A stretch of 64,000 nt of DNA from NCBI RefSeq assembly GCF_021129235.1, contig NZ_JAJOMA010000009.1, positions 1 to 64,000 of the forward strand, given 5' to 3'. This document shows positions 1 to 64,000 of the stretch, in pieces. A model generated the notes under the pieces. That model was not told the origin of the DNA, did not search any database, and saw only the letters and a list, made by a program, of their open reading frames with translations. Numbering within the stretch: the first letter of the stretch is position 1; each line of letters begins with the position of its first letter. Made by a program: the position numbers and the translations under genes. Source of the DNA: Kineosporia mesophila (GTDB taxonomy: Bacteria > Actinomycetota > Actinomycetes > Actinomycetales > Kineosporiaceae).

Positions 1-1
1 G

Positions 2-124
2 CTCACCCCGGCCGTCACGGCCGGAACTCCGGGTTCTGCCGGGACCGCGGGCCTGCTCACGCACGCCAGCTTCGCGGCGGGTGGCCCGGGCCAGTCAGAT
101 ATCACCGGTCAGCCGCAGGCCTGA
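2..124 (+). CDS. C-terminal end of an unidentified protein (partial)
   Basis: An open frame enters from the left edge and stops with TGA at 122-124. About 40 codons are visible, with mostly G/C third positions. The residues are Ala, Gly, Thr and Ser rich and end in TGQPQA. That composition fits a secreted or surface-protein tail, but no family is recognisable and the assignment rests only on codon bias. Confidence 0.35.
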   Translation, partial: LTPAVTAGTPGSAGTAGLLTHASFAAGGPGQSDITGQPQA

Positions 125-451
125 GGATTGCCGGAGAGGAACCGACCATCACGATGGTCAGTTTCGTGAGCACTCCATCCTTCCGGTCGATGACGACAAG
201 GTGGAACCCACCGGCAGGCCCCGCACCGCGGCGATATCGCTGGCGACCCCAGCGAGGCCCGTTACGTCGTCGAGGCCCGGGAGCCCACGATCGTGCCGGT
301 AGACATGAACAGGCCACGCCGGGGCGGAGTCCAGACCCTGCAGCGGTTGCGGGGCGAGGACCCCACCCGGCGTGGATCATGGCCGGCACGTCCAGGTTCG
401 CCACGTCGACCGCGTCGACGACCATGCCTTTCGCAAGCACAGCCGTTACAT
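125..451. other. No intact gene; short coding-like scraps
   Basis: No frame here is intact with a start and a ribosome-binding site. Two stretches on the minus strand, around 375-440 and 155-225, keep strong G/C third-position bias, reading for example MVVDAVDVANLDVPAMIHA. The sequence between them loses that bias. This suggests a broken minus-strand gene, but mirrored codon bias on the plus strand leaves it ambiguous. Confidence 0.25.
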
Positions 452-476
452 AGTCGCAGCATGCGACTGAGTCTCA
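452..476 (+). promoter_or_regulatory. Three-half-site operator before the TetR gene
   Basis: The site reads AGTCGCA, 3 nt, TGCGACT, 1 nt, AGTCTCA. The first two half-sites form a perfect inverted repeat and the second and third form a near-perfect one. It lies 20 nt upstream of the TetR start, next to a possible -10 (TATCAT, 484-489). The same arrangement recurs at 1991-2015. Confidence 0.6.
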
Positions 477-495
477 CTCACGGGTATCATGAACC

Positions 496-1146
496 ATGGC
501 TCCACAGACACGCACCGGCACGACGTCGGCGATCGAGGCGCCGGCCGAGTCGCTGCGCGAGCGCCGACGCCGTCAGACGACCGACGAGATCAGCGCCGTC
601 GCCCTGCGCCTGTTCGACGAGCGGGGTTTCACCGAGACGACTGTGGACGACATCGCCGGCGAAGCCGGGGTCTCGCGAGCGACCTTCTTCCGCTACTTCA
701 GGTCGAAGGAAGAGGCGGCACTGCACGAACTGATCGATCTGTCCGGGGCCATGGACCGGCGCTCCCGGGCGTCCTCGGCCGTCGCCCCGACCCTTGCCGC
801 CCTCACCGAGTGCACCGCCGACCTTCTCAGCCGGGTGACACCGCAGCAGATGACCCACTACGCCGTCCTGCGCCAGCTGATCGAGCGCGAGGACGCGCTA
901 CGGCAGGCCGCGGACGCTCATGCCCATGCCCTCGCCGAGAGAATCCGTTCGCGGTTGCTCGCGACGGAGCAGGGGAACGACCGACTCGAAACCCGCGTCC
1001 TGGCAGAGACTACGGTCGCCCTTCTGCAGGCCACCCTCGACGAGTGGGTGGACTCCCCGGAGTCCGACCTGGTGGCCTTGTACCGCGACGCCGTCGAGAG
1101 GTTGCGACGCTGCGCGGCGCTTCCCGAGGAGCAGCGCGGTCTCTAG
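496..1146 (+). CDS. TetR/AcrR-family transcriptional regulator
   Basis: This 216-residue protein has the TetR layout: an Arg-rich lead (RERRRRQT), a helix-turn-helix at about residues 25-70 ([20 protein letters not shown] followed by RSKEE) and an all-helical ligand domain. No classic Shine-Dalgarno is evident. A TATCAT at 484-489 suggests a very short leader. The operator at 452-476 sits just upstream and a second copy precedes the leftward roadblock unit, so autoregulation plus control of that unit is the simplest inference. The gene converges with the roadblock gene, the two stop codons overlapping at 1143-1146. The ligand is unknown. Confidence 0.88.
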
Positions 1147-1529
1147 CGCCTGATCTCCGGCGAAAGGTGCTGTCCGACGCGGTCGACCAGCATCGTCATC
1201 TCGTAGCCGACCAGGCCGATGTCAGAGGTCGGCGCGGCCAGCACGCCCAGCCACGAACCGTCGGAGACCGCCATCAGCAGCAGGAACCCACCCTGCATCT
1301 CGACGACCGTCTGAATCACCGATCCCGCTGTGAAGAGCATCGAGGCGCCGTTGGTGAGGCTGCCCAGGCCGGAGGCCACCGCGGAGAGCTGGTCGGCGCG
1401 ATCGCGTGGCAGCCCTGCTGAACTCGCCAGCAGAAGACCGTCGGACGAGACCACGGCCGCATGTGCCACGCCTGGTACCCGCTGTGCGAACCCGTCGACC
1501 AGCCAGGTGACGTCGGTACTCGTGTTCAC
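1143..1529 (-). CDS. Roadblock/LC7-domain protein (conservon CvnB type)
   Basis: The 128-residue product is a single roadblock/LC7 domain. It opens with [20 protein letters not shown], followed by SDGLLLASS and a [10 protein letters not shown] helix, as in the CvnB proteins of actinobacterial conservons. Those proteins normally work with a membrane sensor kinase (CvnA), a DUF742 protein (CvnC) and a small Ras-like GTPase (CvnD). Here no CvnC or CvnD follows; the gene converges on the TetR gene. The GTG start overlaps the upstream stop (GTGA) and has GAGGAG at good spacing, so it is translationally coupled to the preceding reading frame. An orphan roadblock protein is the likeliest status. Confidence 0.85.
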
Positions 1530-1894
1530 TGGTCCGCTCCTCGTTCTGCGCTTGTGCTGATGAAAAGACTTGCCCCACGCGGACTGAACGTGGACGCCGG
1601 GTCTGACTGCGGTCTGGTCCTGCGGGCGCTGGTCAGGCCGCGCTGGTAGCTCCCCAGACGGCGGCGCATGAGCGCGGCCTCAGCTATGGGGTCTCGTTCA
1701 CCCACCGGCCCGAACCGATCGGGCCACCGGTCGGCCCCTACCTCGCCGGCCCGCGGACCCTGCTCACCGGATTCGTCCGTCTCCCGGACCGAGGCGGCGC
1801 GAGGGCTCGGGAGCAGCCGCAGCGGGCCACCCGGCTCCCCTGCGCTGCGGGGACGTCCGCCGGGCTCCCGGTCATGCTCCGGCCGGCCACTCAT
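1526..1894 (-). CDS. Orphan tail of a conservon-type sensor kinase, or small disordered protein
   Basis: The 122-residue frame starts at an ATG with GAAGGGTGAG upstream; an earlier in-frame start exists at 1942. It is Pro, Arg and Ser rich with no folded kinase core. Its last third contains [20 protein letters not shown], which resembles the conserved C-terminal tail of nitrate/nitrite-sensing conservon kinases (CvnA). It ends in a GTGA overlap with the roadblock gene, exactly where CvnA would precede CvnB. The sensor, HAMP, HisKA and ATPase domains are absent. I read it as the surviving end of a deleted kinase still translated in the operon; a freestanding disordered protein is the alternative. 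Confidence 0.5.
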
Positions 1895-1990
1895 GCGCGG
1901 CTCACCCTTCTCGACCGAGATCGAGGGGCGACCTGTACGCACGTCGCCTCGTGCGCGTCGTCCATCATGCGTCGTCCATCCTGGAGGCAG

Positions 1991-2015
1991 AGTCGCAAAC
2001 TGCGACTAAGTCTCA
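1991..2015 (-). promoter_or_regulatory. Second copy of the TetR three-half-site operator
   Basis: AGTCGCA, 3 nt, TGCGACT, 1 nt, AGTCTCA: the same half-sites and spacing as 452-476, differing only in the spacers. It lies about 100 nt upstream of the roadblock unit (minus strand) and about 290 nt upstream of the rightward membrane-protein genes. The first target is closer. A TetR dimer pair binding three half-sites would fit. Confidence 0.55.
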
Positions 2016-2307
2016 GAAGACTACTATGGACGAGGGCTGACGAGCCCTCCGTCGCGCAAGAATCTTGACCGCTGGCCGCGGCCCCTCCGATTGATGGAGA
2101 TCCAGGCAGACCCACGCCGTGAGAGCTCGCGGAACCACCCGTTGCGCCCCCACACCTCCGCTTGAAGGCCTTCCGAAGCTCTTCTGGATGAGGCCGAGGA
2201 TCGAAGAGACTCGTTGGCCGCGCAGCCCGTTGTTTTCGTCGCGCCGATACCCCGCTCAGGCTATCGGCATTCCCACGGGCCACTATAGGAAAGCCCGCAA
2301 TCTGGAC

Positions 2308-2898
2308 ATGCGACGGTATCTCACACCCCTGAAGATCCTGACCATGCGTACATGGCTCGTCGGAGCACCCCGCTGGAAGCTCGCGCTGGTCCAGGGAACC
2401 TTCTTCGGGGCCGGCCTGGCCATCTTCGCCTTCTTCTCCTCCAGCGGTCCCGAAGAGGGTGCGGCCCGTTTCATCGGCCCCGTGGTCGTGGGTGTGGTCG
2501 GAGGCGTGGTCTTCGGCTTCTTCATGGGCCACGTCATCGCCAACCTGAACGGCGCCCTGGTCAGAGCGGCCGGGCTGAACGATCCCCACGAGCTGCGCCA
2601 GGCCATCCGCGCCGGCCGCCGGGGCTCCGTTCCGGCCGACCCCCGTATTCGTCAGGCTGCCCTCCGGGTGGCCCGGCACCATCTCAGCGAGGCCGAGCGT
2701 CGAGGCAGAAGCTCACGCACCCTCTTCGCCGTGTTCACTCTTGCCTACATCGCGATGGCAACCCTGCTCTCACCCTGGTGGCTGGTCACCGCGGCCTTCT
2801 TCGCGGCCCTGCTGGTCTGCACCGTGATCCAGCCCAACCGCCTGACCCTCCGCATCGTCGACCTGGAAACCACGAACAACGAACAGGTTGTTCCGTGA
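2308..2898 (+). CDS. Small membrane protein, paralogue A of a tandem family
   Basis: The 196-residue protein has two hydrophobic segments near the N-terminus (ALVQGTFFGAGLAIFAFF; FIGPVVVGVVGGVVFGFFMG), a cytosolic linker and two C-terminal segments (FAVFTLAYIAMATLL; WWLVTAAFFAALLVC). The linker carries a family motif: an Ala/Arg helix, RRGSVPADPRIRQAA, then a second Arg-rich helix. The same motif recurs in the genes at 3119 and 3886. The start was chosen at 2308, after AGGAAAG; 2344 is possible. Upstream codons lose coding bias. It overlaps the next gene by GTGA. I do not recognise the family and assign no function. Confidence 0.7.
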   Translation: MRRYLTPLKILTMRTWLVGAPRWKLALVQGTFFGAGLAIFAFFSSSGPEEGAARFIGPVVVGVVGGVVFGFFMGHVIANLNGALVRAAGLNDPHELRQAIRAGRRGSVPADPRIRQAALRVARHHLSEAERRGRSSRTLFAVFTLAYIAMATLLSPWWLVTAAFFAALLVCTVIQPNRLTLRIVDLETTNNEQVVP

Positions 2899-3122
2899 GC
2901 TACCGGCACATCAACCGCGTTCACTGGTTTTTCCCGCTCTCGGTGAGTGTGGGGACGAGCGCAGTTCTGGCTCTGGTTCTCCACATCGTCGGCCTGCTGG
3001 CCTGCGTGGTGTTCTTGCCCCGGCTGGTGTTCCACCGGGTGCTGAAGACGCGAAACGACCGCCGCGTCAACGAACTCGCCGCCGCGAACGACGCACACGA
3101 CACCGGGCAGGCTGCCCCGTGA
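2895..3122 (+). CDS. Short paralogue B: C-terminal membrane half only
   Basis: This 75-residue frame starts at a GTG overlapping the previous TGA and ends in a GTGA overlap with the next gene. It holds only a membrane hairpin, including TSAVLALVLHIVGLLACVVF, and a basic tail (RLVFHRVLKTRNDRRVNELA). These align with the last two segments of its neighbours, compare YLVFLPRLVRRRL in the gene at 3886. The N-terminal pair and the P-DPR linker are missing, so it is either a truncated duplicate kept by coupling or a small partner subunit. Confidence 0.6.
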   Translation: MSYRHINRVHWFFPLSVSVGTSAVLALVLHIVGLLACVVFLPRLVFHRVLKTRNDRRVNELAAANDAHDTGQAAP

Positions 3123-3631
3123 GGAACCGCCTGATCACCGCGCCCTGGTGGGTGATTTCCATCTGCCAGATCGTCGTCGGTACCGCCTTCACCCTCGGGT
3201 TCGTGACCTTGATGTTTCCCGACCACCCCTTAGAACGATTCGTGCCGTCGATGCTGGGCCTTCTCATCTGGGGCACGGCAGACGGCCGGATGACCGCGGA
3301 CCGCGTGCGCCGCACGATCGAGGCCACCGGCCTGACCGAGTACCACGACGTGGACCAGGCCCTGACAGCCAGCCGCCGTGGGCAGATACCACCGGATCCC
3401 CGACTGCGCCGGGCAGCCCACGGCCTGGCCACCCGACGGCTCGCTCGGCTTCAGAAGAACCGCACCCGGTTGCTCCCGTTCGAGATCGGGTCGACGGCGC
3501 TCTACGTGGCCATGGCCGTGTTCGTAGCACCGCGATGGTGGATTGCCACCGTGGTGCTCCTGGTCTCCATCGGGCTGACGTCCCGGCAGTTCCGGACGAC
3601 AGCCGCCCGGATCAAGGCACTGTCGGAATGA
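3119..3631 (+). CDS. Small membrane protein, paralogue C
   Basis: The 170-residue protein starts at a GTG coupled to the preceding stop. It has a first membrane pair (WVISICQIVVGTAFTLGFV; FVPSMLGLLIWG), the linker motif GQIPPDPRLRRAAHGLATRR and a second pair (GSTALYVAMAVFVAP; WWIATVVLLVSIGL). The layout matches paralogues A and D. A, B and C form a three-gene unit with 4-nt overlaps, implying one transcript and possibly a hetero-oligomeric membrane complex. Function unknown. Confidence 0.7.
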   Translation: MRNRLITAPWWVISICQIVVGTAFTLGFVTLMFPDHPLERFVPSMLGLLIWGTADGRMTADRVRRTIEATGLTEYHDVDQALTASRRGQIPPDPRLRRAAHGLATRRLARLQKNRTRLLPFEIGSTALYVAMAVFVAPRWWIATVVLLVSIGLTSRQFRTTAARIKALSE

Positions 3632-3885
3632 CCTGCGTCAAGACCCCGAAAACCCGGCCCCGTTCGGTCAGGATGTCCAGCTCTTCGTGCGGCAGTTGGC
3701 GCCTCTGACGTAAAGGGCCTAGGACGCGCGGGTCTGGTTTTCAGCGGACAGGTCGGGTGCCGGTCAGGGCGATCTCGTAGGCGTCCACAGCCGCACCAGG
3801 GATGACGTCGGTGTGTCATCCGGCCGGGCCCGGCGAGGCCGGACTGCGAAGTCGCCGAAACACCACGAGTCGTCAAGAATGGATC
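3632..3885. other. Spacer between paralogues C and D
   Basis: No intact gene. On the minus strand around 3750-3820 a short frame reads AVDAYEIALTGTRPVR before a stop with good third-position bias. It may be the tail of a lost gene. No promoter was confidently located. Confidence 0.3.
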
Positions 3886-4500
3886 ATGCGAAACCGACGG
3901 AAGCGCAGCCCCACCTGGGTACTGGCGCTGGCGGGCGGGCTCCTCGCCGGACTGGCCTGTGCACTGGTGCGGGTCCTACTGGCGCTGGCCATCGAGCCTG
4001 ACCGCCTAGCAGCAAATGCCTTGTCCGGGTTCCTTTACGGCCTCATGTTCGGCCTGGTCATGATTCCCGTGACGATCCGGCGGAACCGGCGCGCGGCCGA
4101 GCGCACCGGGCTCGAGTCCGACGAACTGTCCCAGGCGCAGAAAGCCAGTGCGAAAGGCCCCGTCCCGACCGACCCCCGATTGCTGCGCGCTGCGCGAGAC
4201 CTGTGCGCCGACAGGGTCGCGATGCTGGAGCGCCGCCGGGTGTGGCGGGGCGGCACGCAGATCGTCATCGCGCTCATCGTCGTCGCAGCCGCTGTGGCCT
4301 GGTCGTGGTGGTTCCTGCTGCCGGGCGGGATCGTCCTGGGAATGGGCGCGTACCTGGTGTTTCTTCCCAGGCTGGTACGACGTCGACTGGCTGTTCTCGA
4401 CGGCGCACTGATCAGGACCGGCCCGCAGCCCTCGACCGAAACTGCCCAGCAGACATCGGCGCGCAACAGTGACCAGGTCTCCCCGTACGAACCGACGTGA
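3886..4500 (+). CDS. Small membrane protein, paralogue D
   Basis: The 204-residue protein has a Lys/Arg-rich start (MRNRRKRSP), membrane segments (WVLALAGGLLAGLACALV; a second pass containing GLMFGLVMIPVTI), the linker GPVPTDPRLLRAARDLCA and two more segments (IVIALIVVAAAVAWSWW; GGIVLGMGAYLVFLP). A soluble Gln/Ser/Thr-rich tail of about 35 residues is unique to this copy. It is separate from the A-B-C unit, with only a weak ribosome-binding site. Part of its middle, nucleotides about 3980-4110, has a decayed copy at 43.7 kb. Function unknown. Confidence 0.7.
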   Translation: MRNRRKRSPTWVLALAGGLLAGLACALVRVLLALAIEPDRLAANALSGFLYGLMFGLVMIPVTIRRNRRAAERTGLESDELSQAQKASAKGPVPTDPRLLRAARDLCADRVAMLERRRVWRGGTQIVIALIVVAAAVAWSWWFLLPGGIVLGMGAYLVFLPRLVRRRLAVLDGALIRTGPQPSTETAQQTSARNSDQVSPYEPT

Positions 4501-4580
4501 AACGACTGCCGGTGAGGCGATACCCAACCGATGTCCACCGGCGTCCGCCGCCAGGAGCAACGGACGCCGGGCACCCGGCA

Positions 4581-4883
4581 TCAGCCGCGGGCGGCGCCGC
4601 CGCGATAGCGATGCAGGAGGCGACGAGCCCCACGCCGATCCTGACGATTTGCCGTCGTGCGCCAGCGATTCCGCTCCGCGCCACCATTGTCCAGACGCAC
4701 GCCGTACAGCCCCGGACCATAGGTCCAGTAGCAGCCGTGACGGATACGCTCGACGCCACCGGGCGTCACGTCCACGGGCAGGGTGCAGGGCCCGTACCGA
4801 TGATCATGGCGCGCACGACTGGTCCACAGCGGGACGTCCGCGAGCCTGACCCGGTACGGCCGATGCTTGTCGGTTCTGCTCAT
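4581..4883 (-). CDS. Small hypothetical protein of the MSRTDKHRP type
   Basis: The 100-residue protein begins MSRTDKHRPYRVRLADVPLW, the opening of small Arg/His-rich proteins found in actinomycete genomes and actinophages. It is Tyr, Gly and Arg rich with one Cys and has no membrane segment. The start is set by AAAGGTGA 7 nt upstream; the frame remains open further upstream but without bias. It lies just downstream of the MMPL gene, with a 230-nt gap. Function unknown. Confidence 0.6.
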   Translation of the reverse strand: MSRTDKHRPYRVRLADVPLWTSRARHDHRYGPCTLPVDVTPGGVERIRHGCYWTYGPGLYGVRLDNGGAERNRWRTTANRQDRRGARRLLHRYRGGAARG

Positions 4884-5114
4884 GACGGTCACCTTTCGGT
4901 TCCGCGACGCCCCGGCCGGGGCGGTCGCTGGACCGGATGCACAGCCATCACGAACAGATTCCTCTCCCACATACCCACCGGCACACCAGACCCATGGACG
5001 AACCACCTCAGGGATCTCCCCGATCCTCGAACAGCGACGCCAGGTCGGTCCAGACGCCCACGTCAGCGCAACCGTGGACATGCGCTTTCCCGATGAGGCT
5101 TGCCGGTGCTCCTC

Positions 5115-7271
5115 CTAACGAGCACCCGCATCCGAGTCTTGAGCAGGACCGCTGCCGATCAGTTCTTGCTCGCTCCGCGCGTCCAGCACCGTGGCCTCCT
5201 GGTGCCGGGGGCGCCCGGGCCACCACCAGTTGGCCTGCCCCATCGCTCCCACCAGCGCCGGGGTGAGCACTCCCCGCACGACCGTCGCGTCCAGAAGAAT
5301 ACCCAGGGCCAGCGTGGTGGCGAAGATCTTGACATCCACCACCGGCACGGTGGAGAGGGCCACGAAGGCGAAGAACAGGATGAGGGCGGCGCAGGTCACC
5401 AGCTGACCGGTGTGGGCCAGGCCGGTGACCACGGCTGTGTCGGTGTCCTGCCCTCCGTCGCGCTCCTCGCGGATACGGCTGAGGATGAACACCTCGTAGT
5501 CCATGGACAGGCCGAACAGGAACGAGAACGCCGCGATCGGGACCCAGTACGTCAGGCTGCCCGTCGCACTGACGCCGAACAGCGTCTGCGTCAGATGACC
5601 CTCCTGCCAGATCCACACCGTGATGCCGTACGCGGCCGCGATCGAGACGCCGTTCAGCACGAGCGCCTTCACGGGCAACCACACCGAGCGCACGGCGTAA
5701 GCCAGCAGAGCGAACGTGATGGCCACGATCATCAGCAGAATCCACCAGGCCTGGCCGTAGATCGCTTCCACCGCGTCCACCTCGGCGGCGGCACTCCCCC
5801 CGACCCTGGTGACACGCAGTTGCGTACGTGCGGTGTCACGGACGCGGTCCAGGCTCCGTCGGGCCTGCTCGGTGGAGGCGTCCTGGGTCAGCACCACACT
5901 CATCAGCTCATCGCCGTCAGCCTTCCAGGCCGGGCCGGCCGGAGCGAGAACTGCCGAGACTCCCTCGACCGCGGCCATTTTCGTGACGGCCGATGTGGTG
6001 TCGCGAGCGAGCACCTCAACCGGCCGGGTGACCCCGGGAGGAATGCCCGCCTCCACCGCCTGCCGGAAAGCCACCGCCGGGGCGGAGGTTCCGTCGGCGA
6101 CGGCTGCGCTCTCCGGAGCCCCCAGGCGCATCCCCAGAACCGGCGAGGCCAGCACCAGCAGCACTCCCACCGAGACCAGGATGCTGGCCCAGCGAAAACG
6201 CAGAACCCCCTGGCCGACACGGTGCCACAGGGCGCTTTCGGTGCGGGGGGCCTGACGGCGGGGCCACTCCAGGCGCGGGCCCAGGGTCAGCAGCAGCACC
6301 GGCAGAAGGGTCAGCGCGACCATGACACTGACCAGCGGGATGAGCAGTCCGCCGATGCCGACGCTTCGCAGGAACGGCACAGGCAGCACCACCAGGGCGG
6401 CCAGCGAGATGGCCACGGTGACCCCGCTGAACAGGACCGAACGCCCCGCTGTGGACATGGCGATGCGCACGGCGCTGACCTCGTCCGCGCCGTTCGCGCG
6501 TTCCTGACGCCATCGCATGACGATCAGCAGCGAGTAGTCGATGGCCACCCCCAACCCGATCAGGCCGATCAGGTACTGGACGATGAAGCTGATCTCGGTG
6601 ACCGCGGTCAGTCCCAGGACCAGCAGGAACGTCGTGGTGATCGCCACCGCCGCGGTCACCAGGGGTATCAGGGCCAGGAACGAGCCGAAGACCAGAGCCA
6701 GGATGATCAGGGCGGCCCCGGCCCCCAGAGCGATCTCCACTGCCACCGGCCGCTCCTCACCACCGTTCTCGGCCAGCAGCTGAGCTCCGGTGATGCGGAC
6801 CGGGGCACCGGCCACCGACTGCCGGGCCACTTGCTGTTCCAGCTGGGGCAGGGCGGCGGCGTAGGGGTCGGGGCCCGGCACGGTGGGCGGATAGACCAGG
6901 GCGACTGCGGTGCGTCCGTCCCGCCCGATGAGCCTTCGCGCACCCCGGCCCTCGTCGAACGGTGTGGCGACCCGCCAGCCCGGCTGGGCCAGCTGCCCGT
7001 ACAGCGCCGTCAGGGCCTTGCGCTGCTTGATGACGGTCGTAGTGTCGGGCACCGTGACGACGATCAGCAGCGGATCGGTCGCCCCGCCGTTACCGAACTC
7101 CTCGGCGATCGCCTCGTTGGTCTCGTACCCGGGCCGGCCCGGTGTGCTGAAGTCGTAGCCCAGCCGGTCGACGGTGGTGGCGGCCAGCGCCCCACCGGCG
7201 ACCGCCAGAACCACCCAGGCCAGGACGACCCACCGGCGATGGGCCAGGACCAGGTTCGTGAATCGGGACAT
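5115..7271 (-). CDS. MMPL-family (RND-type) exporter
   Basis: The 718-residue inner-membrane protein has the MMPL layout. There is one N-terminal segment (WVVLAWVVLAVAGGALAA), a periplasmic-type loop to about residue 170 and a five-helix bundle containing GLGVAIDYSLLIVMRW. A second loop and bundle follow, the latter with FLFGLSMDYEVFILSRI. The paired Asp-Tyr motifs are the proton-relay positions of this family. It follows the monooxygenase by 19 nt on the same strand and closes the polyketide operon. Export of the polyketide or an intermediate is inferred from that position; lipid export is the family alternative. Confidence 0.9.
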   Translation of the reverse strand: MSRFTNLVLAHRRWVVLAWVVLAVAGGALAATTVDRLGYDFSTPGRPGYETNEAIAEEFGNGGATDPLLIVVTVPDTTTVIKQRKALTALYGQLAQPGWRVATPFDEGRGARRLIGRDGRTAVALVYPPTVPGPDPYAAALPQLEQQVARQSVAGAPVRITGAQLLAENGGEERPVAVEIALGAGAALIILALVFGSFLALIPLVTAAVAITTTFLLVLGLTAVTEISFIVQYLIGLIGLGVAIDYSLLIVMRWRQERANGADEVSAVRIAMSTAGRSVLFSGVTVAISLAALVVLPVPFLRSVGIGGLLIPLVSVMVALTLLPVLLLTLGPRLEWPRRQAPRTESALWHRVGQGVLRFRWASILVSVGVLLVLASPVLGMRLGAPESAAVADGTSAPAVAFRQAVEAGIPPGVTRPVEVLARDTTSAVTKMAAVEGVSAVLAPAGPAWKADGDELMSVVLTQDASTEQARRSLDRVRDTARTQLRVTRVGGSAAAEVDAVEAIYGQAWWILLMIVAITFALLAYAVRSVWLPVKALVLNGVSIAAAYGITVWIWQEGHLTQTLFGVSATGSLTYWVPIAAFSFLFGLSMDYEVFILSRIREERDGGQDTDTAVVTGLAHTGQLVTCAALILFFAFVALSTVPVVDVKIFATTLALGILLDATVVRGVLTPALVGAMGQANWWWPGRPRHQEATVLDARSEQELIGSGPAQDSDAGAR

Positions 7272-7290
7272 GGATCCGACAGCCGACCCT

Positions 7291-9630
7291 TCAGCGATAG
7301 ATCAGCGTGAGGTGCTCACGCAGGGCGGGCGAGGACATCGGCACACTCCGGTAACCGATGTGCCCGTCGGGACGCACGAGATAGGCCGCGGGGCCGCCCA
7401 ACTCGTAGATCTTGGCGAAATACCCGTCGCCGTCCCGGTAGACGGGCAGGTCGTGCACATTCTCCGGCAGCGTCTGCTGCGGCAGCTCGTTCGCGACGAT
7501 CATGCAGATGTTCAGTTGCCCGGAAGTAACTTCCCGGGCCAGTGCGGCCGCGCTGCCGATCTCGGCCAGCCCGGCATCGCCAGTGCTCGCGTCGGCGTAC
7601 AGCACCAGCGTGGCGCGCGGATCGTTCAGGACGTCGAAGAGCCGCAAGGGATGACCGACCCCGAATCTGCGCAGACCGGTGACGTCCGGGGCGCGGTGCC
7701 CGGGCAGTGGCCCGGCGCCGGGGTCGATCTCCTCGCCGATCTGCTGCCCGACCAGCGGGCTGTCGGCGTAGTTCATCGTCATCTGCATCTCCAGCAGGAA
7801 CTGGGCCTTCTGGTCCTCCATGTCCATCTCGTCGGTGAAGGCGAGGTTGACGGCCCGGTCCACGATGGCCCGCCCGGCCGGCCGGCGCTCGGCCTCGTAG
7901 CTGTCCAGCAGGTCCGGACGGGAGTGCCCACGCAGGACCTGCGCCAGTTTCCAGCCCAGGTTCCAGGCGTCCTGGATGCCGGTGTTCATGCCCTGGCCGC
8001 CGGCCGGTGGGTGCAGGTGGGCGGCGTCGCCGGCGACGAACACCCGCCCCTGCCGGTACCGGTCGACAATGCCGTGCTTGATCCGGAAGACCGAGGACCA
8101 GCGCAGGTTGGAGGCCGTGGTGCCGGGTGGGGCCAGGTCGTCCAGGACGTCCTGGATGTCGTGGAGCCCGGGCGGTTCGTACTCCTGCCAGAACCCGGCC
8201 GGGACCACCCCTGAGCCGACACTTTGCTGCAGATGTTCCGGGGCCAGCGTCGCCACCCGGTATCGCCCCCGGCCCTTCAGCGGCACGCAGACCAGCATGC
8301 CGGTGAAATCACCGTCCTCCTCGATCCGCACGAACCGCAGCAGGTGCCCGGCCGGCATGTCCCAGTCCAGGTCGACGTCACCGAGCATGAACAGCTGCGG
8401 GAACATCGAGATACCGCCCTCGAAGGTGAGCCCCAGCTCGGCCCGCACCCCGCTGTGCGCACCGTCGCAGCCGACCAGATACTTTGCCGCGAGCGAGCTT
8501 TCCGTTCCGTTCACGTCGCGTACCTGCGCCTGCACGCCGTCCGTGCCCTGATGCAGGCCGGTCAGTTCCAGGCCTCGTTCCACCTGCACACCCAGGCGGT
8601 TCAGGCGTTCGTGCAGGATGCGTTCGGTCTCGTACTGCGGCAGCCCCAGGTGGGCGTAGGGCAGTTCTTCCAGATGGGACCAGTCGACCTGGTGCGTGAG
8701 TCTGCCGTTCACATAGACCGTCTGCCCGTACAGCCACGTCCCTGCGTTGATCGCCTCGGTCACCACCCCCTGGCGTTCCCAGATCTCCATGGTCCGGCAG
8801 TGGATCCCGATGGCCTTGTCGGCCTGGGTGGCAGCTTCCTGGCGGCGCTCGATCACCCGCACGCCGATGCCGCGCCGGGCCAGTTCGATCGCCAGCGTCA
8901 GACCGGTCGGCCCGGCCCCCACGACGATCACGTCAGAGAAGGACATCGGTTCCGGCCCTCGCGGTACCTCCACCCGGCGCACGTCGACAGCCTCGATCGG
9001 GGAAGCTGTTTCAGCCTTCTCCGGCCGCTGACGCACCTGGTAGACCTGGCGGCTGAAATCGACCGAGAGCCATCGGGCCAGAGGTCCCGCGTCCTTCAGG
9101 TGGGCCGGGTCCTCCACCCACTGCAGGAACTCCTGCTCCGACTCCCACTCGGCAAAGATGTGGTAGCGCAGCCCGTCCGGTTCCAGCAGCAGTTCCTCCC
9201 GCAGGTGCCCGGGGGCGGTGGAAACCCGCTCGGCCACGGTGAGATAGGCCCGTTCGAAGTCGGCCTCCTCGCCCGGCTGCACGCTGGTGCTGACGTCCAC
9301 CCGCACCGGCCGGGCCTGGCCGGCACTGAGCGACTCCAGCACCGCGAAGGTCGAGCGGGATGCCTCCTCGCGCAGGTCACGCAGTGCCTCGGTGAGGTGC
9401 TCGCGCAGGTCCGAACGGCCGAAGGCGTCCACCGAGGCACGGTCGGCCCAGTCGGAAACGATCATGAACGTGCGGGGGTCGGCGTCGTCGCGCAGCAGTT
9501 GCTGGCTCAGGTTGCCCGGCACCAGGCTGATCCGGGGTGCGGCCCGCTGCCAGGCCGCGGCGAAGGCATTTTCGCACCCCTCGCGGGCGCGCATCCGCAC
9601 GATGGTGCGGACGATGGACTTCTCACTCAT
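7291..9630 (-). CDS. Two-ABM-domain/FAD aromatic polyketide monooxygenase
   Basis: The 779-residue fusion has two antibiotic-biosynthesis-monooxygenase-like domains at about 5-100 and 108-200. A class A flavoprotein hydroxylase follows: GAGPTG at 238-243, an LVGCDGAHSGVR NADPH/FAD motif and VFVAGDAAHLHPPAGGQGMN. A thioredoxin-like C-terminal domain ends at 779, as in phenol-hydroxylase-type enzymes. It should hydroxylate or oxidatively rearrange the aromatic polyketide with NADPH and O2. The ABM domains may act as cofactor-free quinone-forming oxygenases or as cyclase-like modules. The start at 9630 has GGAGGA and overlaps the KS-beta stop by 8 nt (ATGAGTGA). Confidence 0.9.
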   Translation of the reverse strand: MSEKSIVRTIVRMRAREGCENAFAAAWQRAAPRISLVPGNLSQQLLRDDADPRTFMIVSDWADRASVDAFGRSDLREHLTEALRDLREEASRSTFAVLESLSAGQARPVRVDVSTSVQPGEEADFERAYLTVAERVSTAPGHLREELLLEPDGLRYHIFAEWESEQEFLQWVEDPAHLKDAGPLARWLSVDFSRQVYQVRQRPEKAETASPIEAVDVRRVEVPRGPEPMSFSDVIVVGAGPTGLTLAIELARRGIGVRVIERRQEAATQADKAIGIHCRTMEIWERQGVVTEAINAGTWLYGQTVYVNGRLTHQVDWSHLEELPYAHLGLPQYETERILHERLNRLGVQVERGLELTGLHQGTDGVQAQVRDVNGTESSLAAKYLVGCDGAHSGVRAELGLTFEGGISMFPQLFMLGDVDLDWDMPAGHLLRFVRIEEDGDFTGMLVCVPLKGRGRYRVATLAPEHLQQSVGSGVVPAGFWQEYEPPGLHDIQDVLDDLAPPGTTASNLRWSSVFRIKHGIVDRYRQGRVFVAGDAAHLHPPAGGQGMNTGIQDAWNLGWKLAQVLRGHSRPDLLDSYEAERRPAGRAIVDRAVNLAFTDEMDMEDQKAQFLLEMQMTMNYADSPLVGQQIGEEIDPGAGPLPGHRAPDVTGLRRFGVGHPLRLFDVLNDPRATLVLYADASTGDAGLAEIGSAAALAREVTSGQLNICMIVANELPQQTLPENVHDLPVYRDGDGYFAKIYELGGPAAYLVRPDGHIGYRSVPMSSPALREHLTLIYR

Positions 9631-10860
9631 GGGATTCCTCCGGACGGTAGCGGCGCAGAACCAGGCAGCTGTTGAAACCGCCCAGTCCCCGGGCATTCAC
9701 CAGGACGGTCTGGACCGGTTGCGGACGCGGGCGGCGAACGAGCTCCAGGCCCGGGGCGGTGATCGGCTCGTGAAGGTTGCCCACGGCGGGAAGAAAGCCG
9801 TGGCGGATGCACAGCAGGGCGGTGGCGGCCGCCAGAGCGGAACCCCCGGCTCCCATCCGCCCCACCAGCGCTTGGGGAGCGGCTACGGGAACCGGGGACG
9901 ACCGGTGCCCGAACACCTCCTGAAGGGCCCGGATCTCCAGCCGGTCCCAGTCGGGAAGCCCCGCCGCGTCGGCGATGACCAGATCCACCTCCTCGGCGCT
10001 GACCCCGGCGTCGCTCAGGGCCAGGCGCATGGCCCGCGTCAGCTGGGAACCGGCTTCGTGGTCGGGCCCTGCGGTCACGTCGTGGGTGGCATCGTGCGTC
10101 GCCGCGTACCCGGCGATCTCGCCGTAGACCACCGTGTCGTCGTGCCGCCCCAGACGGTCGGCGTCCTGCACCAGCAGGACCGCCCCGCCTTCCCCCGGCA
10201 CGAACCCGCTCGCACCGGTGTCGAAGGGCGCGTAGCCGCCGGCGCTCAGGCGCCCACCGGCGGCCTGACAAGCCAGTGCATACGGCGAGAGACCGGCTTC
10301 GGTACCACCGGCCAGCACCGCGGCCGTTCCCCGCCGGATCACCCGGCGGGCGTGGCCCAGACTGTCCAGGCCACCCGCTCCCTCAGTCACCAGCACGCTG
10401 GAGGAGCCCTTGAAACCGTGGCGGATCGAGACCTGACCGGTGCTGGCGGCGTAGAACCAGGCAATGGACTGGTAAGCGGTGACCGCGCGCGGCCCTCGGG
10501 TGTAGAGGCTGGTCATTTCCCGCTGCCCGAACTCGTTGCCGCCCGAGGCCGCAGCCAGGGAGACCGACACCGCATAGGGGTCCTGATCGCCGGGGTCGAA
10601 ACCGGCGTCGTCCATCGCCAATTGCACTGCTGCCAGCGAGAACCAGGTCCAGCGGTCGGTCTGGATCAGGAGCCGCTCGTCGACATGGTCGGCGGCCCGG
10701 AAACCCGGCACCTGCCCGGCCCCGGTGACCCCGTAGGTCCTGGCCCTGTCCCCCGGTAGTGGCGTGATACGGGACTCGTTGGCCTGCAGACTTTCCCAGT
10801 GCGCGGCCACCCCGACACCGCTGGGGGCCACGACACCCAGGCCGGTGACGACGGCCCGGC

Positions 10861-10864
<4 letters not shown>
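9623..10864 (-). CDS. Type II PKS ketosynthase beta (chain length factor)
   Basis: The 413-residue product pairs with KS-alpha and sets chain length. The thiolase fold is complete. The nucleophile position lies in [16 protein letters not shown], so Cys is absent as expected for KS-beta. The residue there is Gly162, where most chain length factors I know carry Gln. The C-terminal [16 protein letters not shown] matches the family. The GTG start overlaps the KS-alpha stop (GTGA), the usual arrangement giving equal amounts of both subunits. Product size cannot be read by eye. Confidence 0.93.
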
Positions 10865-14783
<3,919 letters not shown>

Positions 14784-14787
<4 letters not shown>

Positions 14788-15290
14788 CCGCCCTCGACCG
14801 GGCCGGCCGGCTCAGCTGCGGCGATGCGCACCAGGGTCTGACCGAACTGCACCGATTCACCGTCCGCCACCGGCAGTTCCAGTACCTGCCCGGCCACATC
14901 GCAGATGATCGGGTTCATCAGCTTCATCGCTTCCACGATGCCCAGGGTCTGACCGGTCTGGACCGCCGAGCCCACCTCCACGAAGGTTGACGCGCCGGGC
15001 GAGGGAGCCCGGTAGAAAGTACCCACCAGCGGTGAGGGGACCGCGTGGACCCCGGCCCCGGCCGGCGCGTCCGGCGTGCCGCCGTCAGACCTCGCGGCCA
15101 CGGCCGGGGCGGCGCCGCCCGGCTCACCGTGCCAGTCGATCTCCACAGAACTACGGCCGTGGCGCACCGAGATCCGTCGCACCTGGCCGGGCAGCTGCCG
15201 AGCCAGCAGAAGAGCCTGATCCGTGATGTCGACCGCGCCCGGGTCCGGCTCGGACTGCATTTCGCTGTCTGGTCGTGCTGTCTGTTTCAT
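14784..15290 (-). CDS. accB: Biotin carboxyl carrier protein
   Basis: The 168-residue protein has an N-terminal helical region, a flexible Ala/Pro-rich linker (about 55-85) and a biotinyl domain. The domain holds PSPLVGTFYRAPSPGA and the EAMKLMN biotinylation motif with Lys123. It shuttles carboxybiotin between AccC and AccDA. The ATG overlaps the upstream stop (ATGA) and the stop overlaps accC, so carboxylase subunits are made from one message. Confidence 0.94.
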
Positions 15291-17023
15291 GCGCTTGCCC
15301 CTTCCACGACGACCTGTGTCACGTGCTCGGTCTCGACCTCGAGCGGCGGCTCGGCCAGGATCGACGGCTGCCCGAAGCGCCGGATGCGTTCTCGCCGGCG
15401 CTGCGCACGCTCCCGCTCGTCCCCGGAGCAGATGTCCTCCAGCACCTGCGTAACAGCGGCGCGCAGACGTTCGTGCATCGCCGCCGGGTCCCGCTGGGCT
15501 CCCCCGGGCGGCTCGGGCACGATCTCGTCGGCCACCCCCAAGTCGTAAAGGTCCGCAGCGGTCAGCCGCAGCGCGGCTGCCGCCTTCGGGGCGGCCTGGG
15601 CGGTACGCCACAGGATCGAGGCACACCCCTCCGGACTGATCACCGAGAAGAAGGCGTTCTCCAGAACCAGCAGACGGTCGCCGGTGGCCAGGGCCAGGGC
15701 ACCGCCGCTCCCACCCTCCCCGGTCACCACACTGACCACGGGAACCATCAACTGGCTGGATGCCGCGATGATCTCGGCGATGGCGGCGGACTGCCCGCGT
15801 TCCTCCGCCTGCACCCCGGGATAGGCTCCAGGAGTATCGATCAGGGTGACGACCGGCAGCCCGAGCCGTTCGGCGTGCCGCAGCAGGCGTAGTGCCTTGC
15901 GGTAGCCCTCCGGGTGCGGCATGCCGAAGTTGCTCTGAACGAGATCGTTGGTTGTGTGGCCCTTCTGGTGACCGATCACGACGACCGCGCGCTCTCCCAG
16001 GCGAGCCACACCGCCCACGACGGCCGGATCGTCGCCGAAGGCGCGGTCGCCGTGCAGCTCGAGGAAGTCGTCGAACGCCTCCGCCAGGTATTCACGGGTA
16101 GTGGGTCGATCACGGTCCCGGGCCCGCTGCACCACGGCCCAGGCCTCCTGAGGCTCGGCGGTCCCCGGCCCAGCGGCCTGACGAGGCACACCGGCAGAGC
16201 AGCGCCTGCCGGTTACGCCGACCGTTGCGGCCGGGGCCCGGCGGTGCAGCCGCAGGATGCGGGCCAGCACCGGCCGTAGTTGCTCGCGGTGCTCGACCCG
16301 GTCGACCAGGCCGTGCTCCAGCAGCGAATGCGCCCGCTGAAACCCGGTGGGCAGGTCTTCGCCCACGGTCTGGGTGATGACCCGTGGGCCGGCGAACCCG
16401 ATCAGCGCACCCTCTTCCGCGATCAGGATGTCGCCCAGCGAGGCGAAGGAGGCTGTCACCCCGCCAAAGGTGGGATCGGTCAGGACGCAGACACTCAGCA
16501 GTCCGGCCTCGCGCATCTGCGCCATGGCCTGGGCCGTCCTCGCCATCTGCAGCAGGGCCTGGACACCCTCCTGCATACGGGCACCGCCGGAGGCGGTGAT
16601 CAGGACGAGAGGCAGCGATCGCCTCTGGGCCTCTTCCACGGCGGTGCAGACAGCCTCTCCCACGGCGCTGCCCATGCTTCCGCCCAGGAAACCGAAGTTC
16701 ATCACCCCCAGAACGCACGGGGTGCCACCCAGGACCGCCGTCCCGACCACGGCCGCGTCATCCTGCCCGGTGAGCTGACGGGCCGTTGCCAGGCGCTCAC
16801 CGTAGGGACGTGAGTCCGCGAACGTCAGCGGATCGTCGTCGGTGGCGCTGACCGACAGGGTCCGAAAGGTGTTTTCGTCCACCAGTTGAGCGATGCGCTC
16901 CACCGCGCTGAGACGGTGGTGATGGGCACACTCCGGGCAGACCTGGAGGTTACGGCGAAGGCGCGGCCGGTACACCAGGGACCGGCAGCCTGAGCAGGAG
17001 ACCCACTGGCCGGTGGCGCTCAT
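15287..17023 (-). CDS. accDA: Acetyl-CoA carboxylase carboxyltransferase, beta-alpha fusion
   Basis: The 578-residue chain joins AccD to AccA. A zinc ribbon uses Cys10, Cys13, Cys29 and Cys32. The AccD crotonase fold follows (MNFGFLGGSMGSAVGE; LITASGGARMQEG). After a linker near residues 270-300 comes AccA (FLELHGDRAFGDDPAVVGG; LIDTPGAYPGVQAEERGQ; VTGEGGSGGALALATGDRL). It moves the carboxyl group from biotin to acetyl-CoA, making malonyl-CoA. Such PKS-dedicated fusions occur in other aromatic polyketide clusters. Both ends overlap their neighbours by 4 nt. Confidence 0.93.
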   Translation of the reverse strand: MSATGQWVSCSGCRSLVYRPRLRRNLQVCPECAHHHRLSAVERIAQLVDENTFRTLSVSATDDDPLTFADSRPYGERLATARQLTGQDDAAVVGTAVLGGTPCVLGVMNFGFLGGSMGSAVGEAVCTAVEEAQRRSLPLVLITASGGARMQEGVQALLQMARTAQAMAQMREAGLLSVCVLTDPTFGGVTASFASLGDILIAEEGALIGFAGPRVITQTVGEDLPTGFQRAHSLLEHGLVDRVEHREQLRPVLARILRLHRRAPAATVGVTGRRCSAGVPRQAAGPGTAEPQEAWAVVQRARDRDRPTTREYLAEAFDDFLELHGDRAFGDDPAVVGGVARLGERAVVVIGHQKGHTTNDLVQSNFGMPHPEGYRKALRLLRHAERLGLPVVTLIDTPGAYPGVQAEERGQSAAIAEIIAASSQLMVPVVSVVTGEGGSGGALALATGDRLLVLENAFFSVISPEGCASILWRTAQAAPKAAAALRLTAADLYDLGVADEIVPEPPGGAQRDPAAMHERLRAAVTQVLEDICSGDERERAQRRRERIRRFGQPSILAEPPLEVETEHVTQVVVEGASA

Positions 17024-17376
17024 GACTGCGGCTGCCAGGTGTAGAAGCGTTGCGCGGCCGCATCGGCCGGTGAACGCCAGGTCGGCAGATACGGCTGGAT
17101 GAACGGTCGCAACCGATCACTGATGTCGGTGAATCCCGGCAGCCCGACCCCGGCCCGCATCGCCTCCTCGGCGCTGCGATCGAAGTCGATGATATGGACG
17201 TACAGGTCGCCCAGACTGTGAAGGGATCGCTGGCGCACCCCCAGGGCGTACGGCAGGTCGGTGCGGTCGGAGTCTCGGAAGATGCCCGCCACGGCTTCTT
17301 CGGAACCCGGCTTGATCCGGGCCACGATCACCTGGCGGCACACCGTCGACGGGTCGGAGCTGTTCGGACTGGACAT
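17020..17376 (-). CDS. TcmI-family polyketide cyclase
   Basis: The 118-residue protein fits the small TcmI/WhiE-VII cyclase family: RQVIVARIKPGSEEAVAGIF at the N-terminus, a central HSLGDLYVHIIDFDRS and the closing pattern FIQPYLPTWRSPADAA followed by FYTW. These ferredoxin-like-fold dimers close a late ring. The ATG at 17376 was chosen because the family begins about there; a TTG at 17412 is in frame. It heads the overlapping biosynthetic chain after a 118-nt gap, so a promoter probably lies at 17377-17494. Confidence 0.88.
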   Translation of the reverse strand: MSSPNSSDPSTVCRQVIVARIKPGSEEAVAGIFRDSDRTDLPYALGVRQRSLHSLGDLYVHIIDFDRSAEEAMRAGVGLPGFTDISDRLRPFIQPYLPTWRSPADAAAQRFYTWQPQS

Positions 17377-17438
17377 GAGAACTAGCGTTGTCCGCCAGTT
17401 TTGGATCGTCAACCACTTCAGGGCCGACGCGGGCCGAT

Positions 17439-17476
17439 GGTCAGGAGCCTGCCGCCGCCACGGTCAGGAATCTGCC
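17439..17476. promoter_or_regulatory. Tandem repeat GGTCAGGA-2 nt-CTGCC before the PKS chain
   Basis: Two 15-nt copies, 17439-17453 and 17462-17476, share GGTCAGGA and CTGCC around a 2-nt spacer and start 23 nt apart. A further GTCAGGA is at 17494-17500. They lie in the only sizeable gap upstream of the biosynthetic genes. Tandem direct repeats with about two helical turns of spacing resemble activator sites, so one of the nearby LuxR-type proteins could bind here. This is inference. Confidence 0.4.
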
Positions 17477-17494
17477 AGGATCAGGCGGCACCCG

Positions 17495-18394
17495 TCAGGA
17501 ACGCGCCACGGGAACGTTGACCAGACTGCCGTATTCGGCCCACCCGCCGACATAGTGCCGGACCCGGGGGTGATGAAGGAGTTCCGACAGCACGAACCAC
17601 AGCAGCGAACTGCGTTCGGCCACCCGGCAGTACACCGCGACGTCTGATTCAGCCGTCAGCCCGGCCTCGGCGAACGCCTCCCGCAGCTCGTCCACCGGGC
17701 GGAAGTACGGCCCCTGGAGCATGGAGCCCGAAGGCACATTACGTGAACCCGCGATGTGCCCAGTGACCCGATGCCGTTCGACCGGCAGATCCAGCGCGTG
17801 ACGCCCGCTGCCCTCGTACTCGGCCGGGGTGCGGCAGTCCAGCAGCAGGGCAGGGTGGGGACGCTCCACGTAACTCCGCAGCAGTTCGTCCCTTTCCAGC
17901 ATGGCCCAGGAGTTGAGGCCGCTGCTGCGGTAGCCCGGCCCGGACGGGACGACCGCCACGTCGGGCACCTCGGTGTCGGTGCGCCGGCCCTTGCGGATCC
18001 AGCCCTGCAGTCCCCCGTCCAGCAGACTGAGCCGCCGATGACCGTACAGCCGCATCAGCCAGTAGGCGAAGGCGGCGTAGTTTCCGTCCCCGGCCGAGTA
18101 GAACACCACGTGGTCCTCCGGACGTACGCCCTTGACCTGCATCAGCTCCTCGAAATGGGTACGCGTCAGCGGGCTCCTGCGTACTCGTTCGTACAGCTCG
18201 TCATAGGTCGCGAGCGGCAGCGCTCCTGGAATGTGGTTCTCGTAGTAAGCCGCGGAGTCGTCGTCGACCTGGAACAGCACCACGTCCTGCCGATGTGTGG
18301 CCAGCCAGTCCGCGTCCACCAGGGGCGGGCCCGAGGGGCGATCGAACTGTTCCGCGCCGGACGACCCCGCCGGTAGGGATGGTTCCAGGCTCAT
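17495..18394 (-). CDS. Two-domain rhodanese (thiosulfate-type sulfurtransferase)
   Basis: The 299-residue protein has two rhodanese domains. The N-terminal one (about 25-140) lacks a catalytic Cys (VVFYSAGDGNYAAFAYW). The C-terminal one (about 165-295) has DCRTPAEYEG and the active loop VAVYCRVAERSS with Cys256. Such tandem proteins move sulfane sulfur from thiosulfate or mercaptopyruvate to an acceptor. It is coupled by ATGA to a LuxR-type regulator and sits directly upstream of the PKS genes. A sulfur-delivery role in tailoring is possible but unproven; there is no visible ThiS-like carrier here. Confidence 0.88.
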   Translation of the reverse strand: MSLEPSLPAGSSGAEQFDRPSGPPLVDADWLATHRQDVVLFQVDDDSAAYYENHIPGALPLATYDELYERVRRSPLTRTHFEELMQVKGVRPEDHVVFYSAGDGNYAAFAYWLMRLYGHRRLSLLDGGLQGWIRKGRRTDTEVPDVAVVPSGPGYRSSGLNSWAMLERDELLRSYVERPHPALLLDCRTPAEYEGSGRHALDLPVERHRVTGHIAGSRNVPSGSMLQGPYFRPVDELREAFAEAGLTAESDVAVYCRVAERSSLLWFVLSELLHHPRVRHYVGGWAEYGSLVNVPVARS

Positions 18395-19038
18395 CAGGAC
18401 TTCCGTTCATCGAGAAGACCCCAGCGCTGAGCATTCAGCAGCGCCTGGGTACGTGTGTCCGCGCCCAGTGTTTGATACACCCGCGCCAACAACCGATACA
18501 TTTCCCGCTCCGAATAGGCGGACCCGTGGGCCAGGGCGGCCACGGTCGCCCCCTGCCCCAGCCCACGTAACCATTGCACCTCCTGCTCGGACAAGGCCGG
18601 CGCGTCGGCCTGGACCTCGGCCTGGACCAGCACCCGGCGCACCTGGGTCGGCAAGGTGAAGAATCCCCGCGCCGCCGAGCGCACCGCATCCACGACCGTG
18701 TCCGGATCGCCGTCCATCTCGACGAAACCTGAGGCCCCGCGGCGTACCGCGGCCAGAAAGCCGGAGTCGTCCACGCTGTCCGTCAGCTCCACCACGGCGC
18801 ATCGCGCACGGGCGATGTCAGGCCGCAGGCTCGACGGCAGCATCGGGATACGGTCCTGCGGCATCACCACCACGAACCGCCCCTGCTCCGGAACCGACTG
18901 AGTCAGCTGTTCCACGGGGGTGACGCTGACCTGTTGCAGCCCGGACTGCAACAGGGCGTGCCTGAGACCGTGGGAGTACAGGGTGGGCAGGCCCACCAGG
19001 TGTACCCCTGCTTCCGGCACCGTCATACGCCGTTCCAT
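18394..19038 (-). CDS. LuxR/NarL-type regulator with degenerate receiver (proximal copy)
   Basis: The 214-residue protein has an N-terminal receiver-like fold without a clear phosphoacceptor Asp. The C-terminal helix-turn-helix (about 145-210) departs from the usual LuxR consensus: LSEQEVQWLRGLGQGATVAA, then YSEREMYRLLARVYQTLGAD. A related regulator lies immediately upstream. It is coupled to the rhodanese by ATGA, so it belongs to the PKS locus and probably controls it. Without the receiver Asp it may respond to a ligand or partner rather than a kinase. An in-frame ATG four codons in is an alternative start. Confidence 0.82.
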   Translation of the reverse strand: MERRMTVPEAGVHLVGLPTLYSHGLRHALLQSGLQQVSVTPVEQLTQSVPEQGRFVVVMPQDRIPMLPSSLRPDIARARCAVVELTDSVDDSGFLAAVRRGASGFVEMDGDPDTVVDAVRSAARGFFTLPTQVRRVLVQAEVQADAPALSEQEVQWLRGLGQGATVAALAHGSAYSEREMYRLLARVYQTLGADTRTQALLNAQRWGLLDERKS

Positions 19039-19144
19039 CGCGCCTGCGCGAGAAACATGGCTTGCCTCCGGAGGCGTCGAGGATGACTGTCAGGCGCCGA
19101 ACGCGCCGGACGACAGAGCGGGGCACCCAGCACGACGTGCCCAC

Positions 19145-19837
19145 TCAGGTGAGCAGGCCTGCGCGCTGAGCGGCAAGCAGTGCGGCCGAACGGTTTGCGA
19201 CCCCCAGCCGCCGGTAGAGACGACTCAGGGAACGGTACATCTCCCGTTCCGAGCGCAGGTAACTGCGGGCCAGCTCGCCGACCGTACGCCCGGCAGCCAG
19301 ATCGGCAAGCCAGCGCCGCTCGATATCGGTCAGATCAGCACCGACGGCACCGGTGGCCCGAGCCAGGGCCTCCACCACGGAAACCGGCAGTACTGTCCGG
19401 TTGTGCAGGGCCGAGCGCAGAAGACTGATCATGTCTTCCAGTTCGGCCTGGGCAGGGATGACACCCGCCGCACCAGTGGCAAGCCCCCATCGATACGCCT
19501 GCGGGCTGCTGTCAGATATCAGCAATGCCGTTCTGACGCGGTCCCGGCGCAAATCCGCGAGCCAGCCGTCGACGTTCGCTTGCTGAGTCTCGGGAAACAC
19601 CAGCAGAACGCTGTCAGCTACCCCCAGAACTGCCGTCAGGTCACCTGAACCCGACAGACAGCAGCAGGCTATGCCCGCATCGGCCAAGCCAGTACATAGA
19701 CCGTGTGCGTAGACACCACTGATACCAATGAGCACGATGAGGTCGGAAAACCTCCTGCCGGAGGCAGTTTCAACGGATGTCCGACACCGGTGGCCCACCG
19801 ATGTATGTTCTTTCAAGTTTTCATTTAGCGCGTCCAC
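19145..19837 (-). CDS. LuxR/NarL-type regulator with degenerate receiver (distal copy)
   Basis: The 230-residue paralogue of the next gene has an atypical receiver-like domain (LIVLIGISGVYAHGLCTGLA). Its LuxR-like C-terminus (about 165-230) reads LTDIERRWLADLAAGRTVGE, then RSEREMYRSLSRLYRRLGVA. Both regulators share the unusual SEREMYR-LSR-Y motif in the recognition helix, indicating a local duplication. GTG at 19837 was chosen because GGGGGGAAG lies upstream; GTG at 19867 is in frame. It is the first gene of the leftward PKS locus. Confidence 0.8.
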   Translation of the reverse strand: MDALNENLKEHTSVGHRCRTSVETASGRRFSDLIVLIGISGVYAHGLCTGLADAGIACCCLSGSGDLTAVLGVADSVLLVFPETQQANVDGWLADLRRDRVRTALLISDSSPQAYRWGLATGAAGVIPAQAELEDMISLLRSALHNRTVLPVSVVEALARATGAVGADLTDIERRWLADLAAGRTVGELARSYLRSEREMYRSLSRLYRRLGVANRSAALLAAQRAGLLT

Positions 19838-19867
19838 GACGTCTTCCCCCCGGAGAGCCCATAACAC

Positions 19868-20323
19868 GGGCGTGACCCCACTCGCTCACCCCGCGCACGG
19901 CAGCTTCGAATGCAGAGGCTACCGCCCCTTCTCGCTCCGACCGAGCCAAATGGACTAATCGGCTTGTGCGGCCGACATCACATGAACGCTTGCTGCATCA
20001 GATCAGCCCCGTCCCGCAGGAGGCCGGTTGAGACAAAGCCGTGACTGGCACCGGAATACCCGAAACTTTCCCAGCTCGTGAGAGCACCGTAGCCAAGGTC
20101 AGCTGTAAACCGTGGTGGATTCGTTCAATCCGACCCAGTGGCCGTAGCGACCCATCGATAGGTCGACTTATTGAACATGGCCAGAATGGTGGAATCGCGT
20201 TCCCCTACAACTGACGTCCAACTCATCCGTAGGATGGGTTTGCCTTGCAGCGAGCCTGCTCGGACGCCAGCGAGCTGCATAGTGGTCGCGGGGTAGGTCC
20301 TCTCCCCGTGTCGGCCTACCTCA
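19868..20323. other. Regulatory gap before the PKS regulators
   Basis: This 456-nt stretch holds no intact gene. It must contain the promoter for the LuxR-type genes, and around 20140-20230 it is less GC-rich than its surroundings. I could not define -35 and -10 boxes with confidence. Confidence 0.4.
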
Positions 20324-20380
20324 GGCACCACCCGGCCCCTCGCCCCTTCTCCCCCGCTGAGGGCGAGGGTCGGTGGTGTC
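20324..20380 (-). terminator. Hairpin terminator after the GGDEF-EAL gene
   Basis: The arms GGCACCACCCGGCCCCTCGC (from 20324) and GGGCGAGGGTCGGTGGTGTC (20361-20380) pair with few mismatches around a 15-nt loop. They lie about 30 nt beyond the stop of the leftward gene at 20412. There is no clear U-run, as usual in actinomycetes. Confidence 0.6.
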
Positions 20381-20411
20381 CTGATGTCGGCATACCGTGT
20401 TGGGTCGGCCC

Positions 20412-22838
20412 TCAGATGCTCAGCTCCGAGGCCACTGCGCACGAACCGGGCACGCGGACGAGCTCATATCGTCTTAGCCAGTCGTCAAAGTCCGCAGCGG
20501 GCAAGGGCCGGCTGTGGAGATAACCTTGTGTCTCGTCACAGGACAGATGCGCCAGCGCGGCCAGCGTAGGCTCGTCCTCGACCCCCTCCGCCACCACTCG
20601 CAGATGCAGGTCGTGCGCCAGGGCGATGGTATTGGCCACAATGGCAGCAGCCCGTGGGTCAACCAGCAGGTCCGCGGTGAACGAGCGGTCCAGCTTCAGC
20701 TCGCTGACCGGTAGTTGCCGCAGTTGCGTCAACGACGAGTACCCGGTCCCGAAGTCATCGATACTGACCTGGATCCCCAGAACCATGAGCGCCTTCACCA
20801 CGGACACACTGCGCTCGGGCTCGCGCAGAAGCGCCGTCTCGGTGATTTCCAGCACCAGCGAGGTCGCCGGCACCTGATACTCGTCCAGAAGCGCCTCAAC
20901 GGTCTTCGGCAAAGACCGGTCCAGCAGTGTTCCCGCCGAAAGATTAACGGAGACACGAATATCGCGGCCGACAGACCGCCACCGGGATTGCTGGGCGACG
21001 GCCTGGGTCAGTACCTCCCGCGTGATGGCGTCCATCAGTCCGTGGGACTCCGCAAGGGGCAGAAATTGCCCCGGCATGAGCAGCCCGAGCCGAGGGTGCT
21101 GCCATCGGACCAGAGCTTCGGCTCCCGCCAGCAGACCGTTTCGGGTCTCTCCGGTGACCACGCCGGATGGCGTTGTGCGGTCGTCCTGGAAACCGGTGTG
21201 CAACTGAGGTTGATAGTGGACCTTCAGCTCGCCGGTGGTGATGGCCCGTCGAAGTTCACCCACCATGGCCAGGAGTCCCCGGGGATCGCTATGACGTTCG
21301 GGCTCGTAGGCGACCACGAGCAGGTCGTTCCGCTTGGCGTCGTACATGGCGGTGTCGGCCTGACGCAGGAGGGTCGCGGCGTCCATCGTCGCTTCCCCTC
21401 GCCGCGCGGTCACGATCTCCTCGGGCGGTGACCATGACGTCACCCCGACGCTCAGATCGACATGCACGCTCATACCGGCCAGCTGGAACGGCTCCGCAAA
21501 TGTCTCGGACAAGAGGGACAGAGCCCTTTCCCCGTCGGCGCCGGTCGGCGACACGATCGCGAATTCGTCGCCGCCCAATCGTCCCAGCAGGGCGGACACA
21601 GGCAGCCGTGACTGCACCCGCTGATTGACCATGCGCAGGAGATCGTCGCCGACGCTGTGTCCCAGACCGTCGTTGACCTCCTTGAAGTGGTCCAGGTCGA
21701 AGACCGCCAGCTGAGTGGCGCGGTTCTGGGCCACGCGTGATTCCAGGCGGCGAAGGAGCGCGCGACGGTTGGACCCTCCGGTCAGATCGTCCGTCAGAGC
21801 CTCCGCCCGGCTGGCCGCGAGCTGGACGAGCTCGCGCAGGTTGATCAGCAGGCGAATGCTGGACCCCATGACGGCGGCGACCGCGCACAAGGCCACCAGG
21901 GCGGGAACCCCGGTCAGAAGGGCTGCCACCAGCACGGCCATCCCCGCGCTGACCACCACGAAGGCACCGACGGTGGACTTGACCGGATCAGATGCCTGGG
22001 TGGGTACGAACCGGACCGGTTTCAGGGCGGCGGTGGCCAGCAACAGCAGTCCGAAACACCAGACGCACAGTGTCCATCCCGGGAGCGAGCCGTCGGCGAA
22101 CAAACCGAAGACGCCACTGGCACCGGCCATCAGGTAGGCGCCCGTCACCAGCCAGATGCGCAGATCCAGGTACAGCCGACTGACGGATGCTGCGGTCAAC
22201 GCGGCCGTGACAACGACGATCCACACAGCGCTCTGCGCAGCCAGCAGTTGTTCGCGCCAGGTCACGGTGGCCAGCAACAGCCCTTCCCCGTTGTCGGGAG
22301 CGTTCCAGGCCAGGCAGCATCCGATGAGTGCGGTCACCACCAGCACCGAGCTGATGCCGTTCAGCAGATCGTCCGGGTCCACGCCGGCACTGTGGCGGCT
22401 CCAGCGGACGACGGCGCAGTACGTCAGCGGAAAAGTCACCAGTGTGCCCAGAGCGGCCGGCAGCTCGGAAAGCCCGGAGGTGCCGGGAAAGAGCGACAGC
22501 ACCTCCGTCGCCAGTCCGCTGAGTCCGAAGACGGCGCAGGCCGCGCTGAACATCCGCCACACGCGCTGCTCGGCCAGGGACCGCCGGGCGCGCCAGGTGA
22601 CGATCCACCAGGTGGCCCCGAGCGCGGTGGCGGCCGAGAGGATCCGGGCATCGCGCCAGATGCCCTCGTGACCGATGACGCCGCCACCCAAGCTCATCAG
22701 CTGGAGGACCGTCTGCCCGATCAGGGCGATGACCAGGGCGAGAACGGCCGTTCCAGCCGGGTGCGACACGGCCGACCAGAACCTGTTCGCGGAACCGGAC
22801 AATCGGGCAGTCCTCACAGGGTAGACAGCTGAGACCAC
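20412..22838 (-). CDS. Membrane GGDEF-EAL protein (c-di-GMP turnover)
   Basis: The 808-residue protein has about eight to ten membrane segments in the first 330 residues, then GGDEF and EAL domains. The synthase motif is intact (RLGGDEFAIV, about residue 425) and lacks an RxxD inhibitory site five residues before it. The phosphodiesterase domain keeps AEALVRWQHP (about 572), VSIDDFGTGYSSL and VVAEGVED. Both activities are plausible. It lies upstream of the PKS regulators with its own terminator and diverges from the diguanylate cyclase at 23139. Confidence 0.92.
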   Translation of the reverse strand: MVSAVYPVRTARLSGSANRFWSAVSHPAGTAVLALVIALIGQTVLQLMSLGGGVIGHEGIWRDARILSAATALGATWWIVTWRARRSLAEQRVWRMFSAACAVFGLSGLATEVLSLFPGTSGLSELPAALGTLVTFPLTYCAVVRWSRHSAGVDPDDLLNGISSVLVVTALIGCCLAWNAPDNGEGLLLATVTWREQLLAAQSAVWIVVVTAALTAASVSRLYLDLRIWLVTGAYLMAGASGVFGLFADGSLPGWTLCVWCFGLLLLATAALKPVRFVPTQASDPVKSTVGAFVVVSAGMAVLVAALLTGVPALVALCAVAAVMGSSIRLLINLRELVQLAASRAEALTDDLTGGSNRRALLRRLESRVAQNRATQLAVFDLDHFKEVNDGLGHSVGDDLLRMVNQRVQSRLPVSALLGRLGGDEFAIVSPTGADGERALSLLSETFAEPFQLAGMSVHVDLSVGVTSWSPPEEIVTARRGEATMDAATLLRQADTAMYDAKRNDLLVVAYEPERHSDPRGLLAMVGELRRAITTGELKVHYQPQLHTGFQDDRTTPSGVVTGETRNGLLAGAEALVRWQHPRLGLLMPGQFLPLAESHGLMDAITREVLTQAVAQQSRWRSVGRDIRVSVNLSAGTLLDRSLPKTVEALLDEYQVPATSLVLEITETALLREPERSVSVVKALMVLGIQVSIDDFGTGYSSLTQLRQLPVSELKLDRSFTADLLVDPRAAAIVANTIALAHDLHLRVVAEGVEDEPTLAALAHLSCDETQGYLHSRPLPAADFDDWLRRYELVRVPGSCAVASELSI

Positions 22839-23138
22839 CGGTTCCTCTCGGCACGGCGTTCGTCGTCATCCAGTGATTCTGCGAAAGTCGCCCAGGTCGA
22901 TCAGCGCTCGCCCGCCGCCCGGCTCGAGATTCTGCCCGCGACCGGAACCGGCATCGCATGCCCTCCCGGGCCCCGTCCCCGATCTGCTGCGGGTGGGGTC
23001 CTAATGGCCGGACGCCGGCTGACGGTCATCGCCTGCACGGGTGATGTCCGCGGAACCGGCTCAGGTCGCCGGCATCCCGACCGAGAGGGCCGGGACTGCT
23101 TCCGTCCGGGAGCGGACCCGATCGGGAAGGGCTCCTTC

Positions 23139-24332
23139 GTGCTTGATGGCCGGTGGCCGGTGATCCTGCGCTCCGGAGCAACGGTAGCGACGCAACTGCT
23201 GCTGGTCGCCGCCGTCTGGGCGTGGCTCGCGATGCTCGAGCTTCCCCGGGGTTCTCTGTCCTGGCTGCTGCTCTCCTGGGGCCTGTGTTTCGCGCTCTAC
23301 ACCTGGCCTTTGCAGCCTCTGCTGGAGCGTGTCAGTGACTCGGTGCCCGGCCTGAGTGCTCGTGTCGTTCTGTGCCTGGCCGCGATCTGGTGGGCGGTCG
23401 CCACGACCGGCCTCACGATGCTCTTCCCTGTGGTCATGGCCTTCAGCGTTTCGGAGATCCTGAGTCGGCATCCCGCGTTGCCCACGGCGATGGTGGGTAT
23501 GACGGCTGTCGTCACCGGCACCCTCCTGATGCAGATGGCCATGCACGGTGGTCTGGTCACCAGCCTGGCTCCGGCCGCGGTGGCCGATGAACTGGCGGCC
23601 ATCCTGGCCGGCATCGGTTGCGTCCTGCTGGCCCGCACCATGACGACCAGCCGGCGGCACCAGATCCTCCAGGCCCAGCTCGATGAGCAACAGCGACGGC
23701 AGCACGAGGAACTTCACTACGCCGCCACGCATGATCAGCTCACCGGGCTTCTCAGCCGGCGGGGGGCCGTCGAGGCATTGAACGCAAGAGGCCGTTCGCC
23801 GCAGTTTGCCTCAGCACTTTTGTTCATGGATCTGGACGGGTTCAAGAAGGTCAACGACACCTATGGCCACGACGCCGGTGATCAGCTGCTCCGCACGGTG
23901 GCCGACAGAATCCGGCAGACCGTGCCCCCCGGAAACATCACCGCCCGGATGGGCGGCGACGAATTCATCGTCATCCTTCACGATGCTGATCCGCCGGCCG
24001 TGGAGAGGGCGATCCGGGAGATCCGCACGACCATCGACCGTCCCGTCCAGGTCGTTCTTCCTCCGGCAGACCCGGGAAAGCCACCCACCGCACCGGTTCG
24101 CACCCACGTCCGGGTGGGCCTGAGTATCGGTGCCTCGCCGATCACCTCGACCAGCGATACGGAACAGGCACTGCGGGCAGCGGACGAGGCCATGTATCGC
24201 GACAAGAACAGCCGCTCCGATCATCGGGCGAACCGGGGAGTACCGCCGGAGATCTGGAGGATGCCCATCCAGCCCGGTCCCGGCTCTCAGCAGAACGCCC
24301 CCTCGATCGCCGGCCCCGGGTTCAGCACTTAG
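23139..24332 (+). CDS. Membrane diguanylate cyclase (GGDEF)
   Basis: The 397-residue protein has about five to six membrane segments (residues 5-165), a short coiled-coil linker (QAQLDEQQRRQHEE) and a GGDEF domain. Its motifs are HDQLTGLLSRRG, FMDLDGFKKVNDTYGHDAGD and MGGDEF at about 271. No RxxD inhibitory site is present. The start at GTG 23139 follows GGGAAGG; ATG 23004 is in frame but lacks a ribosome-binding site and membrane-like sequence. Its stop overlaps the convergent MFS gene stop by 3 nt. Confidence 0.88.
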   Translation: MLDGRWPVILRSGATVATQLLLVAAVWAWLAMLELPRGSLSWLLLSWGLCFALYTWPLQPLLERVSDSVPGLSARVVLCLAAIWWAVATTGLTMLFPVVMAFSVSEILSRHPALPTAMVGMTAVVTGTLLMQMAMHGGLVTSLAPAAVADELAAILAGIGCVLLARTMTTSRRHQILQAQLDEQQRRQHEELHYAATHDQLTGLLSRRGAVEALNARGRSPQFASALLFMDLDGFKKVNDTYGHDAGDQLLRTVADRIRQTVPPGNITARMGGDEFIVILHDADPPAVERAIREIRTTIDRPVQVVLPPADPGKPPTAPVRTHVRVGLSIGASPITSTSDTEQALRAADEAMYRDKNSRSDHRANRGVPPEIWRMPIQPGPGSQQNAPSIAGPGFST

Positions 24333-26107
24333 CCGATCGTCTGCCCGCCCTCGGAGTGGTTCGCCGCTTGTGAATCAGGGGCCACTCGGGGTTGCGGTAC
24401 ATCGATGGCTCCAGCCGACGGTTCCGCGCCGTGGACGAGAACCCATCGCCAGCAGTCGTCGTCCTCCCGACGCAGAACGCCGCTGAGCTGATAGGGGAAG
24501 GTCTCCGCCGCACCCGGTCCCGGGTGATCAGGATGCACGGTCCCGGTCCCTGTCACCAGAATCCAGGCCGTGTCGCCCTGCGAACTCGAGACGATCGTCC
24601 GCTGCCAGGTGAAGACGTATCGTTCCGGGCGTCCCAGCACCTTCGCCAGGAGCGCCGCAACGTCATCCTGACCGGTGGCGTGTTCGTCGATCTCGGAGCC
24701 GGCATAGGTGATGTCCGGGGCACAGTAGCTCAGGAAGGCATCGGCATCGCGATCCGCGAAGCTCGTGGTCAGCGCGTCCAGGGCCGGCTGGATGCTCGCC
24801 TCCACCATCGGGTGCTCTTCCTCCGTCGAGACATAGGCAGCCGCCGGGAATCCGTCGGGCAGCCGCATCTGCGGCAGGAACAGAGAGCCGAGTGTGATGG
24901 CGCCTCCCAGAAGACCGGCTCCCGCGAGGGTGTTACGGGTGCCGAGCAAGCTGGCCACCGGTGCCGTGATCGCGTAGGACAGCGGCAGGAAGGCAATGGA
25001 GATGCACCAGTCGAGACTGGAGACACGACCCATCAGGGCGTCGGGAACCAGGCGCTGCTTGGTGGTGGCCCAGGCGATCGTGCCGGCTGCCTCGAACCCG
25101 TTGATGAGAAGACTGGCCAGGGCCAATTGCCAACTGTGGGTGGCAAACCCGTACCCGGCGACCGCTACGGTCGCCGTCGTCCAGCAGAGGTACATGAAGG
25201 TGAACTGCCGCTGGGGCAGGCCGGTCTGGGCCATCAGCAAGGCCGCTCCGACCGCTCCGATGCCCCCGGCGGCCAGCACGACGCCCAGAATCCGGGCCGA
25301 GCCGCCGAAGTCGGTTCGGACCAGGTAGGGAAGCAAGACCTCGGTGGGCCCGATGAAGAGCAGATAGGTCACCCCGGCCGAGAGAAAAGTTCCCCACAAC
25401 CACATCCGGGAGCGGATGAAGGTCAGCCCTTCCCTGGCCTCGGCCAGAAGACCGGCGCCCGTGTCGTCCTGATCCATCGGCCTCGGCCGGATCATGAGCA
25501 CGCAGGCAGCCGACAGGGCGAAGCTGGTCGCATCCACCAGGAAGGCTCCTCCCGCGCCGATCGCCGCGACCAGGGCGCCACCCAGCGCAGGCCCCAACAG
25601 TCGCAGCATCATCGGGCGCAGGAGCTGATCCAGGGCGTTGGCGTGCTCCAGGTCGCTCTCGTGCACCAGACTCGGCAGGAGGGCGTCGAAGGCGGGGGCG
25701 GCGAAACCCGCTCCCGCACCGTACACAACGCTCAGCAGGGCCATGTGCCACAGATGTAGATGCCCGGTCAGCGCCGTCACCGCGACCGTCGAGATCGCCG
25801 CGCAGCGCACCACATCGGCGGCGATCAGAATGCGACGCCGGTCGTACCGATCGCTGATCACTCCGCCGAAGACCACACACACCAGCTGAGGGGTGGTCGC
25901 GCAGACCCCCAGCAGGGCCAGACCGCCGGCCCCGTGCCCCAGGGTGAGGGCTTGCCAGGCCATGGCGACCAGGTAGACGCCGTCCCCGAGCAGACTGGTC
26001 GAGGCGCCGATCCAGAGCAGACGGAAATCTCTTTGCCGCAATGGTTTCAGAAGAGGAAACCGCGATGATGGCGTGATGCCCGGCCGTACTTCACCCGCTT
26101 CATTCAT
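24329..26107 (-). CDS. MFS transporter fused to an NTF2/SnoaL-like domain
   Basis: The 592-residue protein is an MFS exporter of the enterobactin-exporter-like type for about 420 residues: FRLLWIGASTSLLGDGVYLV, then the loop GVISDRYDRRRILIAADVVR. A soluble domain of about 130 residues follows, starting near VEASIQPALDALTTSFADRD and containing YVFTWQRTIVSSSQGDTAWI. That part matches NTF2/SnoaL-like folds. Such C-terminal domains are unusual on MFS pumps. The ATG overlaps the alpha-oxoamine synthase stop by 8 nt, so it probably exports or modifies that enzyme's product. Confidence 0.85.
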   Translation of the reverse strand: MNEAGEVRPGITPSSRFPLLKPLRQRDFRLLWIGASTSLLGDGVYLVAMAWQALTLGHGAGGLALLGVCATTPQLVCVVFGGVISDRYDRRRILIAADVVRCAAISTVAVTALTGHLHLWHMALLSVVYGAGAGFAAPAFDALLPSLVHESDLEHANALDQLLRPMMLRLLGPALGGALVAAIGAGGAFLVDATSFALSAACVLMIRPRPMDQDDTGAGLLAEAREGLTFIRSRMWLWGTFLSAGVTYLLFIGPTEVLLPYLVRTDFGGSARILGVVLAAGGIGAVGAALLMAQTGLPQRQFTFMYLCWTTATVAVAGYGFATHSWQLALASLLINGFEAAGTIAWATTKQRLVPDALMGRVSSLDWCISIAFLPLSYAITAPVASLLGTRNTLAGAGLLGGAITLGSLFLPQMRLPDGFPAAAYVSTEEEHPMVEASIQPALDALTTSFADRDADAFLSYCAPDITYAGSEIDEHATGQDDVAALLAKVLGRPERYVFTWQRTIVSSSQGDTAWILVTGTGTVHPDHPGPGAAETFPYQLSGVLRREDDDCWRWVLVHGAEPSAGAIDVPQPRVAPDSQAANHSEGGQTIG

Positions 26108-27344
26108 CGCGCCGGCGCAACAGTTCAGCATCCGCGAGGCCGTCCAGCACCGCACAGAGTTCGTCGATCTCGTCGTCCTGATTGGCCGCGGTGATCTGGA
26201 CCCGGAAGCCCACCTGGTCGCGGGGAACCAAGGGGTAGGCCGCCAGGGTCACGTAGATCCCCTTACGGAATAGGATGGCGCCGACTTCTTCGATCGACAT
26301 TCCTGTGGCCAGCGGAAGTTCAATGATGGGTAGACCAGAAGTATTGGGAGTGTAAACGTTTCGATGTTCAAGCAGGTTGAGTACGCGACGGGTCTTGTCG
26401 TGCAGGTCAGCCCGTAACCGATCACCACGCACCTCATTGACATCGAACCCGGCCATCACCGTGGCCAAGGACGCGGTCGGGGACGGGCCGGAGTACAGGT
26501 ACGGCGCAGCAGCCAGCTTGAGATGGTCCTTGAGTGCGGTCGGCAACGCGATGAACGCCAGCAGCGACGAATACGCCTTGGAGAAGCCCCCCACCAGAAT
26601 GATGTCGTCGTAGGACTGCGCGGTATGGCGGACGATACTGTTGCCTCGCTGACCGTAGGGACTGCTCTCCTGGTCGCTGCGCTCCCCGATGACGCCAAAA
26701 CCATGGGCGTCATCGACATACAGCCGGGCGCCGTGCTCACGCGCCAGCGCTACGTATTCACCCAGTTCCGGAATGTTCCCGGTCATGCTGTTGACGCCGT
26801 CCATACAGATCAGCCTGGTCTCGTGAGCCGGGGCCCGGCGCAGAAGATCGGCCAGTTCCGTCAGGTCGTGGAAACGCTGAACCGACGCCCCGAGACCCCG
26901 GGACATGACGCATCCGTCGTAAATGGTCTTGTGCGCTGTGCTTTCCATGAAGATCTGACCGTCACCGGCCAGGGCCGGCAGGACCGACAGGTGAATCTGC
27001 GTGATGGTGGGTAGCACCAGGGTGTCGGGAGCGCCGAGGAGATCGCTGAGTCGCTCCTCGATGTCCAGGTAGATCCGGGGGCTGCCGAGCAGGCGCGACC
27101 AGCTGGGATGCGTTCCCCAGCGGGATACTTCGGGGGCGATCCGATCAGCGATCTCGGGATCGAGGTCCAGGCCCAGATAATTGCACGAGGCGAAGTCGGC
27201 GAGCCACTGATCGCCGATCCGGATCCGTCGCCCCCTCACCTCGTCGATGGTGGCGTCGCACATCTCGGATACTGCCCGCAGATGCGCCAATCCGCTGAGC
27301 TGGGGCTTCGTGGCGACCGGTACGAGCGTAGCCAACGGCTTCAT
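26100..27344 (-). CDS. PLP-dependent alpha-oxoamine synthase (AONS/CqsA-like)
   Basis: The 414-residue fold-type I enzyme condenses an acyl thioester with an amino acid, releasing CO2. The Schiff-base Lys is Lys256 (LVGGFSKAYSS); DDAHGFG (211-217) holds the cofactor Asp and His. His137 in STAHKTIYDG corresponds to the ring-stacking His. No biotin gene is near, so biotin synthesis is unlikely. It starts by ATGA overlap from a PAS-GGDEF-EAL gene and ends overlapping an MFS exporter, an arrangement suggesting a small diffusible aminoketone. Serine palmitoyltransferase-like or glycine C-acetyltransferase activity are alternatives. Confidence 0.86.
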   Translation of the reverse strand: MKPLATLVPVATKPQLSGLAHLRAVSEMCDATIDEVRGRRIRIGDQWLADFASCNYLGLDLDPEIADRIAPEVSRWGTHPSWSRLLGSPRIYLDIEERLSDLLGAPDTLVLPTITQIHLSVLPALAGDGQIFMESTAHKTIYDGCVMSRGLGASVQRFHDLTELADLLRRAPAHETRLICMDGVNSMTGNIPELGEYVALAREHGARLYVDDAHGFGVIGERSDQESSPYGQRGNSIVRHTAQSYDDIILVGGFSKAYSSLLAFIALPTALKDHLKLAAAPYLYSGPSPTASLATVMAGFDVNEVRGDRLRADLHDKTRRVLNLLEHRNVYTPNTSGLPIIELPLATGMSIEEVGAILFRKGIYVTLAAYPLVPRDQVGFRVQITAANQDDEIDELCAVLDGLADAELLRRRDE

Positions 27345-30300
27345 ACCAGATCTTTCGGAATCTGGACCCCCGGAGTTGAGCCGTCCTCCCAGGCGTCTCT
27401 TCCTTCGCCGGCAACTTTCCCCGTTTTCCGGACGCCTCCGTCGAAGGTCGGCGACGCGGGCGACCCACTCTGCCGCGGAAGATCCGACAGGGCGGAGGAG
27501 AAGGGAAGGGTTCCGTCCGGAGAGCTCGCCAGCAGAGCGGCCAGCCGGCTCGGTGGCAAGGGGGGCGAGAACAAGTAGCCCTGACCCAGCCGGCAGCCCA
27601 GTCGCTGCAACTCCGCTCTCTGCGACATGGTCTCGATCCCCTCCGCCACCACGGCGACGCCGAGGTGCTGGGCCAGGGCCACGACCGTCCGGGCCGGAGT
27701 TCCGTCGTTGGCCCGGTCGCTGGAGAGCCCCATGACGAATGATCTGTCGATCTTGAGCAGGTCGACAGGAAGACGGGGCAGGTACCCCAGGGAGCTGTAC
27801 CCGGTACCGAAGTCGTCGAGCGCTATGGTGACGCCCAGTTCACGGACGACCCGCAAGCTGTTCACCACTGCGGTGTCCTCGCCCAGGAGCACGCCCTCGG
27901 TGATCTCCAGAACGAGACGATCCGCAGGAACATCATTCTGCGAGAGCGAATCCTGAACCAGAGCGGCGAAACCTGGTTCCTCGATCTGCCGCCCGGACAC
28001 ATTCACGTTCATCCGCAGCGCGTTCCCCGGGAATTGCTCGGCCCAGAGACCCATCTGACGGCAGGCGGTATCCAGCACCCAGGCCCCGATCGGCACGATG
28101 AGCCCGTTCTCCTCAGCCAGGGCAATGAACTCCTGAGGGAGGACGAGGCCGTTGGTCGGGTGGTTCCATCGGATCAGAGCCTCCACCCCTACCAGCTGAC
28201 CGGTTTCCAGCGTCACGATCGGTTGATAGACCAGGATGAACTCATCGAGCTCCAGCGCCTGCTGCAGAGCGGTGCGCATACCCGCGCGCTGCATCATCTG
28301 CGTGTGCAGATCGGGACGGAACTCGACCACACAGTTCTTGCCGTGTTCCTTGCCCGCGTACAGCGCCAGATCGGCGCGGCGCAGGAGCTCGACCGAGTCC
28401 AGTGCCTCCTCCTGATCGGGAGAGCTGACGGCTGTCCCGATGCATGCTCCGACCTGAGTCAGGTCCCCCCTCACGAGCAGGGGCCTGGTCAAGGCGCTCA
28501 GCAACCGATCCGCGGTGTCCCGGACCTCTTGCGGATCGTCGGTCTCGATCAGGATCGCGAACTCGTCACCGCCCAGGCGGGCAGCCGTCCCCTCGAGCCG
28601 AAGCGCCGCAGTGATCTCAGCGGCGACACACACGAGCAGGTCGTCCCCGACCGCGTGACCCCGGGTGTCGTTGACCAGTTTGAAGTCGTCCAGATCGATC
28701 AGCAACGCTGCGACGACCAACCCGGTGGCGGACTGCCGATCCAGAGCCTGCTTGACGCGTTCCCGGAAGAGCGCCCGGTTCGCCAGACCGGTGAGAGGGT
28801 CGTGGAACGCCTGATGAATGAGCTCCTGCTCCAGGTTTCGGCGTTCGGTGACATCCCGCAGAGTCAGGACGATCCCCTCCACCGTGGCGTCGTTCAGCAG
28901 ATTGCTGAAGAGAGCCTCGTACGCGTGGTAAGTGCCGTCGAGATGGACCAGACGCCAGTCCGCCGCAGCCCGATCGGTCTCCAGGTCGGTGGAGACGGCG
29001 GCCAGAACGTCGGAGAATCCGGGCCGGTCGAGCGGATGCAGAAAATCGTGGATCGGCCGGCCGGTCACTTCGGCGGACGGCAGTCCCAGGATCCGCTCCG
29101 CCGAAGGGCTGACGTACCGCAGGAGGCCGTTCGCGTCGGTGATGAGGATGACGTCGGAGGCGTTCTGCACCAAGGTCCGAAAGTGCGTGTCGCTGCGCTG
29201 CCGCTGCAAGTCATCAGCCAGGCGAGCGCTCTCGACCGCCACCGCCGCCTGGGCCGCGATGGCCTTCAGGGCGTCGGCTGTCTCGTCCGGAACAGATCGG
29301 GAGGTCAGGCTCAGAACCGCATCCGGGCCGGCATTGAACAACGCGCTGAACCGGACCCAGCCCTCACCGCGTTCCACCTGGACCGGTCCGGAGAAAAGCA
29401 CCGGCCGGCGGCCGATCCGGGAGGAGGCCATGGTGATGTCTCCATAGGCTGCCACCTCGCTCAGTTCGCCCGCCTCACAAAGATGCAGTTCGGCCCGGGC
29501 GGGCGAGGAGGGGGGCCGTAACCGCCTCGCCGAGCGGACAATGGCCAGGTACAGCTGCTCATGATCGGTGGCTCCACCGATATCCATGGCCGCCGCGCGA
29601 AGCGCCCGTTCCCGCGCGATCGACTGGCGGTGGACCGCCAGGACACTTTCCAGCCGGAGGAGGACGAGCAGGAACATGACGACGGAAAAGCCCGCTGCCG
29701 TACCGGCGTCCCGGACGGCACCACGGGCTGCCTCGATCATGAGCACCAGGGGGGACAGCAGACTCGCCAGGGCCAGGAGCACGAGACGCCGGCGGGGTAG
29801 ATCGGCACTCGGTGCCGGCGTGACCTCGCCGATCCCGGTCATGGACGGATGCAGCGCGGCGGCTCCCCAGCTGATGTAGAAGACGATCCACCCGATGTCG
29901 ACCGGACCATTCGTCGCCCAGGACCCGTGCAACTGGATGAGCCCGTAGAAGACGTCGGCTGTCAGGAGCCCGATCGCCCCGAGGGACAGCAGTTGCACGG
30001 CGACGACCCGCATACCTCCGTTGCCGACCAGCCGGATCAGGATGACCAGGACGAGGACGTCGCCCAGGGGGTAGGCGACCGAGACCATCTTCTGCACCAG
30101 GCTGAGGCTCTCGTCATGGACGTACGGCTCGATCAGATAGGCCCAGGAGAGAAAGCCCACGCCGGTGGTGATGATGAGGGCGTCCAGCAGACCGTCGCGA
30201 TCGCGCCAGGCGGCCCGACTCTGCACCAGGATCAGACCGGCGGCGAAGAGAGGATAGGTCAGGAGGTAGAACGCGTCCGAGATGGACGGATAGGGGTTTT

Positions 30301-30580
30301 CCCGGCCCAGGACGTCGACGTACACGTTGTACAGCGTGTCGCCGGTGATGAACGCCAGGAGAGCCAGCGACAGGATGACCCAGGCCCATCGGCGGGTCGG
30401 ACGATTCAGCCACACCCCGGCCAGTACGGCCAGTGAGGCCAGAAAACCGAGCGGGCTCCACAGAGCGAGGTGATGCCCGGGAAACACGTAATAGGCCGAA
30501 GCCAGAGCCATGGAGCACAGCACATAAACCCAGGAAGCAATCCGGCCCACACCTGGTGGATCGGCCGCACGACGAAACAA
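27341..30580 (-). CDS. Membrane GAF-PAS-GGDEF-EAL protein
   Basis: The 1,079-residue protein has about nine membrane segments (1-310), a GAF-like domain (about 325-460) and a PAS domain (THFRTLVQNASDVILITDAN). GGDEF (RLGGDEFAIL, about 670) and EAL (VEALIRWNHP, about 798; ALDDFGTGYSSL; VVAEGIET) follow. A disordered C-terminal tail of about 60 residues is Ser/Gly/Asp rich. Both catalytic motifs look intact; no RxxD I-site. Its stop is coupled to the alpha-oxoamine synthase start. That places c-di-GMP turnover in one operon with the synthase and its exporter. Confidence 0.92.
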   Translation of the reverse strand: MFRRAADPPGVGRIASWVYVLCSMALASAYYVFPGHHLALWSPLGFLASLAVLAGVWLNRPTRRWAWVILSLALLAFITGDTLYNVYVDVLGRENPYPSISDAFYLLTYPLFAAGLILVQSRAAWRDRDGLLDALIITTGVGFLSWAYLIEPYVHDESLSLVQKMVSVAYPLGDVLVLVILIRLVGNGGMRVVAVQLLSLGAIGLLTADVFYGLIQLHGSWATNGPVDIGWIVFYISWGAAALHPSMTGIGEVTPAPSADLPRRRLVLLALASLLSPLVLMIEAARGAVRDAGTAAGFSVVMFLLVLLRLESVLAVHRQSIARERALRAAAMDIGGATDHEQLYLAIVRSARRLRPPSSPARAELHLCEAGELSEVAAYGDITMASSRIGRRPVLFSGPVQVERGEGWVRFSALFNAGPDAVLSLTSRSVPDETADALKAIAAQAAVAVESARLADDLQRQRSDTHFRTLVQNASDVILITDANGLLRYVSPSAERILGLPSAEVTGRPIHDFLHPLDRPGFSDVLAAVSTDLETDRAAADWRLVHLDGTYHAYEALFSNLLNDATVEGIVLTLRDVTERRNLEQELIHQAFHDPLTGLANRALFRERVKQALDRQSATGLVVAALLIDLDDFKLVNDTRGHAVGDDLLVCVAAEITAALRLEGTAARLGGDEFAILIETDDPQEVRDTADRLLSALTRPLLVRGDLTQVGACIGTAVSSPDQEEALDSVELLRRADLALYAGKEHGKNCVVEFRPDLHTQMMQRAGMRTALQQALELDEFILVYQPIVTLETGQLVGVEALIRWNHPTNGLVLPQEFIALAEENGLIVPIGAWVLDTACRQMGLWAEQFPGNALRMNVNVSGRQIEEPGFAALVQDSLSQNDVPADRLVLEITEGVLLGEDTAVVNSLRVVRELGVTIALDDFGTGYSSLGYLPRLPVDLLKIDRSFVMGLSSDRANDGTPARTVVALAQHLGVAVVAEGIETMSQRAELQRLGCRLGQGYLFSPPLPPSRLAALLASSPDGTLPFSSALSDLPRQSGSPASPTFDGGVRKTGKVAGEGRDAWEDGSTPGVQIPKDLV

Positions 30581-30786
30581 CTGAACCCACTCCGGTCGCC
30601 ATGAATCCGGAAGACCACCAGCGCACCCGAGCGATCGGCCGGGACGACGCCCCCGTTCCTGCTGCCGGGTGAACCTGGAAGAAAGGCGAACTCCACTCTC
30701 TCCGGGACACAGCGGGATGACGACATCTCTCCACGAAGCATGCGCACGGTGGCATGTGCACGGCGAGTCTGAGGAGAGGGTGGCAC

Positions 30787-32742
30787 ATGCGCCAGGGACT
30801 GTGGCGAAGTGCGCTGTTCGCCCTGCTGTTTGCCGCAGCGCTGGGTTTCGGGCGTCTGCCGGCCGTCGGGCCGGGAACGAGCCTGAGCGTGGCGTGCCCG
30901 GCGGCCGGCGTGGCGGTGGTGTGGTTCGCGGTTCAGCGCGATGCCGGGACCTGGTGGTGGGACATCGTCCTGCTCGGCGTCATCAGTTCTGGTCTCCACC
31001 TCGCCACCGAATCATCCATCGGTCTGGCCGGCTCCCTCGCTGTGGGCGACGTCGTTCAGCTCCTTCTGTTCACCGTCATGTTCAGGAGATGGTGTCCGCA
31101 CGCCTGGGGCGCCGGCGGGGAACAGGCACTGATCGGCATGCGACAGCTCTTCCGGCTGACGGGCGCCGCTGTGGTCGCTTCTGCCGGCAGTGCGCTGATC
31201 GTCCTGCGCGCCATCGGGGCCGTGACCACGATCCCGACCTGGCAGGCCGCACTGATCTGGATACTCAGTAACAGCATCGCCATCGTGCTGATTGCGGCAG
31301 CCGGCTTCCGGGTGGGCTGTCTGCTCTCCGCGGCTCAGCGCCGACGGAAGGGCCGCAAGGCCGAGGCACCGGATCTGATCGAGGTACCTTTCCACCGCCC
31401 CGGCGGCCGGGGCGCCGCCGAGCTCGTGATGCTCCTGATCAGTACCAGCGTGATCTACGAACTGGTCTTCTACGGCACGTCACTCCCGATCGCGTTTCTC
31501 ACGCAGGCGCTCACCGTCTGGATGGCTCTGCGTTTCGACACCGTCATCGTGGTGATACACAACCTGCTGACCGGCACTTTCGCGGTGTTCCTGACTCTGG
31601 CCGGCCACGGGCCCTTCGCAACCCTGCCCACCACTGCCTCCCGGGCGCTGGTGGTGCTGACCTTCACGGGGCTGGTCGCCGTGGTGGGACTGGCTCTGGC
31701 CATGAGCAGGGACGAGCGAGATGTCTTGCTCAGCCGGGTTCAGGACCAGGCCGACCTGGCCCAGGCGCATGCTCAGCACATGGAGACTCTCGCCCGCGCC
31801 TCGCGAGCGCTGGCCGGTGCGGAAGACGCGCGAGAGGCAATCTGCCGGGCCGCCCGTGAGATCTCCGGGGCCGACGGCGCGTACCTGCTGGAACCGCAGG
31901 ACGGTGACATGCTGGTCAGCACCGCCACCGGTGGCATGCCTCTGCCTCCGGTACGTCTTCACATGAGTGCCGAGGGGTCCCAGGCCGCCGTCGTCCTGCG
32001 AGAGGGACGAATGGTCTTCGCAGCCAACCTGGAATCGTCCACACAGGCGACTCCGCGGATCAGGGCCGAAGTGAACGCGCGCTCCGCTCTCTGGCAGCCG
32101 GTGTTCCGGGCCGGTAAGCCGGTGGCGGTGATCTGCCTGTTCTTCAAGAAGAGCATCTCCACCTACCCGCCTCACGTGCCACCGATGCTGGAGACCCTGG
32201 CCGCGGAAGCCGCCAGTGCCATTGAACGCGCTGACTTCCTGGACCGCCTCGCAAGGGCCGCGGAACGGGACAGCCTCACCAACGTGGCGAACCGCCGCCG
32301 CTGGGACCAGGCCCTGGCCACAGAGATCGCCCGGGCTCAGCGCACCGGCAAACCGCTGACGGTGGCGCTGCTCGACCTGGATCATTTCAAGAGGTACAAC
32401 GACCGGCACGGTCATCTGGCGGGCGACGACCTGCTGCGCGAATTCGCCCGAGCGGCCGAGGAATGCCTGCGCGAGATCGACACTCTGGCCCGCTGGGGTG
32501 GGGAGGAGTTCGCCGTGGCACTCCCGTCCTGTACCGCCCACGAGGCGCTGGTGGTGGCCGAGCGGATTCGAGCTGTCGTGCCGAATGGTCAGACGTGCAC
32601 GGTCGGTCTCGCCGAATGGACCGCCGGCCTGAGCGCCGAGGAAACGATGCGACGGGCGGACGAAGTTCTCTACCAGGGAAAGCAGGCGGGCCGGGACAAG
32701 ACGATCATCCATCCGGCCCGGACGCCCGTGGAGTCCTGCTGA
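30787..32742 (+). CDS. MASE1-like/GAF diguanylate cyclase (GGEEF)
   Basis: The 651-residue protein has about eight membrane segments (1-320, MASE1-like), a coiled stretch, a GAF domain (about 340-480) and a GGDEF domain with GGEEF at about 571. An inhibitory I-site is present (REID, five residues before GGEEF), so product feedback is expected. ATG 30787 follows GGAGAGGG; an earlier in-frame start at 30754 is less likely. It diverges from the gene at 30580 across about 200 nt. Confidence 0.9.
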   Translation: MRQGLWRSALFALLFAAALGFGRLPAVGPGTSLSVACPAAGVAVVWFAVQRDAGTWWWDIVLLGVISSGLHLATESSIGLAGSLAVGDVVQLLLFTVMFRRWCPHAWGAGGEQALIGMRQLFRLTGAAVVASAGSALIVLRAIGAVTTIPTWQAALIWILSNSIAIVLIAAAGFRVGCLLSAAQRRRKGRKAEAPDLIEVPFHRPGGRGAAELVMLLISTSVIYELVFYGTSLPIAFLTQALTVWMALRFDTVIVVIHNLLTGTFAVFLTLAGHGPFATLPTTASRALVVLTFTGLVAVVGLALAMSRDERDVLLSRVQDQADLAQAHAQHMETLARASRALAGAEDAREAICRAAREISGADGAYLLEPQDGDMLVSTATGGMPLPPVRLHMSAEGSQAAVVLREGRMVFAANLESSTQATPRIRAEVNARSALWQPVFRAGKPVAVICLFFKKSISTYPPHVPPMLETLAAEAASAIERADFLDRLARAAERDSLTNVANRRRWDQALATEIARAQRTGKPLTVALLDLDHFKRYNDRHGHLAGDDLLREFARAAEECLREIDTLARWGGEEFAVALPSCTAHEALVVAERIRAVVPNGQTCTVGLAEWTAGLSAEETMRRADEVLYQGKQAGRDKTIIHPARTPVESC

Positions 32743-32776
32743 CCGTCCCGGGGCCGCGGGAAGGCGCGCGGTCCGG

Positions 32777-32810
32777 GCCGGCCCCTGGTGGTCGGACGCC
32801 CAGGGCCGGC
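32777..32810. terminator. Bidirectional hairpin between convergent genes
   Basis: GCCGGCCCCTGG (32777-32788) pairs with CCAGGGCCGGC (32800-32810) around an 11-nt loop, with one bulge. It sits between the diguanylate cyclase stop and the ABC ATPase stop and can serve both. Confidence 0.6.
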
Positions 32811-32817
32811 TCGTCGT

Positions 32818-33426
32818 TCAGAGGCCTGTTCCAAGCGGTAGCGTCTGGGTGGCATGAGCCAGCACCCGTGGATCATGCGTAGAAATGATCACCAGTGTGC
32901 CCTGCGCGAGCACCGACAGAACGGCCTCGATCACCCGCTGCGTGTTGTCGTCGTCCTGATGGGCCGTCGGCTCGTCCAGAACCATCAGTGACGGGCCGAG
33001 CAGGAGCGCGCGGGCCACCGCCACGCGCTGCTGCTCACCGACTGAACCCTGACCCACCGGGCGGCTCGCCAGCACATCCACGCCCAGCCGCTCGAGCAGG
33101 GTCGCCACGGTGTCCGGGCTGACGGTGCGTCCGGCGGCCAGGACCGGCATCACCAGGTTCTCCGCCGCGGTGAGTTCTGGCAACAGGGCCAGACGCTGAG
33201 GCACCACGGCGATCCGCGACCAGTCGGTGATTTCGTCGGTCGGCGTGCCGTCGAGCGTCACCGCGCCCTGCTCCGGGCGCTCGAACCCGGCGATCAGGTG
33301 GCAGAGTGTGGACTTCCCCGAGCCGGAGTGGCCGGTCAGGGCGACCAGCGCATGGGGCCCCGCGCTCAGATTGACATCTTTCAGCACACCATGGCTGACC
33401 GCCGAGACGTTCAGCGATGCGTTCAT
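32818..33426 (-). CDS. ABC transporter ATPase, short (MacB/LolD type)
   Basis: The 202-residue ATPase has Walker A GHSGSGKST, a degenerate signature (QGSVGEQQRVAVARAL rather than LSGGQ), Walker B LMVLDEPTAHQD and the switch His in ISTHDPRVL. It is shorter than the usual 220-240 residues. It is the last gene of a three-gene unit with another ATPase and an FtsX-type permease (ATGA overlap). Two unequal ATPases suggest a heterodimer. Confidence 0.88.
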   Translation of the reverse strand: MNASLNVSAVSHGVLKDVNLSAGPHALVALTGHSGSGKSTLCHLIAGFERPEQGAVTLDGTPTDEITDWSRIAVVPQRLALLPELTAAENLVMPVLAAGRTVSPDTVATLLERLGVDVLASRPVGQGSVGEQQRVAVARALLLGPSLMVLDEPTAHQDDDNTQRVIEAVLSVLAQGTLVIISTHDPRVLAHATQTLPLGTGL

Positions 33427-34283
33427 GAGCTGCTCTCCGGTGCCTCGAGGACGACCTTGCCGTCGATCAGCTCCATCCGGGCCCGGCGGCCGGGGAAGAG
33501 GTTCAATGCCTCCGGCGACAATTGCAGGCGCCCGGCGGAGTCGATCACCGCTTCGGTCCGGCGGGTCTCGGGCAGTTCGCTGCCGGACCGCTCGGCCGAG
33601 AGCACGCCGTGGCGCAGGTGCAGCACGCGCGGCACGCGACGCAGCGCTCGTGGGTCGTGGCTGGACAGGACACAGGTGCTGCCTGCGGCCGCCACCGTGG
33701 CCAGCGCCGCGAGCACCCGCTCGGCGTTGTCGTCGTCCAGTTCGGCGGTGGGCTCGTCGGCGACCACCAGAGCCGGGGCGTGGGTCAGGGCCGCGGCGAC
33801 GGCCAGGCGCTGCTGTTCGCCACCGGAGAGCCGTCCCGGCGTGGCGTCAGCCCGGTGGGTGAGGCCCAGCAGCTCCAGGGTCTGGGTAGGTTCGAGTCCA
33901 TCGGTACGACCACGGATGCACGCGGCCTGCAGCAGGTTCTCGATCACGGTCAGGTGCGGGAAGAGGCCGTGGGCCGGTCGCTGCGGTACCCAGGCGATAC
34001 TGTTGCGGCGCAGGGATTTCAGAACCGATTGCGGGGCCTGGGTAACGTCGGCGCCCAACAGCGTGACGGTGCCGGCACTGGCCCGGTCGCGCAGCGCCAG
34101 GATCGAGAGCAGCGTGCTCTTGCCGCCGCCCGAGGGGCCGGCGATGACGGTGATGCCGCCCGACGGGAAGTCGACGTCGACCCCGCGCAGGGCGTGCACC
34201 TCACCGGAGACCGCGCGGTAGATCCGCACGAGATTACTCAGCCCGGCGGTCCGACCGGTGACATTGGTCGTCTCACCGGTCAT
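33423..34283 (-). CDS. ABC transporter ATPase with AbrB-like C-terminal tail
   Basis: The 286-residue protein has Walker A GPSGGGKST, signature RLSGGEQQRLAVAAAL, Walker B LVVADEPTAELDDD and LSSHDPRAL. After the ATPase domain, residues about 243-280 read DSAGRLQLSPEALNLFPG, then ARMELIDGKVVLEAP. This resembles a SpoVT/AbrB-type swapped-hairpin module, which could dimerise or bind DNA. It overlaps the permease by 11 nt and the second ATPase by 4 nt. Confidence 0.88.
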   Translation of the reverse strand: MTGETTNVTGRTAGLSNLVRIYRAVSGEVHALRGVDVDFPSGGITVIAGPSGGGKSTLLSILALRDRASAGTVTLLGADVTQAPQSVLKSLRRNSIAWVPQRPAHGLFPHLTVIENLLQAACIRGRTDGLEPTQTLELLGLTHRADATPGRLSGGEQQRLAVAAALTHAPALVVADEPTAELDDDNAERVLAALATVAAAGSTCVLSSHDPRALRRVPRVLHLRHGVLSAERSGSELPETRRTEAVIDSAGRLQLSPEALNLFPGRRARMELIDGKVVLEAPESSS

Positions 34284-37086
34284 CGCGAAGAACCTCCGAG
34301 GGCACCAGCGCAGCCGATCTGCGCGCCGCGGCCCAGACCGCCACCACGGTGACTCCCGCGGCGGCCAGTGCGCTGAGGGCCAGTGGCAGAAGCGGTATCT
34401 GAAAGCCTAGAGCCGGTGCGAGGGCGGGTCCCGGCTCGACCAGGCGGGGAAGCAGAAGCATGAGCAGGGCCAAGGGCGGGACCAGCGCGATGAGCGCAGC
34501 CAGGCTGGTCAGCGCGAGCTCGATGGCCCGGAGCCGGATCAGGTGGGCCGGGCGGATACCGAACCGGAACAGGACGAGGTCGACCGGGGCGGCACGGGCG
34601 ACACGCCGGTCGACGGCGACCACGACCGACAGTCCGGCCAGGGCCAGAGCGGCCAGCCCGAGGACGACCTGGTAAGTGGCCGCCCATCTGCTGGAGGTGA
34701 GAACCGGTGTGGCCTGGGCCTGCTGGATGGAGGTGATGGTTGCCGGGGTGATGTCCTTCCGGTCGAGGTAGGCCGCCAGGGCGGTGGCGGTTCGGGTCGA
34801 CCAGAGCCAGGTGGTGTACGTCCCCTGCGAACCGGGATTCACTGCCAATGAGGGGTTCTGAACGTTGCCGAGGGCGTCGAGAGCGTCAAGATGGGCGAAC
34901 AGCGACCGGGCGTCGAAGACGACCGTCGGGCCGGTGGCGCCAGGAAAGGCGGTCAGGTCGGCTCGCGCGATGAGGGGAATCTCCTGGGACCCGATCGAGA
35001 CGGTCCCGCCGAGTCCGGTCTCGCGGCCGGGTATCCCGATCAGGAGGGCCGGCAGGACGCCCCGGGCGGGTGCGCCGAGGGTCTGCAGCGCCTGGCGCGC
35101 CTCGGCCAGATCCGGTCCGCGCCCCCAGAGTGCCACCGCCGGGAAAGTCTCGGGATTGATCACCAGAATGTCCACGTCGTGGTGGTCGGGCTGCAACTGG
35201 GCACGGGTCTTCCACAGCACCGACAGGTCCTGCCCCAGAGCGGGATGGGGGCCTGAACCCGCGCCCAGGCCGGAGGAGGTGGGGATGTGGGCCGTGCTGA
35301 CCGCTCCGGCCAGGACGGCGGTCTTGTCCTGCACCGATGCGCGCACCATGCTGGTGGAGACCAGCCCGTAGGCCAGCACACCCACCCCGATGGACAGAAC
35401 CACCACCAGATCGGTGACCGCCAGTCCGGTGTCGCGCAACCCGCGCAGGATCAGCCGGTCGATGCTAGATCCTGGAGTCGTGGTGGAGCGGCGGCGCACG
35501 CGCGCGGCGACGGCAGCGGCCAGGCGGACCGTCAGCAGGCTACCGCTGGACAGAACGAGAACGGGCAGGACCGCAGCGAGCGGGTCGGTGTAGGAGGCCC
35601 GGTCGTCGCGGGTCAGCACCGAGGCGATGGCCAGGCCGGTGGCACCCAGCAGGAGAGGTAGCCAGGGCCCGCCGGATCCGGCCCGACCCCGGGAGGATTC
35701 GTGCCCGGCGAGCCGTCGTCCGATTGCATGGGTCTGCAGCAGGGTGACAACGGCGTTGCCGGCCAGCGTGACGAGGGCGACCAGTCCTACTGCATACAGA
35801 GCAGCGACGATCGCGTCCGGGCCCAGCCGGCTCTGCGGGCCGAAGCCCACGAAGGCGAAGTAGACCGCAGTGAAGCCGGTGACGGCACCGGCGAACACCG
35901 GCAGCAGCAGTTCGGCAACGCCGGCCAGGATGATCGCGGGCAGCGGCGCGCCCACGCCGACCAGCAGCTCGTTCTCACGGCGGCGGCGCTGGGACAGGGC
36001 GCGCAGCGCCATGATCACCGCGGCCAGCCCGAGGGCAGCGCCGGCCAGGGCGATACCTCGGCCCTGCTGGGCCGCCGCGCGGGCATCGGCCTGAGCCTCG
36101 TCGTGCAGCGACGTGAGTCCGGTCTCGACGCGGGGCACCACCCCCTGGCCGGCCGCGACCACCCGCAGCGCACTGGTCGGGTCGCTTGCGTCCAGCCGGA
36201 ACTTCTGGGCGGCCGTCGCCGCCTGACCGAGTCGCCCCAGTGACCGCCCTTCCTGGGTGAGCTCGGCCGAGAAACTCCACTGGGGTTTCTCGTCGGCCCC
36301 CTTCAGAGCGGCAAGGACGGTTTCCTGGTCACCGATCATGAGCAGGGGCGGCGTCGGGCACCCGGCCGGGTCGCTGGGCAATCGCGCGGCGATGGATGAG
36401 AAGTACGAGCCGGCGGGCAATCGCCCGTCCGCCACGGTGCGGTAGGTACCGGCCAGGGTGACGGTGGACTGGCTGGTGGTTCGGGTGCCACGCCCCTGAG
36501 AGTCGGCGGCGACCGGGGCCACCGGCCCACTACAACCCAGGATGTCCAGCCCGTCGCTGAATGTCTTACCGACCTGGAACTCGTCCCCGGGATCCAGCCC
36601 GAGACCATGGGCCTCTCCATCAGGCAGCCACAGTCCTCGGGCACCGCGTTCGCCCCGCACCACGTCGAGCGCCTGCACCGCACCCGTGCGGTGATAGAGC
36701 ACCGCCACCCGGTGCTGGTCACCGACGCCGAGAAAGGGCACCGGCTTACCCAGCTCGAGCTGCCAGGAAGCCGCCCACACCTCGGTGACCACCGGGCCCA
36801 GCCAGGGCACTCCGTCCAGCATACGGACCACCTCGGCCCGGGTCTCGTCCCAGATGGGACCCGGCAGCACGAATCCCAGCGCGGCCTGCTGATTGAGCTG
36901 GGAACCGGCCGGGACCGTCGCGAGCTTGCGCTCCAGCGAACCGTTCGCGGTCGCCCGGGCGAACAGCGGGCCGGCCGCGACCAGCCCCGCCAGCAGAGCA
37001 ACGCTGATCGTGAGCATGAGCGCCGGCGCACCGGAGTGCAGCATGCGTCCCGGTGCGCGGCGCAGCAAGGGCCAGCTGTGGTACAT
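34273..37086 (-). CDS. FtsX-like ABC permease
   Basis: The 937-residue membrane protein has one N-terminal segment (ALMLTISVALLAGLVAAGPL), a large extracytoplasmic domain (about 45-370) and a four-helix FtsX block. After a second extracytoplasmic domain a closing block follows (LLPLALSALAAAGVTVVAVW). This is the duplicated FtsX form typical of actinobacterial MacB-like exporters. The start at 37086 has GGGGAGGG. A less GC-rich stretch near 37150-37190 may hold the promoter. Substrate unknown; peptide or lipophilic antibiotic export is a family guess. Confidence 0.88.
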   Translation of the reverse strand: MYHSWPLLRRAPGRMLHSGAPALMLTISVALLAGLVAAGPLFARATANGSLERKLATVPAGSQLNQQAALGFVLPGPIWDETRAEVVRMLDGVPWLGPVVTEVWAASWQLELGKPVPFLGVGDQHRVAVLYHRTGAVQALDVVRGERGARGLWLPDGEAHGLGLDPGDEFQVGKTFSDGLDILGCSGPVAPVAADSQGRGTRTTSQSTVTLAGTYRTVADGRLPAGSYFSSIAARLPSDPAGCPTPPLLMIGDQETVLAALKGADEKPQWSFSAELTQEGRSLGRLGQAATAAQKFRLDASDPTSALRVVAAGQGVVPRVETGLTSLHDEAQADARAAAQQGRGIALAGAALGLAAVIMALRALSQRRRRENELLVGVGAPLPAIILAGVAELLLPVFAGAVTGFTAVYFAFVGFGPQSRLGPDAIVAALYAVGLVALVTLAGNAVVTLLQTHAIGRRLAGHESSRGRAGSGGPWLPLLLGATGLAIASVLTRDDRASYTDPLAAVLPVLVLSSGSLLTVRLAAAVAARVRRRSTTTPGSSIDRLILRGLRDTGLAVTDLVVVLSIGVGVLAYGLVSTSMVRASVQDKTAVLAGAVSTAHIPTSSGLGAGSGPHPALGQDLSVLWKTRAQLQPDHHDVDILVINPETFPAVALWGRGPDLAEARQALQTLGAPARGVLPALLIGIPGRETGLGGTVSIGSQEIPLIARADLTAFPGATGPTVVFDARSLFAHLDALDALGNVQNPSLAVNPGSQGTYTTWLWSTRTATALAAYLDRKDITPATITSIQQAQATPVLTSSRWAATYQVVLGLAALALAGLSVVVAVDRRVARAAPVDLVLFRFGIRPAHLIRLRAIELALTSLAALIALVPPLALLMLLLPRLVEPGPALAPALGFQIPLLPLALSALAAAGVTVVAVWAAARRSAALVPSEVLRDDR

Positions 37087-37239
37087 CGGCCCTCCCCGGG
37101 CGCCGCCTGTCCGTGAAATCTGGGCCAGCGTAGGGCGCCGGGACCGGCAACTGGGTGCTATGTCGTAATTGTTATGATCTGGCATTGCCGTTCCAGCCTT
37201 GGTAATAGAACTTGCCGTCAGCACCCGGCCTAGCCCCCG

Positions 37240-38103
37240 TTGATCCCCATGTACTGTTCTGTGGTGCTCTGTTCCCAGGTCTGCACCCATAGCAACCGGC
37301 TCAGACCACTGATCCTCATCATGACCGCGGGGTTGGCCGTCATGGGGATGATGGGCGGTTGCGACAGCTCCACCAGGAGCGGCCGGCCGATCGTGGTCAC
37401 CGGTACGGCCGGCCCCGCCGGCATCCAGACGTCATCCGGCTCCGGTGAGCCTGCTTCACCGATCGCTACCACCGCGGGCCAAGGGTGCCCGGTCGGCGGA
37501 GCGCCCGTTCCGAGGAACTCCCACCGGGTGGGAACGGACGACCTGGACGGCGACGGTATTCCGGACGAGCTGTGGCTGGCCCGTGACGCAGACCTGCGCA
37601 TCCTGGGGATCAGTACCGCGAGCGGCGCCCGGTTCTCCATCAGCCTCAACGCCTTCGACGCCGGGGCCCTGGAGCAACGGGTCGGCGACACGGCCACGGC
37701 GATCTCCGGGCGACTCGGTGACGGGTCCGCCGTCGTCCTGGTGGATCTGGGCCGTTCGGCAGCCCTGTACGGCGTGGTGAACTGCTACCTCGTCGCCACG
37801 ACGAATGCTCAGGGGCATCCGTACCTGTTCGATCTCGGTTATGACCAGACCGGAAACGGGGTCGGCTGCCCGGTTGTCGGCTCGAGGCGGGTCCTGGCCG
37901 GGTATCTGGCGGACTACGACTCGAAGGACGAGACGTATCGCGTCACCCGGACGACGATCGACCTGGATGCGATCCACCGGCGGGCAACGGCCGGCCGGAG
38001 CACCGTCCTGGCCACCAGCGCTCCCGAAAACTCCGCTGTGGTTCGGGATGCCACATCCGTGACCTGTGGGGACAACGAGCCCGTCACCGAACCGGCTCCC
38101 TGA
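37240..38103 (+). CDS. Secreted lipoprotein with Asp-rich calcium-type loop
   Basis: The 287-residue protein has a signal peptide ending in a lipobox (VMGMMGGC, Cys about 42), then a Ser/Gly/Thr-rich spacer. The mature part has DDLDGDGIPDELWLARD, the DxDxDG pattern of FG-GAP/EF-hand-like calcium loops, and four further Cys residues that could pair. The upstream start is uncertain; later starts shorten only the n-region. It stands alone between divergent and tandem genes. Anchored surface role likely; ligand unknown. Confidence 0.7.
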   Translation: MIPMYCSVVLCSQVCTHSNRLRPLILIMTAGLAVMGMMGGCDSSTRSGRPIVVTGTAGPAGIQTSSGSGEPASPIATTAGQGCPVGGAPVPRNSHRVGTDDLDGDGIPDELWLARDADLRILGISTASGARFSISLNAFDAGALEQRVGDTATAISGRLGDGSAVVLVDLGRSAALYGVVNCYLVATTNAQGHPYLFDLGYDQTGNGVGCPVVGSRRVLAGYLADYDSKDETYRVTRTTIDLDAIHRRATAGRSTVLATSAPENSAVVRDATSVTCGDNEPVTEPAP

Positions 38104-38379
38104 ACGGGCCACCGGACCCGGGCGATCGATGGTCCCCGGTCAGGCCCGACCACGAGCCGCACCTCTTCCCGTAACCGCAGACGTCAGCCCTGCGTCACAC
38201 GTCACTACCGCAGCAGGACAGGCGATACGACGGGTGACGGGTACGTGGTGGTAGAGGAGCCGTGTGTGAGAGGTGTACATCCAACGCCTCATCCGTTAGG
38301 CCGGTTTCAGGCGCGCAAGACCCGAAAAGCGCCTCGGACAGGAAAAGTGGAGCACCCACGGAACGAGAGGTAGCTTTCC

Positions 38380-39624
38380 ATGCGTATGAGCCTGACCCGG
38401 AGCCTGGCCCCGGTGGCTGTCTCCGCCCTGACCGTGCTCGGTGTTCCCCAGCCCTCTTCGGCGGCCACCCTGCACCCCGCGAGCCCGGTGGCCGCTCACC
38501 GGATCTGGGTGGTGCATCCGGGAGAATCCATCCAGGCCGCGGTGGACGAAGCAGCCTCGGGCGACACCATCAAGATCCGGGCCGGCACGTATCACGAGGC
38601 CGTCTGTGTCAACGGCAAGGGCCTCAAGGTCACGGGCGCCTCGACGGGCAAGACCGTGATCGAGTATCCCCCGTGGAACACGGTTGCCGACCTCCCGGCG
38701 GTGGCGGCCAACCCTTGCTGGAGCGCGCACCAGAAGGCGGACGCCGAGAACGACCAGACGACTCTGGCCGACGATGTCTCCGGCCTGTTCTTCCTCAACC
38801 CGGACTCCCGGGTCGAGGTCAGCCGCCTGACCACGAAAAATCATCCCGCGGACGGGATCACGGTGTGGGGTGCGGACGGCGTCGACATTCACGACACCCA
38901 GGGGCTGGCCCATGAGCGCTACGGGATCACGGTCGCGGCATCCGTCCACATATCGATCAGCAAGAACATCGAAAAGGGGCTGACCCGGCCGTCACCGGTT
39001 TTCGCGGGCACCGGGGGCATCACGGTCTCCGACACCGGGCGAGCCGAAGCCCTGGTCCGGCGAAACCGCGTCGAGAACTACAACCTCGGGGTCTTCCTCA
39101 AGGAGGCGCGCGGCGGCGACGTGGTGTCCAACCGGCTGAGCGGAAACTGCCTCGGAATACTGGTTTTCGACGACTCGGCCCGGGAGATACCGGACACCAA
39201 GGGTAGTTACGAGGGCGGCGACTGGACGGTTCGCAAGAACGTTCTCACCGCCAACAACCGGTACTGCATTGCCGGGCGCGACGGTAGCCAGCGCACCTCG
39301 GGGGTCGGGATCGGTGTCGTCAATGCCGACCGGGTGGTGATCGAGGACAACAAGATCAGGGACAACGTGGCCACCGTGCCCGCGGGAGAGGAGCCGCTGA
39401 ACTTCCCCTCGGGCGGGGTCGTGCTGGTGGGCTTCGCGGCTCCTCCCGGCACCAGCCCTCCGGGAGCCATTCCCGGTGGGACCGTACAGAACGTGCTGGT
39501 CACCCACAACGTGGTGCGCCGGAATGAACCAACCGACATCGTCGTGGTGCAGCCCGACCCGCAGAACCCGCTGATTCTGGCCCCCGGTCCGGACATCGTG
39601 ATCAAGGACAACCGGACCAGCTGA
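38380..39624 (+). CDS. Secreted right-handed beta-helix (NosD/pectate-lyase-like) protein
   Basis: The 414-residue protein has a Sec signal (MRMSLTRSLAPVAVSALTVL to about residue 28). A parallel beta-helix follows, with repeats such as ITVWGADGVDIHDTQG, VVIEDNKIRDN and VLVTHNVVRRNEP, opening with the typical HPGESIQAAVDEAASGDTIK. No obvious catalytic Lys/Arg set identifies a lyase. It probably binds or acts on a polysaccharide outside the cell. The terminator at 39635 follows. Confidence 0.82.
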   Translation: MRMSLTRSLAPVAVSALTVLGVPQPSSAATLHPASPVAAHRIWVVHPGESIQAAVDEAASGDTIKIRAGTYHEAVCVNGKGLKVTGASTGKTVIEYPPWNTVADLPAVAANPCWSAHQKADAENDQTTLADDVSGLFFLNPDSRVEVSRLTTKNHPADGITVWGADGVDIHDTQGLAHERYGITVAASVHISISKNIEKGLTRPSPVFAGTGGITVSDTGRAEALVRRNRVENYNLGVFLKEARGGDVVSNRLSGNCLGILVFDDSAREIPDTKGSYEGGDWTVRKNVLTANNRYCIAGRDGSQRTSGVGIGVVNADRVVIEDNKIRDNVATVPAGEEPLNFPSGGVVLVGFAAPPGTSPPGAIPGGTVQNVLVTHNVVRRNEPTDIVVVQPDPQNPLILAPGPDIVIKDNRTS

Positions 39625-39634
39625 CGTCTGCCCG

Positions 39635-39671
39635 GCTTCCGGTGGCCGGCCGAACGCCGGCTGCCGGAAGC
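39635..39671. terminator. Hairpin between convergent genes
   Basis: GCTTCCGG (39635-39642) pairs with CCGGAAGC (39664-39671), and an inner CCGGC pairs with GCCGG. It lies between the beta-helix stop and the GGDEF-EAL stop. Confidence 0.6.
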
Positions 39672-39706
39672 GAGGCCGCTCGCGACCGGGTCTGCCGGTC
39701 GTCCGC

Positions 39707-42181
39707 CTACCCGGGGTCCGAAAGGCTTTTCGCCTGACCGACCGCCGGGATGAATTCGTGGATGGCCGACGGCCGAGCGAAATAATAACCCTGAACGTGA
39801 TCGCATCCCAGACCTCGGAGAACGTCGAGCTGTTCCCTGTTCTCCACACCTTCGGCCACGACTTCCAGATCGAGCGCATGAGCCAGGGCGATGATGCCCT
39901 CCACGATCAGCCGGTTGTCCGGCTCGACCGGCAGGTCGGTGACGAAACTGCGATCAATCTTCAGCTGATTGACCTTGAGGTTCAGCAATCGCGCCAAAGA
40001 CGAGTAGCCCGTGCCGAAATCATCGATGGACAGGTGGATCCCCTTCTCGCTCAGAGTCTGGAAGATCCGCACCGAGGCCAGGTCGTCAGCGGCGATGGTG
40101 CTCTCGGTGACCTCCAGACACAGGGCCGCAGGAACCAGACGGTGCCGCTCCAGGGTTGCGTAGATCACGTCGATGATGCCCGCCCGGTCCACCTGCCGCA
40201 AAGACATGTTCACCGACATCCGAAGATTCGGAAAACCTTGCTCACGAAGCAATCTGGCATCTCGGCACGCGGTGTCCAGGACGAACTCACCGACCTGGTG
40301 GATCAGGTCGGACTGTTCGGCGATGGCGATGAATTCGAGCGGGCTGATGGGTCCCAGAGTCGGATGGTTCCAGCGCACCAGCGCCTCGGCCTTGGCGCAG
40401 GCACCCGTGCGCAGGTCGAAGATGGGCTGATAGGCGACCCACAGCGAACCGGCTGCCAGCGCCTCCCGCAGATCGGCCTCCAGCTGGATACGCCGTATCA
40501 GCGTGGTGTGCAGTGCCTCGTCGAAGATCACGGTGCGATTGCGTCCGCGGGATTTCGCCACATACATAGCGGCGTCCGCATCCCGGATCAGGTCCGTGGG
40601 GTTACGTGCCTCGGTGGAATCGGCCGGATGACTGACGACGATTCCCAGGCTGGCCTGTAGTTGCAACCCCGCCAGCCGGCCGGTCAACGGCTGCCCCAGC
40701 GCATCGAGGATTCTCTCGGCCAGGAGTGTGGCCTGAGATTCCTGGTCCAGTGTGGCCAGGACGAGGAATTCGTCCCCGCCGAGCCGGGCCACCACGTCGG
40801 CCTGCCGCACCGTGTCTTTCAGACGCCGGCCCACGAGTTGTAGTGCTTCGTCACCCACATCGTGCCCGAGCGAATCGTTGATGAGCTTGAAATTGTCGAG
40901 GTCGATGAAGAGAACCACCAGGACCTGGCCGCAGGCTTCGACCTGTTGCAGCAGAGGCGGTAGATAGTCCAGCATGTACGCCCGGTTCGGCAGGCCGGTG
41001 AGGGCGTCGTGGTGGGCAGCGTGGTGCAGCTTCTGGACGAACTGGCGGCGCTCCGAGACATCGCTCAGTGAGATGACCGCCGAGCGGCTCCGCCCCTGGG
41101 ACGGCAGGGCGCGTACCGCGACGCTGTACCACCCTTCGGTACCGTCCGGCCGCCGGTACCCCAGATGGGATGTGGGCCGAACATCCTGGGCCCGGGCCGC
41201 GAACACATCCTCCCCCACAACCGTCTGCTGTTGTCCGTCCTCGCGCATGAAGATCAGGTCGTTGACGGACTGCCCGACGAGGGCGCTCTCCTTCTGCTGG
41301 AGGAAGCGGGACGCAGCCGGATTGACCAGCAGGATCGTTGCCTGCTCGTCGATGAGCAGCAGACCGGTGTCGAGCGACCGGAAGACGGTCGAGAACCTCG
41401 CCTCAGCTGTTCGCTGAGCCGTCTCGTCCGAGCACATCAGCACGTAGCCGTCCTTCTCGGACAACCGCGAGGCCCGGCCGTTGACGACGACATGGCTACC
41501 GGCCACCTCACGCACCAGCGGCCCGCTCTCCACCAGGTGACGAGGATCGAGGTCCGGACCGATGAGCTGACCGATCGGGCGGCCGCGTACCGTCTCCCAG
41601 CTGAGGTCAAAGATTTTCTCGGCGGCCGGGTTCCAGCTCGTGACGTGCCCTGACAGGTCGGTGGCGATGATCGCATTACTGACGTGCTGAACCAGGGTGC
41701 CCTGATAGCGCAGAGCATCCTCCGCCGCGAGCTGGTGGGTCAGGTCGCGCATGATTGCCTGCATGGCCGGGCGCCCTTGCCATGACGTACGCACGGATAC
41801 CGACTCGATGGCGGTCACATCTCCGTCGTCCCGCATCAGGTGAACCCGGGTGGGCGCCGAGGGGCCCGATGAACCCTCCAGCTGAGCCACTCGCTCCAGC
41901 AACGCCGACCGCGAGTCGGGGTGAATGAAATCGAGGATGTGCCGGCCCAGCATCTGGCGAGCCTCGGTGCCGGTCAGCCGGCCGGTAGAGGCGTTGGCAT
42001 ACACGATCAGACCGTCCTGGTGCACGACCACACCGTCCGGCATGAGCTCGACCAGCTGACGATAGCGGTCGGCCAGGTCCCAGTCGTCCGACGACACCGA
42101 CTTCACCGGACCCGCCCGCCGCGTCGCGGACCTCTTCGGCGTGAGTTCAGCATGTTCGCGCCCCCAGGCATGACCAGGCAC
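39707..42181 (-). CDS. Cytosolic PAS-GGDEF-EAL protein
   Basis: The 824-residue protein has no membrane segment. Three PAS-like domains (about 35-150, 155-270, 275-390; DGVVVHQDGLIVYANAST, AIIATDLSGHVTSWNPAAE, GLLLIDEQATILLVNPAAS) precede GGDEF (RLGGDEFLVL, about 467) and EAL (AEALVRWNHP, about 597; SIDDFGTGYSSL; VVAEGVEN). An RxxD I-site (RQAD) is in place, so feedback on synthesis is expected. The start is a GTG preceded by GGAAAAGGG. It diverges from the lone ketosynthase across 213 nt. Confidence 0.92.
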   Translation of the reverse strand: MPGHAWGREHAELTPKRSATRRAGPVKSVSSDDWDLADRYRQLVELMPDGVVVHQDGLIVYANASTGRLTGTEARQMLGRHILDFIHPDSRSALLERVAQLEGSSGPSAPTRVHLMRDDGDVTAIESVSVRTSWQGRPAMQAIMRDLTHQLAAEDALRYQGTLVQHVSNAIIATDLSGHVTSWNPAAEKIFDLSWETVRGRPIGQLIGPDLDPRHLVESGPLVREVAGSHVVVNGRASRLSEKDGYVLMCSDETAQRTAEARFSTVFRSLDTGLLLIDEQATILLVNPAASRFLQQKESALVGQSVNDLIFMREDGQQQTVVGEDVFAARAQDVRPTSHLGYRRPDGTEGWYSVAVRALPSQGRSRSAVISLSDVSERRQFVQKLHHAAHHDALTGLPNRAYMLDYLPPLLQQVEACGQVLVVLFIDLDNFKLINDSLGHDVGDEALQLVGRRLKDTVRQADVVARLGGDEFLVLATLDQESQATLLAERILDALGQPLTGRLAGLQLQASLGIVVSHPADSTEARNPTDLIRDADAAMYVAKSRGRNRTVIFDEALHTTLIRRIQLEADLREALAAGSLWVAYQPIFDLRTGACAKAEALVRWNHPTLGPISPLEFIAIAEQSDLIHQVGEFVLDTACRDARLLREQGFPNLRMSVNMSLRQVDRAGIIDVIYATLERHRLVPAALCLEVTESTIAADDLASVRIFQTLSEKGIHLSIDDFGTGYSSLARLLNLKVNQLKIDRSFVTDLPVEPDNRLIVEGIIALAHALDLEVVAEGVENREQLDVLRGLGCDHVQGYYFARPSAIHEFIPAVGQAKSLSDPG

Positions 42182-42394
42182 CCCTTTTCCCCCGTCAGCG
42201 CTCGGCTCGTGTCACCGCATTGGTCCTGGGCGTATCGACGGTTCACACCTGATCTTGAGCGGGCAAGGAAGGAAGAAACAGTACGAGCTGGCAAAAGGGT
42301 TTTATCGACGGCGATCTTTAGGCACACTATGTGGTAGCGCAGGCATTTTCGACGCTTTCAGTAGCCCCTCCCCCTCCAGGAGGTCGAACCGATC

Positions 42395-43582
42395 GTGACT
42401 GTTCCCAGCGTTCGCATTGCCGGTATCGGTGCCGTCACCGGTTACGGATGGGGTGTAGAGGCCCTGTGGCAAGGGGTCTCGAGCGGTGCCTCCGCCTGCC
42501 GACCGGTCAAGGCCGACGACGACACCGAGACCACCGAGACCCCGTCCCCTTCCTGGGCCGCCCGCATCCCGGACGGCGGCGACCCCGATGACGGCCCCAC
42601 ACTTTTCGCTCGCGGCCTGCTGGCATCCGTGCGGGAGGCAGTGGCCGATGCGCGCTTGCACGGCTGGCGCCCGGGAGAGCGGGTGGGTCTGCTCCACGCC
42701 GCGGTTCTGGGCGAGGTCGACCTCTGGCGGTCGTTCTACACCCAGCACGCAGGTGACGTGAGCGTGCGCAGTTTCCTCTCGCTGATGCCCTCCACCCCGG
42801 TGTCCATGTGCATGAAGGAGCACGGCTTTCACGGACCGACCATGTCCGTGGGCGCCATGTGCACCTCGGGGAACGCGGCCCTGATCATTGCCAAGCAGTG
42901 GCTGGACAGCGACTTCGTGGACGACGTCGTCGTCGTCACCACCGACCTGTCCTGCTCGCCCGAGATGCTGACCCACTTCCGCCGGCTGGGGGTGGCCGTC
43001 ACCGACGAGGAGCCGTTCTCGGCCTGTCGCCCTTTCCAGCAAGGGTCAAGGGGATTCGTCATGGGCGAGGCGTCCGTCGCCTTCGTGGTCACCGGGCCGG
43101 GCCGCCGTCCTGACCATTCCTACTTCGGCGTCCTGGGTGGCGCCATGACCCACGATGCGCACCATGTCACCTCGATCGAGCCCGAACTGAACTCGGTGCG
43201 GCAGTGTTTCGAGAGGGCCCTGCGGGCCGGCGGCGTCCGGGCCGACGACGTCCGCTACCTCAATGCTCACGGGCCGGGCACGCTCCAGTGCGACAGCGCT
43301 GAGGCCACCATCCTCGACGAGATGTTCACCCCGGACACCTGGATCTATTCCCTGAAACCGCTGTTGGGTCACTGCCAGGGGGCTTCGGCAGCGGCCGAGA
43401 TCGCCGTCGCCGCGCTGGCCGCGGCCCAGCAGGTTCTGCCGTTGGCACCGCAGGTGGCCCCCGGTCACGAGCGCCTTCTCAGCGGCACGCACCACCTTGC
43501 GCCCGGCCTGGTCGCGAAGTCAGCCCTGGGCATGGGAGGCCACAATGCCGTTGTCCTCCTTCAGCCGCCCTCGCAGAACTGA
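42395..43582 (+). CDS. Stand-alone FabF-like ketosynthase
   Basis: The 395-residue condensing enzyme has the catalytic triad Cys156 (SVGAMCTSGNAALI), His292 (NAHGPGTLQCD) and His326 (KPLLGHCQGASAAAE). It differs from the KS-alpha at 10861: HGPGT in place of HGSGT, no KS-beta partner and no ACP nearby. AGGAGG lies 12 nt before the GTG. It could initiate or extend a separate chain, or act with the PKS locus 25 kb away. Assignment to fatty-acid FabF is less likely because the N-terminal and His-loop sequences diverge. Confidence 0.88.
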   Translation: MTVPSVRIAGIGAVTGYGWGVEALWQGVSSGASACRPVKADDDTETTETPSPSWAARIPDGGDPDDGPTLFARGLLASVREAVADARLHGWRPGERVGLLHAAVLGEVDLWRSFYTQHAGDVSVRSFLSLMPSTPVSMCMKEHGFHGPTMSVGAMCTSGNAALIIAKQWLDSDFVDDVVVVTTDLSCSPEMLTHFRRLGVAVTDEEPFSACRPFQQGSRGFVMGEASVAFVVTGPGRRPDHSYFGVLGGAMTHDAHHVTSIEPELNSVRQCFERALRAGGVRADDVRYLNAHGPGTLQCDSAEATILDEMFTPDTWIYSLKPLLGHCQGASAAAEIAVAALAAAQQVLPLAPQVAPGHERLLSGTHHLAPGLVAKSALGMGGHNAVVLLQPPSQN

Positions 43583-43703
43583 ACCGTCCAGCCTCCGGTG
43601 CACTCCTGCCTGAACCGCACGAGGAGTCCGGGGCGCAGACAGCTGACAGCAGCAGCGCCGCCACGACCGGATGCCTGCCGTAGCGGACCTGTTCACGTAC
43701 TGA

Positions 43704-43845
43704 CACCGGTCATCGAGCCCCACGATGGTCTGACCCCGCATGCCTGGCCCGGGTTCCGCGACGATCTCGGGCTCGGCCTGGTCATGCTTCCTGTGACGAT
43801 CGGCGGTGCCGGCAGCCGGGCGCGACCGGCCCGGGAGCGGGTGAG
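43704..43845 (+). pseudogene. Decayed fragment of the small membrane-protein family
   Basis: The plus frame reads GFRDDLGLGLVMLPVTIGG, matching GFLYGLMFGLVMIPVTIRR of the gene at 3886. The DNA also matches base by base over about 100 nt, for example the exact TCGGCCTGGTCATG core, with 1-nt and 3-nt gaps. No start, ribosome-binding site or C-terminal half remains. It is a remnant of a fifth copy. Confidence 0.75.
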
Positions 43846-43944
43846 TACTTCGGACACGCTCGACCACGCTGCACTGGCGGTCGTGACGCGGACCGGCTCA
43901 TCAGATGCCCTGAACCATTCGCGGTCCGGGACCGTGAACCGGGC

Positions 43945-44490
43945 ATGGCTGTTGACAAGACGCGGCGATCGAAGGACCTCGAAGATCTGATGGTGGCCGG
44001 GGTCTTCTCCCGCGACATGCTCGACTGGAAGACGAAGACGCCCGAGGGCCGAACCGCCGAGCCGGATCGGGCCCCGGCGCCCTCGCGTGATGCGGTGCCG
44101 GAACAGACTCCGCTCTTCCGCACCGATTTCAGCGACGACACGATCTGGGAAGCCTTGATGGACGCGGTCGATCGGGTGACCGAGGACAACTTCGGTGCGC
44201 GCGTCAACTTCGTGAATGACCCGGCACTCCGGGATGCGCCGATCGACTCGCTACCTGCTGCCGCGCCCTTCCCGGTGGACGAGGGCGCCCACTTCTTCGT
44301 CTTCGACGGCGTGGCCTGTGCCGGCGAGGGGCTCCCGGTGTTGGTGGTCAGCACCGATCCGGATGACGAACCGCCGTCGTTCCGCGCGTCGGCAGAGAGT
44401 GTCCCGATCGTCGAGGGCGATCTGGGCTCCGGGGATGTCCCCTTCACCGAATGTGCCGCGCGCGTAGGTGACGACGGCGTCCTTCGTTGA
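43945..44490 (+). CDS. DUF6924-like hypothetical protein
   Basis: The 181-residue soluble acidic protein has a disordered first 50 residues. Its core begins LFRTDFSDDTIWEALMDAVD and includes the NFGARVNFVNDPAL and GLPVLVVSTDPDDEPPSFRA motifs of DUF6924-type actinomycete proteins. No enzymatic motif is visible. The ATG at 43945 has no strong ribosome-binding site; ATG 43990 would remove only disordered residues. It stands alone. Confidence 0.65.
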   Translation: MAVDKTRRSKDLEDLMVAGVFSRDMLDWKTKTPEGRTAEPDRAPAPSRDAVPEQTPLFRTDFSDDTIWEALMDAVDRVTEDNFGARVNFVNDPALRDAPIDSLPAAAPFPVDEGAHFFVFDGVACAGEGLPVLVVSTDPDDEPPSFRASAESVPIVEGDLGSGDVPFTECAARVGDDGVLR

Positions 44491-44595
44491 GACCCGGCCG
44501 GTGGGCCCACGGCCCCGAAGCTACGCCGCCATCAGGCGCTTTTCCGCACCCCGGTTGCCGGCTGCCTGCTCAACCGGCCACGGCGTCGGCAGCGG

Positions 44596-45090
44596 TTACA
44601 ACTGGGTATCGACGTCGCTACCGGTCGATGAGGTAAGCGTCACCTGTGCCTGGGCGACCGGCAGCTGATCGGCCTCATCGAACTGACCGAACTCGTCCAG
44701 GGCGTCCTGAACCGTTGCAATGGTGGAGTTACCGTTGTTGTTCAGGAGCGCATCCAGCGCCGTCTGGTCGAAACTGCGCTGATCAGCGGCAACTTGATCG
44801 GCCCTGGTCTCCTGGACCGCCTGCAGGTCCTGGTCCGCCAGGATCGCGTCCTGGAGCTGGGCCCGCTGAATGCCGAAGGCCTGCAACGCGGCCTGCCGGT
44901 CATCAATCCGTTGCCGGGCCGCGAGCTCGGCCTCGAGCTGTGCCTGCCGCTCGTCCTGCCGTTCCAGGGTCGCCTGCTGGGTTGCGTCTGTCTGGTTGGC
45001 CCGGTCCAGCAAGCGGGCCTGCTGGGCCTGGATCTGCTGGCCGATGGCCGTGCTGGGATCCCCAGGATCGCCGATGGGGCCGATGCTCAT
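44596..45090 (-). CDS. Gln-rich coiled-coil hypothetical protein
   Basis: The 164-residue protein starts MSIGPIGDPGDPSTAIG with GAGGTG upstream. From about 18 to 110 it is a long Gln/Ala/Arg/Glu heptad-like helix (RQDERQAQLEAELAARQRID). An Asn-rich turn (NNNGNS) and a Thr/Ser-rich end follow. It has no membrane segment, Cys or recognisable domain. A structural or scaffold role is only a guess. Confidence 0.6.
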   Translation of the reverse strand: MSIGPIGDPGDPSTAIGQQIQAQQARLLDRANQTDATQQATLERQDERQAQLEAELAARQRIDDRQAALQAFGIQRAQLQDAILADQDLQAVQETRADQVAADQRSFDQTALDALLNNNGNSTIATVQDALDEFGQFDEADQLPVAQAQVTLTSSTGSDVDTQL

Positions 45091-45350
45091 GGTCAGCACC
45101 TCGATTCCGTTGTCGTTGGAGCTTGTCCGGACTCCACCAGCGTCGGCCCGGGAGCGCCGTCCGATAACCGCAGCCGTACGCCGTCCGGGGGAACCCGGCG
45201 CGGCCACCGCCCGCGTGGACCAGCCTCCGGTTGCGGTCCGCCACAGGCCGGCATCGCAGGCTGCATCGACATGCCGTCCAGGTGACAGCCTTCAACATCA
45301 TCGTCGCAGCGTTCGTCAAGACCGCCGCGATCTGGATTGTCTGGCGCAGC

Positions 45351-45941
45351 TCAGGTGCGCATGATGGCCGGGAGGACGAGTTCGGCCCACCGGTGGCGTT
45401 CGGGTGCGGGCCGGCCGGCCGGCATCGTGGACATCAGCAGGTAGATGTCGTCGGCGACGATCCCGGGGCGGATCTGGCCGGATTCCTGGCCGGCGACCAG
45501 CAGCGCCGTCAGTGCGGCCGTCGTCCTCTTCTGGTTCTCGCTGCCGTGCGGATCGATCCCGAGCTGCTGCGCGGCCTCCTTGAAGACGAACTGGTCGGAC
45601 GTCGATTCCAGGAATCCGAACCACAGGTCCCGAAACCCGGCGGCGGCCAGTTTTCCAGAAACCGGCTGAGCCAGAACGTTTTCCATTGCCTCGGCCACCT
45701 CGATCAGGTACACGTCCAGGGTGGCGGCGACCAGATCGGTCTTGGTCGGGAAGTGCCGGTAGAGCGTCCCGACCGCGACCCGCGCGCTGCGGGCGATGTC
45801 GTCCATCGACAGTTCGCTGCCGCGCTCCATGATCTGGGCCCGGGCCGCTTCCAGGATCCGCTTCCGGTTGCGCAGGGCATCGGCGCGCAGCGGCCGGGAC
45901 GCCGGTCCGGGCTCGTCGGGGGCAGGGGGTGACGTCGGCAC
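45351..45941 (-). CDS. TetR-family regulator
   Basis: The 196-residue protein has the HTH SMDDIARSARVAVGTLYRHF, then PTKTDLV, at about 45-75, and a helical ligand domain with DQFVFKEAAQQLG. GTG start; the leader to the SDR gene is only 56 nt and contains inverted repeats at 45956-45986, so it probably represses both itself and the divergent SDR. Inducer unknown. Confidence 0.88.
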   Translation of the reverse strand: MPTSPPAPDEPGPASRPLRADALRNRKRILEAARAQIMERGSELSMDDIARSARVAVGTLYRHFPTKTDLVAATLDVYLIEVAEAMENVLAQPVSGKLAAAGFRDLWFGFLESTSDQFVFKEAAQQLGIDPHGSENQKRTTAALTALLVAGQESGQIRPGIVADDIYLLMSTMPAGRPAPERHRWAELVLPAIMRT

Positions 45942-45955
45942 AAGGTGAATGGTAG

Positions 45956-45986
45956 TTCATGATTAAGATGAACCATCGCTCATCTT
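45956..45986. promoter_or_regulatory. Overlapping inverted repeats between TetR and SDR genes
   Basis: TTCAT-7 nt-ATGAA (45956-45972) overlaps AAGATGA-8 nt-TCATCTT (45965-45986). Both are AT-rich against the background and lie in the short divergent spacer, as expected for a TetR operator. Confidence 0.55.
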
Positions 45987-45997
45987 ATGGAGGCATG

Positions 45998-46831
45998 ATG
46001 GACACCAAGGTCGCACTCGTCACGGGCGCCACCTCGGGAATCGGCGCGGCCAGCGCCCGACGACTGAGCGAGCACGGCTACACGGTGTACGGGGTCTCCC
46101 GTCGTCGGGACCGGCTCGAAGATCTGGTGCCGGAGGGGATCAGGGTGTTCGCCATGGACCTGACCAGCCCGGAATCGGTGGCCGACGGCGTCGCCCGGGT
46201 TCTCGGCGAGACCGGCCGGATCGATCTGCTGGTCAACAACGCCGGGTACGGATCGCTCGGTTCCCTGGAGGAGACCCCGATCCAGGAGGGACGGCGCCAG
46301 TTCGACGTGAATGTGTTCGGCGCGCTGCAGCTCACCCAGCTCGTGCTGCCGCACATGCGCCGTCAGGGCTCGGGCCGGATCGTCAATGTCAGCTCGGCCG
46401 GCGGGAAGATCTACACCCCCTTGGGGGGCTGGTACCACGGCACCAAGTTCGCGCTGGAGGCGATGAGCGACTGCTTGCGCCTGGAAGTGGCCCAGTTCGG
46501 TATCGAGGTCGTGGTCGTGCAGCCCGGCCCGACCGACACCGAGTGGGGATCCATCGCCGCCGACCACGTCGATCAGGTCTCCGGCCACGGCCCTTACGCC
46601 CGCCAGGCTCAGGCCGTGGCCGAGGGCCTTCGCACCCAGGCACCCGGACAGAAACGCTCCGCGGCCACCGACGTTGCCGACACCATCGTCCGGGCTGCCA
46701 CCGACCGGCGACCGAAAACCCGCTACGCCGTGGGTTTGAGCGCCCGGGCAGCGATCGGGATGCGACGGGTCCTGCCGGACCGCTGGTTCGATGCCTTCAT
46801 CACCCGGGCTTCGGGCGTGCCCCGTCGCTGA
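45998..46831 (+). CDS. Short-chain dehydrogenase/reductase
   Basis: The 277-residue classical SDR has TGATSGIG (NADP-binding turn), NNAG, Ser in NVSSAGG and YHGTK, giving the Ser-Tyr-Lys set, and PGPTDTE after the active site. An Arg pair after beta-2 (SRRRDR) favours NADP(H). The start at 45998 is 6 nt from GGAGG; ATG 45995 is adjacent. It is controlled by the divergent TetR. Substrate unknown. Confidence 0.9.
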   Translation: MDTKVALVTGATSGIGAASARRLSEHGYTVYGVSRRRDRLEDLVPEGIRVFAMDLTSPESVADGVARVLGETGRIDLLVNNAGYGSLGSLEETPIQEGRRQFDVNVFGALQLTQLVLPHMRRQGSGRIVNVSSAGGKIYTPLGGWYHGTKFALEAMSDCLRLEVAQFGIEVVVVQPGPTDTEWGSIAADHVDQVSGHGPYARQAQAVAEGLRTQAPGQKRSAATDVADTIVRAATDRRPKTRYAVGLSARAAIGMRRVLPDRWFDAFITRASGVPRR

Positions 46832-46848
46832 CGTCCGTCAGCCGGTCC

Positions 46849-47028
46849 TCACCCAGGAAGGCATGACGAGCTCCGCAGTCCCCACATCAGCACGCCCAGC
46901 AGGCGATCGGCTCGGGCGGCCTGCTCGGGCAGGGGCGCGACCGTGAAGATGCCGATGAGATGCGCGGCGACGTCCTCGGCGGTGACGTCGTCGCGCAGGT
47001 CTCCGGTTGCCCGGCCGGCGCGGAGCAT
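46849..47028 (-). pseudogene. C-terminal remnant of a TetR regulator
   Basis: A 59-codon frame reads GDLRDDVTAEDVAAHLIGIF, followed by RADRLLGVLMWGLRSS, the typical last helices of TetR regulators. The HTH half is missing; the frame ends upstream where the oxidoreductase start lies. Truncated, probably by deletion. Confidence 0.65.
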
Positions 47029-47036
47029 TGATCAGC

Positions 47037-47990
47037 ATGAACACATCCATCAGCACCAGCCGGGCCGTCCAGTTCGCCCAGTCGTTCGGAGGACCCGAGA
47101 CCCTCGAACTGCGCACCGTGCCCGTCCCCGCCGTCGGCCCGGGACAGGTCCGCGTGCGGGTCACCGCGGCCGGGCTGAACCCGATGGACTGGTTCATGAC
47201 CTCCGACGCCGACGCTGCCGCCCGCTTCGGGCTGAACCTGCCGTGCGGATTCGGGAACGACTACGCGGGAATCGTGGACGAGGTCGGTGACGGAATCGCT
47301 CACCTGTTCACCGTCGGCGACCGGGTGTTCGGCGGCGCCTTCTCCCGCAGCGTCGCCGACCACGTAGTCGTCGACGCACCCGGCCACATCGGCAAGGGCG
47401 GCGACATCCACCACACACCAGCCGAACTCGACGACCGCGTCGCCGCCACCCTGTCCATCGCCGGATGCACGGCCGCCGCCGCGCTCGCCGTCGTCAACCC
47501 CGGCCCGAAGGACACCCTCCTGATCGGTGGCGCCGGAGGCGGCGTCGGCGTGTTCGCCGTCCAGCTCGCGCGCCTCACCGGCGCCCGGGTCATCGGGACC
47601 GGATCAGCCACCTCCGCCGACGCCCTGCGAGCGCTGGGCGCCGAACCCGTCACCTACGGCGAAGGCCTGGCCGAGCGGGTCCGCGAACTGTCTCCCGACG
47701 GCATCACCGCGACCCTGGACCTGCACGGCACGAACACGATCGCCGTGGCTCGCGAGCTCGGCGTACCGGACTCCCGCATGACCACGATTGCCGCCGTCGT
47801 GGAAGGCATCACGCCCGCGAACGGCGCCAGCGCCGCCCCCGGCGCCATCGAGGAGATCGCCCGCCTCGCCGCGCAGGGCCGGCTCCGCGTGCCGATCGCG
47901 GTCAGCTTCCCCGTCCAGGAGATCCGCGCCGCCGTCGGGCGGCAGGCGAGTCGGCACGTGCACGGCAAGGTCGTGATCGACCTCGCATGA
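47037..47990 (+). CDS. Zinc-independent NADPH:quinone oxidoreductase-like enzyme
   Basis: The 317-residue medium-chain reductase has no structural or catalytic zinc ligands. It shows the GroES-like start (VPAVGPGQVRVRVTAAGLNP), the loop NDYAGIVDEVGDGI and a Rossmann glycine motif GGAGGGVGVFAVQLA with a following helix. It should reduce quinones or enones with NADPH. Flanked on both sides by decayed genes (a TetR tail and an MFS tail), it appears to be the survivor of a three-gene module. Confidence 0.88.
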   Translation: MNTSISTSRAVQFAQSFGGPETLELRTVPVPAVGPGQVRVRVTAAGLNPMDWFMTSDADAAARFGLNLPCGFGNDYAGIVDEVGDGIAHLFTVGDRVFGGAFSRSVADHVVVDAPGHIGKGGDIHHTPAELDDRVAATLSIAGCTAAAALAVVNPGPKDTLLIGGAGGGVGVFAVQLARLTGARVIGTGSATSADALRALGAEPVTYGEGLAERVRELSPDGITATLDLHGTNTIAVARELGVPDSRMTTIAAVVEGITPANGASAAPGAIEEIARLAAQGRLRVPIAVSFPVQEIRAAVGRQASRHVHGKVVIDLA

Positions 47991-48165
47991 GAATCAGAGT
48001 CGCCCAGCAGGTCGGCGGATCCATCGGAACGGCGCTACTCACCGTGGTCCTCCAGCACAGCTCGTCCAGCAGCCACGCATCCGGCTTCGGCAACGCTTTC
48101 TGGTGGGCTATCGCCTTCACCGCCCGGCCCCCGTCTGCCTGCTGCTCCCCGGCCGCATCAGACCG
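47987..48165 (+). pseudogene. C-terminal remnant of a DHA2-type MFS transporter
   Basis: The frame starting at ATG 47987 (overlapping the oxidoreductase stop, ATGA) reads QQVGGSIGTALLTVVLQ, then FGNAFWWAIAFTA, the signature end of EmrB/QacA-type drug pumps. A frameshift near 48120 moves the natural continuation (VCLLLPGRIRPT) to another frame. The first 12 or so segments are missing. The end abuts the oppositely oriented gene at 48158. Confidence 0.75.
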
Positions 48166-49240
48166 ACCAGGGCAGGTCGCTCACCTCGACCGTCTCACCA
48201 CTGACGGCGGCCTGCTCCACCGCCAGCGCGATGGCGTGATCGTGGCTGGCCTGCGCCAGCGGATAGGGCGCAGGACCGTCGCCCCGTCGCCAGGCCGCCA
48301 TGGCCACCATCTGGGTGAGGATCGCGATCTCCTCGTCCGGCAGCCGTAGCCCGATGAACGGGTTGGTCCACAGGATGTGCCCGTCCAGGGCGATGTACTC
48401 GCTGTCGTAGCCCTCGAGGTCGAGGTCGTAGCCGCTCTGGTGGCGCAGCAGGGGCGAGGTGAGAACGCGTCCGTCCCAACGGATCACGCTCTCGTCGTTG
48501 ATCTCGCCATGACTCCCGCGCACCAGCAGCCGGCGGGCCCGCAACCGGTTGTGCCACTGGTTGTCGGTGAAGTCGTACAGCCCCGACCGGCCCGGCCCGA
48601 AGTCGAGGGTGGCCATGGTGGTGGTGGCGGGGTGCGGTCCCATGTCTTCCCGCAGGCCGGCGCGCGTCATCGGGTCCAGCAGTTCGGCCGTCGACGTGGA
48701 GGCGCGAACCTGAACGTCGCCGAGACCGACGCCGAGGAACCCGCGCAGCAGGGCAATGGCGTGGTACTGATGAGTGGACGAGACATGCACGGACGACGGC
48801 GCGCCGATCAGTCCTGCGCGCACAGCCTCCAGGCGAGCGGAGTGCATCGGCATCAACGGGTACTGTTCCGCGACCTGAACCAGCCCGCTCTCCCCCACGC
48901 GTCCCCAAAGATCTTTCAGTGCGGTCACATCCGGTGCCGGTGGGGTCTCACTGAGGACGGCGACACCGGCCTCGACCAGCTGCTCGACGACGGCCGGATT
49001 GGCCTGCCAGGTGACCGAGCTGATCACGAAAGCCGGATCGGTCTCAGCGACGAGTTCCTCCACCGACCCGAAGACCGGCACACCCCAGCCGAGTTCACGC
49101 GCCCGCTCGGGATCCCGGGACACCACGCCGGCGATGTCCAGGATCTCGGGTACGAGCTGGGCCAGGCGGACGAAGAATCCGGCCCGCCATCCCGTGCCGA
49201 CCACGCCGCACCGCACGGGTGTGCGTCCGGATTCCCTCAT
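48158..49240 (-). CDS. Gfo/Idh/MocA-family oxidoreductase
   Basis: The 360-residue protein has an N-terminal Rossmann fold (CGVVGTGWRAGFFVRLAQL; VSRDPERARELG) and a C-terminal alpha/beta domain (RGSHGEINDESVIRWDG). The usual EKP motif is replaced by ETP (VLSETPPAPD), a departure that may alter cofactor or activity. Sugar or inositol dehydrogenase is the family norm. Part of its coding sequence (48805-48841) is duplicated at 50600. It is followed on the same strand by no other gene. Confidence 0.82.
   Translation of the reverse strand: MRESGRTPVRCGVVGTGWRAGFFVRLAQLVPEILDIAGVVSRDPERARELGWGVPVFGSVEELVAETDPAFVISSVTWQANPAVVEQLVEAGVAVLSETPPAPDVTALKDLWGRVGESGLVQVAEQYPLMPMHSARLEAVRAGLIGAPSSVHVSSTHQYHAIALLRGFLGVGLGDVQVRASTSTAELLDPMTRAGLREDMGPHPATTTMATLDFGPGRSGLYDFTDNQWHNRLRARRLLVRGSHGEINDESVIRWDGRVLTSPLLRHQSGYDLDLEGYDSEYIALDGHILWTNPFIGLRLPDEEIAILTQMVAMAAWRRGDGPAPYPLAQASHDHAIALAVEQAAVSGETVEVSDLPWSV
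48805..48841. repeat. 37-nt duplicated segment, copy 1 (inside the Gfo/Idh gene)
   Basis: This segment matches 50600-50636 at 33 of 37 positions, the last 24 identical, in the same orientation. It encodes RLEAVRAGLIG of the oxidoreductase on the minus strand. Confidence 0.7.
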
Positions 49241-49275
49241 TGTGTTTTCCCTTCGGACAGGCCAGGTTTCCTGGC

Positions 49276-49938
49276 TCAGGTGTCGAATCCGTTGCGGAGT
49301 AGTCGCGCGCCTCGGCGGATGTCCGCGCGAACACGTTCTCGGCAGGTGGCAGCGTCGGGGACGGGGTCACTCAGGTTGCGGCCGAGGCTGCGGTAGAAGA
49401 CCTCGAACAGCCCCGCCAACGCGACGGCGGTCAGGCGCAGCTCAGCGTCGGTCGGGGCGGGGTCCGGGCGGGTGGCGAGGGCATCGTGCAGCGCATCGAC
49501 GAGCTGTTCCATCGAGCGGCGGCGGCTGTCTTTGAGGGCAGCGGTGGAGGCAACCATGGCCCCGAATCGCCGCACGGCAAGGAGCTGTTCCCGCGGCGCG
49601 GCGCCGTGGCCGGTGAGCTGGTCCAGTTCGGCGTCGAGCGTGTCCACGACAGCGGTGACCGCCGGTCCGGCGGGGTCGGCGACGCGGGTGCACACCTGCT
49701 CGATGATGTCGGGCCATCGATCGATGAGCAGTGATTCCTTGCTGCGGAAATGATTGAAGACGGTCTTCTCGGTGACTCCGCACGCCTTGGCCACATCGGC
49801 CACGGTCACCGCGTCGAACCCCCGCTCCAGGAACAACGCGGTGGCCGTGTCGGACAGGAGCTGACGCAACTCCAAGCGCCGACGCTCCCTCAGGGACGTC
49901 GTAGCCACCGTTCCGGGCATCGCCGTGCCGGGTTTCAC
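49276..49938 (-). CDS. TetR-family regulator
   Basis: The 220-residue protein has the HTH TVADVAKACGVTEKTVFNHF, then RSKESL, at about 45-75, and the helical domain ends RRGARLLRNG. GTG 49938 has GGAGG 9 nt upstream; ATG 49920 is possible. The divergent spacer contains two near-identical TTACAG palindromes, one near each gene, so it probably represses itself and the SRPBCC gene. Confidence 0.88.
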   Translation of the reverse strand: MKPGTAMPGTVATTSLRERRRLELRQLLSDTATALFLERGFDAVTVADVAKACGVTEKTVFNHFRSKESLLIDRWPDIIEQVCTRVADPAGPAVTAVVDTLDAELDQLTGHGAAPREQLLAVRRFGAMVASTAALKDSRRRSMEQLVDALHDALATRPDPAPTDAELRLTAVALAGLFEVFYRSLGRNLSDPVPDAATCRERVRADIRRGARLLRNGFDT

Positions 49939-49986
49939 CAGCTCACCTCCTCGTCACCGCTGACCGTGCTCGGTCCGCCAGCTACC

Positions 49987-50001
49987 TTACAGGGACTGTA
50001 A
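49987..50001. promoter_or_regulatory. TetR operator, copy 1
   Basis: TTACAGGGACTGTAA is a perfect palindrome with a 3-nt centre, 49 nt upstream of the TetR gene start. Confidence 0.7.
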
Positions 50002-50050
50002 CAAGTCGCCCTCCACGACACGCGGACATTGCGTACAGCCACTGTTTTCT

Positions 50051-50065
50051 TTACAGTCCCTGTAC
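50051..50065. promoter_or_regulatory. TetR operator, copy 2
   Basis: TTACAGTCCCTGTAC differs from a perfect palindrome only in the last base. It is the reverse-complement relative of copy 1, starting 64 nt from it and ending 48 nt before the SRPBCC gene. Confidence 0.7.
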
Positions 50066-50113
50066 CAACGACGGTGGGAACGACTTGCCGTCCTCACGAC
50101 ACCTGGAGCAGAC

Positions 50114-50596
50114 ATGGCCGACATGCACATCGTGCGGACCTATCCGCGATCGGCCGACATCGTCTGGAAGGCCCTCACCGACCCGGCCCTGGTGCCGCTG
50201 TGGACCTCGACCGGACAGGGCGGGCGTCCCGAAGGCTTCACCCCGGTCGTGGGCTGCACGTTCCGGTTCGTCGGCAAGCCGTTCCCGGGCTGGGACGGCA
50301 TCGTGCGCTGCGAGGTGACGGAGGTCCAGGCCCCGACCCTGCTGCGGTACACCTGGCGGAACAAGCCCGAGGACCGGCCCACCCTGGTCAGCTACCTCCT
50401 CGAACCGGTCAGCGACGGCGATACGCGCCTGACCTGGACCCACACCGGCTTCCGGGGTGTCGAGGGCTTCATCATGTCCACGCTGCTGGGCCGGGTGCGG
50501 ACCAAGATGCTGTCCGAGGGCCTGCCCGCAGTCCTGGCCGACCTTGACGAGAACGGGCAGCTCACGCCGGCCAGCACGCTGCGCCCGCGCACCTGA
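50114..50596 (+). CDS. SRPBCC/AHSA1-family protein
   Basis: The 160-residue protein has an AHSA1-like START fold: HIVRTYPRSADIVWKALTDP, WTSTGQGG, then EVTEVQAPTLLRYTWR and TRLTWTHTGFRG. It binds a hydrophobic ligand or acts as a stress-response lipid-transfer-like protein. The ATG follows GGAGCAG. It is likely repressed by the divergent TetR through the paired operators. It is not adjacent to the polyketide genes, so a cyclase role is not supported. Confidence 0.82.
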   Translation: MADMHIVRTYPRSADIVWKALTDPALVPLWTSTGQGGRPEGFTPVVGCTFRFVGKPFPGWDGIVRCEVTEVQAPTLLRYTWRNKPEDRPTLVSYLLEPVSDGDTRLTWTHTGFRGVEGFIMSTLLGRVRTKMLSEGLPAVLADLDENGQLTPASTLRPRT

Positions 50597-50599
50597 TGC

Positions 50600-50636
50600 C
50601 GATCGGCCCTCGGCGCACAGCCTCCAGGCGAGCGGA
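50600..50636. repeat. 37-nt duplicated segment, copy 2
   Basis: This is an intergenic copy of 48805-48841, 33 of 37 bases identical, starting 4 nt after the SRPBCC stop. It probably marks a past duplication or recombination that moved a scrap of the Gfo/Idh gene. Confidence 0.7.
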
Positions 50637-50644
50637 CGATCAGG

Positions 50645-50830
50645 TCACCACAGGGTTTTGAAGTAATCGGCGAAGGCCTGATCCTCGCAGTCACCCAGCC
50701 AGTGGTCCTTGCCGGCCGGCACCACGTCGTCGGTCACGAGGCCGCCGTCCTTGTCGATCCTCATCGCAATACCGTGGTCATTGATGCATTTGACCTGGGC
50801 GCGCAGGTGGTCGGCGTAGTTCGCTGGATA
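50645..50830 (-). pseudogene. Possible C-terminal scrap of a small secreted protein
   Basis: The minus frame reads PANYADHLRAQVKCINDHGI, then MRIDKDGGLVTDDVVPAG, ending FKTLW and TGA at 50645-50647, with good third-position bias. It resembles the Cys-containing end of small actinobacterial lipoproteins that accompany ABC exporters. No start, signal peptide or ribosome-binding site remains and the upstream end runs into a sensor-kinase fragment in another frame. Confidence 0.45.
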
Positions 50831-50981
50831 CGGAAAGGGTTCCGGAGTGTGGGGTGGTGAGTTCGCGGGCGAGCGCCAGACCCAGCCCGCTGCCGCCGGT
50901 GCTACGGCTCCGGGAGATGTCGGCCCGCCAGAATCGGTCGAACACCTTCTCCAGGGCCTCGGGCCTGCTCGTCGGCGGGAT
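50823..50981 (-). pseudogene. Sensor histidine kinase ATPase-domain fragment
   Basis: The minus frame reads RPEALEKVFDRFWRADISRS, followed by RSTGGSGLGLALARELTTPHSG, the F- and G2-box region of a histidine kinase. The rest of the kinase is absent. It is fused out of frame to the possible lipoprotein scrap. Confidence 0.75.
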
Positions 50982-50996
50982 CGGCGTGGCCAGCAC

Positions 50997-51128
50997 GATG
51001 TGGTGATCTCCGTGCTGGAGCGGCGCTCGGAGATCGGCCGGCGCCGGGCCCTGGGGTCCCACCGCGGTCAGATCCGGGCCCATCGGGCGGCCCGGCTGAT
51101 GCCCACCGAGGTCCTGGGCACGGCCTAG
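50997..51128 (+). pseudogene. MacB/FtsX permease fragment with internal deletion
   Basis: The plus frame reads DVVISVLERRSEIGRRRALG, then SHRGQIR, directly joined to RAARLMPTEVLGTA and a TAG. These are the cytosolic loop and the extreme C-terminus of a MacB-type permease; the membrane helices between them are deleted. Its stop overlaps the convergent stop of the next gene. Confidence 0.75.
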
Positions 51129-52141
51129 CGTCCTTCGCCGGCCAGTAGGCTCCGCGCCTGGTCGAGCACCGAATCCTGCGCCGGCCGCGGCTTCCAGCCC
51201 AGCCGGTCCTGAGCCTTCTGGCTGGAGGCCTCGCGAACGATCCCGAGTTCCGGAACGGCCAGCGCGGCGCGGGGGTTGAACCGCGCCGCCAGCCGCACCG
51301 CCCAGTCCGGCATGGTTCGGGTCGGAACCTGCGCGGCCGCGTCCCCCAGGTTCTCCCGCATCACCGCAGCGATCTGCGGCAGCGTCAACGTGCCGGCCGC
51401 GGCCAGGAACCGTTCGCCGGCCGCCGCGGGGTCGGTCATGGCCCGCACGTGCAGGTCCGCGACGTCGCGCACGTCGACCACCCCGATGGTCATTTTCGGC
51501 AGGGCGGGCAGGGTGCCCTTCAGCAGGCTGTCGATCAGGCCCGCCCACAGCGAGAGGTCCGGGCCCAGGGCCGGGCCGAACACGGCGACCGGGTTCACCA
51601 CGGCCAGTTCCATACCTTCTTGGCGGACGAAGTCCCAGGCAGCGCGCTCGGCCGCCAGTTTGGACTTCGGGTAGGCGGCCATCTCCTCACCGTCCGGGTT
51701 GCTCCAGTCCGCTTCGGTGAAGGTCCGCTGTTGTCCGTGGCCGTATTTGACGGCGGCGAAGGACGAGGTGAGGACGGTCCGCCTCACCCCGGCCGTGCGG
51801 GCGGCCTGTAGCACTCTCAGCGCGCCCTGCCGGGCCGGTTCGATGACCTCGTCCTCGTGCCGGGGTTTGGCCTGCGGCACCGGGGAGGCGACGTGCAGCA
51901 CGTAGTCGCATCCCTGCACCGCCTGCTTCCAGCCGTCGTCGGCCATCAGGTCGGCCACGGCGAAGGACAGGGCCGGGCCGTTCTCCCCGGTCATGGCCCG
52001 GACGTCGGCCTCCCGCCGCAGCGAGCGCACGGTCGTGCGGACGCGAAAGCCCTCGTGCAGCAGACGTGCGACGCAGTGGGCGCCCACGAATCCGGTCCCG
52101 CCGGTCACCAGTACCAGTTCGCCACTCACATCTGTCTCCAT
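51125..52141 (-). CDS. NAD-dependent epimerase/dihydroflavonol-reductase-like enzyme
   Basis: The 338-residue extended SDR has VTGGTGFVGAHCVARLLHEG, an Arg after beta-2 (TTVRSLRRE, favouring NADP), the loop DYVLHVASPVPQAKP, active-site TSSFAAV and YPKSK (Tyr and Lys), and a substrate domain. It reduces a carbonyl, as in methylglyoxal, vestitone or flavanone reductases. ATG 52141 was chosen where the fold begins; the longer open frame upstream has no bias. It diverges from the AraC gene. Confidence 0.87.
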   Translation of the reverse strand: METDVSGELVLVTGGTGFVGAHCVARLLHEGFRVRTTVRSLRREADVRAMTGENGPALSFAVADLMADDGWKQAVQGCDYVLHVASPVPQAKPRHEDEVIEPARQGALRVLQAARTAGVRRTVLTSSFAAVKYGHGQQRTFTEADWSNPDGEEMAAYPKSKLAAERAAWDFVRQEGMELAVVNPVAVFGPALGPDLSLWAGLIDSLLKGTLPALPKMTIGVVDVRDVADLHVRAMTDPAAAGERFLAAAGTLTLPQIAAVMRENLGDAAAQVPTRTMPDWAVRLAARFNPRAALAVPELGIVREASSQKAQDRLGWKPRPAQDSVLDQARSLLAGEGR

Positions 52142-52295
52142 CTGTTCCGGAAGCCACAAATGGTACGGGGCGATGTCAGGGCGGGACTGGGCGAGGCCTG
52201 CTTCTTTGTCGTGGCCGGTGCGGGCGATATAGCCTGGTTCCGCAACAGCTTCGAGCTCACCGTCCGGACGGTACGAAAGGTTCGGGGACAGCAGC

Positions 52296-53231
52296 GTGTA
52301 CGACGGGAACGAGACCGGTTCGATCGGCACCGGGAGCCAGTACCGCGACGCGTTCCTGGAGCTGCACGGATCCGGGCGGATGACGGTGGACGAGGGCACG
52401 CCCTGGGCCGGGCGCCTGGACTGGCAGCGCTCCAGCCGGTACGGCATCGCCCTGTGCGGCGGCGTGCGGGAAGAGTTCACCCGGGGGCGCCGCGACATCC
52501 GCAGCGCCCCCCGCGGCACGTTCGAGATGCTCATGCCGATCGCCGGGGCGGCCCGGGTGGAGCAGGGACCTGCTTCTGGTGAGATCGGCCCGGGGTCGCT
52601 GGCGCTGTGCGAGATCGACCGGCCGGTGGGACTCGCCCACGGGCTCGACTTCACCTCGATCGCGGTGATCGTGCCGGCCGAGGAGATCGAGCGCCGAAGT
52701 CCCGCCGCGGTCCGCCGCCCACCGGCCCTCGACGGGCTCAGCGGGGTCGGGCGGCTGATCCGGCAGATGATCACCACGCTGCACCAGGAACGCCGGCAGC
52801 TGGCCGAGGCGAGCTTCGACTTCGCGGCCGACCAGCTGCTGGACCTGGTGCTCTTCGCGGCCGACGGGGCGGGTGACGCGGCCCCGCTCGATCAGCGGGC
52901 GCGGGTGGAGGCCGAGATCCGGCTGTACATCCGCCGGCACGCCGCCGAGCCCGACCTCAACATTGTCGTCGTCGCCCGGGCCCTGGGCTGGTCGGCCCGC
53001 TACCTGCAGGACGTACTCAACGCCGCCGGCACGACCGCCCGCGACCTGATCCGTTCCGAGCGCCTGCTGCTGGCCCGCTCACGCCTGACCAGTGCCGGCT
53101 GGGCGGAATGTTCGATCGCGCAGGTCGCCCACTCCTGCGGGTTCACCAGCCAGGCCTCCTTCGCGACCGTCTACCGCCGGGAGTTCGGCCGCTCTCCCCG
53201 TGAGGCCCGACGGTCGGCCGCTCAGACCTGA
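52296..53231 (+). CDS. AraC-family transcriptional regulator
   Basis: The 311-residue protein has a cupin-like N-terminal sensing domain (about 20-170) and a double HTH at about 205-305, with VVVARALGWSARYLQDVLNA and IAQVAHSCGFTSQASFATVY. GTG start. It lies between the divergent reductase at 52141 and the convergent SDR at 53977, whose end it overlaps by 10 nt. Control of the adjacent reductase is likely. Confidence 0.87.
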   Translation: MYDGNETGSIGTGSQYRDAFLELHGSGRMTVDEGTPWAGRLDWQRSSRYGIALCGGVREEFTRGRRDIRSAPRGTFEMLMPIAGAARVEQGPASGEIGPGSLALCEIDRPVGLAHGLDFTSIAVIVPAEEIERRSPAAVRRPPALDGLSGVGRLIRQMITTLHQERRQLAEASFDFAADQLLDLVLFAADGAGDAAPLDQRARVEAEIRLYIRRHAAEPDLNIVVVARALGWSARYLQDVLNAAGTTARDLIRSERLLLARSRLTSAGWAECSIAQVAHSCGFTSQASFATVYRREFGRSPREARRSAAQT

Positions 53232-53977
53232 GTCGCCCCGCCGTCCACGAAAAGTTCGGTGCCGGTGATGAAACGACTCTGGGACGAGGCCAGGAACAGC
53301 ACCGCATCGGCCACCTCCTGCGGCGTCGCGATCCGGCCCAGCGGGATCTTCGAGACCAGGTACTGCTTGGTCGCCCTCGCCTGTTCGGTGTCCGCCCCGC
53401 CGAATGCCGCGTTCAGACCGGGGGTTTCGGTCGTCCCGGCACTGACCGCATTGACCCGGACACCTCTGCCTCGCAGTTCCTGGGCCCAGGTGCGGGCGAA
53501 GGAACGCACGGCCGCCTTGGTCGCCGAGTACACCCCGAACCCCTCGACCCCTTCCACCGTCCAGCAGGAGGCCGACAGCACCACGGCCGCGTGGTCGTTC
53601 AGCAACGGCAGGGCCTTCTGCACGGTGAAGACCGTCCCCTTCACGTGCACGCCGAGCAGGAGGTCCAGGTGCTCCTCGGTGATCTGCCCCAGCGGGGCCG
53701 CTTCCCCCAGCCCGGCGTTGGCGAACAAGACGTCCACCCGCCGCCCGTCCCCGCCGACCGTCGCGTACAGACGGTCGAGGTCCGCGGCCTGAGCCACGTC
53801 CCCGGGCACCCCCACGCAACCGCGACCGATCGAGGCGACCGCCGCGTCCACTGCTTCCTTGCGGCGGCCGGTCAGATAGACCACCGCCCCTTCGCCGGCG
53901 AAGCGGCGGGCAGCGGCCAGGCCGATCCCCGCCGAGCCGCCGGTAACCACCGCGGTCTTGCCGTCGAGCTGACCCAC
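53222..53977 (-). CDS. Short-chain dehydrogenase/reductase
   Basis: The 251-residue classical SDR has TGGSAGIG, the acceptor turn TGRRKEAV (Arg pair, NADP), FANAGLG in place of NNAG, Ser in LSASCWTV, YSATK and a C-terminal GTELFVDGGATQV. GTG 53977 follows GGAGGA. The frame continues open upstream without bias. It ends in a 10-nt convergent overlap with the AraC gene. Substrate unknown. Confidence 0.89.
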   Translation of the reverse strand: MGQLDGKTAVVTGGSAGIGLAAARRFAGEGAVVYLTGRRKEAVDAAVASIGRGCVGVPGDVAQAADLDRLYATVGGDGRRVDVLFANAGLGEAAPLGQITEEHLDLLLGVHVKGTVFTVQKALPLLNDHAAVVLSASCWTVEGVEGFGVYSATKAAVRSFARTWAQELRGRGVRVNAVSAGTTETPGLNAAFGGADTEQARATKQYLVSKIPLGRIATPQEVADAVLFLASSQSRFITGTELFVDGGATQV

Positions 53978-54152
53978 GAAATCCTCCAGATGAGCGAAAC
54001 CACAGACAGGACATCGGTGCACATGTGCCCGGCGCCTGCGCTCCACTCTGGCGGGCCGCGCTCGCAAGATCTTTCGCTGCGGCGCACGCTTCTTCTTCTC
54101 CGACGCGTCAAGGGTCCGAGCCAGCCGTACCCCGTCGCCGACGCACGCGCCC

Positions 54153-55229
54153 CTAGGCGACGGTCAGCGCCGCCTGGATGTCGAACTCGACCGCGTCGGC
54201 GCGGGCCACGTAGACCGTCTGGCGCAGTTGCTGGCCGATCATCCGGACCACGCCACGTGGGCCCTCGTAGGTCAGGCCCTCGGAGCTGGGGATGATGTCG
54301 GCGACGTCCAGCGAGCGGGCCCGGCGCACCAGCTGGGCCAGGAGGATCATTGCCTCGTAACAGGATTCGCCGATGCTGTTGAGCGCCGGGGAGCCTTCGC
54401 CGAAGCGGGAGTAGTAGCGGCCGGCGAACTCCAGGCCGCTGGTGGTGTTCAGCCCCTCGAAGTAGCCCGCGGCGGAGTACAGCCCCTGGTTGCTCTCCGG
54501 CCCACCGGCCAGCAGCATGTTCTCCTCCACGTGCGGGCTCAGCCGGGGGATGGCGTCGCAGATGCGGCGGGCGCCGAACTCCCGGTTGAAGCGCACGCCG
54601 TCGTCGCCCACCAGCAGGGACAGCACGCCCTCGGCGCCGCTGGCCTCGATCCGGTCGACGATCTGCTCGAAGTTCTCGCTGCCCAGCGGCACGTAGAGCT
54701 CGCCCAGCAAGGGACGACCGGCGCTGCGCGCGTGCTCCCGCGCGGCCTGGGCGGTCAGGCGGGGCCAGACGTAGTCGTTGCCGACCAGGATCCAGCGCTG
54801 GATACCGTACTCGGCCCGCATCCAGTCCATCGCCGGCAGGAGCTGGTCGCGGGGTGTCTCCCCGGTCATGAAGACGCCCGGGGTGGACTCGTGGCCCTCG
54901 TGCAGGGGCGCGTAGGTGTAGGGCACCCGGCCGAAGGTCACCGGCGCCACCGCCTGACGCACCGGGGAGATGTGCCACCCGGTGACCGCGTCGATGCGGC
55001 CGCTCGTGATGAGCGCGTCGATCTCGCGGGCCACCCACTGCGGTGGCGCCGCGCCGTCGACCAGGACGGTCGTGACCGGCCGGCCGAGAAGGCCACCGTC
55101 GGCGTTGATCTCCTCGACGGCCAGCTCGATGCAGGACTCGCAGGAGGGCCCGTAGATACCGGCCGGCCCACGCAGCGGCACGATGCAGGCGACGACGACG
55201 TCGTGGCGTTCCCGACCGGCGCGGCCCAC
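54153..55229 (-). CDS. AmiC/NhhC-like cytosolic amide sensor
   Basis: The 358-residue protein is a periplasmic-binding-protein-type fold (VACIVPLRGPAGIYGPSCES; ELAVEEINADGGLLGRPVTT) with no signal peptide or lipobox, so it stays in the cytosol. This is the form of AmiC and of the NhhC/NhlC regulators of Rhodococcus nitrile hydratase genes, which sense amides. It follows the MarR gene by 2 nt. It probably binds an amide and modulates the MarR partner. A true uptake binding protein is disfavoured because no permease is nearby. Confidence 0.82.
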   Translation of the reverse strand: MGRAGRERHDVVVACIVPLRGPAGIYGPSCESCIELAVEEINADGGLLGRPVTTVLVDGAAPPQWVAREIDALITSGRIDAVTGWHISPVRQAVAPVTFGRVPYTYAPLHEGHESTPGVFMTGETPRDQLLPAMDWMRAEYGIQRWILVGNDYVWPRLTAQAAREHARSAGRPLLGELYVPLGSENFEQIVDRIEASGAEGVLSLLVGDDGVRFNREFGARRICDAIPRLSPHVEENMLLAGGPESNQGLYSAAGYFEGLNTTSGLEFAGRYYSRFGEGSPALNSIGESCYEAMILLAQLVRRARSLDVADIIPSSEGLTYEGPRGVVRMIGQQLRQTVYVARADAVEFDIQAALTVA

Positions 55230-55231
55230 GC

Positions 55232-55663
55232 TCAGGTCTCCAGGTAGGCGCTCAGCCGCCCGAGCACGGCCAGCGCCGAGGCCAGCTCCTCGGCACCGAC
55301 GGCCTGGGCCAGTTCACGCTCCAGCAGCTGCCCCTGCCGCTCGAGCTTCTTCATCCGGGTGCGGCCGCGGGCCGAGAAGGTGACCAGGATGCGGCGGCGG
55401 TCGAGGGAGTCGGTGCGCCGGTAGATCCAGTTGTCGGAGACCAGCTTGTCGACGAGCCGGGAGATCGACGGCGCCGGCAACGAGGTCGCGAACGCGATCT
55501 CGCTCATGGTCAGGCCCGGCTCGGGGACCAGGACGGACAGCACCCGCCACTGCTCGGCCGAGATGCCCGAGACATCGAGCGCGTCGGACATCCGCGCGTC
55601 GAGCTGGCGGCCGACGCGAGAGACGAGCCGGCTCAGCCCGCCCACGTCGGTACTGGTGGTCAC
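55232..55663 (-). CDS. MarR-family regulator of the nitrile hydratase locus
   Basis: The 143-residue winged-helix protein has VLSVLVPEPGLTMSEIAFAT, SLPAPSISRLVDKLVSDNW and the wing YRRTDSLDRRRILVTFSARG. It recalls the NhhD regulator that acts with NhhC in Rhodococcus. GTG start with GGGAGC. It forms a unit with the amide sensor and has a palindrome-like site at 55683-55706 directly upstream, so it should autoregulate and control the NHase, amidase and cobalt genes. Confidence 0.85.
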   Translation of the reverse strand: MTTSTDVGGLSRLVSRVGRQLDARMSDALDVSGISAEQWRVLSVLVPEPGLTMSEIAFATSLPAPSISRLVDKLVSDNWIYRRTDSLDRRRILVTFSARGRTRMKKLERQGQLLERELAQAVGAEELASALAVLGRLSAYLET

Positions 55664-55682
55664 AAGCAGCTCCCGGGGCCGT

Positions 55683-55706
55683 GGTTACTTCCGGACGAGA
55701 ATAACC
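55683..55706. promoter_or_regulatory. Putative MarR site 1 (marR promoter)
   Basis: GGTTACTTCC at 55683 and GAGAATAACC to 55706 form an imperfect palindrome with GGTTA/TAACC arms. It shares TTACTTCC with site 3 at 56408. Confidence 0.55.
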
Positions 55707-55723
55707 GCCGGACCTGGTCGCTG

Positions 55724-56239
55724 TCAGGCCTGCTCAGCGCCCGATCGCAGAGCCACCGGCCGCTTCAGACCGGAAGCAAGGAGTTCGGAGGCGATCCCGA
55801 ACCCGGCCCCCACGAGCACGGTGACGGCGGCCACCAGGGCCGGGTTGCCGATCCCGGTGCTGGTGATCGGTGTCCCCGTCGCCGCCGAGGTGCCCACGGT
55901 CATGGCGAACCCGAAGACGATCGCGGGCGCCGGCCCGAGGACCGCCAGGCGGGGTGTCTGGACCATGACGAAACTGCCCAGCCCGACGGCCACCGCCACG
56001 ACCACGGGGGTCCCGCCGGCGGCGTCGGCCCCCAGCAGCGTGATCGTGGCGATGACGATCCCGGCCAGGTTCGAGGCCACCGACCTGAGGTAGCCCGACG
56101 TGCCGGTGCCCACGAAGAAGAACGACGCCCAGGCCAGGAACAGCACCCAGACCGGCAGGTCCCAGACCACCGCCGTCAGCCAGGTCGAGACCGCTCCGAG
56201 GATCCCCACCGCCACCGCGAGCGCATTCTGTTCCGACAT
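55724..56239 (-). CDS. DUF1097 membrane protein
   Basis: The 171-residue protein has five or six membrane segments beginning ALAVAVGILGAVSTWLTAVV, then VWVLFLAWASFFFVGTG and TPVVVAVAVGLGSFVMV, the DUF1097 pattern. ATG 56239 follows GGAGGA. Members often sit by amide or nitrogen metabolism genes. Here it lies between marR and the amidase, so amide or ammonium passage is possible but not shown. Confidence 0.75.
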   Translation of the reverse strand: MSEQNALAVAVGILGAVSTWLTAVVWDLPVWVLFLAWASFFFVGTGTSGYLRSVASNLAGIVIATITLLGADAAGGTPVVVAVAVGLGSFVMVQTPRLAVLGPAPAIVFGFAMTVGTSAATGTPITSTGIGNPALVAAVTVLVGAGFGIASELLASGLKRPVALRSGAEQA

Positions 56240-56323
56240 CGCATTCCTCCTGTGTCCGGGCCCGCCGTCCGGGCCGTTCCCCCACCGTGGCCGGGGCGCG
56301 TCGCGTCCGCATCACTCCCATGA

Positions 56324-56343
56324 AACTTCCATGTGAAATAGTT
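56324..56343. promoter_or_regulatory. Putative MarR site 2 (DUF1097 promoter)
   Basis: AACTTCCATGTGAAATAGTT has AACT/AGTT arms and the shared ACTTCC core. It lies 85 nt before the DUF1097 start and about 100 nt before the amidase. Confidence 0.45.
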
Positions 56344-56407
56344 TTGATCGGCATCGTCACACCTGGACCAGCGCCATGGGCGGCTCGTACGCTCGCCCCG
56401 CAGTCAC

Positions 56408-56433
56408 GGTTTACTTCCGTTCAGAAGGAATAC
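56408..56433. promoter_or_regulatory. Putative MarR site 3 (amidase promoter)
   Basis: The segment contains TTACTTCCGTTCAGAAGGAA, with TTCC and GGAA arms, ending 10 nt before the amidase ATG, where a bound regulator would block transcription or translation start. TTCC-1 nt-TTCAGAAG is shared exactly with site 4. Confidence 0.6.
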
Positions 56434-56443
56434 TGGAGGAACG

Positions 56444-57445
56444 ATGGATGTCGTCAGCTTCACCCCGACCCCGGAGCAGTACGCCTGGACCTTCGGTGGG
56501 GTCCCGGCGGTGGCGAGCGTGCAACCCGGGACCGTCCTGAAGCTCTGGAGCGAGGACGCCTTCGCCGGCCGGATCACCTCGCGCGACCAGCGCCCCAGCC
56601 AGATCCTCGACACCCGCCGGCTCAACCCGCAGACCGGGCCGTTCCACGTGACCGGCGCCGAGCCGGGCGACACGCTGGCCCTGCACTTCGTCGACATCCA
56701 GCCCGCACGTGACTGGGCGGCCTCGGCGACGCTGCCGTTCTTCGGGGCCCTGACCGGTTCCGAGCGCACCGCGACCCTCCAGGCGTCCCTCCCGGAGCGG
56801 GTGTGGATCTACGAGGTCGACCGGGTGGCCCGCACCGCGCGGTTCGCGGCCGGCACCGGCGACTTCACCGTCGACCTCCCCCTGGACCCGATGCTGGGCA
56901 CCGTCGGGGTGGCCCCCGCCCTGCGCGAGGTGCGCACGTCCCTGGCCCCCGACACCCACGGCGGGAACCTGGACACCCCCGAACTGCGGCCCGGGACAAC
57001 CATCTACCTGGGGGTGAACGTTCCGGGGGCGCTGTTCTCGATCGGCGACGGCCACTACCGCCAGGGCGAGGGCGAGAGCTGCGGCACCGCCCTGGAAGGC
57101 GCGATGAACTCGACCGTGATCGTCGAGCTGATCAAGGGCGGAGCGCCGGCCTGGCCGCGGATCGAGAGTGACACCCACCTGATGACCGTGGGGTCGGCCC
57201 GTCCGCTGGAAGACGCCTGGCGCAGCGGGCAGGTCGAGATGGTGCGGTGGGTGGCCGGGTTGTGCGGGCTGGAGGAGATGGATGCCTACCAGCTGGTCAG
57301 CCAGGTCTGCCTGTCCCCGATCGCGAACGTCGTCGACACCAACTACAGCGCGGTGACGAAGGTGGCCAAGGCGTTCCTGCCCGGTGCCCGCGCCTACGAC
57401 GGGATGCACGCGCACCTGCGGCAGGTCGCCGCGACCGTGCGGTAG
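56444..57445 (+). CDS. Formamidase/acetamidase (FmdA/AmdA family)
   Basis: The 333-residue enzyme fits the FmdA/AmdA family: ITSRDQRPSQI, NPQTGPFHVTGAEPGDTLAL, DTHGGNLDT and SIGDGHYRQGEGESCGTALE. It hydrolyses small amides to acid and ammonia, so it can consume the amide made by the nitrile hydratase. GGAGGA precedes the ATG. It lies rightward, convergent with the NHase genes, and shares the terminator at 57453. Confidence 0.9.
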   Translation: MDVVSFTPTPEQYAWTFGGVPAVASVQPGTVLKLWSEDAFAGRITSRDQRPSQILDTRRLNPQTGPFHVTGAEPGDTLALHFVDIQPARDWAASATLPFFGALTGSERTATLQASLPERVWIYEVDRVARTARFAAGTGDFTVDLPLDPMLGTVGVAPALREVRTSLAPDTHGGNLDTPELRPGTTIYLGVNVPGALFSIGDGHYRQGEGESCGTALEGAMNSTVIVELIKGGAPAWPRIESDTHLMTVGSARPLEDAWRSGQVEMVRWVAGLCGLEEMDAYQLVSQVCLSPIANVVDTNYSAVTKVAKAFLPGARAYDGMHAHLRQVAATVR

Positions 57446-57452
57446 AACGCCC

Positions 57453-57490
57453 GAAAAGGGGGTGACGGCCATGGCCATCACCCCCTTTTC
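57453..57490. terminator. Strong bidirectional terminator
   Basis: GAAAAGGGGGTGACGGCC pairs with GGCCATCACCCCCTTTTC around AT, with one mismatch. Flanking A/T runs on both sides make it intrinsic for both the amidase and the NHase units. Confidence 0.85.
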
Positions 57491-57495
57491 CTCGC

Positions 57496-57843
57496 TCAGT
57501 GCTCGTGGTCGTGGCCCTCGTGGTCGTCGTGGGCCAGGTTCTCCTGCTCGATCAGCGTGCGGGCGTCGAACTCGAACGCGTCGAGCTGGCCGCGTTCGGT
57601 CATCATCGCGGCGAACGCGGCCGCGAACTGGCGGTAGTAGACCGCCGGGTCGCAGTTCACCTCCTCGTCGGCGGTGCCGATCTCGCGGATCAGGTGGGCC
57701 TTGAACTCGTCCCAGGCGAACAGCCCCGACTCGCAGAGGCTGACGACGAGGCCGAAGATCCGCCCCTGCCAGGGCGCGTCGAAGACCAGCTCGCCGTTGG
57801 AACGCGGCACGTCGAGGGCCGAAAGATCCAGGGTCACGGTCAT
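57496..57843 (-). CDS. Nitrile hydratase activator/accessory protein
   Basis: The 115-residue protein matches the NHase accessory family (ELVFDAPWQGRIFGLVVSLC, FAWDEFKAHLIREIG, YYRQFAAAFAAMM) and ends in a His/Asp-rich tail (HDDHEGHDHEH) that could bind cobalt. In cobalt NHases such proteins help insert metal into the alpha subunit and form its Cys-sulfinic acid. It begins 1 nt past the alpha stop. Confidence 0.9.
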   Translation of the reverse strand: MTVTLDLSALDVPRSNGELVFDAPWQGRIFGLVVSLCESGLFAWDEFKAHLIREIGTADEEVNCDPAVYYRQFAAAFAAMMTERGQLDAFEFDARTLIEQENLAHDDHEGHDHEH

Positions 57844-57844
57844 C

Positions 57845-58441
57845 TCAGGCCGCCTGCGGGGACGTGAGCAGGTCGGTGCCGACCATGGAGTTGCGCGTGA
57901 CCAGCGTGATCAGCTCCTCGGCGCTCATCCCGTCGGTGCCGGCGGGCCGCTGCGGGATCACCAGGTAGCGGATCTCGGCACTGGAGTCCCAGACCTTGAT
58001 CTGCACGTCGGGGCCGAGCACGACGCCGAACTCGCCCAGCACCGAGCGGGGCTCCTTGACCACGCGAGCGCGGTACTGCGGATACTTGAACCAGGCCGGC
58101 GGAATCCCCAGCAGGGTCCACGGGTAGCACGAGCACAGGGTGCACACCACGACGTTGTGCACGTCGTCGGTGTTCTCGACCGCCACCAGGTGCTCGGTCT
58201 GCAGCCCGGTGAAGCCCATGTCGGCGATCGCGGCCGTGGCGTCGGACAGCAGCCAGGCCTGGTAGGCGGGGTCGGTCCAGGCGCGGACCACGACCCGGGC
58301 GCCGTTCAGCGGGCCCATGTCGTTCTCGAACGAGGCGACCACCGCGTCCACTGCGGCGTGCTCGGCCAGGCCCTTCTCGACCATCAGGGACTCCAGCGCG
58401 TTGATCCGCGCCGCAACGTCCTTCATCGAGAGCCAGTCCAT
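57845..58441 (-). CDS. nthA: Nitrile hydratase alpha subunit, cobalt type
   Basis: The 198-residue subunit carries the metal-binding motif VCTLCSCYPW, with Cys100, Cys103, Ser104 and Cys105. Thr after the first Cys (CTLCSC) marks the cobalt class; iron enzymes have Ser. Cys103 and Cys105 would be oxidised to sulfinic and sulfenic acids. With beta it hydrates nitriles to amides. ATG 58441 follows GGAGAA, 29 nt after the beta stop. Confidence 0.95.
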   Translation of the reverse strand: MDWLSMKDVAARINALESLMVEKGLAEHAAVDAVVASFENDMGPLNGARVVVRAWTDPAYQAWLLSDATAAIADMGFTGLQTEHLVAVENTDDVHNVVVCTLCSCYPWTLLGIPPAWFKYPQYRARVVKEPRSVLGEFGVVLGPDVQIKVWDSSAEIRYLVIPQRPAGTDGMSAEELITLVTRNSMVGTDLLTSPQAA

Positions 58442-58470
58442 GTCAGTTCTCCTTGCGCAGGTGGTGTCGG

Positions 58471-59175
58471 TCAGACGGAGACGGCGAGGGGTTCCAGGTA
58501 GTCCTCGAACAGGTCGGCGGCCAGGTCGAACGACTCGGAGGTCCGCTCGCCCCACAGTTCGTCCGCCGCGAACGTGACGACGTAGAGGTGGTGCGGGCGC
58601 TCGACCTGCTCGTGGGCGCTGGCGGCCGGGTCGTGGTGTGCGCCGTAGTGGTGGGTGACCACGCCCCGGCTGCGGTTCAGGTAGCCCGGCAGGCGGTTGT
58701 GCCCGGTGTCGTGCAGATTCTTCACCACGACCTCGTCGCCCACCGCGAACCGCGGCGGGGCCTGGGCCGGCAGGTCGTGCGGGGTGCCGGCCCACAGCAC
58801 GTCGATCATCTGCTGCGCGAACGGCGACAGTTCCGCCGGTTTGCGGGGATGCTCGGCCATCTGCGGCTCGCCGAGCTCCTCCATCCGCGCGTCGACCTCC
58901 TCGTGCGTCAGGAAACCCTTGTCGTGCAGGAGTTTCTCGACCGAGAAGAGCCAGTGGGCGTAGTACGTGGAGTCGGTGTAGTCGGCCCAGGGCATCAGCT
59001 CGATGCCGTGCCGCTGCTCGTCGAGGTTGAACGCGCCCCTGGCGATGGCCATGGCTGTGACCGCGTGCATGCGCCCCTCGAACGGGTAACGCCAGTTCGG
59101 GAGATCGGGCTCGAGGAACCCCGGGGCCACCGGCCCCAGCCCGTCCCGGCCCCCGACATCGTGAGGTCCGTGCAT
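58471..59175 (-). CDS. nthB: Nitrile hydratase beta subunit
   Basis: The 234-residue subunit starts MHGPHDVGGRDGLGPV and has FEGRMHAVTAMAIARGAFN near the N-terminus and FAVGDEVVVKNLHDTGHNRL in its SH3-like barrel, then the closing FDLAADLFEDYLEP. It caps the alpha active site and supplies Arg residues to the claw. Beta precedes alpha, the order usual for cobalt NHases. GAAGGGG precedes the ATG and MarR site 4 lies 21 nt upstream. Confidence 0.95.
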   Translation of the reverse strand: MHGPHDVGGRDGLGPVAPGFLEPDLPNWRYPFEGRMHAVTAMAIARGAFNLDEQRHGIELMPWADYTDSTYYAHWLFSVEKLLHDKGFLTHEEVDARMEELGEPQMAEHPRKPAELSPFAQQMIDVLWAGTPHDLPAQAPPRFAVGDEVVVKNLHDTGHNRLPGYLNRSRGVVTHHYGAHHDPAASAHEQVERPHHLYVVTFAADELWGERTSESFDLAADLFEDYLEPLAVSV

Positions 59176-59195
59176 GAGAAGCCCCTTCCGGTCGC

Positions 59196-59217
59196 GGTTA
59201 TTTCCATTCAGAAGTAT
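59196..59217. promoter_or_regulatory. Putative MarR site 4 (nitrile hydratase promoter)
   Basis: GGTTATTTCCATTCAGAAG, close to site 3 (TTCC-1 nt-TTCAGAAG), lies 21 nt upstream of the beta-subunit start on the minus strand. Confidence 0.6.
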
Positions 59218-59378
59218 TTGAGGGGCACCCCGGACGTCAACCGATGCCGGGATCCGTTACACGCGTTTAACACCGTCTCCGGTTATGTACCTGCTGATGG
59301 ACGCTCTGATTACGTTTTCCTGCATGCGCCGGTCCGGAACAGGGAGGGCTTGACGCACCAAGCTCACCGATCCATATG
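59218..59378. other. Divergent control region between nitrile hydratase and cbtBA
   Basis: AT-richer than its surroundings, this region holds the two divergent promoters. I searched for a cobalamin-riboswitch B12 box and found none. Confidence 0.4.
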
Positions 59379-59400
59379 ATTCCAAACGAAAGTAGTTATC
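59379..59400. promoter_or_regulatory. Putative MarR site 5 (cbtBA promoter)
   Basis: ATTCCAAACGAAAGTAGTTA; its reverse complement (AACTACTTTCGTTTGGAAT) shares the TTTC/TTCC-GAA layout with the other sites. It lies 46 nt before the cbtB start. Confidence 0.45.
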
Positions 59401-59445
59401 AGGCCGACGGCCCGTGGCGGGCCGTCATCCCGACCGGAGGTTTCC

Positions 59446-59661
59446 ATGTCCGCGATCACCGCGCCCGCCGCGATCGAGAGCACACCCACCCCGATCCCGG
59501 TCTCCCAGGTGCTGCCCTGGGCGTTCCTGCTCGGCCTGCTCGCCATCGTCACGGTCTACTTCGTGGGTGCCGAACAGGGCGCGGTGTCGCTGCTGTCCGG
59601 CACCGGCGTGCACGAGTTCGTCCACGACGGCCGTCACCTCCTGGGCTTCCCGTGCCACTGA
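59446..59661 (+). CDS. cbtB: Cobalt transporter subunit CbtB
   Basis: The 71-residue protein has one membrane segment (VLPWAFLLGLLAIVTVYFVG) and a metal-binding tail (GVHEFVHDGRHLLGFPCH) with four His and a Cys, as in CbtB. GGAGG precedes the ATG. It is followed 5 nt later by cbtA. The pair would supply cobalt for the nitrile hydratase transcribed divergently. Confidence 0.9.
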   Translation: MSAITAPAAIESTPTPIPVSQVLPWAFLLGLLAIVTVYFVGAEQGAVSLLSGTGVHEFVHDGRHLLGFPCH

Positions 59662-59666
59662 CGAGC

Positions 59667-60428
59667 ATGCGGACGCTCCTGATCCGGGGCCTGCTGGCCG
59701 GTCTGCTCGCGGGCCTGGCCGCCTTCGGCGTCGCCTACCTCGTGGGTGAGCCCTCACTGCGCACGGCCATCGCCTACGAGGAGACCGGCACCGCCGCCGA
59801 CCATCACCACGACGAAGCCGCGACCTCGGAACACGCCCACGGCGAGGAGGCCGAGGTCTCCCGCACCGTCCAGTCCACCTGGGGCCTGCTGACCGGCACA
59901 CTCGCCATCGGCCTGGCCGTCGGCGGAATCGTCGCCCTGGCACTGGCCCTGGCGATCGGGCGGATCGGCCCGCTCGGCGAACGCGGCACGGCCGCCCTGG
60001 TCGTCGGGATCGGGTTCGTCGCCGTGGTGCTGGTGCCCTTCCTGACCTACCCGCCCAATCCCCCGGCCGTCGGCGACCCCGACACCATCGGTACCCGCAC
60101 CGCGGCCTACTTCGGCCTGCTCCTGGCCTCGCTGGTCGCGGTCGGCGTCGCCGGGTCGGTGGCCCGTTCCCTCGGTGGACGAACGGACGCGTGGGGGCGC
60201 GCGGGTGCGGCAGCGCTCACCTACGTGGTGCTCATGCTGGCCGTCGCGGCCGTACTGCCGTCCTACGACGAGCTCGGCGACTTCCCGGCCTCGACGCTGT
60301 GGAGCTTCCGGCTCGGTTCCCTGGCCACCCTGACCACCCTGTGGGGCGTCGTAGGCCTGACCCTGGTGGCCTCACTCGCCCGGATCCGCACGACGCCGGC
60401 GCGGGCCGGCGCCGGCTCCCCGGCCTGA
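59667..60428 (+). CDS. cbtA: Cobalt transporter subunit CbtA
   Basis: The 253-residue protein has a first segment (LIRGLLAGLLAGLAAFGVAY), a His/Glu-rich loop with DHHHDEAATSEHAHGEE, then about five segments, the standard CbtA layout. ATG 59667 was chosen; GTG 59652 is in frame upstream. It forms a cobalt channel or carrier with CbtB. The terminator at 60434 follows. Confidence 0.88.
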   Translation: MRTLLIRGLLAGLLAGLAAFGVAYLVGEPSLRTAIAYEETGTAADHHHDEAATSEHAHGEEAEVSRTVQSTWGLLTGTLAIGLAVGGIVALALALAIGRIGPLGERGTAALVVGIGFVAVVLVPFLTYPPNPPAVGDPDTIGTRTAAYFGLLLASLVAVGVAGSVARSLGGRTDAWGRAGAAALTYVVLMLAVAAVLPSYDELGDFPASTLWSFRLGSLATLTTLWGVVGLTLVASLARIRTTPARAGAGSPA

Positions 60429-60433
60429 ACCCC

Positions 60434-60486
60434 CGCGCACGGGTGGACGGGTGGCGCCACCCGTCCACCCGTCCACCCGTGCGCGC
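60434..60486. terminator. Large bidirectional hairpin
   Basis: GGGTGGACGGGTGG (60441-60454) and CCACCCGTCCACCC (60457-60470) are perfect arms with a 2-nt loop; outer CGCGCAC and GTGCGCG can pair alternatively. It lies between convergent cbtA and the siderophore-interacting gene. Confidence 0.75.
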
Positions 60487-60551
60487 CGCAACGTGCCACC
60501 GCAGCGCGCGGGCGACGACGACCACATCGGCCACCATCGCGCAGGAGAACC

Positions 60552-61268
60552 TCAGTCGAGCCCTTTCCGGCCCGGCACCCAGTACGGCTTGGTAAGAACG
60601 TTGCGGCGGGGCCAGTTCCGTTCCTCGACAAGGTGACGGCGGATCATCTGAATCGTCCGGGCCTCGCCGGCCAGGTAGGCGACACCGGGCTCGGCGGGCA
60701 GGTCCAGGTCGCGCACGGCCTGCACCAGAGTCTCGGAGGAGGCCGCCGGCCGGCCCTGGCGATAGGTCCAGTCCACGTCGAAAGCATCACCTAGATCGAG
60801 GCGCTCGGCGGGGGTGTCGACCTCCAGCCGGGCGAGGACCGTCGCATCGTCGGGCAGCGCTCGCAGCATGGGGGCGAACGAGGCCTGGGCCGTCTCCTCG
60901 CCCGCGAACAGGTGACAGGCCGCGGGGCGGGTGGTGAAGGTGCCCTGGGGTTTAAGCAGCATCACCTCGTCGCCCGGCCGGGCGGTGCGGGCCCACCGGG
61001 CTCCGGGACCGTTACCGTGGTCGAAGACGACCAGGTCCATCGTCCGGGCCTCGAGGTTCCACACGGTGTAGGTGCGCAGCGTGCCGAGCACCCAGTCCAG
61101 CCCGGCGGGACCGTCGGCGACCTGCAGCCGCACGTGCTGCCCGGGAATCCAGCTCAGGCCCGGCAGGGCCGGGCCGACCAGAGTCACCCGGCGTAGCCGC
61201 GGCGCCACCAGTTCGACGGCCTGGACCCGGGTGGACAACAGAAGTCGTTCGAGAAGGCGGTGTTTCAC
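60552..61268 (-). CDS. Siderophore-interacting protein (FAD ferric reductase)
   Basis: The 238-residue protein has a ferredoxin-reductase-like FAD domain (WIPGQHVRLQVADGPA; TLRTYTVWNLEARTMDLVVF; HGNGPGARWARTARPGDEV) and a C-terminal NAD domain (YLAGEARTIQMIRRHLVEE). It reduces ferric siderophores in the cytosol. The ATG is at 61268. It diverges from an AraC-type gene that probably controls it. Confidence 0.92.
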   Translation of the reverse strand: MKHRLLERLLLSTRVQAVELVAPRLRRVTLVGPALPGLSWIPGQHVRLQVADGPAGLDWVLGTLRTYTVWNLEARTMDLVVFDHGNGPGARWARTARPGDEVMLLKPQGTFTTRPAACHLFAGEETAQASFAPMLRALPDDATVLARLEVDTPAERLDLGDAFDVDWTYRQGRPAASSETLVQAVRDLDLPAEPGVAYLAGEARTIQMIRRHLVEERNWPRRNVLTKPYWVPGRKGLD

Positions 61269-61403
61269 GGTCGGATCCCCTGGACGGCTGATCGGTGGTC
61301 TCGACCCACCTTAGGCCGGGCGGTCGTACGAATAGCGGACAGCCGATAGCGCGCACACGCCAGTTCCGCGCGGCACCGGCCGCTCGTGCCCCAGGATCGG
61401 ATC

Positions 61404-62183
61404 ATGCGGCACGAAGCACCTTCGACACCCGGACCACCCGGCTCACCGATCCTGAGCATCCAGCGCGGCCACACCCGCGACATCCCCACCGGGCTCCCGA
61501 CCCACTCCCATCCCGAGCCGATGCTCATGAGCAGTGCGGGCGCGACGGTGCTGGGCTCGGTCGGGGCCCGCGACTGGCTGATCCCGCCGGGATACGGGCT
61601 GTGGATCCCGGGCGGCTACGAGCACGGCGGCGCCGTGCTGCACCACGGCGAGCTGTCGATCCTGCACCTGGACACCGAGCACTGCCCGATCACCTGGACC
61701 GAGCCGACCGGGGTCGCCGTCGGGCCGCTGCTGCGCGAGCTCATCACCCACCTGCTGCGGATCGCCCCGCACGACCCCAGCCGCCGGGCCGGCGAGACTC
61801 TGCTGTTCGACCTGCTGACGCCGCTGACCACCCACGACATCCAGGTGGCCGTGCCCGCCGACCCGCGGGTGAGCGTCATCGCCGAGCGTCTCCTGGCCCA
61901 CCCGGACGATCAGCGGGAACTGACCGACTGGGCGGACGAGGTGCACGCCAGCGTCCGCACGCTGTCGCGTCTGTTCCCGGCCGAGACCGGCCTGACGTTC
62001 GCGGCCTGGCGCACCCAGGTGCGCATCCACGCGGCCATCCAGCTCCTCGGTCGGGGGACGTCCGTCACCGCCACCGCCCGCGCCGTCGGCTATCGCCACC
62101 CCAGCGCCTTCATCACCGCGTTCCGCCGCGTCACCGGGCACACCCCGGGCACGTACAACAGCGCCGACGCCGTCCGTCCGTGA
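61404..62183 (+). CDS. AraC-family regulator with cupin domain
   Basis: The 259-residue protein has an N-terminal cupin (THSHPEPMLMSSAGATVLGS; WIPGGYEHGG) and a C-terminal AraC HTH (VRTLSRLFPAETGLTFAAWR; SVTATARAVGYRHPSAFITAFRR cut here as ATARAVGYRHPSAFITAF). ATG 61404 follows CAGGA; GTG 61386 is in frame. Divergent from the siderophore-interacting gene. Confidence 0.88.
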   Translation: MRHEAPSTPGPPGSPILSIQRGHTRDIPTGLPTHSHPEPMLMSSAGATVLGSVGARDWLIPPGYGLWIPGGYEHGGAVLHHGELSILHLDTEHCPITWTEPTGVAVGPLLRELITHLLRIAPHDPSRRAGETLLFDLLTPLTTHDIQVAVPADPRVSVIAERLLAHPDDQRELTDWADEVHASVRTLSRLFPAETGLTFAAWRTQVRIHAAIQLLGRGTSVTATARAVGYRHPSAFITAFRRVTGHTPGTYNSADAVRP

Positions 62184-62208
62184 CGCCCGCACGCCCCCGC
62201 GCGAGTGA

Positions 62209-62448
62209 ATGCCTTCGGCAACGGCGCTACCCACACAGGGGGACGCGTCACACGGCACCTCCCGCTGGGAAGGGCTGCGGGCGCCGACTCTCGTCATCGA
62301 CGGCGGCAAGAGCCCGGCCTCGATACGCACGGCCACGGCCGGACTGGTCCGGGCCCTGCCCGACGCCACCTACGAGACCCTGCCGGGCCAGATGCACATC
62401 GTGAAACTGGCTGTGCTGGCACCGGTCCTGACCAGATTCTTCCTGAGT
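62209..62448 (+). pseudogene. C-terminal remnant of an alpha/beta-hydrolase
   Basis: The frame reads WEGLRAPTLVIDGGKSPASI, then RALPDATYETLPGQMHIV and APVLTRFF, the end of an alpha/beta-hydrolase with the catalytic His (GQMHIV). The nucleophile elbow and the whole first half are missing, and the frame runs on without a stop into antisense of the next gene. Confidence 0.7.
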
Positions 62449-62520
62449 CCCGGACTCGGCCGGGACGGTCCGGGACGCCCCCGCGAAACTCGTGCCGAAG
62501 CGTCCCCTGCTGGAAACGAC

Positions 62521-63663
62521 TCAGTCGACCGAGGTGCCCTCCTGCGCCTGCTCCAGCCCGCGCAGGATGTTCCCGCTGGTCAGAGCCTGCAGATCGGCCG
62601 TCGACCAGCCGCGCTGGGCCAGCGCCTCCAGCAGCGCAGGGTACGTGGACACGTCGTCCAGCCCGGCCGGCAGCTCGTCGACCCCGTCGTAGTCACCACC
62701 CAGCCCCAGGTGATCGACCCCGGCCACCTCACGGGCGTGCTCCAGGTGCGCCACCACGTCGCTCAGCTGCGCCTGGGGCCGCGGGTGAGCCGTCAGCCAC
62801 TCCTGGTACTCCTTCATCGCCGCCTCCTCACCGACCGGCTCGTGGGTCTCCCGAGTGCTCAGGCCCAGGCGTTCCTGCTCCCGCGTCGCCTCGGCCCGGT
62901 AGTCGGCGCAGGCCTGGTTCACGAACGCGGGGACGAAGGTCACCATCAGCACCCCGCCGTTGGCCGGCAGCCGTTCCAGCACCGCGTCCGGCACGTTGCG
63001 CGGATGGTCGGTGACCGCACGGGAACTGGAGTGCGAGAAGATCACCGGACGGGTCGCGACGTCCAGGGCGTCGTTCATGGTGCGCTCGTGCACGTGCGAG
63101 AGGTCGACGAGCATCCCGATCCGGTTCATCTCCCGCACCACGTCACGGCCGAAGTCGGTCAGCCCGTAGTCGACCGCCTCCCCCGTGGCCGACGCCGACC
63201 AGGGCGTGTTGTCGTTGTGCGTCAGCGTCATGTACGCCAGACCCGCGCGCCGCAGCTCCCGCAGCACCCCCAGCGAACCGGCGATGCTCTGGCCGCCCTC
63301 GGCCCCCGGCAGCGAGGCGATGCGGCCTTCGGCGATCGCGGCACGCACGTCGGCCGCGGTCGGGGTCCAGCGGAAGACGTCCGGGTGGGCCAGCACCATC
63401 CGCCGCACGATGTCGATCTGCTCGAACGTGGCCGCCACCGCCGCCGGGTGCTCCCAGTGCGAAGGCACGAACACCGACCAGAACTGCGCGCCCACCCCTC
63501 CGGCCCGCAGCCGCGGGATGTCGGTGTGCAGGGCGGGCTGGCCGTCGGCCAGACCCGCCGCGGCCGGGTCGTACCCGTACTCGTTGCGGATCTGCCAGGG
63601 CAGATCGTTGTGACCGTCGAAAACCGGGTGGGTGGCGAGAACCTCGCGACGCAGATCGAACAT
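62521..63663 (-). CDS. Membrane dipeptidase-type zinc peptidase (renal dipeptidase family)
   Basis: The 380-residue enzyme shows the M19 family marks: FDGHNDLPW with His18 and Asp20, Glu in PGAEGGQSI, YMTLTHNDNTPW, DLSHVHE, FSHSSSRA and a late DHLGLGGDYDG. It has no signal peptide, so it is cytosolic and would split dipeptides or related amides through a binuclear zinc site. ATG 63663 is the only start at the right place. It stands between a hydrolase remnant and a GH36 end. Confidence 0.92.
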   Translation of the reverse strand: MFDLRREVLATHPVFDGHNDLPWQIRNEYGYDPAAAGLADGQPALHTDIPRLRAGGVGAQFWSVFVPSHWEHPAAVAATFEQIDIVRRMVLAHPDVFRWTPTAADVRAAIAEGRIASLPGAEGGQSIAGSLGVLRELRRAGLAYMTLTHNDNTPWSASATGEAVDYGLTDFGRDVVREMNRIGMLVDLSHVHERTMNDALDVATRPVIFSHSSSRAVTDHPRNVPDAVLERLPANGGVLMVTFVPAFVNQACADYRAEATREQERLGLSTRETHEPVGEEAAMKEYQEWLTAHPRPQAQLSDVVAHLEHAREVAGVDHLGLGGDYDGVDELPAGLDDVSTYPALLEALAQRGWSTADLQALTSGNILRGLEQAQEGTSVD

Positions 63664-63719
63664 ACGGCCAACCTAATCCGAACCACGCCCCACCGACATC
63701 CGCCCTGACCGGTGAGACC

Positions 63720-64000
63720 TCAGACGGCGTTGAGTTCCAGCACCAGGGCCTGCTGGGCCGCCAGCGTCGGCATCGGCAGACCGGCCCGGGCCAGCACCGC
63801 GCCGGGCAGGGTGAGATCGTTCTCCAGCGCCGCGGCCACCCACGGGGAGTGCTCGCGGCCCGGGAACGAGGGCAGGCCGAACTCGCTGACGACGCGCACC
63901 GTGTAGTCGCGCCCGGCGTCCAGGCCCGGGAACCGCACCTGCCCCGAGAGGATGGACGAGGACGTCACCGTGCGGGCCCACACGTACACGGCCCGGCTTC
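63720..64000 (-). CDS. C-terminal end of a GH36 alpha-galactosidase (partial)
   Basis: The minus frame enters from the right edge and ends at 63720. About 93 codons read VRFPGLDAGRDYTVRVVSEF, then a final ALVLELNAV. That matches the C-terminal beta domain of GH36 alpha-galactosidases, where PW and LTLPGAVLARAGLPMPTL-like segments recur. The catalytic domain lies outside the window, so the family call is moderate. Confidence 0.7.
   Translation of the reverse strand, partial: SRAVYVWARTVTSSSILSGQVRFPGLDAGRDYTVRVVSEFGLPSFPGREHSPWVAAALENDLTLPGAVLARAGLPMPTLAAQQALVLELNAV

Follow-up and report, generated by a model that had tools for sequence, protein, structure and literature searches.

The three-gene locus

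Three overlapping genes lie on the minus strand at 30580..24329 (-) of the window, i.e. of the whole stretch of 64,000 nucleotides of Kineosporia mesophila DNA that was analysed, and encode a membrane PAS-GGDEF-EAL protein, an alpha-oxoamine synthase (AOS) and an MFS-SnoaL protein. The features are as follows:

27341..30580 (-): 10TM-type membrane domain-PAS-GGDEF-EAL protein; open reading frame, 1079 aa as listed, TTG start; PAS, GGDEF and EAL by Pfam
29594..30526 (-): 10TM-type sensor domain; without an assigned Pfam family; the same domain occurs on AOS-linked histidine kinases in other loci
28850..29185 (-): PAS domain; Pfam, residues 466-577
28334..28810 (-): GGDEF domain; Pfam, 133 bits
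27560..28273 (-): EAL domain; Pfam, residues 770-1007, 238 bits
27341..27344 (-): ATGA stop/start overlap (4 nt) of the sensor and AOS genes; read in the sequence
26100..27344 (-): AOS, 414 aa, PLP lysine K256; Pfam Aminotran_1_2
26100..26107 (-): 8-nt overlap ATGAATGA of the AOS and MFS genes; read in the sequence, MFS start at 26107
24329..26107 (-): MFS_3 exporter with C-terminal SnoaL-like domain, one gene; Pfam MFS_3/MFS_1 and SnoaL_3 (ORF 24329-26155)
24431..24787 (-): C-terminal SnoaL-like domain, encoded by the MFS gene; Pfam SnoaL_3

The coupling of three genes by an ATGA and an 8-nt overlap, as described in the original prediction, is thus found in its entirety at this place. Genes for biotin or sphingolipid synthesis had been reported as missing nearby, and a scan of 29 of the window's ORFs between 489 and 46831 likewise recognised none; these ORFs include acetyl-CoA carboxylase subunits, which lie within a type II PKS-like cluster at a distance of 7 kb from the AOS module.

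The N-terminus encoded by the first gene is a membrane domain that is conserved but bears no Pfam name, a part of the protein missing from the earlier description. We call it 10TM-type, the helix number being borrowed from the published architecture of CdgF and not taken from the window sequence. HlyIII-type Pfam matches to this domain are weak and occur in 11 of 40 members, the best with E 0.0014; there is none for the window protein. The latter carries both the GGDEF and the EAL motif in a pattern search and is a GGDEF-EAL c-di-GMP enzyme by its domains and motifs. Its own genome contains 77 GGDEF matches and at least four further copies of the 10TM domain; with so many GGDEF proteins, such a neighbour means little in this genome alone, and it is the comparison across genomes that carries the case.

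Affiliation of the synthase

Our comparison comprises the best 80 of 394 AOS relatives, a second set of 24 loci and the window, hence 105 loci, which correspond to 102 distinct genes because three pairs (L101/L169, L106/L168 and L108/L170) are the same record twice. The window AOS possesses all residues expected in its superfamily: the PLP lysine, the stacking His, the DDAH motif and the substrate Arg. Among the 99 loci used for residue and motif counts (L190, L186, L185, L184, L039 and L099 were left out), H133, D204, H207 and R361 (BioF numbering) are present in 99/99 rows and K236 in 97/99; the PLP lysine is absent from two fused AOS domains (L037, L094).

The window AOS nevertheless stays far below every NCBIfam cut-off, including that for CqsA. 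The likeness to CqsA proposed earlier does not extend to membership: a CqsA/LqsA synthase is rejected, on model score only, with 61.8 bits where NF005526 requires 428. BioF (176.4 against 426.45, TIGR00858), Kbl (134 against 460, NF005394; 107.6 against 493, TIGR01822) and serine palmitoyltransferase (SPT; 154.9 against 500, NF047599; 150.1 against 640, NF047600) are rejected by both scores and tree, and likewise ALAS. In a tree with 42 of the 105 AOS rows (midpoint root for drawing only), all 42 fall on one side of a branch with 100/99 support and BioF, Kbl, SPT and ALAS on the other, the SPT comparison consisting of two rows and aligned stretches only. The AOS is therefore placed inside neither BioF nor Kbl.

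Two observations bring lipids into play. Serine palmitoyltransferases are among the best PDB matches of the AOS, and L188 and L189 encode FAAL-ACP-AOS fusions, which point to a fatty acyl substrate for the AOS, the AOS of these fusions being only ~40% identical to that of the window. Both would suit a structural lipid route, with a sphingoid-like base or other aminoketone lipid for the envelope as the AOS product and with the 10TM protein as a membrane scaffold or a sensor of membrane state. We consider this rather improbable, given the low SPT scores, the tree, in which both SPT rows stand apart from the AOS, and the fact that no ceramide-type gene was recognised in the 29 window ORFs or in 15 neighbour proteins (by eye, one scanned).

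Pairing of synthase and sensor across genomes

Many soil actinobacteria hold an AOS beside, or in Streptomyces fused to, a c-di-GMP membrane sensor, in what looks like a synthase and a receptor travelling together. The 10TM-type domain adjoins the AOS in 76/80 loci at >=300 bits (best 80 of 394 relatives) and in 23/24 loci of the second set, three of which are identical to records among the 80. With respect to the nearest 10TM gene, the 105 loci comprise 41 with the order sensor-AOS, 36 with both in the same frame, 18 with AOS-sensor, seven on opposite strands and three without any. The arrangement is evidently not specific to this strain. The GGDEF-EAL neighbour has another N-terminus in L073 and L089, and L190 is without such a neighbour. 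A pattern search located both the GGDEF and the E-x-L motif in 81 of the 89 AOS-linked proteins that have an EAL loop motif.

A survey of 396 genomes of the phylum, the own genome included, gave a similar picture: all 26 AOS-positive genomes (E 1e-60) possess a 10TM domain (E 1e-10), compared with 66/370 AOS-negative ones (Fisher p 1.5e-18, relatedness uncorrected). Copies per genome are lower bounds, because the first 4 and 5 candidates per genome were scored. The 66 AOS-negative genomes rule out that the 10TM domain is exclusive to AOS loci, and a query of 20 genomes with a strong 10TM domain and no AOS with the FAAL-type AOS returned two distant matches (35% and 32%).

On a tree of 85 10TM domains (28 of the 80 main loci, the window, L167-L189 and 30 loci without AOS; quick search), the AOS-linked domains cluster, with 7 label changes compared with 24.9 in shuffled data (0/500), the domains of L188/L189 and L182/L185 being placed among or beside unlinked ones. 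AOS and 10TM distances are correlated (Spearman 0.83, 0/500 permutations), as common descent would also produce, over 92 of the 105 loci; ten were left out as truncated, duplicated or divergent, and three have no 10TM match.

In all 36 Streptomycetaceae loci, and in none of the 44 others (family as given in the records), GGDEF-EAL and AOS reside in a single ORF. Conserved linkage, this fusion, the pattern of the 10TM tree and the arrangement over 105 loci together reject a chance neighbourhood. The order in the fusion is sensor-GGDEF-EAL-AOS, with the AOS C-terminal to GGDEF-EAL. In S. zaomyceticus (G058), which has five EAL proteins, the AOS fusion alone combines a strong 10TM domain, GGDEF and an intact EAL; by this elimination the fused loci probably represent the CdgF (vnz02140) family of S. 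venezuelae. The function of CdgF was still undefined in 2026. Loss of cdgF is reported to leave development without a phenotype under the conditions used, and the signals sensed by PAS/GAF-type Streptomyces c-di-GMP enzymes, CdgF included, are stated as unknown (PMC6205966). CdgF was published as 10TM-PAS-PAC-GGDEF-EAL, ending at EAL, whereas the fused loci add a C-terminal AOS; nowhere does the main text of that paper speak of a domain of aminotransferase, oxononanoate or pyridoxal type (PMC6205966).

The output domain can be exchanged. Seven loci bear a histidine kinase on the AOS-linked 10TM domain, as called by Pfam (L168, L174, L182, L185, L189) or by motif and similarity (L175, L176). 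L174-L176 encode a GGDEF-EAL protein besides the kinase, and their kinase-bearing 10TM domains fall among GGDEF-EAL-bearing ones in the tree (quick search); the loci L182 and L185 are situated at contig ends. A clean replacement is thus confined to L168 and L189, where no GGDEF-EAL gene was seen in 12 and 15 kb and a histidine kinase is present instead.

These data bear on the direction in which the pair operates. It is possible, though we would not call it likely, that the AOS is itself the output: the 10TM/PAS part would sense something else, and c-di-GMP turnover or the conformation of the protein itself would switch the AOS, so that a lipid-like metabolite is made in response to the appropriate signal. 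The domain order of the fusion, a membrane placement fitting a lipid-acting enzyme and the 10TM domains without AOS in 66/370 genomes speak for this view. However, L168 and L189 retain AOS and 10TM domain together with a histidine kinase as the only output seen, and the pairing persists on opposite strands in 7/105 loci (two with another N-terminus).

The remaining genes are less constant. An exporter is present in 32/104 other loci and a methyltransferase in 40/104, and 19 of the 80 loci (best 80 of 394 relatives) have neither within <=7 kb on each side; exporter and methyltransferase are exchangeable accessories of the module, and the exporter is rejected as a core part. In Actinoplanes (e.g. 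L029), MFS and SnoaL are separate overlapping ORFs, which are fused in the window. The MFS protein is akin to drug exporters (248 bits with the Tet(V) model, whose cut-off is 640), the methyltransferase lies close to the SCO2525 family (120.8 bits against 240 for the cut-off), and the type II PKS-like cluster is close by. All this would fit a natural-product set of AOS, MFS and methyltransferase, its product directed at other organisms and the sensor being an ordinary regulator. We regard such a set as very unlikely, since the accessory genes vary or are absent while AOS and sensor stay, and relatives of KS-alpha and of the ACC gene from the PKS-like cluster occur in 0/80 loci (<=7 kb each side), which also excludes the PKS-like cluster from the module.

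A candidate synthase-receptor module and its precedents

The explanation we tentatively prefer, at slightly less than an even chance, is that the module combines a synthase with its cognate membrane receptor in the manner of CqsA/CqsS, mostly with a c-di-GMP output. From an amino acid and a fatty acyl thioester the AOS would form, by condensation, a long-chain alpha-aminoketone, which may be exported by the MFS protein in the window's organism and methylated in Streptomyces. The partner protein would bind the aminoketone through its 10TM-type domain, and the ligand-bound sensor would shift the GGDEF/EAL balance and thereby the c-di-GMP level; in certain other lineages a domain of this kind may drive a histidine kinase.

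Conserved linkage, the Streptomycetaceae fusion, the motifs in the window, correlated divergence and the exchange of output domains argue for a synthase with its receptor. It is weakened by the wider distribution of 10TM than of AOS, by the rarity of clean kinase replacement, by the C-terminal position of the AOS in the fusion, which is the usual place of an output, and by the deviating loci (L073, L089, L190, and L037 and L094 in terms of the PLP lysine). The lack of a developmental phenotype in the cdgF literature cited above, the low identity of the FAAL-ACP members, the loci without accessories and the incomplete motif counts weigh in the same direction. Concerning the original prediction of an actinobacterial AOS/c-di-GMP module with export, the coupling of AOS and c-di-GMP enzyme is strengthened by linkage, fusion and shared tree pattern, and export has become optional.

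For Streptomyces CdgF it is conceivable, if doubtful, that one polypeptide makes an aminoketone signal, senses it via its own 10TM domain and writes c-di-GMP. A synthase fused to this enzyme names a candidate ligand family for CdgF, and the signal question becomes testable in a model strain with an existing cdgF deletion. If true, a synthase-receptor class would be added to actinobacteria, with a receptor domain that switches between c-di-GMP and two-component outputs while the synthase is retained. No AOS-based signalling in actinobacteria was found in the literature searched, and to our knowledge this family would be the first in Gram-positive bacteria to use an AOS for cell-cell signalling.

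Among known enzymes, BioF, Kbl, SPT and ALAS have fold and catalytic residues in common with the AOS and differ by the well-supported branch and by cut-offs that are all unmet. The nearest tree rows to the AOS group are rhizobial PRK07505 (NF005697) PLP enzymes (100/98; long branches that meet), from which the window AOS differs with 128 bits against a cut-off of 342; of three PRK07505 neighbourhoods, two contain response regulator genes and none an annotated GGDEF-EAL gene. CqsS is a six-TM sensor. Precedent for synthase-sensor pairs is found in CqsA/CqsS and LqsA/LqsS (PMC3376566). The likeness consists of an AOS-fold PLP synthase gene beside a multi-TM sensor gene, a probable fatty acyl substrate and, in some of our loci, a histidine kinase output. 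The differences are the distance of the window AOS from the CqsA model, the 10TM-type receptor, the usual GGDEF-EAL output and, in Streptomyces, the fusion of synthase and putative receptor.

The operon and its surroundings

At 30580..24329 the minus strand of the window carries three genes in tandem, each overlapping the next, as the original prediction had it; the junctions measure 4 nt (ATGA) between sensor and synthase and 8 nt (ATGAATGA) between synthase and exporter. GGDEF and EAL motifs are both present in the sensor, whose conserved N-terminal membrane domain (29594..30526, minus strand) is here called 10TM, a label borrowed from the published architecture of CdgF. Four more GGDEF or GGDEF-EAL genes surround the module, and the genome as a whole holds 77 GGDEF matches.

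Features of the module and its surroundings
5115-17412, minus: aromatic type II PKS-like gene cluster (two ketosynthases, two cyclases, acetyl-CoA carboxylase subunits, FAD/ABM monooxygenase, MMPL protein)
20412-22838, minus: further GGDEF or GGDEF-EAL gene
23004-24332, plus: further GGDEF or GGDEF-EAL gene
24329-26107, minus: MFS exporter with C-terminal SnoaL-like domain
26100-27344, minus: Aminotran_1_2-fold enzyme, the alpha-oxoamine synthase (AOS)
27341-30580, minus: membrane PAS-GGDEF-EAL protein, the sensor
30754-32742, plus: further GGDEF or GGDEF-EAL gene
32818-37290, minus: two ABC ATPases adjoining a 1005-aa ORF (no Pfam or NCBIfam match at E 0.001)
39707-42181, minus: further GGDEF or GGDEF-EAL gene

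A separate group of synthases

The window AOS matches 11 NCBIfam models and stays under the cut-off of every one, including BioF (176 vs 426), SPT (155 vs 500 and 150 vs 640), Kbl (134 vs 460), PRK07505 (128 vs 342), ALAS (98 vs 339) and CqsA (62 vs 428). The last score, the means by which CqsA was compared, speaks against the CqsA-type enzyme first suggested, and the module is not filed in that family. A maximum-likelihood tree of 83 rows separates the 42 AOS group members from the Kbl, BioF, ALAS and SPT rows by a 100/99 branch; the group thus does not branch within BioF or Kbl, and with all scores under cut-off we reject an assignment to any of these four families. The closest rows are rhizobial PRK07505 proteins, but on long branches; two of them (L249, L251) have response regulator genes nearby, on plasmids.

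His133, Asp204, His207 and Arg361 (E. coli BioF numbering) are conserved in 99/99 AOS rows and the PLP lysine in 97/99, and the motif W-G-x-H-P-x-W-S-R is typical of the group, so that on paper the AOS is a complete enzyme. In two fused Streptomyces proteins (L037, L094) glutamine replaces the PLP lysine; these are perhaps sensors retaining an inactive synthase domain. As to the substrate, the AOS of two relatives (L188, L189; AOS parts about 40% identical) sits at the C-terminal end of a FAAL-ACP-AOS protein with AMP-binding, PP-binding and Aminotran_1_2 domains, FAAL models being matched by the L188 protein. By analogy with these fusions, the acyl donor is likely a fatty acyl thioester.

No close AOS was found among 57 sampled relatives, five of them of the same genus (best match 114 bits, 23-35% identity), and 26/396 genomes of an even phylum sample, own genome included, show a match of E 1e-60 or lower. 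Outside the sampled relatives the AOS is widespread: 394 further sequences related to it were found, the best 80 of which (60-68% identity) come from Streptomyces, Actinoplanes/Paractinoplanes, Dactylosporangium, Catellatospora, Micromonospora and others, including MAGs labelled Acidimicrobiia, Euzebyaceae, Dermatophilaceae and more.

Pairing and fusion with the sensor

Sensor-AOS pairing is conserved beyond the window strain: a 10TM domain adjoins the AOS at 300 bits or more in 76 of the best 80 of 394 loci, and occurs in 23 of 24 further loci (partial in L183 and L184, absent in L190). Of the four exceptions among the best 80, L038 and L039 are interrupted by a contig start or a run of N, with the GGDEF-EAL end still visible, and L073 and L089 have a GGDEF-EAL neighbour with a different N-terminus on the opposite strand, 1.3-2.7 kb off. 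Across 105 loci (window, best 80 of 394 and the 24), the nearest 10TM gene precedes the AOS in 41, shares its frame in 36 (35 among the best 80, plus L187), follows it in 18 and lies on the opposite strand in seven; three have none.

Among the best 80 of 394, GGDEF-EAL and AOS form a single ORF in 36/36 Streptomycetaceae loci (35 Streptomyces, one Actinacidiphila, assigned by record title) and in 0/44 others. The fused ORFs measure 1,432-1,735 aa, L080 having 1,081 aa with its 10TM part in another frame; the one fused protein scanned (L033) shows Pfam PAS, GGDEF, EAL and Aminotran_1_2. Neither fusion nor pairing is described in the portions of the literature searched, including those of PMC7911125, PMC10333796, PMC13118837 and PMC6828939, a scope outside which most subscription journals and supplements lie.

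Five GGDEF-EAL proteins occur in S. venezuelae, namely CdgA, CdgC, CdgF, RmdA and RmdB (PMC6205966). CdgF, published as 10TM-PAS-PAC-GGDEF-EAL with key residues of both domains present, is located in the membrane fraction, and its deletion gave no developmental phenotype under the conditions tested (PMC6205966); in 2026 its function 'still needs to be defined' (PMC13232838). For S. ghanaensis, CdgF is absent from the published list of nine enzymes (PMC7911125). EAL matches number exactly five in all four Streptomyces genomes examined, the fusion being one. Of the other four in S. zaomyceticus (G058), two resemble RmdB and CdgC, one having several TM segments and the other, 20 kb off, matching the 10TM domain weakly and lacking an intact EAL; the two that resemble CdgA and RmdA have no TM segments. 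The fusion alone fits CdgF and is its probable counterpart, by elimination in a species related to S. venezuelae.

The exporter is less constant. The window MFS gene does overlap the AOS, as predicted, but an MFS relative (over 200 bits) occurs in only 32/104 other loci (incl. best 80 of 394). A SAM methyltransferase (over 55 bits) is found in 40/104, never together with the MFS relative, and 19 of the best 80 of 394 have neither within at most 7 kb each side. The methyltransferase lies near the SCO2525 family (120.8 bits vs cut-off 240) and weakly resembles amine N-methyltransferases, below cut-off. In Actinoplanes the SnoaL domain is a separate ORF, which overlaps the MFS gene e.g. in L029.

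The membrane domain and its outputs

In seven of the 24 further loci the 10TM domain adjoining the AOS bears a histidine kinase: with PAS in L174 (Pfam) and, by similarity, L175 and L176; HisKA_3 type in L182 and L185, both at contig ends; with a receiver domain, beside a LuxR-type regulator, in L168 (same record as L106); and a hybrid kinase with Hpt in L189, adjoining the FAAL-ACP-AOS gene, which in L188 adjoins a 10TM-GGDEF-EAL gene. A 10TM-GGDEF-EAL gene is present besides the kinase in L174-L176; none was seen within 12 kb in L168 and 15 kb in L189.

AOS-linked domains cluster in a tree of 85 10TM domains (7 label changes vs a shuffled mean of 24.9, 0/500), the window domain belonging to a group whose 25 members are all AOS-linked. 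Domains with a kinase from L174-L176 are interspersed with GGDEF-EAL-bearing ones, whereas the L188 and L189 domains group with unlinked ones, and L182/L185 stand beside one unlinked. Distances among AOS proteins and among 10TM domains show a correlation of 0.83 across 92 loci, which common descent alone could produce. AOS and 10TM domain thus form the steadier pair, with an output that can vary. Against exclusivity count the 10TM domains in 66/370 AOS-negative genomes and the four or more additional copies that the own genome contains. Five 10TM domains (L205, L206, L208, L222, L223) lie in open frames that span 1,381-1,865 codons between stops, and the stretch examined around them contains no AOS; possibly these are orphan receptors with other outputs.

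We propose that the AOS would act as synthase, the 10TM protein as its cognate receptor and c-di-GMP as the main output. The main rival makes the AOS itself an output controlled by c-di-GMP; the domain order within the fusion speaks for it, and the kinase variants, two of them clean (L168, L189), speak against it. Quorum-sensing pairs usually encode synthase and cognate receptor together, AOS-based examples being CqsA/CqsS and LqsA/LqsS (PMC3376566). On paper, a module built of synthase and cognate receptor would work like these two systems, in which an AOS-based synthase and its receptor are likewise encoded together, but its synthase and receptor differ from theirs and its output is mostly c-di-GMP.
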